Source of the DNA: Candidatus Lindowbacteria bacterium RIFCSPLOWO2_12_FULL_62_27
GTDB lineage: Bacteria > Lindowbacteria > 2-12-FULL-62-27
Assembly: GCA_001784175.1 (NCBI GenBank)
Contig: MFPR01000040.1
Coordinates: 1 to 44,954, forward strand
Direction of reading: 5' to 3'
Length of the DNA stretch: 44,954 nt
The notes under the pieces: generated by a model
Seen by the model: the letters and a program-made list of their open reading frames with translations, nothing else
Told to the model about the DNA's origin: nothing
Database searches by the model: none
Translations under genes and position numbers: made by a program
Shown: one piece after another, positions 1-44,954 of the stretch
Layout: every line of letters starts with the position of its first letter
Position numbering within the stretch: the stretch's first letter is position 1

Positions 1-3000
1 TATTACGATCGTGTCCTCGACGCCCCCGCCTCGCACGATCACCGTCGTACGCGTGTCCACGTTCGAGCCGCGCACGATCAGGACGACCTTCGAAGATCGT
101 GGCAGCACCGTGTCGCCGCCGGCGGCTACCGCGATTGCCTTGCCTGCCGTGTCGGCGCCGTTCACGCTCACCTGCCCGCCGCTGCGCACGCTCTTGTTGC
201 CGACGGCGTCTGTCGCCGTCGCGTAGATCACATTGTCGCCCTGCGACAGAGTCACGGTCGTCGTCCATTCGCCTGTCGTCGCGCTCGCCGTCACTGTGCC
301 CTTGTCCGTGCCGTTCACGTTCACCGTTACGGTCGCGCCCAGTTCCGCAATGCCGGCCACGGTCTGCGTCGTGGCGGACACCGCAAGGTTGTCCGGGCTG
401 GTAATGCGTGGCGTCGGCGGCGCCGTCAGGTCCGCGACCACCGTCAGTTCCGCCGATACGACGTCGTTGACGGTCGGGTCCTGCGCGATCAACTTCACTT
501 TGTACGTCCCCTCCGTCGCGTAGGAGCCCGTGTCGGTCCGGCCGTTCCACGTGAAGGTGTAGGTGTCGGCGGCGCTGGGTTTGGTCACGTCCGAATCGGC
601 CCGGATCGTCCGGACGATCGAGTCGGACGAATTCAATACCTGCAGCGTCAGGAGGGCCGCCTTGGTCGTGCTGAATGACACGATTGTCTCGTCCTTCACG
701 CCGTCCCCGTTCGGGCTGATCCGCGTCTCCGTTACGGCGAAATTGACGATCTGAAGCACCGCGCTCTGCGCGCGCAACGCCGCTGTCTTGATCTCCAGAT
801 TGCCCGACAGGTCCTGCACGGTGACCTTCACGTCGTAATCGCCGTCGGCAATGCCGCTGGGGCCGGCCGTCGCCGTGTAGTCGCCCGAGCCGGCAAAGGG
901 CGGCTGGTAGACCAGGTCCTGAACTTTCGCGCCGTCTTTCTTGAACAACTCCACCCGCATGTTGCCGCCGGGCTTGGTCCGCAATTCAAAATCGAAGTTC
1001 GAGGCCAGCGCGGCGTTCGAAAACTGGCCGCTGACGCCGGTCACGGTCGCGAATTCCGTGTTCACGTCGTATACCGTGTTGACCGGGTCCGACGACGACA
1101 GCGTGACGGGCGCCGACTGGATGGTGGCGCCGGTGGCGTCCGTGCCGTTGACCTGCAGCGTCAGGCTCTGGTTGCTGATCTTCGTCTTGACGAACTGCAG
1201 CTTCGACGGTTTCGACGGGTTCACCGGCCCGAAGAGCGGCGTCATGCTTCCAAAGGCGTCCCCGGCGTTGTGGAAGAAGTTGATCCGCTCGAGGAGTTCG
1301 GAGCTTTCGACGTTTGACACGGTGACGGTGATGGTCGCGATGTCGTTGAGGTTGTCGTTGTTGGGGGAAAACGGGTTCGGCGTGACGCCGGTGATGACCA
1401 CCGTCGGCAGGATCGTGTCGAGAATGACCTGGCCCAGCTTCTGTTTCGTCTGATTCCCGCTTACGTCCGTTGCCGTGATCCAGACATCGTAGGTGTTGTC
1501 CGCCACGCCGCCGTCCCACTCGAATTTCACCTGGCCGCCGATGCGCAGCGCGCCCACCGACACCGTGTCCAGCGCGTTCTCGGGACCCGCCGCGCCCGCC
1601 GACGTGATTACGATGGTGCAGTAGGCGTTCTCCGACAAAAGAAACAGGATGTGGGCTGTGTCGTTCACGCCGTCGCCGTTGGGCGAGAAGGGATTCGGCA
1701 TGATTGAAGCGTCCGAAACGTTGGGCGAGATGATGTCGGTCGCGCCGGTGTCGTACAAGACCGTGATCGTGTCCATGGCTACGGAAACGTTTCCGGCCGA
1801 ATCGATCGCGCGCGATACGATGTAGACCACGGTCTCGCCGTACGCGCCGCTCACGCCGAGCTTGGTCCAGTTGATGTAATAGGACCACGCGGTCGTCCCG
1901 GTGGCCGTGTCAAAGGACAGCGCGCCGCCCGCGCCGCCGGTGTCCAGGCCGATTTCGACCCGCACCACGCTGGAGGTCGTGTCGCTTGATTTGCCGGACA
2001 TCGTGAAGTTCAAGTTGAACTGCTTGTTCGTGGCCGGGAACAGGATCAAGGCACTCGGCGGGGTGGTGTCGAAGGTGAATTTCCGGGTGAAGGTCCCCGA
2101 ATTGCCGGCTTTGTCCTTGCGCGTCACGCTGATCTCGTACTGGCCGTCCTCGGAGGCCGTGTCCAGGGGGTTCGACAGCGTCAGAATCACCGAATCGCCG
2201 CTCGAAGTCTGCGTGGCCGAGATCAACGCCACGCCCTTCGTCAAGGTCACGATCGACGACACGCCGTCCACGCCGGAAAAACTGTCCACCAGCGCCACCA
2301 CGAAACTGTCGATCCGTACGTTGAAGAGTTCGGCCTCGGTGATGTTGTCGGTCGTGCCGTTCCGCAGGATGTTCGCCACCAGGGGTGCGGTCGCGTCGAA
2401 GACGATGGCCGTCGTCTCCTCCGTCATCACGTTGCCGCCCTTGTCCCCCGCGCGGATGTTTACGCGGTAGACGCCGTCCGATCCGCCCGTCTTGGTCAGC
2501 GGGCTGATCAGCGTGAGGGTGGCGGCGGACACGCCGTCGTTGGTCATCGTGCCCTGCAGCACATTGCCGCCGGCGTCCAACAGTCGGATGAGAACGCTGT
2601 CAAAACTGATCCCCGCGCCCACTTCGGTGAACGTCGCCTGGATCTGCGTCACCGTGTCGGTCACTGTCGTGTCCACGGCGGTGACGGTGTCGGCGCCTGC
2701 CAAAAGCGTCGTGCGCGCCGGCGCCTGCTGGTCGAAGACGAATCCGCGGCGCTCCACTTTCTGGTTGCCGGCCGCGTCCAGGGCGGCTACGGTGATGTCG
2801 TAGGCGCCGGATGCGGGCGTCGAATCGGTGAGCCGGAAGACCAGGAGAGAATCGCCGGCGTTGCTGAGCGAGCCGCCGATGGTCTGGCCGGTCGTCAGGT
2901 TCGTCAGCGTGATGACGCTGGCGCCCAGGCTGACGCCGCCGCGGTACTTGAATCCCAGCTCGCCCGCCGTCTGGCTCGAGGAATCCGTCATCTGTACGGC

Positions 3001-3867
3001 CACGGTCTCGATCGTCGCGCCGGCGCCGAAGAGCCGGCCCTCCGAGATCGAGTCGCCGCCGCCCTGGTTGTTCACCCAGAAAAATCCGTCGATGACGCTC
3101 GGGCCTACGCTGTCCACCACAAAAGAGTCCGTCAGCGTTGTCGTGTTGCCCGCGTTGTCCTGCGCCACCACATAGATGCCGTACACGCCGTCCTTCTTGC
3201 CGTCCCCCACGACGTCCAGCACCAGGTCCATCGTGATCTGGTCGCCCGGCGTCGGGCCGTTGTTGGTCAGCGTGACGCCCTGATTGACGGCCTCGGGATT
3301 GACGAGGCGCGCGCCGCCGGTGGTCGCGTTGATGTTCAGGCCGGCGTTCTGCCCGGTTGTGCCCGGATCGACCAGCTTGACCTTGACCTTGCCGATGCCT
3401 GTCCTGACCGTCGAATCAAAACTCGAGATGATCTTCGTCGTCGCCGCCTGGCCGGGCTTTGTGTCTGATTCGACCGACAGCCAGTCCGTCGTCGTGAAGG
3501 CTGGCGGCGTGGCGTCGTAGACGAATTTGTCCGTTGTGCCGACGGCCTGCGTGTTGCCGGCGTTGTCCACGGCGGACGCCGAGATCGTGTATTCGCCCTC
3601 GCCGCCGCCCACGAGCGTGCTGTTCGGAATCCGCACCTGCCACGTGTCGAACCCGCCGCCCGATACGGAGGTGTCGATCGAGCCGCCGGCGTCCGTCGTC
3701 TTCGCCGTCGTCACCGACCCGTTCGGCGCTGTCACCTGCACGTCCACCCGAACGAGACCCCCGGTCTTGCCGGCCGGCGTGCTTCGGCCGATCACCACGA
3801 GGTTCTCCGAGGCGCTCTGCACGCTCTTGCCGTTGAACGGCTTCGCCTGGCTGCTCAGCTCCTCCTT
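1..3867 (-). repeat. Long repeat unit 6, B-type, truncated by window edge
   Basis: Starts at the KEELSSQAKP anchor at 3,867. The middle is B-type, with NPFSPNGDGVND (near 1,690), NPFSPNNDNLND (near 1,370) and ISPNGDGVKDE (near 710). One cysteine codon lies at 1,620-1,618. The first bases of the window align with position 4,051 in the preceding junction, which places the next anchor about 180 bases beyond the edge and implies that the array continues. Confidence 0.8.
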
Positions 3868-6800
3868 GACCGTCGTGATCGTCGTCACGGGCGCGGCGTT
3901 GTCCAGCCGGAAAAAGACGAATTGATCGTCCGCACGGACCTCCAGCGACAGGCCGGTCGCGTCGCTGTCGCCGGACTTGACGCCGATCGTGTCCAGCCGC
4001 GTGAAATCGATCGGTCCGACCACGGACTGGCCGATCAGCGTTCCTGTATCTATGACGATCGTGTCCTCAAGACCGCCGCCCCGCACGATCACCGTCGTCC
4101 GCGTGTCCACGTTCGAACCGCGCACGATCAGCGCGACTTTGCTCGCGCGCGGCAGTACTGTGTCGCCGCCGGCGGACACCGCGATCGCCTTGCCCGCCGT
4201 GTCGACGCCGTTCACGCCGACCTCCCCGCCGCTCCGCACGCTCTTGTTACCGACCGCGTCCGTCGCCGTGGCGTAGACGACGTTGTCGCCCTGCACGATC
4301 CCCACGGTCGCGCTCCACGCGCCGGTCGTCGCGTTCGACGTGACGGTGGCGACGTCCGATCCGTTGACGTTGACGGTGACAAGCGCGCCGGCTTCGACCG
4401 AACCGCTGATGGTCTGGCCGGCGGCGGAAGTCGCGAGGTTGTCGGGCGTGAAAATCTGCGGGGGCGCGGGGCGCTCATTGTCGAGGGTGACGTTGCCGCT
4501 GGCGGTCAGGATCTGGCCGTTGCCGCCGTCGATGGCCGTGACTTTCCAGTAGTATGTCTTCGTCGCGTTCGGGCTTAGGATGCCGCCGGTGTCGGTCTTG
4601 CCCCGGAAGATGAACGACTTCGACGCCGGAAAGACGTTGACGGTCACGCTGTCGTTGAAGACCGCGGTCGTGTCGCTCGGGTTCGCAAAGACTTGGAACA
4701 GCACCGTCGCGCTGTCCTTCGCGCCGTCCGACGTGAACCGGATGGTCGTGAAATCGTTCTGCGCGTCGCCGTTCTCGGGGCTGATGGTCGCCGGGGTGAT
4801 CGAAACGCCGGTCAGCGAGAACGGTGTGATGTCGATCTGCACTTCACTCGAGGCCTCCGACGTCAGGCCGTGCCCGTCCACCGCGGTCACCACGATCCGG
4901 TACAACCCGTCTGGAGGCGTCGGCGCGCCGGAACCGGTCCACGTCACGAGCGAGTCGGTCACGTCGCCCGGCACGTTGACCAGCGTCGCGATCAGCGCGC
5001 CCGTCGTCTTCGCGTAGACCTCCACCCGGCTGCTCACGGCGCTCACGGTCGTGTAGCGGATCGTCGTCACGTCGTCCTGGCCCGGGGTGGCGGGCGAGGG
5101 ACTGAACGGATTCGGAATGGGCGACTGCGTCAGCGTCAGCACGGGCGGCAGAACGTCCTTGATGCCTTTTACCGTCACGCTCGTCTTGTTGCCGCTCCGG
5201 TCGGTCACTCGTATTTCAAATGAGTAGGTGTCGTCCAGCACCAGGTTGCCGTTCACATCTTTTCCGTCCCACACGATCGCGTTCTGGCCCGCGCCCTGAG
5301 TCACACCGTTGGTCGGGACCGTGTCGATGAAGGTCCCGTCGCTGGACTTGATCACCACGAGCGCGGTGTCGACGGTTTCGTTCAATACATATTTGATGGC
5401 CGCGCCGGCCGCGCCGAACACCCCGGGATCGACCACGGCGTCGCTGATCTGCGGCGCCGTCACGTCGGTGATGCCGGTGTCGTACCGGATCGTCAGCGTG
5501 TCGCTGAGCGCGCCGGTGTTGCCGGCGGCGTCCACGGCGTAGGCGACGATCTTCCAGTCGCCCAGCGTGTCGCCGAGGAGCGTGAAGTTGATGGTGCCGA
5601 TCCAGGAGGCCGCGCCGGAGGCCTGGCTGTCCTGCTTCAGCTTCGTGATCTGGCCCATGTCGGTGTCCGGAACGTAGACCCGCACGAATACCTTCGCGAC
5701 GCTGCCGGTCGTGTCGCTCGCGGCGCCGGTCACGGCGATCGGCCCGATGTTGAACTGCGTGTTTTGCGCCGGCGTCACGATCCGAGCCTGCGGCAGGTCC
5801 TTGTCGAACACGAACGTCGCGGTTTCGCTCATGTAGTTGCCTGCCGCGTCAGCCGCCGTCACCACGATCGTACAGACGCCGACCTCCGACGCAAGGTCGA
5901 GGATGTTGCCCCCGCTCAGTTGCCGGCCCAGCGTGTCGGCGCCGGCCTCAAAGACCAACGTGCCGACTTTCTGGTTGGCCGCGTTGTAGAAGGTGAGGGT
6001 CGTGGTGTCGTTGTAGCCGGTGACGTCGGTGACCCGGCCGTTCGGGCTTGTCACGGTGTCCACGAGGTCGACGCCGGCGAACACGACGCTGTCATTGTAG
6101 GCCCGTGTCGCCACGTGGACGGTCTGCAGGCCCGATCCGGTCTTTGTCACCGGGATCGTTTCGGTCACGCTCGCGCTCGAGCCGTGGACCAGCACGAAAT
6201 CCTGCAGGGTGGGTTTCACCGTGTCATAGCGGAGAATGCGCGTGTCTTCTAGAATGTTGCCGGCGCGGTCTGTCACCCGCACCCACAGGGCATAATCGCC
6301 GTCCTGCGTGCCGCCGGTCGCGCGGCCCAAGCTGAGCGAGCTCACGTCGATCTGCGCGGCGACGCCGCTCGCGTTGAGGGACAGGGTCGTGGCCGGCTCG
6401 GTGAAGGCGCTGTCGCCGTTTTCATCCCAGATCCATTTGAGTTCCGGCGGCGTGTCGGAGCTGACGCCCGTGACCGTGTCGCCCACCCGGACGGTGATGC
6501 TGTCCAAGCGGTTCATCTTCGCGCCGGTGTCGGGCGAGATCGTGAAGAACGGCAGTTGCGCATCATATTTGAACGTCCGTTTCTCCGTCCGCTGGTTGCC
6601 CGACTGGTCAAAGGCCGTCACCTGCACCTCGAGGTCGCCGCTGATCGGGGTCGAGTCGGTCAGCCAGAAAATCACCAGCGAATCGCCGGCGCTGCTCACC
6701 ACGCCCGATACGCTCTGGCCCGTGGTCTTGTTCGTCGCGCTGATGGAACTGCCGGAGAGGTTGACGCCGCCGTTGAATTTGAAACCGAGGTCGGTCGTGA

Positions 6801-9800
6801 CCTGGCTCGACGAATCGGTGATCTGGACGACGATCGAGTCGATGACCTGCGTCGCGCCGAAAATCTGGCCCTCCGAGATGGTCGCGCCGCTGCCGCGCTC
6901 GTTCAGGTAAAAATTGCTCCCGACCACGGTCGGGCCCACGCTGTCGATCACGAAGGAGTCCCGCAGGGTCGCCGTGTTGCCCGCGTTGTCCGACACCACC
7001 ACCTGCACGCCGTAGACGCCGTCCTTCTTGCCGTCGCCCGCCACGTCGAACACCAGGTCCAGCGTGACTTCGTCGCCCGGCGTCGGGCCGTTGTTGCTCC
7101 GCACGATGCCGACGTTCGCGCCGGCCGGATCGATCAGACGCGCGCCGCTCGTCGTCGTGTTGATGTCGACGCCCGCGTTGTTCTGAGTCGTCACGGGCGG
7201 CGCGGGGTCGGCGAATTTCAGCTTCACCTTGCCCACGGCCGTGCGGACGGACGTGTCAAAACTCGTCAGCGTTTTTGAGCCGGCGGCCGTGTCGAGCACC
7301 ACGATCGCGGCGGTCGAGGCGAAGGCGGGGGCGGTCTGGTCCAGCGTGAAGGTGGACACGGTGGAACTGTCCAGGTTTCCGGCGTTGTCAATCGCCACCG
7401 CCACCACCTGATAATCTCCGTCGCCGCCCGCCACCAGCGTCGAGTTCAAAATCCGCGCTACCCATGTGTCAAACACCGCGCCCGCGTTCGTGTCCGGATT
7501 GTTGATCCCCGGAAACTCCGTCGTCTTCACCGTCACCGTCGTCTTGTTCGGCAGGGTCACCGTCACGTCGAGCCGGGCCAGCCCCCCCGTCACGCCGGCC
7601 GGATTGCTCCGGCCGATCACGAGGACGTCCTCCGTCGCGTCCAGCGTGCTCTTGCCGTTGAAGGGACTCACCTGGCCCGACGCCTCCTCCCGGATCGTCG
7701 TGATGCTCGGTTTCGGCGCCACATTGTCCAGCCGGAAAAATACGTATTGATCCTCTGCGCGCACCTCCACCTGCAGGCCGCTGGCGTCGCTGTCGCCTGA
7801 CTTCACCACAATCGTGTCCAGCCGCGAGAACTCGACGGTCCCCACCACTCGCTGGCCGATCGTCGTCCCCGTGTCGAGCACGATCGTGTCCTCCTGAGCG
7901 CCGCCCTTCACCACGACCACGGTCCGCGTGTCCACGGTCGACGCGCGCACGATCAGCACGACCTTGCTCGCGCGCGGCAGAACCGTGTCCGCGCCCGATT
8001 CGAGACCGATCCCCACGCCTACGGTGTCGCTCACACCCGCCAGATTCACCTGCCGGCCGCTCCGGACGCTCTTGTTGCCTACCGCGTCCGTCGCGGTCGC
8101 ATAGATCACGTTGTCCCCCTGCGCGTTCGACACCGTCGCGCTCCATAACCCGGTCGACGCGTTCGCCGTCACGGTCCCCACGTCCGTCCCGTTCAGGTTC
8201 AGCGTCACGCTCGCGCCCGGATCCGCCGATCCGCTCACCGCCTGATTCGCCACGGACACCGCCAGATTGTCGGACGTGAAAATTTGCGGAGGCGCCGGCT
8301 TCGTAAAATCAACCACGATCGTGGTGTCGGACGTCACCACGTCGTTCAGCGTCGGATCCAGCGCGCTCAGCTTCGCCCGGTACGTTCCTTCCGTCACCAC
8401 AAGGCCGGCATCGCTCTTGCCGTTCCACGTAAACGCGTACGGCCCCGCCGCGCTTGGCTGGGTGGCGAGGGTGTCGGATTTCAGCGTGCGGACCACGGAA
8501 TCGGCCGCATTGAGGATCTGGAGCGTCAGGAGCGCCGGTTTCGTCGTCGTAAACGATATGATCGATTCGTCCTTGATGAAATCGCCGTTCGGGCTGATCC
8601 GGCCTTCCGTGACGGCGAAAAAGTTGATCTGCAGCCGGGACGAGGCGGCCGTCACATCGGCCTTCTCCACGGTCACGTTCCCGCTGTTGTCCTGCGCACG
8701 CACCACCAGCACGTAGACCCCGTCCGACAGCGTGGTGGAGCCTTGCGGGAAGGTCACAAAATACGTTCCGTCGCCTTTGAAGACGGGACTGAACGTCAGA
8801 TTGTCCTGTCCGGAAATTACATTTCCGGACGGATCCTCCGCGCGGACGGTCACGGCGCCTTCCGATGAAAACACGATGATGGGAATGCCGGTTTTGCCGT
8901 CCCAGGCGGTCTGGCTGGCGCCCGTGACGGACGCGACGGAGATGGCGTCGATTTTGGAGAATTTCTGGCTCGTCGAAATCGTGCCGTTCGCCGGCAGGGA
9001 CACCGTCGGGTTGATGCTGTTGCCGTTTTCATCAATGCCGACCACCTGGATGTTCACATCTCCGTTGGCGGGCATCTGCCCGGACCCTACAAAAAAGACG
9101 CGGGCCGGCGAAACCAGCGTCCGGGGCAGGGTGAAATTGCCGGTGGTTCCGAGGTTGGTCGAACCTTGCTGGGTGGCCAGATCGGACACGGACAGCGTTC
9201 CGATATCCTCGCCCTGGACGCCGGCGACGGAAAACGTCATGGTGGTCGCGTCGTTGATGTTGTCGTTGTTGGGCGAAAACGGGCTGGGCGAAATGCTCGT
9301 GATGGTCACGACGGGCAGAATCGTGTCGAGCCGGATCCGGCCCAGTTTTTGCGTGATCTGATTGCGGCTCGCGTCCACCGTCACGATCCAGATGTCATAC
9401 GTGTTGTCGAGCAGCCCGCCGTCCCAGGAGAACTTGACCAGGCCCGCGGATTTGGACACGTTGACGGCAATCGTATCGAGGGCGTTTTTGAGGTCGGTGG
9501 AGAGCGTGCTCAGGACCAGCAGGGTGCAGGAGGCGTTTTCGGACAGGACAAAGACAATATCCGCGGTGTCGTTGACGCCGTCGCCGTTCGGAGAGAACGG
9601 GTTGGGGGTAATGGAGACATTCGACACATAGGGAGGCGTGATGTCCGAGGCGCCGGTGTCGTAGAAGATCGTGAGGGTGTCGGCGGGAACCTCCGCATTG
9701 CCGGCCGCATCGACCGCACGGGTGACAAGGATGACAAAGGTTTCTCCGTATTGCGACTTCACGCCCAGTTTGGACCAGTCGATGAAGTACGACCAGTTCT

Positions 9801-12800
9801 GCGCGCCGGTGGCGGTGTCAAACTGCAGGACACCGCCGGCGCCGCCCGTATCAAACCCGATTTCGACCCGGCTGATCGATGAGGTCGTGTCCCGCGCGGT
9901 TCCCGAAATGGTGATGTTGGAGTTGAATTTCTGGTTGCTCGATGGATAGACGAACGCGGAGGAAGGCGCGGTCGTGTCAAACGTGAATGTGCGCGTGAAG
10001 GTGCCGGAATTGCCGGCGCGGTCCTTCCGCGTGATGCTGAGGATATAGGGGCCGTCCTCGGGGGTGGTGTCCAGCGGGTTGCTCAACGCCAGGATCACGG
10101 AATCGCCGGCCGTCGTCTGCGTGGCCGTGAGCGTCGTCACGCCTTTCGTGAGCGTCACGATGGCCGACAGGCCGTCCACGCCGGAAAAACTGTCGACGAG
10201 CTGGACGACAAAACTGTCCACCCGGACGTTCAGGATCCGGCTGTCCGTGATGTCGTCCGGCTGGCCGTTGCGCAGAATGCTTAAAACCGCCGGCGGCGTC
10301 ACGTCGTACATGATCGTCGTCGTCTCCTCCGTCATCACGTTGTTCGCCTGGTCGGCGGCCCGGATGTTCACGCGGTAAATGCCGTCCGAGCCGCCGGTTT
10401 TCGAAAGCGTGGTGACCAGCGTGAGGGTCGCGGCGGACACGCCGTCGTTGGACATCGTGCCCTGCAGGGCGTTGTTGTTCGCGTCAACCAGCCGGATCAC
10501 CACGCTGTCGAAACTCAGGCCGGAACCGACTTCGGTGAAGGTCACTTTCACCGCCGACACCGTGTCCGTCACGATGGTGTCCGAAACGGTGACCGTCTCC
10601 GATCCCACGATCAGGGCGGTCCGGGACGGCGCCTGCTGGTCGAAGGTGAAGCCTCGCTTTTCCGTCTTCTGATTGCCGGCCAGATCGAACGCGGCCACCA
10701 GAATCTCGTAGACGCCGGAGGCGGGGGTCGAATCGGCCAATTGGAAAATCAAGAGCGAATCGGTCACGCTCGACAGCGTCCCGCCGGCGCTCTGGTTCGT
10801 CGTCTTGTTCGTCAGCGTGATCAAACTGGCGGCCAGACTCACGCCGCCGCGGTATTTGAATCCCAGATCGCCCGCCACCTGGCTCGACGAATCGGTGAGC
10901 TGGACCGCGATTGTCTCGATCGTCGCGCCCGGGCCGAACAGCCGGCCCTCCGCGATCGAGTCGCCGCCGCCCTGGTTGTTCACCCAGAAAAACCCGCCAA
11001 CCACGCTCGGTCCCACGCTGTCCACCACAAACGAGTCCGTCAGCGTCGTCGTGTTCCCCGCGTTGTCTTGCGCCACGACGTACACGCCGTACACGCCGTC
11101 CTTGCGGCCGTCGCCCGCTACGTCGAACACCAGGTCCATCGTCACTTCGTCCACCGCGTTGTTGCTCAAGGTCGATCCGATGTTCGACCCCGCCGGGTCC
11201 ACCAGCCGGGCGCCGGTCGTCGTCGCGCTGATACTGAGCTGCGAAACCTGCACGGTGCCCGGGTCCGTCATCTTCACCTTGACCTTCCCGACCCCCGTCC
11301 GCACGGTCGTGTCAAAGCTGGAGAGGGTCTTGGACGGGATGGCGCCGACCCCCGTGTCCGCCGTGACGTCGATCGCCCCCACGCTGACGAAGGCCGGCGG
11401 GGTGGCGTCATAAATGAATTTGTCCGAGGCCGGGAGCGGCTGCGTGTTGCCTGCGTTGTCCACGGCCGCGGCGGTGATCGTGTATTCCCCCTCGCCGCCG
11501 CCTTGCAGCGTGCTGTTCGGAATCCGGACCTGCCACGTGTCGTAGCCGCCGCCGGAGACGCTGGTGTCGATGGACCCGCCCGCGTCTGTCGTCTTGACGG
11601 TCGTCACCGATCCGTTCGGCGCGGTCACGGTCACGTCGACGCGCACGAGGCCGCCGGTCTTGCCGGCCGGAGTGCTCCGGCCAAGAACGAGTATGTTTTC
11701 AGACGCGCTCTGCACGCTCTTGGCGTTGAACGGCCGGACTTGCCCGGAGAGTTCCTCTTTCTGCGTCGTGATCGTCGTCACGGGCGCGGCGTTGTCCAGC
11801 CGGAAAAAGACGAATTGATCGTCCGCGCGGACCTCCAGCGAAAGACCGGTCGCGTCGCTGTCGCCGGACTTGACGCCGATCGTGTCCAGCCGCGTGAAAT
11901 CGACCGATCCGACCACCGACTGGCCGATCAGCGTTCCTGTATCTATGACGATCGTGTCCTCGACGCCCCCGCCTCGCACGATCACGGTCGTCCGCGTGTC
12001 CACGTTCGAACCGCGCACGATCAGAACGACTTTCGAAGCACGCGGCAGCACCGTGTCCCCGTTCGATTCGATGCCGATCTGCACGCCCGTGTCGCTCACG
12101 CCTGCCATGCTCACCTGCCGGCCGCTCCGAACGCTCCGGTTTCCGACCGTGTCCACCGTTATTCCATATATAATGTTGTCCCCCTGGGACAGGCTCACGG
12201 TCGCCGTCCACAGGCCGTTGATCAGGTTCGCTGTCACTGTGCCCGCGTCCACGCCGTTTACGTTCAGAACCACCTGCGACCCCGGCTCCGCCTGGCCGGT
12301 CACCGTCTGGAGTCCCGCCGACACCGCCGCGTTGTCCGACGTGAAAATCTGCGGCGCGGCCGGACGCAGGTTGTCGATCTCCACGCTGCCGCCGGCCGTC
12401 AGGACATGCCCGTTGCCGTCCACCGCCGTGACTTTCCAGTAATGGGTCTTCGTCGCCTTCACGCTCAAAACCGCGCCGGTGTCGGTCTTGCCCCGGAACG
12501 TGAACGTCTTGACGGCCGGAAAGACGTTGACGGTCACGCTGTCGTTGAATACCGCGATCGTGTCGCTCGGGTTCGCGAATACCTGGAACCGGATCGTCGC
12601 GCTGTCCTTTGCGCCGTTCGCCGTGAAGCTGATGATCGAAAAATCGCTCAGGCCGTCCGCGTTCTCCGGGCTGATCACCGTCGGGCTGATCGCGACGCCC
12701 GTCAGTGTGAACGGCGTGCGGTCGATCTCCACTTCGCTCGATACCTCCGACGTCAGGCCATGCCCGTCCACGGCGGTCACCACCAGCCGGTACAGACCGT

Positions 12801-15800
12801 CCGACTGGCCGCTGCCGTCCCATACGACCTGCGTGTCCGTCGCGTCACCCGACACCGTCGCGCCCGTGATGCCTGCCGGCACGAGCGTCGCCACGAGTAT
12901 CCCCGACGACTTCGCAAATACATCCACCCGGCTGCTTACGGCGCCTACGGTCGTGTACCGGATCGTCGTTACGTCGTCTTCGCCGGGCGTCACACCGGGA
13001 CTGAATGGGTTCGGAATCGCCGATTGGGTGAGCGTCAGGATCGGCGGAAGAACGTCCTTGATCCCGCTCACCGTCACAATAGACTTGTTGCCGCTCCGGT
13101 CCGTTACGGTGATCGCAAACGTGTAGGTGTCGTCCAGCACAAGATTGCCGTTCACATCTTTTCCGTCCCACCCAACCGCGTTCTGGCCCGCGCCCTGCGC
13201 GATCCCCACGAACGGGACGGTGTCCACGGCCGCGCCGGCGCTGGTCTTGATCACCACGAACGCGGTGTCCGCGCTTTCGCTCAATACATATTTGATGGTC
13301 GCGCCGTTCGCGCCGAATACCCCCGGATCGACCGTCGCGTCGCTGATGACCGGCGGCGTCACGTCCGTGATCGACGTGTCGTACCGGATCGTCAGCGTGT
13401 CCGCCAGCACGCTCGTGTTGCCCGCCGCGTCCACTGCATACGCCACGATCTGCCAGTCGCCCAGCGTGTCGCCAAGCTGCGTGAAGTTCACCGTGCCGAC
13501 CCAGCTCGCGGTCCCGGTCACGGCGCTGTCCTGTTTCTGTTTCCGGACCTGCCCGAAGGCCGTGTCCGGCACGTACACGCGCATGTAGACCCGCGCCACG
13601 CTCCCCGTCGTGTCGCTGGCTGCGCCCGTCACCGCGATGGGGCCGATGTTGAACTGCGCGTTCTGCGCCGGCGACTGGATCTTCACCTGCGGGTTGTCCT
13701 TGTCGAAGACGAAGGTCGCGGTCTCGCTCATGAAATTCCCCACGGCGTCTACGGCGGTCACCACGATCGTGCACACGCCTGCCTCGATCGCGGCGTCCAG
13801 AATGTTGCCGCCCACGAGACGCCGCCCCATCGTGTCGGCGATCGCTTCGAATTCGAACGTGCCGACCTTCTGGTTCGACGCGTTGTAGAAGGTCACGGTG
13901 GTCGTCTCGTTGTACGCCGCAACGTCCGTCACACGGCCGTTCGGGCTGGGCGAGCTGTCCGCAAGGTCCACGCCGACGAAGATGACGCTGTCGCTGTAGG
14001 CGCGCGTCGCCACAAAAACCGTGCGGCCCTGCGTGTCGGTCACGGCGGTGACCGGCATCGTTTCCGTGATGCTCGCGCTCGTGCCGTGCACGATCAGAAA
14101 ATCGATCCGCGTCGGCTTCACCGTGTCGTACCGCACGATCCGCGTGTCCTCCACGACGTTGCCGGCCTTGTCCACCACGCGCACCCACAGCGCATAGTCG
14201 CCGTCCTGCGTGCCGTTCGTGACCCGGCCCAGCGATGTGACGCTGGTGTCGATCTGGCCGGCCGTCCCGCTCGCGTTCAGCGTGATTGGTGTCGCCGGCT
14301 CGGTGAAGAGGCTGTCGCCGTTTTCGTCCCAGATCCACCGAAGCTGCGGCGGCGTGTCCGTACTCACGCCCGTGATCGTGTCCCCCACGCTCACGAGGAT
14401 GTTGTCCAGCCGGCTGGTCTTTGCGCCGGTGTCCGGCGCGATCGTGAAGAACGGCGCCTGCGCGTCGTATTTGAAGGTCCGCTTCTCCGTCCGCTGGTTG
14501 CCGCCCTGGTCAAAGGCCGTCACCTGGACCTCGAACTCGCCGCTCACCGGCGTCGAATCTGTCAGCCAGAAAATCAGAAGAGAATCGCCGGCGGAACTCA
14601 CCAGTCCCGCCACGCTCTGGCCGGTCGTCTTGTTCGTCATCGCTATGGAAGTCGCGGGCAGATTCACGCCGCCGCTGAAGCCGAATCCGAGATCGCTCGA
14701 CACCTGGCTCGACGAGTCCGTGAGCTGCACCACAATCGAGTCGATGGCGCTGGTCGCGTTGAATATCTGGCCCTCCGAGATCGTCGAACCGCCGCCTCGA
14801 TTGTTCAGATAATAATTGCTCCCGACTACCGCCGGGCCCACGCTGTCGATCACGAAAGAATCGGTCAGGACCGCCGTGTTGCCCGCGTTGTCCGACGCCG
14901 CGATGTAGACGCCGTAGACCCCGTCCTTCCGGCCGTCCGTCGCAACGTCGAAGACCAGGTCCATCGTGATCTGGTCGCCCGGCGTCGGCGCGTTGTTGCT
15001 CCGCACAATCCCCACGTTCGCGCCCTTCGGGTCCACCAGGCGGGATCCGCCGGTCGTCACGTTCAGGTCCAGGCCCGCGTTCTTCTGACTGGCATCCGGC
15101 GCCGCCGGATCGCTCAACGTCACCCGCACGGCGCCGACCGCCGTCCGCACGGTCGTGTCGAAATTCGTCAGCGTCTTCGAGCCTGTGCCGGTGTCGAGCA
15201 CGATGATTTTTCCGGTGGTCGCGAACGTCGGCGAGGTCTGGTCCAGCGTGAAGGTGAATGCCGCCGCGGTGGCCTTGTTGCCGGCGCCGTCGAACGCGTC
15301 GGCCACGAGCGTGTAATCGCCGTCGCCGCCGGCCAGAAGCGTCGAGTTCGGGATGCGCACGATCCACGTGTCGTATGCGCCGCCCGATACGGCCGTGTCC
15401 GGATTGCCGGCCCCGGTGAAATCGGTCGTGCTCACCTTCGTGGTCGTCGCCTGGTTCGGATACGTGATCGTCACGTCCACACGCGCGAGACCGCCGGTCG
15501 CGCCCGCCGGGGTGCTTCGGCCCGTCACCAGCACGTTCTCCGACGCGCTCTGCGCGCTCTTGCCGTTGAAGGGACTCGACTGGCCCGACAGCTCCTCCTT
15601 CGCGCTTACGATGGTCGGGACCGGCGCGACGTTGTCAAGACGGTAAAACACGAACTGGTCGTCCGCGCGGACCTCCACACTCAGCCCGATCGCGTCGCTG
15701 TCGCCGCTCTTGACGCTGATCGTGTCCAGCCGCGCAAATTCGACGCTGCCGGCCACCCGCTGGCCGACCTGCGTGCCCGTGTCGATCACGATCGTGTCCT

Positions 15801-18800
15801 CCAGCGCGCCGCTGCGCACGATCACCGTCGTCCGCGTGTCCACGGTCGAGCCGCGCACGATCAGGACGGCCTTCGAAGGACGCGGCAACACCGAGTCGCC
15901 GCCCGATTCGATCCCGATCGACACGCCGCCTGTGTCGCCCACGCCCGTCAGCGTCACCTGCCGGCCGCTTCGCACGCTCTTGTTGCCCGCCGAGTCGGAG
16001 GCCGTCGCGTAGATCACGTTGTCGCCCTGCGCAAGCTGCGCCAGCGTGACGGCCGCGGTCCACAGGCCGGTCTGCAAATTGGCCGTGACCGGCGGCTGAA
16101 GGTCCGTGCCGTTCAGGTTCAGCGTGATCTGCGCGCCGGGCTCCGCGGAGCCGCTCACGGCCTGGTTCGTGGTGGTGACCGCCAGATTGTCCGACGTGAA
16201 AATCTGCGGGGGCGCGGGCCGGCTGTTGTCGATGTCCAGGTTGCCGCTCGCGGTCAGGATCTGGCCGTTGCCGCCGTCCACCGCCGTCAGTTTCCAGGAG
16301 TATGTTTTCGTCGCGCCGCCGCTCAGGATGCCGCCGGTGTCGCTCTTGCCGCGGAACGTGAACGTCTTCGTCGCCGGAAAGACGTTGACGGTCACACTGT
16401 CCGTAAAGACGGCGGTGGTGTCGGTCGGATTTGCGAACACCTGAAACCGCATCGTCGCGCTGTCCTTCGCGCCGTTGACCACGTAGCTGAGCGTCGCAAA
16501 ATCCGAAACGCCGTCGGCGTTCTCGGGACTGAGCAGCGTCGGCACGAGAAGCACGTTCGTCAGGGAAAACGGCGTGACGTCGATCTCGACTTCGCTCGAG
16601 ACCTCCGCCGTCAGGCCGTTGACGTCCACCGCCGTCACTACGATCCGGTACAACCCGTCCGGCGGCGTCGGCGCGCCCGCGCCGTCCCACGTGACCGGCG
16701 TGTCCGCGATGTCCCCGAACCGCGCCGCGATCTGCCGCACGAATGCCCCGGTCGACTTCGCGTATACGTCCACTCGGCTCGTCACGGCGCCGATCGTCGT
16801 GTACCGCAGCGTCGTTGCGTCGTCCTCGCCGGGCGTCACCGGCGCCGGGCTGAAGGGGTTCGGGATCGGGGACTGCGACAGCGTCACCACGGGAGGCACC
16901 ACGTCCCGCACGCCGCTGACCGTGATCGTGGCGCGATTCCGGTTCCGGTCCGTCACTTGGATCTCGAAAAAGTAGGTGTCGTCCGCCACGAGGTTGCCGC
17001 TCGCATCTTTTCCGTCCCACACGATCGCGTTCTGGCCCGCGCTCTGAGGCGTGCCGTTGGTCGGCGCGGTGTCGACGAAGACGCCGCCGCTCGTCTTGAT
17101 CACCACGAGCCCCGTGTCGATCGGCTCATTCACGACATATCGTATCGTTGCGCCGCCCGCGCCGAACACGCCCGGGTCCACCGTCGCGTCGCTGATCTGC
17201 GGCGCCGTTACGTCCGTGATCGTCGTGTCGTACCGGATCGTCCGCGTGTCCGACAGCGCGCTCGTGTTGCCGGCGTCGTCCACGGCGTAGGCCACGACCT
17301 GCCAGTCGCCCGGCGTGTCGCCGAGAAGGACGAAATTCACCGAGCCGACCCAGCTCGCGGACCCGATCGCCAGGCTGTCCTGTTTCTGTTTCCGGATCTG
17401 CCCGAAGGCCGTGTCCGGGACGTACACGCGCATGAACACCCGCGCCACCTTGCCGGTCGTGTCGCTTGCCACGCCCGTGATGGCGATGGGGCCCACGTTG
17501 AACTGTGCGTTTTGCGCCGGGGTCACGATCCGGATCTGCGGGGCGTCCTTATCGAATATGAAGGTCGCGGTCTCGGCCATGAAGTTCCCTGCGGCGTCGA
17601 CCGCCATCACCACGATCGTGCAGACGCCCGCCTCGGCGGCGGCGTCCAGAATGTTGCCGCCCACGAGTCGCCTCCCCATCGTGTCTGTCGCGGTGTCGAA
17701 TTCGAATGTGCCGATGGCTTGGCCGGCGGCGTTGACGAAGACCACCCGCGTCGTGTCATTGTAGGCCGAAACGTCCGTCACCTTCCCGTTCGGGCTTGGC
17801 GCGCTGTCCAGAAGGTCCACGCCCACGAAAGTGACGCTGTCGCCGAAGGTCTTCGTCGCCACAAATACCGTCCGGCCCTGCGTGTCGGTCAACGCCGTCA
17901 CCGGCAGCGTCTCCATCACGCTCGCGGACGCGCCGTGCTCGACCAGAAAATTCACCCGGGTCGGCCGGACCGTGTCGTACTTCACGATCTTCGTGTCCTC
18001 CGTTACGTTGCCCGCCTTGTCCACCACGCGCACCCACAGGAGGTAGTCGCCGTCCTGCGTTCCGTTCGTGACGCGGCCCAAGGACAGCGTGTTCGTGTCG
18101 ATCTGGCCCGCAACGCCGCTGGCGTTCAGCGTGATGAGCGTCGCCGGCTCATTGAATATGTTGTCGCCGTTTTCGTCCCAGATCCACCGAAGCTGCGCTG
18201 CGCTCACGCCCGTGATTGTGTCGCCCACACGCACCACCACGTTGTCCAGGCGGTTCACGATCGCGCCGGTCTCCGGTGACTGCGCGTAAAAAGGACCCTG
18301 CGCGTCGTATTTGAAAGACCGCTTCGTGATCCGCTGGTTGCCCGACCGGTCGAAGGCCGTGACTTGGATTTCGATGTCGCCGCTGACCGGGGTCGAGTCC
18401 GTGAGCTGGAACATCAGGAGCGAATCGCTCACCGTCCGGATCACGCCGCCGATGCTCTGCAGGGTCGTCTTGTTCGTCATGTTGAGCGAGCTGGCCGTCA
18501 GATTCACGCCGCCGTTGTAGAGGAATCCCAGATCGCCCGCCGTCTGGCTCGAGGAATCCGTCAGATACACGGCCACGGAATCGAAGAAGTCCGAGCCGCT
18601 GAAAACTTGGCCCTCCGTGATCACTGTGAAACCGCCCGGATTGTTGATCCGGTAAAAATTGTCGCCGATCACGCTCGGTCCCACGGCGTCGATCACGAAG
18701 GAATCGACGGCCGTGTCGCTGTTGCCCGCCTTGTCGCTCACCACCACATAGATGCCGTAAACGCCGTCACGCTTGCCGTCCGACGTGATGTCGAATACCA

Positions 18801-21800
18801 GGTCCATCGTGACCTCGTCGACGTTGTTGTTCGCGCGTACGATGCCGACGTCCGCGCCCTGCGGGTCCACCAGGCGCGCGCCCGACGTCGTCAGGTTCAG
18901 GTCCAGTCCCGAGTTTGACTGGCCCGAAACCGGCGCGGCCGGGTCGGTGAACCGCACTTTCACTTTCCCGACGCCGGTCCTCACCGCCGTGTCGAACGTG
19001 GTCAGCGTCTTCGTCGGCAGGTTGGTGGCGCTCGGGCCTGTATCCGCTTCGACCACGATTTTGTTGGTGGCCGAAAATTGCGGCGAGGTCTGGTCGAAGG
19101 TGAACGTCAGGGCCGGCGACGTATCCTGGTTGCCCGCGTTGTCGATCGTCGTCGCCTCCAGCTTGTAGTCGCCGTCGCCGCCCGCGATCAGCGTTGCGTT
19201 CGGGATGCGCACAATCCACGTGTCAAACGCGCCGGCGTTCGTGTCCGGATTGCCCTTCGTCGCGGGAAAATCCGTCGTGCTGACCTTCGACTTCGTGCCG
19301 TTCGGCAGCGTGATCGTCAGGTCCACGCGCACAAGGCCGCCGGTCACGCCGGGCGGGGAACTGCGGCCGATCACCAGAACGTCCTCCGTCGGGTCCTGCG
19401 CGCTCTTGCCGTTGATCGGACTTTGCTGGCCGCTCGCCTCTTCCCGCACGGTCGTGATCGTCGCGTCGGGCGCCGAGACGTCCAGCCGGAAAAAGAGGTA
19501 TTGATCCTCGGCGCGGATTTCAACGCTCAGGCCCGCCGGGTCGCTGTCCCCCGTCTTCACGCCGATCGTGTCCAGCCGCGTCATGTCGAGGTTGCCTACG
19601 ACCCGCTGGCCCACGAGTGTGCCGGTGTCCAGCGTGATCGTGTCGTCCAGCCCGCCCCCGCGGAGGATGACGGCCATCTGTGAGTCCACGTTCGAACCGC
19701 GGATGATCAACACGGCCTTGCTCGCGCGCGGCAATGCCGGGTCCCCGTTCGATTCCACGCCGATCGACACGCCGTTCTGACCCACACCGTTCAGGCTCAC
19801 CTGCTGGCCGCTCCGGACGCTCCGGTTGCCCGTCGAGTCGACGGCCGTCGCGTAGATGATGTTGTCGCCCTGCACGATGTTCACCGTCGTCGTCCACTGG
19901 CCGGTCGCCGGGTTGGAGGTTACCGGCGCCAGGTCCACGCCGTTGACGGTCAACACCACCTGGGCGCCCGGCTCCGCCGAGCCGTTCACGGTCTGCGTCG
20001 CCACCGATACCGCAAGGTTGTCCGGCGTCACGATCTGCGGCGGGACCGGCCGCAGGTTGTCGATGGTCACGTTGCCGCTCGCCGTAAGAACCTGGCCGTT
20101 TGTGCCGTCGATGCCCGTGACTTTCCAGTAATAGGTGCGCACGGCCTTCGAACTCAAAATCCCGCCGGTGTCGGTCTTGCCCCGGAACGTGAATGTTTTG
20201 GAGGCCGGAAAGACGTTCACCACCAGGCTGTCGTTGTAGACGGCGGCGGTGTCCGACGGGTTGGTGAACACCTGAAAGAGGACCGTCGCCGAATCCTTGA
20301 CGCCGTCCACCCGGTAGCTGATGACTGTGAAATCGTTCACGCCGTCGCCGTTTTCCGGGCTGATCACCGTCGGGTTGATCGCAACGCCCGTCAGCGTGAA
20401 CGGCGTCACGTCGATCTCGACCTCGTTGGAGACCTGCGCCGTCAGGCCATTTCCATCCACGGCCGTCACCACGATGCGGTACAAGCCGTCCGGAGGCGTC
20501 GGCGCGCCGCCGCCGTTCCACTGCACGATCGTGTCGGTGACGTCGCCCAGCACCGTGGCCGAAATCGACACGAGGGCGCCCGTGGTCTTGGCGTATATTT
20601 CCACCCGGCTGTTCGCGGCGCCCACGGTCGTGTACCGGATCGTCGTCACATCGTCCTGGCCCGGGGTCGTGGGCGCGGGGCTGAACGGATTGGGAATCGG
20701 CGATTGCGTGAGCGTGATGACCGGCGGCACCTGGTCCTTGATGCCCTTCACTGTCACGTTCGCCTTGTTGCCGCTCTTGTCTGTCACGCGAATCTCGAAA
20801 CTGTAGGTGTCGTCAAGAACAATATTGCCGCTCGCGTCCCGGCCGTCCCACACGATCGCGTTCTGGCCGGCGCCCTGCGGCAGGCCCGCCGAGGTCGGAA
20901 TGGTGTCGACCGCGGCGCCGCCGCTCGTCGTGATCACCACGAACGCGGTGTCGACGGCTTCGCTTAATACATATTTTATGGCGGCCCCGTTCGCGCCGAA
21001 CACGGCGGGATCGACCACGGCGTCGCTGATCACCGGCGCCGTCACGTCCGTGATCCCCGTGTCGTACCGGATCGTCAGCGTGTCGCTGAGCGCGCCCGTG
21101 TTGCCGGCGGCGTCCACGGCATAGGCCACGATCTTCCAGTCGCCCAGCGTGTCCCCCAGTTGGGCGAAATTGAGCGTTCCCAGCCAGGAGGCCGCGCCGG
21201 ACGCCAGACTGTCCATCCGCGCCACCGCTTCCGAAGCGCCGAAGTCGGTCCCCGGAACGTATACCCGCATGTAGACCCGCGCCACGCTTCCCGTCGTGTC
21301 GCTCGCGGTGCCGGTCACCGCGATCGGGCCGATGTTGAACTGCGACCCCTGGGGCGGCGTCACGATCTTGACCTGCGGGTTGTCCTTGTCGAACACGAAC
21401 GTCGCGGTCTCCGCCATGAAGTTCCCCGCGGCGTCCACGGCCGTCACCACGATCGTGCATACGCCGGCTTCGTTCGCCGCGTCCAGAATGTTGCCGCCCA
21501 CCAGCCGCCGGCCCATCGTGTCGGCCACGGGCTCGAATTCGAATGAGCCGACTTTCTGGTTCGACGCGTTGTAGAAAAATACGACGGTCGTCTCGTTGTA
21601 TTTGGCGATGTCGCTCACTCGGCCGTTTGGATTCAGCACGGTGTCGAACATGTCCACGCCGGCAAACACGATGCTGTCGCTGATCGCGCTCGTCGCCACG
21701 AAAATCGTCTGGCCCTGCGCGTTGAGCGTGGCGGTCACCGGAATCGTCGAGAAAACGCCCCCGGAGCCGCGCTGCACCAGAAAATCCTGGCGCGTCGGTT

Positions 21801-24800
21801 TCACCGTGTCGTACCGCACGATCTTCGTGTCCTCAAAGACGTTGCCGCCCTTGTCCACCACCCGCACCCACAGCGCGTAGTCCCCGTCGGCCGAACCGTT
21901 CGTCGGCCGGCCCAGGCTGAGGTTGCTCGTGTCGATCTGGCCGGGATTGCCGCTCGCGTTCAGGGAGAGGAGCGTCACCGCCTCCGTGAACTGGCTGTCC
22001 CCGTTGTCGTCCCAGATCCACCGGAGTTCCGCGCTGGTCAGGCCGGTCACCGTGTCGCCCACACGAACCACGATGTTGTCCAGGCGGTTCACCACGGCGC
22101 CGGTGTCGGGCGTGATCGAGAAAAACGGCGCCTGCGCGTCGTACCGGAACGTCCGCTTCTCCGTGCGCTGGTTGCCGAACTGGTCGAAGGCCGATACCTG
22201 GACCTCGAAATCGCCGCTGCTGGCCGGGGTCGAATCGCTCAGCCAGAAGATCAAGAGCGAGTCGCCGGCGGAACTTACCACGCCCGCGATGCTCTGGAGC
22301 GTCGTCTTGTTCGTTACGCTGATGGAACTCGCCGCCATGTTCACGCCGCCGCTGAACCGGAATCCGATGTCGCTCGAGTTCTGGCTCGAGGAGTCCGTCA
22401 ACAGAACTGCGATGGTGTCGATGAAGGTCGTCGCGTTGAAGACTTGGCCCTCGGCGATGACCTCGGTGCCGCCCCGGTTGTTCACATAAAATACGCCGCC
22501 GATTACGCTCGGGCCGACGTTGTCCACTACGAAGGAATCCGTCAGCGTCGTCGTGTTGCCCGCGTTGTCCTGGGCCACGAGATAGACGCCGTACACCCCG
22601 TCCCGCTTGCCGTCACTGCCCACCTTGAACACCAGATCCATCGCCACTTCGTCCACGCCGTTGTTGCTCCGCACGATTCCCACCGCCGCGCCTGCCGGGT
22701 CCGCCAGGCGCGCGCCGATCGTCGTCTGGTTCAGGTTCAGGCCCGCGATCTGGTTCGCGGTCCCCGGATCCTGCGTCCGCACGCGCACCTTGCCCACCGA
22801 CGACCGCACCGAGGTGTCGAAGGCCGACAGGACCTTGGAACCGGCCGCGGTGTCGTCCACCGTGATCGCGCCGGCCGCGATGAATTGCGGCGGGGACACG
22901 TCATAGATGAAACTGGATGCAATGGACTGCGAATTGCCCGCGTTGTCCGCCGTCGCTACCGTGAGCTGGTAAATCCCCTCGCCGCCGCCCACGAGAACGG
23001 AATTCACAATACGCACCTGCCACGTGTCAAACGTCGAACTTGAGGTCGTGTCCAGAAGCCCCCCGGCGTCGGCGGTCGTTACGGTCGTCACCGCTCCGTT
23101 CGGCGCGCGCACCGTCACGTCCACACGCACGAGGCCCGCCGCCGCGCCCGCCGGCGCGCTCCGGCCCGATACCTGCACGTCCTCCGCCGATACGCCCGGG
23201 CTACGGCCGTTCAACGGGCTGACCTGGCCGCTCACTTCCTCCTTGATCGACGTGATGCTCGGCGCCGGCGCCGAAACGTCCACGTTGTACTGCACAAATT
23301 CCTCGTCCGCGCGCAGCGTCACCTCGATCGCCGAGTCGACGCCGTAGCCGGAAACGCCGCCCAGAAAGACCGTGTCGAACCGGTCGAACGTCTGGCCGCT
23401 CTGGGCCGCGATGAGACGGTTCACGGCCGCCTTTGTGTCCACCACCACGCTGTCCCGCACGATGCTGCCCGCAAGCGACCCCCACACCTGCAGGACGGTC
23501 TGGGTGTCGGGCGCCTTGTTGATGAATATGTTTATCTTCGACACGCGCGGCAGCTTCAGATGCGTCGTGTCGGCGGAGATGCCCTTCGAATCGGTCGAGG
23601 TCCACGTGATCTTCGATCCGCTCGGCGTGGAAACGTTTCCGACGCCGTCCTTCGACTTCGCGTAGATGTTGTTGTAGCCCTGGACCAGCGGGACGGTCGC
23701 AAACGAAAACGTGCCGTTCGGCGAGGTCGCGATCGTCGTCAGGCCGAGGCTCGTCGCGTCCCGGAACAGCTCCACGGTCGAGCCGGCTTCCGCAATCCCG
23801 CTGATCGACGTCTGCGACACGTTCTGCGTCTTGTCCGCCTCCGTGATCCGCGGCGCGTCCGGCGACACCAAGTCGATCGTCGCCTTCGTGTCGAACGCGA
23901 TCGTCAGGTTGTCGTTCGGGTCGTAGGCCGTGATCTTGATGACGTAGTCCCGGCTCGTCACGAATACCCCCGAGTCGTTCTTGCCGTCCCACGTGACCGT
24001 GTAGGTGCCGGCGGCCCGCACCGACGTGTCGGCCACGATGGTGCGCACCGGAATGGTGTCGTCGGAGGTCTGGAAAATCTTGATGGCCAGTTGGGCCGAC
24101 TTCGTCGTCGTCGCCGCGATGAACAGCTCGTCCACCACGAAATCGCCGTTCGGGGAAATCGTCCCGTTCGTCGGCGTGAGCTGCACGTTCGTCACCTGCA
24201 ATATCGCCGTCTGGACGGTCACGGTCGTCTGGCTCTGCACGAAATTGCCGGCGTCGTCCACCACCTGCACCACGATGGTGTAGTCGCCGTCGGGGGTCGT
24301 TCCCGCGGCCGGCGCCCACTGCGAGGTGTAACTGCCGTTGCCCGTGAAGGCCGGGACGGTCGTCAGCGAACCCACCGAGGCGCCGGAGGCGTTCCGGACG
24401 TTGATCGCGATCTCGCCGGTCTTCGTGTACAGATCAAAGGATAAATCAAAACTCGTCGTCGAGGTGCCGCCCGGGCCCGTTACGCCCGTCACGCTGCCCC
24501 ACGTGCTCAGGATCGCGAGGATGTCGTTCGGCTGCGTCGTCGCCGGGATCGACACGGCATTGCCCGTCTGCGACGTGCCGTTCGCCGCCGTGCCCTGCAA
24601 CGACAGCGTGATCGCCGCGCTCCCCGAGGCCTGCTTCGCGATCCACACAAGCTCCGTCGGGCTCGGGATCGTGAACGGGCCCGACGTGAATACCGGCGCG
24701 TTCACGGTGAACGGCGACTGCGCGCCCGTGGCCGTGATCCGTACCGTGCCGATGAACGTGCTCGTCGGCAGGTTGCTCACCGAAAAGGACAGCGTCGTGC

Positions 24801-27800
24801 GGTCGTTCAGGTTGTCGCCGTTCGGCGAAAACGGGTTGGGACTGAGACCCGTGATGTTGACCAGTCCCGGCGTGAGATCCACGCGGACCGACGTCGTCTC
24901 CGTCGTCGTGTTGCTCTGGTAGTCCGTCACCTGCAGCCGGATGACGTAGATGCCCTCCGCCACCACCGCGTTGCCGTTGTCCTTGCCGTCCCACGACACC
25001 TTGTTCGCCCCCGCCGTCTGGCTGTCCGCCACCAGCGTCCGCACCAGATTCTTCGCCGGCGAAAAAATGTCCACAACCACGGTGTCGGTGTTCTCCGACA
25101 GGCTGTAGCTGATGAACGTCAGGTCGTTCTGGTTGTCGCCGTTCGGTGAAAAAGGGTTCGGCGAGGCCGAGAGATTCCCGATCACCGGGGCCTGAATGTC
25201 GGTCAGGCCCGTGTCGTACGTGATCTCGATGGTGTCGCCATAGCCCGAGTTGTTGCTCGCGCGGTCCTGCGCGCGTATCAGAATCCTGTACCGGCCCGTG
25301 TCCGAGCTGTTCGTGAACTTCGAATTCACCAGCGCCGTCGGGTCCAGCACGAAACTCCACGAACTGTACGGCTGCTGGCCCGCCGTCGTGTCGGATTCGC
25401 TCCTCACCGGCGAGTCCGTCACCAGCGGCGTCAGGTTGTAGCTGTTGCCGGTGCCGCTCGAGTCGAACCAGATCTGCAGATAGACCGCCGACAGGTTCGA
25501 GGCCTGGATGCCCGAAATGAACGTGTTGCCGTCCGGGTCGACCGCCGTGCCCAGCACGGTGATGGGCTTCGAGTTGAATTTCGTCCCGGTATTCGGAAGC
25601 GTGACGTCCGCTGTGGGCTTGGTGTTGTCCAGATTCACCACGGCCGAGTCCGGCCAGGTCGACGTGTTGCCCGCCTTGTCCTTCAAGGTGACGGGCAGTT
25701 TCAGGTTCACGTTGTCTTGAATGGCGTTCGTCGGCGCGATCGTGTGCGCCGTCCGGATGAAGGTCGCGGTCGTGACGCCGAGGTTGATCGTGCCGGTGTC
25801 GGTGTTGATCGAGTCCAGCGAGCTGTAGTTCACGCTCGTCACGATCGTGTCCGTGCCCACCTGGTCGGTCACGGTGAGGTCCAGCGTCACGACGTCGCCG
25901 TCCTTGAAGTTCGTGTCCGACGGGACCACGGCCGAGATCAGAATCGGGCCCTGGTTGTCCAGAACGATCGTGAAGGAGTCCCCGACGTTGGTGGTGTCGT
26001 TCGAACCGTCCGTGATCGTGATCGGGACGGTGCCGCTGTAATTTTCGAAGGTGTTCGAACTGTTGAGCGTGTACCTCACCGAAAACGAACAGCCGATGTT
26101 GTTGGCCGTGAACGGCCCCTGGATCGTGTAGCCGCCGCCGCTGAATTTCGAGTCGATCACCCCGAAATTCGGCGTGATCCGAACGTTCAGCGTGTCGTTG
26201 TCCTGCGGATTCACGTACACGTCGAAGTTGATGACTTCGCCCGCGTTCGCCACCGCGCCGCCGCCACGGTAGATCGTGTCCGGGTCCCGGCTCACGATGA
26301 ACCGGAAGGACGGCTTGATCGTGTCCAGCTCGATCGGGACTGTCTCGTAGGCTTCGTTGCCGACGTCGTCCTTGAAATACAGAACCACCCGCGCCGGGTC
26401 GGTGTTGCCGCTGTTGCCCGAATAGGGCACGTAGGTCATCCGGTAGGTCGTGGAGGTGTTCGCGCTGATCACGATCGTGTTGCCGTTCTGGGCCTGGAAA
26501 CTGTCCTGCAAAAAGCCGGCCTGCGGGGTGGGGTCGAAATTGTAAAAGTTCACTTCAAAGGTCGGCACGTTCGACACCGGCTCGTCCAGCGTGACCAGCA
26601 TCCGCACCGATTCGCCCGACGTGTAGGTCGTGTCGGTCACCGGCGCAAAGGCCGAGTCGGTCTGCTGCACGGTCGCCAGGGGCTTGCGCGTGTCGGCGAT
26701 GATCGGCTGCTTCTGCGTCAGGTTCTGCGTGGTCGAGATGTTCGCGTTGTTGTTCAGCGTCTCCGTGTACACGACGTCGTCCGTGTCGACCGAATAGCCG
26801 AACCGGTCGTTCACGTTCGACGTCCGGTCCACCGCGTTGCCCTGCCACGTCGTGCTCGTGGCCGTCCGGATCACCACGAAAAAGTCCGCGCCGGCCGAGT
26901 CGCTCGTGTTCACGTTCGGGACGTCTGCCACGTTGCCGATGCCGCTGCGCGGCGTCAGTTTCACCTTCAGGCCCTGCGGATTGGTGACGTCGCAGGGGAT
27001 CGGTGTGTCCGGGGCGTCGAAAACGCCCGGAATGCCCTTGTCCAGCCACAACGATATCCCGCTCGAACCGTCCGTGTCCGTGTAGCCGGCGCCGATGGTC
27101 CGCCGGAAATCGTCCAGACCGAAATTGTTCACGTCGATGAAATTCACGGTCACCGACGCCAGCCGCGCGCCGCTGTCCTTGTCGAAGGCGTCGATCCCGA
27201 TGATCGCGCGCGTTTCGGAATTCGCCGGTAAATATATGGAGGAGGTCTCCGTGACCAGATTCGTGATCAAGGTCGGGACGCGGGCGCGGAACGTGTTCGA
27301 AAGCTGGGTCTGCTTGGCGGTGTTCGAACTGTACTGAATGCCGGTCGCGGGGATCTCGAACTGGAACTGGTCGTTGAACCGCAGGCCGGTGTCGCCGTAG
27401 CCGGAGGTTTTGAACGTGATGTAAAAGTCGTTCCCGTTGTTCGTGCCGACGTCGTCGTTCGGAAGGTCCACGGGAGAGGCCGGGGTCAGGATGATCTGCA
27501 GGCCGCCGGAGATCGCCAGAAAGGACTGCGTGCCGCTGAGCTGGATCAGGCCGTTGGCGATGTCCGAGGCGTCAAAGGTCCCGTTGCCGTTGATCTCACG
27601 GTACAGCGCCATGCCGCTCGCGTTCGACACCGACGCGAACCAGTTCGCGGACACGGAGCCGTTGTAGTCCTTCACGTTGACGGTGACGCTGTTGAGCTTG
27701 ATGCCCTTGTTGGCGTCGCTCACGTTGACGCCGAAAAACGCGGTCGAGAGGCTGTTGATGTCGATCCGCTGGTCGGTCGTGGTCAGGTCCTGGATGCCGG

Positions 27801-30800
27801 TCGTGTTGATGTCGCCGCCTTCGATGGTCTTCGTCGCGACGGTCGTCTTGTTGTAGCCGTTCGACAGCACGATGCCGTTTTTCTCGATCGAAACCTGAAA
27901 GTCGTCCCCCAGATTGATCGTTACGCTCGGGCGCAGGACCACGAAGAAATCCGTCAGGTTGTCCTTCGTGTCCGGCAGGTCCGTGTCCTTGATGCCGCTG
28001 AATACGAATTTCACCACGTTGTTCGCGTACGTCACCGACTGCGCCGACAGCGCCGTGTCCTTGTCCTGCTCGAACACGCCGTCCCCGTCGTCCCGCCAGA
28101 TCGATACGCCGCTGCGCGAGTCGCCCGTCAGGTCCGCCAGGTCCGAAATGTTGAAATTCGTGGTGAGGGTGTCTGTGAGCTTTACGTTCACTTCCTTCAA
28201 AAATTCGTAGGAAAGCCCGCTGTCCGACATCCGGATCCCGATTACGGGCAGAGGCGAGTTGTTCTCCTTGAGAAGCTGGCCGGTCACCGTCAGGTCCGTG
28301 AATTCGACCGGAATGCCGAGCGTCAGAAAGTTCGTGGCGATCGCCAGGTCGCTGTCCGATTTGCCGACCCGGAACTTCAGGGCGCCCCCGATGATCCGCG
28401 CGTAAAAGGTGTCGCCGAAATTCGCCTTGGAACTTGTCCGGACCACCACGAAAAAGTCGTCCTTGCCGTCTGAAGCGTCCGGGATCGCCTCCGGCGTCAC
28501 CGGGATCAGTTTCACCGTGTCGCCGGTCCACGACGGCTGGATGATGCTGATGATCGGGTCCACGTTCGCGTCGAAAAGTCCGTCCCCGTTGCCGTCCTTG
28601 TACAGCGACACGCCGCTGGCGGTCGTCGTCGTCAGCGTCGCCAGAACGTTCGAGTCCGCGCGGCCCGGATACACGAAATTCACCGCCACCTCCTCCAGCG
28701 TCTGCGAACCGCCCGAACCGTCCGACACGTTGATCCCGATCATGTTCACAGGGTCCGACAGCGCGTCCACCAACTGGCCGGGCGTCGTCCAGTCCGTGTA
28801 GGACAGAGACGTGATCGACCGCACCGTGATGTTCTTGGTGTAGAACCGCTCGGTGTTGTTGCCCGCGGTGCCCGTGGTCCAGATGCGGCTCCGAAGGGTC
28901 TGGCCCGTGTCGTAGAACTCGATGTTCGGCGGGAAGGCCGGCAGCGCCGGAATGCCGTCGCCTTCCGGATCGATCAGCACGTTCCCGAACGTCACCTGGA
29001 AGGAATCCCCGTTGTCGGCTGTCAGCGAGGTCCGGACCACGAGGAAGAAGTCGTCGCCGAGATTTTCGGATGTGTCGTTGTCCGGCACCTGCGTGTCGAG
29101 CGATCGCTCGAAATTTAATACCGCGTATGGATCGTCCGTGCCGCCCCACCCCGGCCACACGGATTTGGCCATGTTGAGCGGTACCAGCGTGTCAATGCCG
29201 GGGTCGAATACGCCGTTGGTGTTGTCCGGATGGCCGTCGTTGTCCCGGTAGAGCGCTAGACCGCTCGCGGTCGTCGCCGCCAGGGAATTGAGGTCTGTGG
29301 TCGTGAACGACGTCCCGGCGCGCTCCAGGAAAAAGGACAGTTGATTCAGCGTCACCGGCTCGTTCCCGCCCCGGTCCGTCACGTTGAGGCCCACCACCGC
29401 CAGGGGGTCGCTCGCCTCCGGGACCTCCTGGCCGCTCAAGGTCACGTCTGACAGGAACGTCAGCACCTGCTGGCGGTAGGAGCCGACAGTCCCGGAACCG
29501 CTCGTGACGGCCGGGCGGACGCTCTTGCCGTGGCCGAAAATCACGCCGCGATCCGGAATCCCCAGATGAAACGTGTCTTCAAAATCGATCGTCTTCGACG
29601 TGAGAATCGCCACCCAGAAGCTGTAATCCGCCGGGGGCGGGGTGCCGTCCACGTCCATCGTCTTCGTCGAACGTAGCGTGTAGCCGTTCTGCAGGAAGAT
29701 GGTACAGCTCGTGGCGCCCGGGCCCCACACGGTCTGCGCGGGGGACAGCGGCAGAAGCACGTCGGCCCCCTGGCTGAACGTCAGGCCGCCGTCACCGGAA
29801 TTGTTCTCCCAGATCGATATGCCGCTGAACTGGTCGCCCGTGATCGGGCGAAGATCCGTGCGCGGATCGAACCCCTGCGAGTCGGGAAACTGGATCACGA
29901 GTCCGTCCATCGTCGTCGCCAGGTGATTGCCGTCCGTCGGGCCGCCGATGATGCGCATCGCGAATACCAGCGTCGGATTGAAATCGAGGGACGTCAGGTC
30001 CGTCATCAGCGATACCGGGCTGCCGAAAAAGGCGTCGACGTTCCGCTCCAGGGCCCCCGTCAAACTCCCCGGCGTCAGCGAACGCGGCGTTTCCATGACC
30101 TCCTTGATCTGGCCGCCTTGGTTGTTGCTCGGCGCTACCTGCGCGCTCGGACCGATCACGGCGGAGTCGTCGTTGGAACCCGGGGGGTTCGCGAAAACAT
30201 TCGGAATCTTGAACCCCACGCCCGTCGGCGGGATCGTGCATATCCACTCGTCGCCGTATCCCACAAGGCCGGTGTCCCAGCCGCCGCCGGTCTTGACGGC
30301 GACGAAGTAATTGTTGTTCCCGGACGCGTTTCCGGCGTAGGTGGTCGGCAAATCGCGCGTGGCCGAGCCGCTTAACTGAAAGATCATCGTACACGACTGG
30401 CTCGCGTCCAGCGGCGTCGACAATGTCGGATGGCCGCACAGGTACCGCGTGCCGTCCCGGTCAAATTCCTGGATGAAGGTGTCAGTGCCGAAATCGAACG
30501 ATCCGTTGCCGTTCGCGTCCCGGTACAGGCGAACCCACTCGAAATCCCAGTAAGGTTGAAAATCGCCCACGAGTCGCTGGAAGACCACCGTGACCGAATC
30601 GATCTGGCCTGTGCCGGCGGCGTTGAGACCCACCAACGAAAATTCCGAGTTCGCGCCTGCAATGTCCGGTACTTGGCCGTCCGTCAGGCCATCGATGGTA
30701 AAGGCCACGCTCACCGTGTTGGTCGCGTTGGCTGCAAAAACGGAGTTGCCGCCGCCGGAAGTGCCTCCCGTCCAGTTGACATCCACAGCCGTGATGGTGA

Positions 30801-31239
30801 ACTGGTCGTCCTGGTCCGCCAGACCGGCAACATAAATCCACGAGCCCAGCGTCAGGCTTCCGTTGACCGGAATCGTGTTGCCGCCCACCAGCGTCACTGT
30901 CACGTTCCCGGGGCCGCTGCGCGTGTTCGACCCGTTGTTCGTCGTGTTGTTGGCGTCGGTGATGACAAACGTGTAGACTTCGCCCGCCGCCACGTTGTTC
31001 ACGCTGGTAAGAGTAAACTGAATGTCGGTTACGGTCACGGGGTTCGTGCCGCTGCTGTTGTTCAACGTGATCGTGCCCCACCGGAATGCCTCCCCGGGCA
31101 TCGCCGCCTGGTTCGAGATCACCAGACTCGTGATCGACCCGCTGCTCAGATTCGCCGCCGCCGGCCCCGCCAGGATCGCCTGTACGAGAAGAATGCACCC
31201 GATCAGAACGCAACCGAATTCTCCTCCTGCCTTTCTCAC
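1..31239 (-). CDS. Giant secreted Ig-like repeat protein (3' end outside window)
   Basis: The frame stays open from a GTG at 31,239 to the left edge: 10,413 codons with no stop seen. The first residues (MRKAGGEFG, then a hydrophobic stretch ending AGPAAA) form a Sec signal peptide with likely cleavage after residue 29. Domain order: about seven ~190-residue modules with acidic loops (30.6-26.8 kb), Ig-like domains (26.7-25.7 kb), then long repeat units built from Ig-like domains rich in Thr, Asp and Val. These carry recurrent NPFSPNGDGxND motifs resembling FlgD/CHU_C-type Ig folds. No catalytic domain was recognised. The GTG has GGAG and AAAGG just upstream. An in-frame ATG at 31,317 overlaps the previous stop as ATGA, but it would put palindromic-element sequence before the signal peptide, so GTG is preferred. 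The most likely role is a surface adhesin, fibre or matrix protein (inference). Anchoring and secretion signals at the C-terminus lie outside the window. Confidence 0.9.
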   Translation of the reverse strand, partial: MRKAGGEFGCVLIGCILLVQAILAGPAAANLSSGSITSLVISNQAAMPGEAFRWGTITLNNSSGTNPVTVTDIQFTLTSVNNVAAGEVYTFVITDANNTTNNGSNTRSGPGNVTVTLVGGNTIPVNGSLTLGSWIYVAGLADQDDQFTITAVDVNWTGGTSGGGNSVFAANATNTVSVAFTIDGLTDGQVPDIAGANSEFSLVGLNAAGTGQIDSVTVVFQRLVGDFQPYWDFEWVRLYRDANGNGSFDFGTDTFIQEFDRDGTRYLCGHPTLSTPLDASQSCTMIFQLSGSATRDLPTTYAGNASGNNNYFVAVKTGGGWDTGLVGYGDEWICTIPPTGVGFKIPNVFANPPGSNDDSAVIGPSAQVAPSNNQGGQIKEVMETPRSLTPGSLTGALERNVDAFFGSPVSLMTDLTSLDFNPTLVFAMRIIGGPTDGNHLATTMDGLVIQFPDSQGFDPRTDLRPITGDQFSGISIWENNSGDGGLTFSQGADVLLPLSPAQTVWGPGATSCTIFLQNGYTLRSTKTMDVDGTPPPADYSFWVAILTSKTIDFEDTFHLGIPDRGVIFGHGKSVRPAVTSGSGTVGSYRQQVLTFLSDVTLSGQEVPEASDPLAVVGLNVTDRGGNEPVTLNQLSFFLERAGTSFTTTDLNSLAATTASGLALYRDNDGHPDNTNGVFDPGIDTLVPLNMAKSVWPGWGGTDDPYAVLNFERSLDTQVPDNDTSENLGDDFFLVVRTSLTADNGDSFQVTFGNVLIDPEGDGIPALPAFPPNIEFYDTGQTLRSRIWTTGTAGNNTERFYTKNITVRSITSLSYTDWTTPGQLVDALSDPVNMIGINVSDGSGGSQTLEEVAVNFVYPGRADSNVLATLTTTTASGVSLYKDGNGDGLFDANVDPIISIIQPSWTGDTVKLIPVTPEAIPDASDGKDDFFVVVRTSSKANFGDTFYARIIGGALKFRVGKSDSDLAIATNFLTLGIPVEFTDLTVTGQLLKENNSPLPVIGIRMSDSGLSYEFLKEVNVKLTDTLTTNFNISDLADLTGDSRSGVSIWRDDGDGVFEQDKDTALSAQSVTYANNVVKFVFSGIKDTDLPDTKDNLTDFFVVLRPSVTINLGDDFQVSIEKNGIVLSNGYNKTTVATKTIEGGDINTTGIQDLTTTDQRIDINSLSTAFFGVNVSDANKGIKLNSVTVNVKDYNGSVSANWFASVSNASGMALYREINGNGTFDASDIANGLIQLSGTQSFLAISGGLQIILTPASPVDLPNDDVGTNNGNDFYITFKTSGYGDTGLRFNDQFQFEIPATGIQYSSNTAKQTQLSNTFRARVPTLITNLVTETSSIYLPANSETRAIIGIDAFDKDSGARLASVTVNFIDVNNFGLDDFRRTIGAGYTDTDGSSGISLWLDKGIPGVFDAPDTPIPCDVTNPQGLKVKLTPRSGIGNVADVPNVNTSDSAGADFFVVIRTATSTTWQGNAVDRTSNVNDRFGYSVDTDDVVYTETLNNNANISTTQNLTQKQPIIADTRKPLATVQQTDSAFAPVTDTTYTSGESVRMLVTLDEPVSNVPTFEVNFYNFDPTPQAGFLQDSFQAQNGNTIVISANTSTTYRMTYVPYSGNSGNTDPARVVLYFKDDVGNEAYETVPIELDTIKPSFRFIVSRDPDTIYRGGGAVANAGEVINFDVYVNPQDNDTLNVRITPNFGVIDSKFSGGGYTIQGPFTANNIGCSFSVRYTLNSSNTFENYSGTVPITITDGSNDTTNVGDSFTIVLDNQGPILISAVVPSDTNFKDGDVVTLDLTVTDQVGTDTIVTSVNYSSLDSINTDTGTINLGVTTATFIRTAHTIAPTNAIQDNVNLKLPVTLKDKAGNTSTWPDSAVVNLDNTKPTADVTLPNTGTKFNSKPITVLGTAVDPDGNTFISGIQASNLSAVYLQIWFDSSGTGNSYNLTPLVTDSPVRSESDTTAGQQPYSSWSFVLDPTALVNSKFTNSSDTGRYRILIRAQDRASNNSGYGDTIEITYDTGLTDIQAPVIGNLSASPNPFSPNGDNQNDLTFISYSLSENTDTVVVDIFSPAKNLVRTLVADSQTAGANKVSWDGKDNGNAVVAEGIYVIRLQVTDYQSNTTTETTSVRVDLTPGLVNITGLSPNPFSPNGDNLNDRTTLSFSVSNLPTSTFIGTVRITATGAQSPFTVNAPVFTSGPFTIPSPTELVWIAKQASGSAAITLSLQGTAANGTSQTGNAVSIPATTQPNDILAILSTWGSVTGVTGPGGTSTTSFDLSFDLYTKTGEIAINVRNASGASVGSLTTVPAFTGNGSYTSQWAPAAGTTPDGDYTIVVQVVDDAGNFVQSQTTVTVQTAILQVTNVQLTPTNGTISPNGDFVVDELFIAATTTKSAQLAIKIFQTSDDTIPVRTIVADTSVRAAGTYTVTWDGKNDSGVFVTSRDYVIKITAYDPNDNLTIAFDTKATIDLVSPDAPRITEADKTQNVSQTSISGIAEAGSTVELFRDATSLGLTTIATSPNGTFSFATVPLVQGYNNIYAKSKDGVGNVSTPSGSKITWTSTDSKGISADTTHLKLPRVSKINIFINKAPDTQTVLQVWGSLAGSIVRDSVVVDTKAAVNRLIAAQSGQTFDRFDTVFLGGVSGYGVDSAIEVTLRADEEFVQYNVDVSAPAPSITSIKEEVSGQVSPLNGRSPGVSAEDVQVSGRSAPAGAAAGLVRVDVTVRAPNGAVTTVTTADAGGLLDTTSSSTFDTWQVRIVNSVLVGGGEGIYQLTVATADNAGNSQSIASSFIYDVSPPQFIAAGAITVDDTAAGSKVLSAFDTSVRSSVGKVRVRTQDPGTANQIAGLNLNQTTIGARLADPAGAAVGIVRSNNGVDEVAMDLVFKVGSDGKRDGVYGVYLVAQDNAGNTTTLTDSFVVDNVGPSVIGGVFYVNNRGGTEVIAEGQVFNATTFIDTIAVLLTDSSSQNSSDIGFRFSGGVNMAASSISVTNKTTLQSIAGVVSSAGDSLLIFWLSDSTPASSGDFEVQVSAFDQFGNQRTEKRTFRYDAQAPFFSITPDTGAVVNRLDNIVVRVGDTVTGLTSAELRWIWDDNGDSQFTEAVTLLSLNASGNPGQIDTSNLSLGRPTNGSADGDYALWVRVVDKGGNVFEDTKIVRYDTVKPTRQDFLVQRGSGGVFSTIPVTATLNAQGQTIFVATSAISDSIVFAGVDMFDTVLNPNGRVSDIAKYNETTVVFFYNASNQKVGSFEFEPVADTMGRRLVGGNILDAANEAGVCTIVVTAVDAAGNFMAETATFVFDKDNPQVKIVTPPQGSQFNIGPIAVTGTASDTTGSVARVYMRVYVPGTDFGASEAVARMDSLASGAASWLGTLNFAQLGDTLGDWKIVAYAVDAAGNTGALSDTLTIRYDTGITDVTAPVISDAVVDPAVFGANGAAIKYVLSEAVDTAFVVITTSGGAAVDTIPTSAGLPQGAGQNAIVWDGRDASGNIVLDDTYSFEIRVTDKSGNKANVTVKGIKDQVPPVITLTQSPIPNPFSPAPTTPGQDDVTTIRYTTVGAANSRVEIYAKTTGALVSISATVLGDVTDTIVQWNGGGAPTPPDGLYRIVVTAVDGNGLTAQVSNEVEIDVTPFTLTGVAINPTVISPENGDGVNDFTVISYRVDGVKDSATVLFQVFTNPSDTAAVYNDSLVVNVFPASKTFTFRGKTDTGGILSSKAVRTYYWKVTGIDGTNGQVLTASGNVTIDNLRPVPPQIVTPDNLAVSVATQTVNGSAEPGAQVVLTVNGVDLAPVTSNPATGQWTTTVNIVQGDNIIYATAVDSTGNRSVRSGQQVSLNGVGQNGVSIGVESNGDPALPRASKAVLIIRGSNVDSQMAVILRGGGLDDTITLDTGTLVGQRVVGNLDMTRLDTIGVKTGDSDPAGLSVEIRAEDQYLFFRLDVSAPDATITTVREEASGQQSPINGKSAQDPTEDVLVIGRSSPPGVTGGLVRVDLTITLPNGTKSKVSTTDFPATKGNPDTNAGAFDTWIVRIPNATLIAGGDGDYKLEATTIDNAGNQDTSPALTFTFDQTSPQFSATNKIVVEADTGPSATNLPTKTLTTFDTAVRTGVGKVKVRFTDPAAPVSGQSNSGLDLNLTTSGARLVDPQGADVGIVRANNNVDEVTMDLVFDITSDGKRDGVYGIYVVVSDKAGNSDTAVDSFVIDAVGPSVIGDNFYRINNPGGFTVITEGQVFSGSDFFDSVAVYLTDSSSQTAGDLGFLYNGGVNLTASSLNMTNKTTLQSIGGVIRTVSDSLLMFQLTDSTPVSGDIEIQVTAFDRSGNQRITKRSFKYDAQGPFYAQSPETGAIVNRLDNVVVRVGDTITGVSAAQLRWIWDENGDNIFNEPATLITLNASGVAGQIDTNTLSLGRVTNGTQDGDYLLWVRVVDKAGNVTEDTKIVKYDTVRPTRVNFLVEHGASASVMETLPVTALTDTQGRTVFVATKTFGDSVTFVGVDLLDSAPSPNGKVTDVSAYNDTTRVVFVNAAGQAIGTFEFDTATDTMGRRLVGGNILDAAAEAGVCTIVVMAVDAAGNFMAETATFIFDKDAPQIRIVTPAQNAQFNVGPIAITGVASDTTGKVARVFMRVYVPDTAFGQIRKQKQDSLAIGSASWVGSVNFVLLGDTPGDWQVVAYAVDDAGNTSALSDTRTIRYDTTITDVTAPQISDATVDPGVFGAGGATIRYVVNEPIDTGLVVIKTSGGVFVDTAPTNGTPQSAGQNAIVWDGKDASGNLVADDTYFFEIQVTDRNRNRATITVSGVRDVVPPVVTLSQSPIPNPFSPAPVTPGEDDATTLRYTTIGAVTSRVDVYAKSTGAFVRQIAARFGDIADTPVTWDGAGAPTPPDGLYRIVVTAVDVNGLTAEVSSEVEIDVTPFSLTNVLLVPTLLSPENADGVSDFATLSYVVNGAKDSATMRFQVFANPTDTTAVFTDSVTVNVFPATKTFTFRGKSDTGGILSGGATKTYSWKLTAVDGGNGQILTASGNLDIDNSRPAPPQIFTSDNLAVTTTNQAVSGSAEPGAQITLNLNGTDLQPPVTANLQTGLWTAAVTLAQLAQGDNVIYATASDSAGNKSVRSGRQVTLTGVGDTGGVSIGIESGGDSVLPRPSKAVLIVRGSTVDTRTTVIVRSGALEDTIVIDTGTQVGQRVAGSVEFARLDTISVKSGDSDAIGLSVEVRADDQFVFYRLDNVAPVPTIVSAKEELSGQSSPFNGKSAQSASENVLVTGRSTPAGATGGLARVDVTITYPNQATTTKVSTTDFTGAGNPDTAVSGGAYDTWIVRIPNSTLLAGGDGDYTLVADAFDGAGNKATAAAFTFTLDQTSPTFATTGKIIVLDTGTGSKTLTNFDTTVRTAVGAVRVTLSDPAAPDASQKNAGLDLNVTTGGSRLVDPKGANVGIVRSNNAPTPGDQITMDLVFDVATDGRKDGVYGVYIAASDNAGNTAVLTDSFVIDSVGPAVVGSNYYLNNRGGGSTISEGQIFNATSAIDSIVVQLTDSSSQVSSDLGFGFSGGVNLPATSIAMTNKTTGQSVAGLVSSAGDSLLIFWLTDSTPVSGEFEVQVTAFDQGGNQRTEKRTFKYDAQAPFFTIAPDTGAKTSRLDNILVSVGDTITGVSTDTPPQLRWIWDENGDSLFTEPATPITLNASGTAGQIDTSVTSLGRVTNGTQDGDYALWVRVVDKAGNVVEDTRIVRYDTVKPTRIDFLIVHGTSASITETMPVTAVTDTQGRTVFVATRAYSDSVIFVGVDLADSSPSPNGRVTDVAAYNETTTVTFYNASNQKVGTFEFEAIADTMGRRLVGGNILDAAIEAGVCTIVVTAVDAVGNFMSETATFVFDKDNPQVKIQSPAQNAQFNIGPIAVTGAASDTTGSVARVYMRVYVPDTAFGQVRKQKQDSAVTGTASWVGTVNFTQLGDTLGDWQIVAYAVDAAGNTSVLADTLTIRYDTSITDVTPPVISDATVDPGVFGANGATIKYVLSESADTAFVVIKTSAGAAVDTVPFVGIAQGAGQNAVGWDGKDVNGNLVLDDTYTFAITVTDRSGNKSIVTVSGIKDVLPPILTLTQSAIPNPFSPGVTPGEDDVTTIRYTTVGAVSSRVDVFAKSSGILVATLVPAGITGATVSGDATDTQVVWDGSGQSDGLYRLVVTAVDGHGLTSEVSSEVEIDRTPFTLTGVAISPTVISPENADGLSDFSIISFTANGAKDSATIRFQVFANPSDTIAVFNDSVTVNVFPAVKTFTFRGKTDTGAVLSVKATKTHYWKVTAVDGNGHVLTAGGSVEIDNLRPAAPQIFTSDNAAVSAGLQTVTGQAEPGSQVVLNVNGVDAGTVTANLINGLWTATVSLSQGDNIIYGITVDTVGNRSVRSGRQVSMAGVSDTGVQIGIESNGDTVLPRASKVVLIVRGSNVDTRTTVIVRGGGVEDTIVIDTGTLIGQSVVGSVDFTRLDTIGVKSGDSDATGLSLEVRADDQFVFFRLDNAAPVTTITTQKEELSGQVRPFNAKSVQSASENILVLGRSTPAGKTGGLVRVDVTVTAPNGSVTTVKTTDAGGSIDTSVSGGGYDTWQVRIPNSTLQGGGEGEYTITAAAVDNAGNTQPLPASDKFIYDATPPAFVSVGAIDVTADTGVGAIPSKTLSSFDTTVRTGVGKVKVKMTDPGTVQVSQLSISATTTGARLVDPAGSNIGSTLSNNAVDEVTMDLVFDVAGDGRKDGVYGVYVVAQDNAGNTTTLTDSFVVDSVGPSVVGGFFWVNNQGGGDSIAEGRLFGPGATIETIAVQLTDSSSQVAGDLGFKYRGGVSLAASLITLTNKTTNQSAGGTLSSVTDSLLIFQLADSTPASGVYEILVAAFDLAGNQKTEKRGFTFDQQAPSRTALIVGSETVTVSDTIVTDTVSAVKVTFTEVGSGLSFDSVVIRLVDANNNALQGTMSNDGVSAATLTLVTTLSKTGGSDGIYRVNIRAADQANNVMTEETTTIMYDVTPPAVLSILRNGQPDDITDSRILNVRVDSFVVQLVDSFSGVDGLSAIVTLTKGVTTLTATQTTAGDSVILALSNPLDTTPEDGPYILSITRKDRAGNSGTFTRTFTFDTTAPSSAFVYPSSNQKFNSNITISGTARDTTSSISRVEIGFDTGGAGGVLQFDTATGAQNWSYFIDWSKLGVKSQYGETFVILVTRAVDAAGNAEVPADTLTIFYDTGASDITPPYVSNVSITPNPFSPNGDGVNDTADIVFVLSENASCTLLVLSTLSTDLKNALDTIAVNVSKSAGLVKFSWDGGLLDNTYDIWIVTVDASRNQITQKLGRIRLDTILPVVTITSISPSPFSPNNDNINDATTMTFSVAGVQGEDIGTLSVSDLATQQGSTNLGTTGNFTLPRTLVSPARVFFVGSGQMPANGDVNIQVVGIDENGNSINPTVSLPANGTISTSQKFSKIDAISVASVTGASQTAWDGKTGIPIIVFSSEGAVTVRAEDPSGNVISGQDNLTFSPVFKGDGTYFVTFPQGSTTLSDGVYVLVVRAQDNSGNVTVEKADVTAASSRLQINFFAVTEGRISPNGDFIKDESIISFTTTKPALLTLQILNAADSVVRTLKSDTLATQPSAAGPYAFTWNGKSDAGLVVTEGTYRAKLSALDPTLNDVVTSDTTIVVDFTKPAPPQIFTSDNLAVSVANQAVSGSADPGASVTLNLNGTDVGTVTANASTGLWSATVSNAQGDNVIYATATDAVGNKSVRSGRQVNLAGVSDTVGVGIGLESGADTVLPRASKVVLIVRASTVDTRTVVVVKGGAQEDTIVLDTGTTIGQRVVGTVEFSRLDTIVVKSGDSDASGLQVEVRAEDQYVFFRLDNVAPKPSITTIREEASGQVSPFNGKSTLDATEDVLVIGRSNPAGVTGGLARLDVTVTLPNKTTVTVKTTEFPGINNPDTNAGAVFDTWVARILNSTLVAGGDGDYQVVAVAIDNAGNLDSSTVSTFTLDQTAPAFASTAAIVVLDTAAGSKTLTSFDTSVRTAVGKVKLKFADPAPPVTTQNNAGVDINTTTSGARLIDPAGANVGIVRSNNGPTPGDEVTLDLVFDVAGDGKKDGVYGVQVVVSDNAGNTATLRDSFVIDSVGPTVVGSNFYLNERGSGATISEGQIFGATQVIDSIVVQITDSSSQVTTDLGFKFNGGVNLSGSSISATNKTTGQSVSGVVSSAGDSLVIFWLTDSTPISGDLEVQVTAFDQSGNQRTEKRTFKYDAQLPFFTISPDTGAKMNRLDSITVRVGDTVTGVSSDTPPELKWIWDENGDSAFTEPATTLSLNASGVAAQIDVSSLSLGRATGGTQDGDYALWVRVTDRAGNILEDTRILRYDTVKPTLQDFVLVHGSSASVTETIPVTKTGSGLQTVHVATRAYNDSVVFAGVDLVDTVTSPNGRVTDVTGYNDTTTLTFYNAANQKVGTLVFEAGADTLGRQLSGGNILDLASEVGVCTIVVTAADAAGNYMSETATFVFDKDLPQARIVTPAQNTQFNIGPIAVTGAASDTTGSVAKVFVRVYVPDTDMGQITKLKQDSQASGAASWIGTINFTLLGDTLGDWKIVAYAVDAAGNTGALSDTLTIRYDTGITDVTAPQISDAVVDPGVFGAAGAAIKYVLNETVDTALVVIKSSDGTFIDTVPTNGVTQGAGQNAIVWDGKDVNGNLVLDDTYSFEIRVTDRSGNKTSVTVKGIKDVLPPVLTLTQSPIPNPFSPSPATPGQDDVTTIRYTTVSAVSSRVEVYAKTTGALIATLVNVPGDVTDSLVTWTGSGAPTPPDGLYRIVVTAVDGHGLTSEASSEVQIDITPFSLTGVSITPATISPENGDAQNDFTTIRFTSDGAKDSATVLFQVFANPSDTTAVFNDSVTVNVFPASKSFIFRGKTDTGGILSPNATKTYYWKVTAIDGGNGQILTASGNVTLDNERPAPPQIFTPDNLATSAAGQTISGSVEAGALVTVNVNGSDVATVTSNATTGAWSATVGIVQGDNVVYATATDAVGNKSVRSGGEVGVNGVDTAGKAIAVSAGGDTVLPRASKVALIVRGSNVDTRTTVIVRGGGLEDTIVIDTGTLIGQSVVGPIDFTRLDTIGVKSGDSDATGLSLEVRADDQFVFFRLDNAAPVTTITTVKEELSSQAKPFNGKSVQSASENLVVIGRSTPAGKTGGLVRVDVQVTAPNGSVTTAKTTDAGGSIDTSVSGGGFDTWQVRIPNSTLVGGGEGEYTISASAVDNAGNTQAVGTTDKFVYDATPPAFTTTDWLSVESDTKPGQAATTKIISSFDSTVRTGIGKVKVKLVDPGTTGQNAGLNINATTGGARLVNPEAVNQGVTLTNNGPTPGDQITMDLVLDVVGDGKKDGVYGIYVVAQDNAGNTTTLTDSFVVDSVGPSVIDGFFWVNNQGGGDSISEGRLFGAGATIETVAVQMTDSSSQTAGELGFKYRGGVSLGASVITLTNLTTGQTIGGSLSNAGDSLLVFRLTDSTPASGAYDITVAALDAAGNQKVERRGFVFDQQAPARTTLLAGADTVTAVDTTVTDTVTQIQATFTEVGAGISFDSVLIRLLDAGGNVLQGTMTNDGVSAATLTLISPLTKTGGSDGVYRVNIRAGDKGGNVMTEETTAIVFDATAPLVANILRNGTTDNITEAELFNVRIDSFVVALVDSFSGVDGVSSIVTLTKGVALISATQTSSGDSVILTLSNPLDTASEDGQYEISVTRKDKAGNSGTFTRKFTFDTTPPSALILFPATNKQFNLNFTMSGKSSDTTSSVVRVEIGLDTGGAGGALSFDTATGTTAWSYYINWTKLGVSGAYGETVVYIVSRAIDSAGNVSVAMDTITVLYDTGATDIISPNVSDASIMPNPFSPNGDGVNDTAHILFLLSENAYCTIVITSAGAAGPENALDTVSVGALRIGGQVKFEWDGGVADNTYDVWITATDVSGNQTKQKLGQVILDTILPTVVITGVTPNPFSPNNDNLNDIATITVTVSNVESSELLERINFFHNAGDAFGSMTPLFGPVNPSKPSKLQFVKTKISNQSLTLQVNGTDATGATIQSAPVTLSSSDPVNTVYDVNTEFATVTGVSGQFSNAALASNFDFELRTKPGGNMRVELFKKDGAKVQDLVYQPPFAGSGDYTATAGPSGIADGDYDVKVTVQDLSGNLEIKTAALRAQSAVLQIVNFAVTETRISPNGDGVKDETIVSFSTTKAALLTLQVLNSSDSIVRTIRADSDVTKPSAADTYTFTWNGRTDTGSYATEGTYKVKLIAQDPTVNDVVSAELTVVADLTAPPTPRITSPDNLAVSATTQTVAGIAELGATVTVNVNGTDKGTVTASATTGEWTTTVTLSQGDNVIYATATDAVGNKSVRSGGQVSVNGADTAGKAIAVAAGGDTVLPRSSKVVLIVRGSNVDTRTTVIVRGGGVEDTIVI
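3868..7692 (-). repeat. Long repeat unit 5, A-type (1,275 codons)
   Basis: Starts at the REEASGQ anchor at 7,692. The middle is A-type, with NPFSPSPATPGQDD (near 5,110) and ISPENGDAQND (near 4,780). One cysteine codon lies at 5,874-5,872. The tail DNA closely matches that of unit 3. Confidence 0.8.
7693..11760 (-). repeat. Long repeat unit 4, B-type (1,356 codons)
   Basis: Starts at the KEELSGQVRP anchor. The front (about 11,760-10,640) and the tail (about 8,330-7,693) match A-type units, but the middle is a different cassette with NPFSPNGDGVND (near 9,600), SPFSPNNDNIND (near 9,280) and ISPNGDFIKDE (near 8,600). It is about 220-270 bases longer than the A-type units. One cysteine codon lies at 9,528-9,526 in an ENASCTLLV strand. 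Confidence 0.8.
11761..15600 (-). repeat. Long repeat unit 3, A-type (1,280 codons)
   Basis: Starts with the KEELSGQ anchor at 15,600. The middle is A-type (NPFSPGVTPGEDD near 13,000, ISPENADGLSD near 12,660). One conserved cysteine codon is at 13,773-13,771. Its tail (12,090-11,770) is nearly identical at DNA level to the tail of unit 5 (4,200-3,880), an offset of 7,893 bases. Confidence 0.8.
15601..19446 (-). repeat. Long repeat unit 2, A-type (1,282 codons)
   Basis: Runs from the REEASGQ anchor at 19,446 to just before the KEELSGQ anchor at 15,600. Same domain order as unit 1. The middle cassette has NPFSPAPVTPGEDD and LSPENADGVSD. One conserved cysteine codon lies at 17,622-17,620. The tail contains a short insertion, LAQLAQGDN, where other units have a single LxQGDN. 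Confidence 0.8.
19447..23244 (-). repeat. Long repeat unit 1, A-type (1,266 codons)
   Basis: Begins at the anchor KEEVSGQVSPLNG and ends before the next anchor (REEASGQQSP). It holds about a dozen Ig-like domains. The A-type middle carries NPFSPAPTTPGQDD near 20,690 and ISPENGDGVND near 20,350. The only cysteine noticed is the codon at 21,459-21,457, in a GVCTIVV strand. The shared front half includes DGVYGVYLVAQDNAGN and the shared tail GDNIIYATAVDSTGN. Confidence 0.8.
23245..25700 (-). repeat. Degenerate B-type half unit preceding the long repeats
   Basis: This stretch has the same domain order as the second half of the B-type units: an Ig-like domain ending in a YDTG(L)TDI linker, then NPFSPNGDNQND (near 25,140), NPFSPNGDNLND (near 24,830), ISPNGDFVVDE (near 24,160) and a final AP-rich Ig pair. 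Sequence similarity to the later units is clearly weaker than they have to each other. It looks like the oldest or least homogenised copy, with the regular array starting at the KEEVSGQ element at 23,244. Confidence 0.6.
26780..30600 (-). repeat. N-terminal array of about seven ~190-residue modules in the giant protein
   Basis: Each module has a strand of the form SG(I/V/L)(S/A)(L/I)(Y/W) leading into an acidic loop such as RDANGNGSFD, KDGNGDGLFD or RDDGDGVFE. About 50-80 residues later comes a conserved (D)FFVVxRTS...GDxF strand pair. Loops were seen near 30,540, 29,830, 29,270, 28,620, 28,115, 27,620 and 27,070, with matching DFFVV-type strands near 30,300, 29,630, 29,060, 28,465, 27,960, 27,440 and 26,905. 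The loops resemble calcium-binding DxDxDG loops of dockerin or EF-hand type, but the module as a whole matches no family I recognise. Copy spacing is irregular, about 0.5-0.7 kb. Confidence 0.7.
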
Positions 31240-31245
31240 TGCCTT

Positions 31246-31295
31246 TCTCCCCCCTCCCCCCTTGTGGGGGAGGCTGGGTGGGGGGTTTTTGGGGT
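31246..31295. repeat. GC-rich palindromic element at the PLD/giant-gene junction
   Basis: On the plus strand, two C-runs (CCCCCCTCCCCC) are followed by TTGT and then GGGGGAGG, CTGGGTGGGGGG and TTTTTGGGG. On the transcribed-sense (minus) strand this gives a stem CCTCCCCC/GGGGGAGG with a short ACAAG loop. Its 3' arm runs into the G-rich ribosome-binding region of the giant gene. The four G-tracts on the plus strand also fit a quadruplex pattern. A related element is found at 41,529-41,560. Confidence 0.7.
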
Positions 31296-31313
31296 GTCTT
31301 TCATTGGGCTGTC

Positions 31314-34300
31314 TCATGGCTGGTCCATATACTGGAGAAATGCCGTGCGGTTTTTCTGGTCTTCACTCGGCAGCGCCCGGATGAAAATCACGCCTGCCGT
31401 CGTCGGCGCCTGCGGCGACGTCGCCACAATGAAGTAATTGTCGTCCGCGGCCGTCGGCCACACCGTGATCGTCGCCTTGCCGAACGCGTTGCTCACCGCC
31501 GACTTGCTCATCACGCCCGGCGCGTCGATCCCGCCGGCCTCCGCGCGCAGCGTGAAATCGACCGGCTGGCCGGACCATGGCTGACCCTCCATGTCCCACA
31601 ACTTTACGGTCACGGTCACCGGCTGGCCCGCCACCACCGCCATGGAACGCTTGCCCTCCACCGTCAACACCGGATCCAGCGACGCGCCGCGTTTGATGAT
31701 CCGGTCCGACGCCTGCCACGCTTCGTGGCCCGCCTGGTCCACCGTCGCGATGTTTACGTAATAGTGGCCGCTCGCGCTCACGGAAAACGTCTGGTTGCTC
31801 GCGCTGATGTTGCCAAGAATGGATTTATTGTATTTGTCCAGATACGTCCACGTCCCCGAGGTGCTGGGCCGGTACCGAATTCGATAAGTGCTGAAATCCG
31901 ACATGCTCGCGGGGCTCCACACCGCCGTCAACGACGGGCCGTTGTCGATCACGTTCACGCCTGCAAGCGGCGCCGGCGGGGTCGCGTCGATCTTGAACTT
32001 GAAGTCCACTCCGTTGTTGTCGAACTTGATCCCGTCCGCCCACAACGCATACTGAACCACGGCGCCGTCCGCGATCAGGGCGTCGCTCGCGCCCGCAATC
32101 ACGCCGTCGTAGACCAGCGGGTTCCACGGACGCGCCGTCATCGCAACCGCACGGCTCTGGCCCTCGCCCGCGGCGCCGCCGACGTTCCATTTCAGCGCTA
32201 CCGTCGTCACGTCCATCGGCGACGACGTGAACTCGAACGTCACCGTGATGTCCGCCTTCATCAGCCACTCCGTGCCGTCCAGCGCGTGCGCCACGTTCAC
32301 GCCGTCCGTCGCCGGGTCCGTGAACGGCACCGCGTTGATCGTCGCCACTCGGAACGTGTCCGACACCGCCGTCTGGTTGCCCACGCCGTCCACCCACATG
32401 ATCGCCATCGTGTAGGTCTCGTTCGCCGTCAGATTCTGGACCGCCGTGCCGCTCGCGCGGATGTCCTTCAATATCGGCGCCTTCGCCGGGCCCCACACGT
32501 TCGCCGTCGCGGCGCTTACCGTGTCTCCCTTCTGATAGAGGATGCGGTACTCCACAAAATCCGAAACAGCCGACGAAACCGGCGCCCACGTCACCGCCAC
32601 CGAGGTGTTCCGGTTCGGGCCCACGTCAAAATAACCGCCGAATTTGAACTGCGTTACCGTGTCGCCCGCCACGCCGTCCACCTTGTACGAAAAGGTCGCG
32701 GCGCCGTTGCGGATCACGCCGGCGTCGGTGTTGAATACGAAAAAGACCGTCGAGTCGTTCGACAGCGACGGCAGCGTGCACGAATACTGGTTCGACGCGA
32801 CCGCCGTCATGGTCACGGTCGAGTCTGAACTGCCGCCCGGGCCGTCTGCCGGCGCCGCCGAAATTGTGTTCCAGTACAGCACCGGGTTCGCCACGCTCCG
32901 GTCAAACGTCACCGAGATTGTGTGCACCGCCTGCCGAAGACGCGCCGCGCCGGAGAAAATGTCGATGGTGTTCGCGCCGTCCGCCGCCGTTACGTAGTTC
33001 GCCTTCACCGGCGCCACCGTCGTCTCCGATACGGTGTCCGACAGGCCCGAGATGTTTCCGAGCAGGTCCACCGCCGCCACGCGCAGGTTGTAATAAAGAT
33101 TGGCGCCGAGCCCCGCAAGTTGCGTGGCGTTGGCCCCGACGTTGGACAGGCCCGGGTCCTGGGAGTTGGACCAGGACTTGGAGGACACCGTGACGGCGCC
33201 TGTGTCGTAGAATACCGCGTAATTGGAAAAATCGCCCGGGTTCGCAATCGGCGTCCACGCCAGCTTGAAGCCGTTCAGCGTCTTGTCGAGGATCCGCACG
33301 CCTGTCGGCGTGTCGGGGCCTACGATGTCCACGGAAAACCGGTAGGGCAGGCCGCCCCGCGTCATCAGAATCTCGTCCTGCGCGTCGGGATTGGTCGGAT
33401 CGTTTTCGGAGGATAAAATGAAACGTATTTCTTTGAGATGCTTCGCCTCCGGGATCGCCACGTCCGTGTCCACGGCCTTCGATCCGGCCGGTATCGAGAT
33501 CGACACGGCGGCGTCCGTCGCCACACCCGCCGACCGGCCGTCCGGCGTATTGTCGGTGTCGTACCAGAATTTCAACCCGCCGCTCACCGCCGGAATCTGC
33601 GTCAGCGTCAGCTTCAGCCGGTAAGGACCGGTCTTCAGTTTGTCCAGGCCCGACAGGTCCGTCGCCGTCCGTACCGTTGTGAGATTGGTCGTGTCGCTGA
33701 TCGAAACGCCCGAATGCGACAGGAACTGGTTGAGACCGCCCGGCGTCGTGTCCGTCACCACCGACCAGTCCGTCCGGGCGTTCACGTCCGACAGCTTCGA
33801 GCCGCTCACGTCCCGCTTGCGCGCGATCGAGGGCGTACGCTGGTAGGCCACCGTCGTGAAGGCGCGCACGGCGCCCGCTGAATCCGTCCCGGCCCAGTGC
33901 GTCGGTGTCAGCGCTGCCAGGTCCGTCGCGTTGATGTTGTCCAGCTTCGTGCCGCGATACACGACCGCGTCGATCGTGTCGCCCGCCGCCGACAAGAGCG
34001 CCACCTCGTCCGTCGCCGGCTCCAGGATCGGGCCGGCGACGTACAGGTCCCGGATGCCGTTGCCGTTCGCGTCGCCCGCCGCGTCCGTCTCGTCCGCGCC
34101 CGCCGTCAGCCACACCACGACGCGGGCGCCTTTTTGCAGCGTCACCGCCGACCCCGCCAGCGTCACCGGCGCAACGTCCAGATCGGTGATCTGAAAGGCC
34201 GAAATGTCGACCGGGCCGGTCACCGCCTCAAGCTCGATGAATTCCGGGCTCTCATTGATTCCCAATTCCGTGATCAACACCGAACCCCGCACGCCCGTCG

Positions 34301-37300
34301 TGCCTACGACTTGATTCGACAGCGGTCCCACGTTCCCGAGTCCGTCCACGCCTGCGATCCGCATCTTGTAGCTCGTGTTCGGCGCCATCTCCGTGATCGT
34401 CGTGATGTACGTCGACGCGAAATACAGCGCCAGATCGTCGTTCCGGTCCCACGTCAGGGAGGAGGAGGTCACGGTGTCGGTCGCGTAATAGATGACGTAG
34501 CCGGAAAAATTCTTCTGCATCCCCAGCGGGTTCCAGGTCAGCGTGAAACCCGTGCCCAGCGTGTCCGTGATCTGCAGGTTCGTCGGCGCCACCGTGATGC
34601 CCTCCACCACCTTGAAGAGATACGGAACGCCCGTATTATTGATGACCTGGCCGGAAATCACAAACACGAATTTAATCAGCGCGCCGTCCTGAATCTCACC
34701 GTCCGTGCCCGGAATCACCGCCTGCCACTGCGCGCCTGAGCCCGCCGCGAATACCTGCCGGTCCTGGCTGTTGATGCCGCCCGGGCCGTCCGGATTGTCC
34801 CCCACGTCGAACCAGATCTGAACGTTCGACGCGCTCGCCGGAACCTTGTCCAGCGTGAACGACACTGTGATCGCGTTGTCGGTCAGTGTGCCTGATCCGT
34901 CGAATTGCGTGATCTGCAGAATCCCGTCCGATGCGTTGCTCACGCTCACCAGCGTGCCGGTCTGCGTCGCGCCCGAAACCTGCGACGACAGCCCGCTGAC
35001 GTTTCCCAGCACATCCCGCGCCTGAATCGCGAAATAGTACGTCGTCGACAGCGTCAGCCCCGTGATCTGCGCGCTCGTCTGCGTCCGGCTGGACACCGTC
35101 AGGCTCGGCGACGCCGTCGTCACCGGACTTGAAGCCGAATAAAAAATATCGTACTGGAGAAAATCCGTGTCCGGAATCGCCGTCCAGCCTACCGTGATGT
35201 CGCTGTAACTCGTCGTCTGAACCGCAAAGCCGCCCGGTAGCGTCACGGAATCGTCGATCGTGTATCTGTAGTAACTGCCGCCCTTCGTGTCCAGAATGTT
35301 GTCGATCTGCACCAGAAACCGCACCTCGCGGCCGTTCGAGATGTTCGCGTCCGTCGAACCCGGAATGATCGCCGAATAATTGACCCCGCCGCCCGAACTC
35401 GTCACCTGCTGGTCCGCGCCCGATCCCCCCGGACCGTCCGGGTTCGCGTCCACGGCGTACCAGATCGACGTGCCGGTGTTCGGCGCTGTCTGCACCGCGT
35501 AGGTCACCGTGTGGTTGGTCTGCAGAAGTTTCTCCCCCCCGGTCAAAAGCGTCGCCGCGTTGTTGTTCGCGTCCGTCACCGAAATCGACGTCACCCCGTT
35601 CGACCCCGGCGCCGGCGGGGGCGCGGGCGCCGCCACCAGCGTCACGAAGCCCGCGCTCAGGCCGCTGATTGTGGCGTTGTTGTTGTCCGTCGTCGATACG
35701 AAAATCGTAGCGCTTGGGCCCGTGTTCGGCGAGTTCGTCACCGCGATCGTGAATACCAGCGTCTCTCCCGCGTCGATGTAGGCCGGCACCGAGGCCGTCG
35801 TGTAGGTCAATATGTTGCCGCTCTTGCTCACCGACCAGTTCGCCGGCGCCGCCTGCGCCGCGCTCGCCGTCTCGCTGCTCACCGACGAGCCCAAATCCAC
35901 CACCACGGTCGTGATCGGCCGCGCGCCCGCGATGTCGTTGCCGACCGACAGCGCCAGCGAGGACGGCGTGTTGACGACGTCCGCCGGAACCGGCGTGTCA
36001 AACACCACGCTCGCGGCGGGCTTCGCGCCCGGCAGCGCCGGCAGGCTCTGGGCCGTCACCACCGACAGCGGGCCTTCGTTGCCGTGCTTGTCCACCGCCA
36101 CCACCGCGATGTAGTAGGTGATGTTGTCCTGAAGCTGGTCCCCGGCGTTGACGGTCGAGATCGTCGTCGTCACAACCGCGCCCGCCGTCTGGTTCTTCAC
36201 CTGCGCCTCCGGATACATCCACGGGTCCTCGTCCGTCTGGCCGTCCGCGTCGTCGTTGTTCGACGTGAGACTCCCCGACCCGCTCGCGAATCCGTCCGCA
36301 TCGCCCACGGGGTCCTCATCCAGATAACCGTCCGCGTCGTTGTCCAGACCGTCCCCGATGTCTCGCTGGGTCGAAATCGCCGACGTCGACACAAAAATAA
36401 AATACCGGGATAGATCCGTATTGTTCGGCGCCGTCCAGCTTACCGATATCTGGTTCGACGCGCCTGAAACGTCCGTCGCCGTCAAGCCCGTTACCGCGCC
36501 CGGCGCCGTGTTGTCGAAACTGTCCGGCTGGCCGACGCTCTCGCTCGCCGGAAGCGCCATCGACCGCCGGTATTCCAGGGTGAATCTGCGGGCCAGACGG
36601 AAATCATAAACCACCAGGAAGTTCTCCACGTTCGCGCTGCCACTGGTGCTCCGCATCGACGCATAGGTGTGGTTTGCCGACCCGAAGGCGACTTTGTCCA
36701 TGTCGAAAATCATGACCTTGTGGTGGCCCTGGGCCGTAGTGAACGCGCCCCAGTCCCGGCAGGTGTGGCTCGATTGCAGGGAAGGGAGGTTCGCGAAATT
36801 GTCCACGTCCAACCAGCCCTCCACCAGCTTCGAGCCGGCCGCCGAGTTCAGCGCGTTGGCCAGCTCCGAGCTCATTCCGAACTGGTTGATCATGTAAAAA
36901 ACCGATTCGTTGCTGTTCGAAATGTGGTACATAATCACGTCCTTGAGCGCGCTGTTCGACGAATACGGCGACAGGTTGATGTTCCCGTTGTCGTCCGGAG
37001 CGAAAAACAGTTCGATCCGGTCGCCGTTCGGCGCCGTGAACAGGTTCTGGGGGGATTTCGTGTTTTCAACAAAGGCGCCGTTCACGAACTGGTCGTCCAG
37101 CTCCGTCAGATACGCCTGGGCAATCGACGGAATCCGGATGATCACCATGTTGTTCGGCTGCTCCGAATAGGCCCCGGCCGTCAAATTCATCGACCCCGTC
37201 ATCACCATCTTGGCGCCGATCGTGATGACCTTGTTGTGCGTGTTGGAGGAACTGGAGGGCGAGGCGATCATCGGAATTTGAGAACTTTTCGTTGCGTTGA

Positions 37301-37625
37301 TGTCTGTCAGATCGTCCCCGTCCGCAATGACCCGGATCGGCGCCGCGCCCGATTGGCCCGACCGGGTCGAAAATATGTTGTTGATGCCCCACGTCCCGTT
37401 AATGATGTCGTTCGTTCCCGACCCCCAGGAAAACGATGCGACGTAGATCGTGTCGGAATTCTGGGCCGAATACGCAAATTGCGATAGGTACCGCTCCATG
37501 TTGGAGCTGGTGGAAAAACTCGTCCCATTCCCGTTCGAGAATACCGCCCACCACCACGGCGCCCCCCACGCGCCGGACACACCCACTCCCAGGACCAAAA
37601 ACAAGCCCAGACAGACCGCCGCCAT
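31314..37625 (-). CDS. Secreted PLD-like domain protein with FN3, lamin-tail and Ig modules
   Basis: A 2,103-residue exported protein. The chosen ATG (37,625) directly precedes a signal peptide (MAAVCLGLFLVLGVGVSG, cleavage near AWGA) and has AGGAGG 12 bases upstream; an in-frame ATG at 37,751 has no visible ribosome-binding site. Residues about 25-360 form a phospholipase D/nuclease superfamily domain with two HKD motifs: H130-x-K132 with GSMN at 144-147, and H301-x-K303 with D308 and GSAN at 315-318. In motif 1 the aspartate after HxK is glycine. Next come an FN3 domain with an acidic insertion (~420-465), repeated Ig-like/FN3 pairs carrying a PDGPGG turn, a lamin-tail-like domain (~1110-1225, ITELGINESPEFIELEA) and a C-terminal bacterial Ig domain (~1985-2095). 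PLD enzymes cleave phosphodiesters in lipids or nucleic acids; the substrate is unknown. The gene sits 74 bases before the giant gene and is probably co-transcribed with it. Confidence 0.88.
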   Translation of the reverse strand: MAAVCLGLFLVLGVGVSGAWGAPWWWAVFSNGNGTSFSTSSNMERYLSQFAYSAQNSDTIYVASFSWGSGTNDIINGTWGINNIFSTRSGQSGAAPIRVIADGDDLTDINATKSSQIPMIASPSSSSNTHNKVITIGAKMVMTGSMNLTAGAYSEQPNNMVIIRIPSIAQAYLTELDDQFVNGAFVENTKSPQNLFTAPNGDRIELFFAPDDNGNINLSPYSSNSALKDVIMYHISNSNESVFYMINQFGMSSELANALNSAAGSKLVEGWLDVDNFANLPSLQSSHTCRDWGAFTTAQGHHKVMIFDMDKVAFGSANHTYASMRSTSGSANVENFLVVYDFRLARRFTLEYRRSMALPASESVGQPDSFDNTAPGAVTGLTATDVSGASNQISVSWTAPNNTDLSRYFIFVSTSAISTQRDIGDGLDNDADGYLDEDPVGDADGFASGSGSLTSNNDDADGQTDEDPWMYPEAQVKNQTAGAVVTTTISTVNAGDQLQDNITYYIAVVAVDKHGNEGPLSVVTAQSLPALPGAKPAASVVFDTPVPADVVNTPSSLALSVGNDIAGARPITTVVVDLGSSVSSETASAAQAAPANWSVSKSGNILTYTTASVPAYIDAGETLVFTIAVTNSPNTGPSATIFVSTTDNNNATISGLSAGFVTLVAAPAPPPAPGSNGVTSISVTDANNNAATLLTGGEKLLQTNHTVTYAVQTAPNTGTSIWYAVDANPDGPGGSGADQQVTSSGGGVNYSAIIPGSTDANISNGREVRFLVQIDNILDTKGGSYYRYTIDDSVTLPGGFAVQTTSYSDITVGWTAIPDTDFLQYDIFYSASSPVTTASPSLTVSSRTQTSAQITGLTLSTTYYFAIQARDVLGNVSGLSSQVSGATQTGTLVSVSNASDGILQITQFDGSGTLTDNAITVSFTLDKVPASASNVQIWFDVGDNPDGPGGINSQDRQVFAAGSGAQWQAVIPGTDGEIQDGALIKFVFVISGQVINNTGVPYLFKVVEGITVAPTNLQITDTLGTGFTLTWNPLGMQKNFSGYVIYYATDTVTSSSLTWDRNDDLALYFASTYITTITEMAPNTSYKMRIAGVDGLGNVGPLSNQVVGTTGVRGSVLITELGINESPEFIELEAVTGPVDISAFQITDLDVAPVTLAGSAVTLQKGARVVVWLTAGADETDAAGDANGNGIRDLYVAGPILEPATDEVALLSAAGDTIDAVVYRGTKLDNINATDLAALTPTHWAGTDSAGAVRAFTTVAYQRTPSIARKRDVSGSKLSDVNARTDWSVVTDTTPGGLNQFLSHSGVSISDTTNLTTVRTATDLSGLDKLKTGPYRLKLTLTQIPAVSGGLKFWYDTDNTPDGRSAGVATDAAVSISIPAGSKAVDTDVAIPEAKHLKEIRFILSSENDPTNPDAQDEILMTRGGLPYRFSVDIVGPDTPTGVRILDKTLNGFKLAWTPIANPGDFSNYAVFYDTGAVTVSSKSWSNSQDPGLSNVGANATQLAGLGANLYYNLRVAAVDLLGNISGLSDTVSETTVAPVKANYVTAADGANTIDIFSGAARLRQAVHTISVTFDRSVANPVLYWNTISAAPADGPGGSSDSTVTMTAVASNQYSCTLPSLSNDSTVFFVFNTDAGVIRNGAATFSYKVDGVAGDTVTQFKFGGYFDVGPNRNTSVAVTWAPVSSAVSDFVEYRILYQKGDTVSAATANVWGPAKAPILKDIRASGTAVQNLTANETYTMAIMWVDGVGNQTAVSDTFRVATINAVPFTDPATDGVNVAHALDGTEWLMKADITVTFEFTSSPMDVTTVALKWNVGGAAGEGQSRAVAMTARPWNPLVYDGVIAGASDALIADGAVVQYALWADGIKFDNNGVDFKFKIDATPPAPLAGVNVIDNGPSLTAVWSPASMSDFSTYRIRYRPSTSGTWTYLDKYNKSILGNISASNQTFSVSASGHYYVNIATVDQAGHEAWQASDRIIKRGASLDPVLTVEGKRSMAVVAGQPVTVTVKLWDMEGQPWSGQPVDFTLRAEAGGIDAPGVMSKSAVSNAFGKATITVWPTAADDNYFIVATSPQAPTTAGVIFIRALPSEDQKNRTAFLQYMDQP
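32150..35470 (-). repeat. Five Ig/FN3 module pairs within the PLD-like protein
   Basis: A strand with an aromatic residue and a D/P/G-rich turn recurs: WYAVDANPDGPGG (near 35,450), WFDVGDNPDGPGG (near 34,800), WYDTDNTPDG (near 33,560), WNTISAAPADGPGG (near 32,870) and the decayed WNVGGAAGEG (near 32,190). Each is followed by an Ig-like half and an FN3 domain with a typical YxxxIxAxDxxGNxS end. Copies are about 650-700 bases apart, except between copies 2 and 3, where the lamin-tail-like domain is inserted. Confidence 0.65.
36220..36360 (-). other. Acidic calcium-loop-like insertion in the first FN3 domain
   Basis: Encodes clustered DxDxDG-type motifs (LDNDADGYLDEDP, GDADG, NDDADGQTDEDP) between two FN3 strands of the PLD-like protein. 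These resemble thrombospondin type-3 or EF-hand-like calcium loops. Calcium binding is inferred, not shown. Confidence 0.5.
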
Positions 37626-37796
37626 CCTCTGTCCGGGCCTCCTCTGCGCGGTTCGGGTTCGTATGATTTCTAAGCTACCCCGCACTCCGTATGCGTTGCA
37701 ACGCCCACTGCCGTCTTCACTTTTTACCTTCCAAAGAACGTCGTTATCCATGAGACGAGATTATGTAGCGCCCAGAACAAGATACCACGGCCCCCA

Positions 37797-37831
37797 ATTA
37801 TATTATAATAATGTATATTTATATTAAGCAA
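37797..37831 (-). promoter_or_regulatory. Candidate sigma-70 promoter for the PLD/giant-protein operon
   Basis: On the minus strand, TTGCTT (37,831-37,826), an 18-base spacer and TATAAT (37,807-37,802); a second overlapping TATAAT lies at 37,802-37,797. Predicted start of transcription is near 37,795, giving a leader of about 170 bases to the ATG at 37,625. AT-rich background raises the chance of a coincidental match. Confidence 0.45.
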
Positions 37832-37881
37832 TTTTAGGACCACTGGCGGGAATTGCGCTATTCAAAAAGGGATTTTTAGTG

Positions 37882-37896
37882 ACTTTAAGTTAAAGT
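37882..37896. promoter_or_regulatory. Perfect 15-base palindrome, operator candidate
   Basis: ACTTTAAGTTAAAGT: 7-base arms around a central G, located about 50 bases upstream of the candidate -35 box of the PLD operon. It could bind a dimeric regulator, but AT-rich sequence produces such palindromes by chance fairly often. Confidence 0.35.
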
Positions 37897-38129
37897 TGGT
37901 GGGTTGTTATATTTGAATTGTCAATAGGTTATATGTGAAGTACATCCAGCCTGTTTAATGCAGTGAAATTTTTGGTTATCGATGTGAGCGCCATCACTGA
38001 TTGCCACTGTATGCCAGTTTACTCAACATTACGCTTTCTATGTTGTTGTTTTTTCCACCATAGTGTTATGGTTTTCTATATATCTTTCCGTATTGTCTGT
38101 ATGTATTTTTACTGCACTTTCTCTCCTAC

Positions 38130-38840
38130 CTACAGCCCCGATTCCCTCTTCACCGCCTTCTCCACCATCTCCCTCACTCCTTTGTCGACCGCGAACACCA
38201 AATCCTCGTACTCGTCGCCCTTCTTCACGCTCGGCCACGCCATCCATATCCCATCCTTCCCATCAATCAGCTTGCATCCCTTGATCGTCACCGCATTGTT
38301 CAGCGTCACATCCGCAAATCCCTTCACTTTGCTGTGCCCATCCAGCTCCTTCCACCTGACTTCCGTCACCTTCAACGACCCAGGCTCCGCTCTCCCCTTC
38401 GCCCTCCCGTCTTTTATCGCATCCTTGATCTGCTTGGCTATGCTCTTATCCTCTAGAAACACAATATTATACTCCCTGCCGCCCTTCCCCGGACTCTTCG
38501 GAAAAAACAATAGCTCTCTTCCATCCTCCTCTCGTATCTCCAAGCCCTTGAAAACAATAGCCCTGTTTAGCGTTGCCGAATATTTGCCGCCCTTTTCCTT
38601 ACGAACCTCCGTAACCGCCAACTCACTCACCGGCTCATCCGATTTCGACTCCTTGCCCGCCGGCTCCCCCGCTTCCTCCTTGGCCTCCGGCTCTGCCGCC
38701 GGCTCCTCCGCAACGATTGTTTCTTTCTTGGCTGCCTGTTCTGTTTTACCGCAGGAAACCACAAACGGGACCAGACCGAAAGTTATTACAGTTATCGCTA
38801 CGACTGGTGAAAATTTCTTCAGCACGGAAAATTTTTTCAA
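38130..38840 (-). CDS. Lipoprotein with two tandem SpoVG-like domains
   Basis: A 236-residue protein. The start is a TTG at 38,840: AAGGAGG lies 8 bases upstream, and the TTG opens a clean lipoprotein signal (MKKFSVLKKF, hydrophobic stretch, lipobox VVSC with C30). Residues 31-72 are a Glu/Ala/Pro/Lys linker. Residues ~156-231 match the SpoVG family (LKVTEVRW, GFADVTLNNAVTIKGCKLID, GIWMAWPS, EYEDLVFAVD); residues ~74-145 are a second, more diverged copy (LAVTEVRKEKGGKYSATLNR, GRELLFFP, REYNIVFLED). SpoVG is normally a ~90-residue cytoplasmic DNA/RNA-binding regulator. A membrane-anchored, exported tandem form implies a different role, possibly binding another polymer or a partner protein. It is transcribed away from the plus-strand genes, from a promoter at 38,881-38,909, with a ~500-base gap before the PLD gene. 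Confidence 0.85.
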   Translation of the reverse strand: MKKFSVLKKFSPVVAITVITFGLVPFVVSCGKTEQAAKKETIVAEEPAAEPEAKEEAGEPAGKESKSDEPVSELAVTEVRKEKGGKYSATLNRAIVFKGLEIREEDGRELLFFPKSPGKGGREYNIVFLEDKSIAKQIKDAIKDGRAKGRAEPGSLKVTEVRWKELDGHSKVKGFADVTLNNAVTIKGCKLIDGKDGIWMAWPSVKKGDEYEDLVFAVDKGVREMVEKAVKRESGL

Positions 38841-38880
38841 GGGACGGACCTCCTTTTGTTGTATAATGGTACAGACCCCG

Positions 38881-38909
38881 ATTCTGATTCTTCTCCCTAA
38901 TAATGTCAA
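38881..38909 (-). promoter_or_regulatory. Sigma-70 promoter for the SpoVG-like lipoprotein
   Basis: Minus strand TTGACA (38,909-38,904), exactly 17 bases, CAGAAT (38,886-38,881). Predicted start near 38,874 gives a ~34-base leader containing the AAGGAGG ribosome-binding site. Confidence 0.55.
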
Positions 38910-38944
38910 GCTCTTTCGATTAAGAAATTCCATATACCTTTCCC

Positions 38945-38973
38945 TTGTTTCCAGCCCGCTTTTTGCATATAAT
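38945..38973 (+). promoter_or_regulatory. Sigma-70 promoter for the plus-strand genes
   Basis: TTGTTT (38,945-38,950), 17-base spacer, perfect TATAAT (38,968-38,973). The predicted start, near 38,980, is only about 4 bases before the ATG at 38,984, and no ribosome-binding site is visible, so the mRNA may be leaderless. It diverges from the minus-strand promoter ~40 bases away. Confidence 0.55.
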
Positions 38974-38983
38974 CCCAGTATCT

Positions 38984-40285
38984 ATGAACGATCGAACAGG
39001 AATCAGGATCGCGATTGCGTTTGTGGCGCTCGCCTCATGTCTCTTGCCTTGCGCCTACGCCGCGGCCGACAACACCAACATGGACATCCTGCATTTTGCC
39101 ACGCGGCTGCAGCGGTTCGATGAACTCGTGTTCAAACTCGAGCCCGGCGACAACAAACAGGCGCGCCTCATTCTCAAGGGTCTCGATGTCCTTTCCGGCG
39201 AGATCGCCGATTACAGGATTCGCAACAAGGTCAGCGCCGACCCCACGCTCGAATCCATTTCCCAGCGCATCAACAAACTCCGGCAGGACATTCTCAGAAT
39301 CGAGTCGGCCACGCCCGAAGAGGTCGAGAACGCTACGGCGCGCCAGGTCGAAGTCCTCAAAACGGTGTCATGGGACGTCGGGAATCTCGAAGACAAAGTT
39401 GCCCGGCTCGCCGGCGCCGGATACCGGCAGGAGGAAAAAACACGGATCCTTTCCGGTAAGACCCTCCCGGCCGTGGCGGAGGACATCGGCAAACATATGG
39501 AATTGATCGCGGACGGCCTGGCCCGCGTTTCCGAAGGCAACGCCATGATGTCCCAGATCCAGGAACGGCTCCTCGCCAATCCCGGCATCTACGGGTTCGA
39601 CGCCAAGCTCATCGACCGCCTCAACACCGACCGCCGGTCCCTCGACGACCTTCAGGCGATCCTGTCCCAGCGCCAGCATGAGTACACGTCCGTTCGGTCC
39701 GCCATCGAGGAACTGACATCGATTGATGACGAAATCCAGCTCTACCCCGCCAACTACGCACAGGCCATCGCCGATTTCCGCTCGCATCTCTATCTTTCCA
39801 GCCCCGAAGCCTTCTCGGCCGAAATGCGCCATGCGCATGGTAAACTTCAGCAGGCGGAAAAGATGATCGAAGAAGGCCGCCGGACCGAAGCCACCGTCCT
39901 TTTGGTCGAGTCCCGGGAGGCCTACGACAAATGGGCGCCGACGTACCAGAGAGCGGAGGAACTTTACCTCAATGCCAAGGGCGAGCATGACCGCACCGAC
40001 GCCTTGGGCGCCCGGCGCACGGCCCTCTACGCGTTCCTCTTCCAGACCCTCGCCGGCACCCTCCGCGACCCCTCGGCCCTCGAGCAGTCCGAATCCAAAG
40101 GCATGCGCAAATACCTCCGGGCGGTCGAGCCTCTCCACGACGATTTTGCGTTCCTCGTGGACCGCTACCAGACCGTCGCCGAAACCTGGGCCTACGTAGG
40201 AGGCGCCGGCCTCAAACAGCGCCTCCAGGCGCTCCTCCTCGACGCCCCGGCGGGCCTCGGTAAAACGCGCGTCGTCCAGAAATAA
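38984..40285 (+). CDS. Exported helical protein, unrecognised
   Basis: A 433-residue protein with a signal peptide (MNDRTGIR, hydrophobic IAIAFVALASCLLP, cleavage near AYAAA). An LASC sequence at 16-19 could be read as a lipobox, but the hydrophobic core continues past it, so signal peptidase I is more likely. The rest is charged and appears almost wholly alpha-helical, with heptad-like stretches (ISQRINKLRQDILRIES, ERLLANPG, LQAILSQRQHEYTSVRSAIE) and no catalytic motif. The ATG at 38,984 is preferred over an in-frame TTG at 38,945, which is part of the -35 box and would put extra residues before the signal peptide. It is followed after 152 bases by a lipoprotein gene on the same strand. A structural or scaffold role in the periplasm is a guess only. 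Confidence 0.75.
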   Translation: MNDRTGIRIAIAFVALASCLLPCAYAAADNTNMDILHFATRLQRFDELVFKLEPGDNKQARLILKGLDVLSGEIADYRIRNKVSADPTLESISQRINKLRQDILRIESATPEEVENATARQVEVLKTVSWDVGNLEDKVARLAGAGYRQEEKTRILSGKTLPAVAEDIGKHMELIADGLARVSEGNAMMSQIQERLLANPGIYGFDAKLIDRLNTDRRSLDDLQAILSQRQHEYTSVRSAIEELTSIDDEIQLYPANYAQAIADFRSHLYLSSPEAFSAEMRHAHGKLQQAEKMIEEGRRTEATVLLVESREAYDKWAPTYQRAEELYLNAKGEHDRTDALGARRTALYAFLFQTLAGTLRDPSALEQSESKGMRKYLRAVEPLHDDFAFLVDRYQTVAETWAYVGGAGLKQRLQALLLDAPAGLGKTRVVQK

Positions 40286-40313
40286 AGGAATGTGACCAAG
40301 ATCACAATCTTTT
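40284..40313 (+). promoter_or_regulatory. CRP/FNR-type palindrome within an extended hairpin
   Basis: TGTGACCAAGATCACA at 40,291-40,306 fits TGTGA-N6-TCACA, the binding consensus of CRP-family regulators in proteobacteria. The flanks extend it: AAAGGA (40,284-40,289) pairs with TCTTTT (40,308-40,313) through one G-U pair, with a single A-A mismatch, so RNA could fold an 11-pair stem directly at the upstream stop codon. It may be an operator for the next gene, a weak intrinsic terminator for the previous one, or both. The centre lies about 52 bases before the predicted transcription start, not a canonical CRP activating distance. Confidence 0.45.
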
Positions 40314-40316
40314 CCC

Positions 40317-40344
40317 TTGCCTTGTCCCGGAAATAACTTAAAAT
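40317..40344 (+). promoter_or_regulatory. Weak promoter candidate before the 40,438 lipoprotein gene
   Basis: TTGCCT (40,317-40,322), 16-base spacer, TAAAAT (40,339-40,344), in the only AT-richer part of this gap. Predicted start is near 40,351, leaving a leader of about 87 bases. Confidence 0.35.
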
Positions 40345-40437
40345 AAGGAAGGTAAACCTCGTTTCTCGTAAATATGGGATAGCATCAAGCTGATCGTTTT
40401 CGTCCAGAGGGGGCAACCGGGGTTTTGGGGATCGGTC

Positions 40438-41514
40438 ATGAATGCGCCGGGATTGAAAATCGATTGGCGCTTTGGGGTGGTTGGGGTACTTCTATCCGTG
40501 ACGGCCGCGTGTAGTCCTCTGTCCATGGGCTATACCCAGCGGCTCAAGCCTCTCCACATCGTCACCTATGCGACCACCGACAACAAGGTGCTCAAGAAAC
40601 GCGCCTATTTCGAGGACAATTACTCGAATGTCATCACGCTGACCGACTATGTCAAAGACGGGCTTCTTCCGTACGACGACCGCGATGGGATGGTCGATCA
40701 GATCAGCCTGGAGGTCTACAACCGCGGCCTTTTGATGGATTTCTTCGTTCAGGACGGGTCCATCTACTCGGACCATCTCCTGTTGCAGAAGGAGAAGTCC
40801 ATGGATGGCGTGAACATGGACGCCATCCGGGTACTGACTGAGAAGTTCGTGCATCAGAACGATTATGTGAAGACGGCCTCCGTCAAGACCGAATATGAAA
40901 TCGCGCTCCACCGGATCATCCCCGAACAGGCCCAGGCGGTCGTCGAAGTCGACGGGCAGCAGGAGAAGCTCCGGCAGGGCGTGCTGCAGAAAGTCGGCGG
41001 CGTCTATGTGCTGCTCGACAGGATCACGCGGTATGGCATCAAGGAATTCGACGACCGGCTCGATTCCGGGTTCGTCGTGGTCCGTATCGGCAACCAGGGC
41101 GTGCTCCTCCAGGCGGGCCAGCGGTCCAGGATCAGCATCGACCCCGCCCAGGCCGGCCGCAAGAAACTTCTCAAGACGGAGAAAACCAATTTCGTCTTCG
41201 TCGTCCACCGGCACGACGCTCCGGACCGCGCGCAGAGCGAACTCGAAGACATCTTCCACACGTTCCTGGTCGATCAGCCGGGCCACGAGCACGTCTGCTA
41301 CGACCGGATCGTCCGGGAGATGGACGCCGCATTTTCGTCAGACTCGAGCGCCGTCTCCGGATACAAGGTCGTCGAGGACCCCTTCGCCAAAGACCGCCCG
41401 GCCGGGTTTGCGGCCCAGGTCAAGGACCAGATCAAAACCCGCATGGGCGAACTCTACCAGTTCCTCTCCTCCCTCACCGGCCCCACCCTCGCCATCCGCG
41501 GCTTCGTTCGGTAG
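40438..41514 (+). CDS. Predicted lipoprotein, unrecognised
   Basis: A 358-residue protein beginning with a lipoprotein-like signal (MNAPGLKIDWRF, hydrophobic GVVGVLLSVTAAC, lipid-modified C25 expected; the lipobox VTAAC is slightly atypical). The ATG at 40,438 has a weak GGGGA about 7 bases upstream. The mature part is mixed alpha/beta and charged, with no membrane segment and no motif I can assign. Visible segments include a Tyr/Asp-rich front (HIVTYATTDNK, LPYDDRDGMVDQ), a strand-rich middle (SGFVVVRIGNQGVLLQAGQ) and a helical C-terminus (FAAQVKDQIKTRMGELYQFL). It lies between another exported protein and a glycosidase on the same strand, which suggests an envelope function but not a specific one. 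Confidence 0.75.
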   Translation: MNAPGLKIDWRFGVVGVLLSVTAACSPLSMGYTQRLKPLHIVTYATTDNKVLKKRAYFEDNYSNVITLTDYVKDGLLPYDDRDGMVDQISLEVYNRGLLMDFFVQDGSIYSDHLLLQKEKSMDGVNMDAIRVLTEKFVHQNDYVKTASVKTEYEIALHRIIPEQAQAVVEVDGQQEKLRQGVLQKVGGVYVLLDRITRYGIKEFDDRLDSGFVVVRIGNQGVLLQAGQRSRISIDPAQAGRKKLLKTEKTNFVFVVHRHDAPDRAQSELEDIFHTFLVDQPGHEHVCYDRIVREMDAAFSSDSSAVSGYKVVEDPFAKDRPAGFAAQVKDQIKTRMGELYQFLSSLTGPTLAIRGFVR

Positions 41515-41528
41515 CGTGTAAGTTATTT

Positions 41529-41560
41529 CCCCCATTGAAAAGGGGGGATGAAGGGGGGTT
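41529..41560. repeat. GC-rich palindromic element, second copy
   Basis: CCCCC, an 8-base loop ATTGAAAA, GGGGGG, a 5-base ATGAA, then GGGGGG. It has the same arrangement (C-run, short loop, G-run, short spacer, second G-run, T's) as the element at 31,246-31,295, and it too lies between two genes. There is no T-run directly after the hairpin, so it is a poor intrinsic terminator. Confidence 0.55.
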
Positions 41561-41610
41561 CAAGCTCGCTATTGCCCCCGCCGGGGTTTGCTGTCATGAT
41601 GCGCCGAAAC

Positions 41611-41615
41611 GGAGG
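41611..41615 (+). promoter_or_regulatory. Ribosome-binding site of the glycosidase gene
   Basis: GGAGG, 6 bases before the ATG at 41,622; it fixes the start of this gene. No clear separate promoter was seen in the 107-base gap, so read-through from the upstream lipoprotein gene is likely. Confidence 0.7.
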
Positions 41616-41621
41616 TTGTCC

Positions 41622-44600
41622 ATGTGGAGCCGCGCTGCCATTCGGTCGTTCATCCTGTGTGCGTTGATGTCCCTCGCGCCGCCTGTGTGGGCGGCCGAGG
41701 CGAAAATGTCGGTCATCGAGAAGTTCGAGACGGCGGAGGGCTGGACCAAATTCCAGGGCGACGGCGTGGGATTCGACATCGGTTCCGAGGAGGGCGTCGA
41801 AGGCCGCGCGCTGGCCCTCCGGTTTGATTTCACCGGCAACAAGGCCTTCGCCGTCGCCGGGAAAAAGATGCCGGTTCGGCTGCCTGAAAATTACAAGCTC
41901 ACCTTTTATGTCCGCGGGGACGCGCCCGACAACCATCTGGAGTTGAAGCTGGTGGACGCAGCCGGCAATGTCTTCTGGAAAAAATTTTCCGATTTTGCGT
42001 TTCCCAAAGACTGGAGGAAAATCTCCATTCTGAAGCGGGACATCACGTTCGCATGGGGACCTTCGAAATATGACGACCTCCGGGAGGTCGACCGGATGGA
42101 AGTCGGCGTTTCCTGCGGGAGCGGCGGGACGGGCGCCGTCTGGTTTGACGAGCTGACCCTGGTTGAACTGCCGGCGTCCCCGCCCGAACCGAAACCGGAC
42201 CTGCAGCGCGCCCGCGTCACGGCGTCGAGCGTTCAGGAGGACCGGTTCGGCGCGAAGGCCGCCATGGACGGTGATTTCGGCACGCGGTGGTCAAGCGGGT
42301 TCAACGACGCCGAATGGCTCGTCATCGATCTGGGCGAAATCCGCGATCTGGCGGGACTCACGATCTTCTGGGAAGCCGCCTTCGGCGAGGCGTACGATGT
42401 GCTGCTTTCGGAGGACGGCGATGTCTATCGAACCGTCCACACGGAAGCGCGGGGCGACGGAAACCGCGATCTCATCTTTTTCCGGAAACAGAACGCGAGA
42501 TTCATCAAAATCGCCGGCCGCCGGCGCGGGACGGCATGGGGATACTCGATCTTCGAGGTCCAGCCGGTATTTGGCGCGGTCGCGCCCGACATCACGGCGT
42601 CGTCCAATCCCCATGATGCCCCGGCCGCACTGGACGGCGACCCGCAAACCGTTTGGGCGGCCGGCAAAGGCGCCCGGCAGAGCCTGACGATCGATTTCAA
42701 AAAAAGTATGTCCCTCGGCGGTTTTTTCATCCGGCTGGGATCATCGCCCGTCGTCCGTCGGGTCGTATCGGTGTCGGACGACGGCGAATCCTGGGAGGAG
42801 GTCGTGTCCTCCAACCGCAGAGCGGCCGGGACCGATTACATTTTCATGCCCGCGACGGATGGGCGGTACTTCAAACTTGATCTCACTGCGACCGGTGGGC
42901 CGCCGGCCGTCGCCGACATCACGCTCAAAGGGCCGGAGGAGAAAAGCACGCCCCAGCGGATCCTCGAAATCGCGGCGCTGGAATCTCCCAGAGGCTCATA
43001 CCCGCGATGGCTCAGCAAACAACAGGAGTACTGGACGGTCGTGGGCGCCGTGGACGACGACCAGGAGAGCCTTCTGTCGGAGGACGGCGTGCTCGAACCG
43101 TGGCACCGGAGCCACACCGTCGCGCCGTTTCTGAAAATCAACGGGCGACTGCGGACGTACGCGGATGTCGAAACGGAACAAGAGCTCGCCGACGGGTATC
43201 TCCCGCTGCCCCGCGTTGTCTGGAAAAGCGTCGAGTGCGATTTGATCATCGAGGCCTTTGCGGCGGGCAGCGCCCAGAAAACGTCCACGTATCTGACGTA
43301 TACGGTCGTCAACAAAACGGCCGCGCCGCTCGCGGGGCAATTCTATCTCGCCATCCGGCCCCTGCAGGTCAATCCGCCCTGGATGCACGGCGGGCTGGCC
43401 GAAATCAGAACGATCGAATACGATCGCCTCAAGCCCGGATTCATGAGCCTGAACGGCCGCCCTGCTCTGTTCGTTCCGCGTCCCCCGGACACCTATGGGA
43501 CTGCGGCCTTCAAGAGCGCCGACCAGTACGGCGACATTGTCGAGGACATTCGAGCCGGCGCCCTGTCCGTGGGCGCCGACACGTTCAGCGATCCGCAGGG
43601 CTTGGGATCGGCCGCGCTCGAGTATGCGTTCAACATCGAACCGGGCGCGCGGGCGCAGTGGAATTTTGCGGTCCCGCTGCACGAGGAAAGCGAGATCGAT
43701 CCGGCCGGCGTCAGAGACGCCGGCACTTGGGGCGCCGGAGGCGCTGATCCGGCCGGCGATGTGGAGGCCGGACGGTCCGCCGTCCTGGAATTCTGGAGGG
43801 ACAAACTGAGCCGGATCCGGATCGAGTTGCCCGATACGGAATTCGTCCGGACACTTCAATCGAACATCGCCTACATCCTCATCAACGACGACCGGTTCCG
43901 GCTGCAGCCCGGATCGAGAAACTACGAAGCCTCCTGGATGCGCGATGGGTCGATCGCGGCCCAGGCGCTCCTCGCCATGGGTTACACCTCGGAGGTGGAA
44001 CGGTACCTGAACTGGATTTCCGGGTTTGTCGGCGCCGACGGATGGGTCCCGTTCATCGTCAGCAACACCGACAAGATCGAAACGCACGGCTGGAAGGAAT
44101 TCGACAGCCAGGGCCAGTACATCTTTGCGCTCCTTCAATATTATCTGTATACAAAGGACGAGCCGTTCCTGCGCGACAAGGCCGGCCGTATCGACAGCGA
44201 CGTCCAATTCATCAGGAACCTGCGGGCGGAGCGAAAGACGGCGGACTATGAGAAGCCGGACCAGCGCGAATTTTTCGGCCTGTTTCCGGAATCGGTCAGC
44301 CATGAGGGATACATCGATCCGCCGCGCCACAGTTACTGGGATTGCTTCTGGGGCGTGAGGGGACTGGAGGACGCGGCCCGGATTTTCCGGATTCTCGGGG
44401 ACGGCGAAAAAAGCAAACGGGCCGAGGAGGAGCGGCGTGACTTTCAAACCTGTTTGTACGAATCAATCGGGCGGGTGGTCGAGAAGAAGAAGATCGATTA
44501 CATGCCCGGCTGCGCGGAATTGGGCGATCCAGATCCTACCGCGTCGGCCGCCGCCCTCTGGCCCTGCGGCCAGCTTGGAAACCTCCCGCGGCCGCTGGCG

Positions 44601-44954
44601 CTCGCGACGTTCGAGCGGTACTGGACCGATCTTCAGAAGAGAGGCGATCCGAACTGGAAGGGCGGATTCACGCCCTACGAAATCCGGAACGCCAACGCCT
44701 ATCTGTTAACCGGGCAGGCGGACCGGGCGCACGCCATGCTGAAGAGATATTTCGAATGGAAGCGGCCGAGGGCGTGGAACCACTGGGCCGAGGTCGTCGT
44801 GTCGGACTACCGGCTCGCGCAGTATCTCGGCGACATGCCGCACACGTGGATCGGCGCGGAATTCGTCAACGGGGTCCGGAACATGCTGGTGATGGAGTCG
44901 GGGGACGCCCTGTATCTCGGCAAAGGCATTTGCAGAGAATGGGTCGAGCCGGGT
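41622..44954 (+). CDS. Secreted glycosidase-like protein with CBM and two discoidin domains (3' end outside window)
   Basis: 1,111 codons to the right edge, still open. The ATG at 41,622 has GGAGG 6 bases upstream. Signal peptide: residues 1-25 (cleavage near VWAAEA). Residues ~30-182 form a beta-sandwich carbohydrate-binding-like domain (FETAEGW start, AVWFDELTLVEL end). Residues ~195-315 are an F5/8 type C (discoidin) domain (VTASS, AMDGDFGTRWSS, WLVIDLGE). Residues ~320-438 are a second, weaker discoidin domain (ITASSNP, ALDGDPQTVWAA, LTIDF). From ~455 a large catalytic-type region follows, with six-hairpin (alpha/alpha)6 glycosidase hallmarks: SWMRDGS (~771-777), EFDSQGQYIFALLQYYL (~825-841) and HSYWDCFWGVRGL (~902-914). 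Such proteins act on polysaccharides outside the cytoplasm; the specific sugar cannot be told. The acidic residues near 775 and 827 are candidates for catalysis, on family resemblance only. Confidence 0.85.
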   Translation, partial: MWSRAAIRSFILCALMSLAPPVWAAEAKMSVIEKFETAEGWTKFQGDGVGFDIGSEEGVEGRALALRFDFTGNKAFAVAGKKMPVRLPENYKLTFYVRGDAPDNHLELKLVDAAGNVFWKKFSDFAFPKDWRKISILKRDITFAWGPSKYDDLREVDRMEVGVSCGSGGTGAVWFDELTLVELPASPPEPKPDLQRARVTASSVQEDRFGAKAAMDGDFGTRWSSGFNDAEWLVIDLGEIRDLAGLTIFWEAAFGEAYDVLLSEDGDVYRTVHTEARGDGNRDLIFFRKQNARFIKIAGRRRGTAWGYSIFEVQPVFGAVAPDITASSNPHDAPAALDGDPQTVWAAGKGARQSLTIDFKKSMSLGGFFIRLGSSPVVRRVVSVSDDGESWEEVVSSNRRAAGTDYIFMPATDGRYFKLDLTATGGPPAVADITLKGPEEKSTPQRILEIAALESPRGSYPRWLSKQQEYWTVVGAVDDDQESLLSEDGVLEPWHRSHTVAPFLKINGRLRTYADVETEQELADGYLPLPRVVWKSVECDLIIEAFAAGSAQKTSTYLTYTVVNKTAAPLAGQFYLAIRPLQVNPPWMHGGLAEIRTIEYDRLKPGFMSLNGRPALFVPRPPDTYGTAAFKSADQYGDIVEDIRAGALSVGADTFSDPQGLGSAALEYAFNIEPGARAQWNFAVPLHEESEIDPAGVRDAGTWGAGGADPAGDVEAGRSAVLEFWRDKLSRIRIELPDTEFVRTLQSNIAYILINDDRFRLQPGSRNYEASWMRDGSIAAQALLAMGYTSEVERYLNWISGFVGADGWVPFIVSNTDKIETHGWKEFDSQGQYIFALLQYYLYTKDEPFLRDKAGRIDSDVQFIRNLRAERKTADYEKPDQREFFGLFPESVSHEGYIDPPRHSYWDCFWGVRGLEDAARIFRILGDGEKSKRAEEERRDFQTCLYESIGRVVEKKKIDYMPGCAELGDPDPTASAAALWPCGQLGNLPRPLALATFERYWTDLQKRGDPNWKGGFTPYEIRNANAYLLTGQADRAHAMLKRYFEWKRPRAWNHWAEVVVSDYRLAQYLGDMPHTWIGAEFVNGVRNMLVMESGDALYLGKGICREWVEPG

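Follow-up and report, generated by a model that had tools for sequence, protein, structure and literature searches.

Two fibrillar adhesins, SiiE and a large adhesion protein (structure 6xi3), are secreted by the type I pathway. Among the candidate phyla, V. archaeovorus LiM (Omnitrophota) carries an ORF of 39,678 aa (PMC10066038), and giant ORFs of candidate phyla reach 85,800 aa (cited in PMC12057145). Such ORFs resemble the locus described here, from a genome of Candidatus Lindowbacteria, in their tens of thousands of codons, their predicted surface products, their uncultured hosts and their few informative domains, whereas our locus stands apart by its regular Ig-like super-repeat, its VWA domains and its T9SS-like C-terminal tail. 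Its size is not a record and places it in the same class as the known giant ORFs. SiiE and the 6xi3 adhesin (PMC8286594, PMC9210967) have a chain of Ig-like stalk domains, adhesive domains and a membrane anchor, as is proposed here, and match our locus in fold, but the protein described here is far longer, and no RTX family, the feature looked for as a sign of type I secretion, was found in its C-terminal 3,977 aa. Periscope proteins (PMC8201768) are likewise long surface proteins whose reach could depend on the number of repeats; their tandem repeats are nearly identical to one another and show variation from strain to strain, whereas the modules studied here are mostly 60-93% identical (about 60-80% nt identity per module between most pairs of units) and come from one genome. 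The proteins Giant1-5 of Apilactobacillus kunkeei (PMC12863079) are surface proteins of very large size as well, and they too owe their diversity to recombination over short tracts within the gene; there the exchange runs between strains and genera, while here it is between units of one gene.

The window that we analysed is a stretch of 44,954 nucleotides located at the beginning of contig C40 of a 4.39-Mb genome (94% complete, 44 contigs). A giant frame starts at position 31317 on the minus strand and continues through 10,439 stop-free codons to base 1, where it runs off the contig. Its first 1905 aa form an N-terminal head, delimited in the ORF listing (25603..31317, minus strand), which is 71% identical over 900 aa to that of a sister genome and which has near its start, as read by eye in both genomes, a hydrophobic signal-like stretch with an AxA end. 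The upstream neighbour (31314..37751, minus strand) adjoins the giant gene and encodes a 2145-aa protein with a PLDc_2 domain and four fn3 domains detected by Pfam. A SpoVG domain is located at the C-terminus of a further window protein of 267 aa (38130-38933, minus strand).

Module HMMs built from the units showed that each unit is one recurring series of about 11 Ig-like modules, laid out as F5a-F5b-F5c, then A1-A6 or B1-B6, then F3a-F3b, on the minus strand throughout. The array opens with U0 (23263..25602), a partial B-type unit (B4-B6 and F3) without F5, which precedes the first anchor. The layout F5-A-F3 was found in U1 (19462..23262, anchor at 23244), U2 (15619..19461, anchor at 19446), U3 (11776..15618, anchor at 15600) and U5 (3883..7710, anchor at 7692). 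Unit U4 (7711..11775, anchor at 11760) is F5-B-F3, with its B middle at 10626-8296, and U6 (1..3882, anchor at 3867) is an F5-B unit interrupted within F3b by the contig end. The original prediction, made from the letters of the window, had placed six (K/R)EE-S-Q anchors at these positions, and exactly six are present in the minus-strand frame; its order of units, A-A-A-B-A-B, was reproduced by the HMMs, and the flank sizes agreed with it as well, at about 1.1 kb for F5 and 0.6 kb for F3. Since most module matches in the six window units scored 100-260 bits, chance is ruled out as the source of the units. An antisense ORF of 2512 aa (10741-18279, plus strand) overlaps the array; we took it to be a probable shadow of the coding strand, due to the high GC content.

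Among the 44 contigs of the genome, full units were found on a second one, C2, and on no third. Contigs C40 and C2 are each broken within the array and have the same orientation. The C2 frame is open on the minus strand from the contig end at 110684 to a stop adjoining 43827, and it contains a scaffold gap of 18 N bordered on both sides by an identical 11 bp; closing this gap gives a single frame of 22,276 codons that ends in the stop and carries the module series on, for about 20 units altogether. The two parts add up to 32,715 codons (about 98 kb), which is a minimum because the junction between C40 and C2 is a sequence gap, where at least about 510 residues (F3b to A1, by module positions) and perhaps whole units too are absent. 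The array of the window is best read as the opening third of one enormous gene split over the two contigs, an uninterrupted coding frame under selection of well over the 5,000 codons by which giant or huge proteins are recognised. The product of the two parts would have 32,715 residues, a mass of 3.41 MDa, a pI of 4.4 and 28 cysteines, and looks like an acidic, cysteine-poor chain of about 300 Ig-like modules resembling a surface filament.

The order of the modules over the whole protein is the head, U0 (B) and A-A-A-B-A-B on C40, then the gap, then on C2 the hybrid A unit V1 followed by four A units. Three VWA modules are inserted ahead of the A middle of V6, which is followed by a B unit and by a B unit with a short 5' flank. 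The hybrid V9 has A1-A4 and then B5, and is followed by B, B, A and A units, the B unit between V9 and V11 being read from the HMM table at a weak module score. Two more VWA modules, a final B-like series and the tail make up the C-terminal end. Pfam names the modules FlgD_ig, Big_13, Big_3, CHU_C and VWA. The Ig-like stalk repeats of a fibrillar adhesin are represented by Big_13, FlgD_ig and Big_3, all above their cut-offs and with beta-rich models, and its adhesive-type domain by VWA/VWA_2, far above the Pfam cut-off. The five VWA domains lie on C2 at about 90.0k, 85.8k, 83.2k, 50.7k and 48.0k; by reading of the sequence, the three central domains retain DxSxS or DxTxS, and the two near the C-terminus have DxTTG instead. 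The structure model of F3-F5 was almost wholly beta (pLDDT of 67) and that of the A middle was poorer (pLDDT of 56), both being of medium to low confidence. Among the solved structures that Foldseek matched best to the F3-F5 model are SiiE and 6xi3, the latter showing the extender repeats of a large adhesion protein.

A scan of named genomes gave a sole relative, JACQOF01 (MAG NC_groundwater_1274), which belongs to the same family and to another genus. Its contig C42 is colinear with C40 of the source genome, from the PLDc/fn3 gene (66% identical, in the same place directly upstream of the giant gene) through the head and U0 to F5, and the piece that follows F5 has its best match in C2 residues 1-114, at 77% identity, with a runner-up at about 50%. 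The sister ORF carries both C40-type and C2-type sequence, so that one gene in both lineages is the best reading, the junction of the C40 and C2 types falling in a sequence gap in the source genome and no sister contig spanning the whole. Residues 17251-22276 of C2 have a colinear counterpart on sister contig C6, which ends in the same C-terminus, and downstream of the giant gene both genomes have a PorV-like gene and then a ComEA-like gene, the latter label being read from the sequence. Full units are present in two of the three genomes of the phylum that were examined, the genus being represented by one genome. In the third genome, the PorV-like orthologue lies at a contig start (C157:3-704), where the giant gene is expected, and absence of the gene is therefore indistinguishable from an assembly break. 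A search of IMG/VR gave no relative.

Comparison of module profiles showed that A1-B1 pair with a probability of 97%, A3-B3 with 98%, A4-B4 with 98-99%, A6-B6 with 99%, and A2-B2 and A5-B5 with 84-92%. This module-by-module pairing, at 97-99% for four pairs, indicates that A and B are diverged forms of one middle and rules out that they are unrelated cassettes. The trees of the two flanks gave different results. In the F5 tree, the B units U4 and U6 were grouped together (98/99), apart from the A units, and forcing F5 to the F3 grouping cost 130-245 lnL units at the protein level and 109-200 at the DNA level (AU < 1e-4). In the F3 tree, U2 was the partner of U4, and U6 joined U5 and V2. Two F3 constraints were tested, U4 and U6 as a group and the same group plus V7; monophyly of U4 and U6 cost 24 lnL units on protein, and the rejection was modest, with an AU of 0.05 for this group, 0.03 with V7, and 0.03-0.06 over the tests. 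The original prediction had named flank trees discordant with middle trees as support for cassette exchange; the 3' flank was discordant, and the 5' flank was concordant with the A/B type. The 5' flank therefore moves together with the middle, and only the 3' flank is common to both types.

Recombination among the units is well supported. The PHI test on the eight A units gave a z of -15.4 for all sites and of -5.3 for third positions, and was significant at synonymous third positions (p = 0.002). The near twins U5 and V2, with 89-94% nt identity per module from F5c to F3a, are the only pair of units near 93%. A conversion patch was found in F3b, where U3 (11782..12066, minus strand) and U5 (4173-3889) are 91% identical at the nt level, compared with 64% in the adjacent F3a; at third positions the identity of this patch is 92% versus 54% overall (z = 10 over permutations). 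A similar result was obtained for V5 and V6, which are 91% identical in A3 and 64% and 76% identical in the neighbouring modules. Units U4 and U6 have 53-77% aa identity in B1-B4 and only 16-28% in B5, and the B5-B6 part of U6 matches the distant unit V11 on C2 (53-73% aa identity in B5). In the hybrid V1, A1-A2 are of the old type and A3-A6 of the recent type. The scaffold gap was rejected as the origin of this hybrid: the old-type sequence extends beyond the gap to the A2/A3 border, and the switch to the recent type thus sits in assembled sequence. The dS values among the A units were mostly 0.55-0.75 (0.31 for U5-V2) and that between the heads of the source and sister genomes was 1.04, which indicates, homogenisation being allowed for, that the array grew mostly after the split from the sister. 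Most of the duplications are old (dS of about 0.6), and the array, with a dN/dS of 0.18-0.43, is under purifying selection.

Three other explanations were weighed against these results. The predicted mosaic by intragenic recombination was upheld by the PHI test, the conversion patch and the discordant trees; its further claim, that flanks fixed at both ends act as recombination sites at which the A or B middle is swapped, varying the surface between strains, agrees with the F3 shared by A and B units and with the positive recombination tests, but we consider it unlikely. The trees and AU tests on F5, which splits A from B with high support, rule out fixed flanks at that end, so that constancy of both flanks did not hold. 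The breaks fall in F3 and within the middles, exchange within the middles being seen in U6 (B5-B6), V9 and V1. The duplications are old, moreover, and the comparison is limited to one strain. Tandem duplication and divergence only, with A and B as two old lineages and the patchiness due to unequal constraint or rate, would account for the match of A/B type between F5 and the middle and for the homology of the A and B middles; however, the significant PHI test at synonymous sites, the third-position signal of the U3-U5 patch, the peak of identity in A3 of V5-V6 and the hybrid units V1, V9 and U6 already disfavour this reading, which appears very improbable.

An assembly artefact, in which the order of the units would be a chimera and the mosaics spurious, both created by short-read assembly of repeats, from halves that are not one gene, is equally improbable. 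Both contigs do end within the array and C2 does have a scaffold gap, but exact repeats are no longer than 63 bp in the window part and 110 bp overall, the former making it unlikely that repeat collapse has scrambled the order of the units. The frame is continuous, and the sister genome shares the ends, the neighbours and an ORF bridging the two parts. The explanation that we favour, and consider rather probable, is a single giant gene encoding a fibrillar surface protein exported by the T9SS, whose array arose by duplication followed by exchange of modules among units. The array would have grown in this lineage by tandem duplication of one unit of about 1,280 aa, the divergence of A and B predating this growth, and tracts of one to several modules would then have been moved from unit to unit by gene conversion and by crossing-over out of register, leading to the A/B mosaic.

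The export route was examined in the same genome, where 29 Por_Secre_tail matches were found on contigs C6, C19, C28, C34, C24 and C14, several of them on other giant frames of 4,540-9,114 aa. Judging from these matches, the genome is rich in putative giant proteins of the T9SS type. It also has 22 PorV-family matches, nine of which are well above the cut-off, and one of the 22 lies directly downstream of the giant gene. The giant C-terminus matched the tail profile of the genome itself with an E-value of 3e-5 for 4,000 sequences; it scored 24.5 bits against CHU_C, for a cut-off of 27, and is not among the TIGR04183 matches. A SprA-like protein scored 70 bits for surface_SprA, for a cut-off of 200, and the search for SprA_N gave no match, its controls being equally silent. 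The giant protein is most likely a fibrillar adhesin exported by the T9SS. The product would leave the periplasm through this system, the C-terminal tail would hold it at the outer membrane with the aid of the PorV-family protein encoded adjacent, and it would form a stalk that extends outward by about 1 micrometre and bears five VWA domains as the adhesive parts. An Ig-like domain spans about 4 nm, and some 300 modules of about 112 residues each would reach about 1.2 micrometres.

A polypeptide of more than 33,000 residues (>3.4 MDa) from a little-known phylum, with type IX-like export, forming an adhesive or predatory filament on the micrometre scale, with a central array remodelled by module-scale recombination and a length that varies between strains, is a possibility that we put forward only tentatively. 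From a phylum of which three genomes were examined, the locus adds a near-record gene for which the order, the neighbours and a relative are available. Its regular units allow the growth of a giant gene to be traced, from duplications that followed the separation from the sister lineage to the subsequent exchange of one to several modules. SprB of Flavobacterium, a T9SS substrate, is about 6,500 aa long; if the export route proposed here is true, T9SS-like tails ride on proteins several times bigger than the known substrates.
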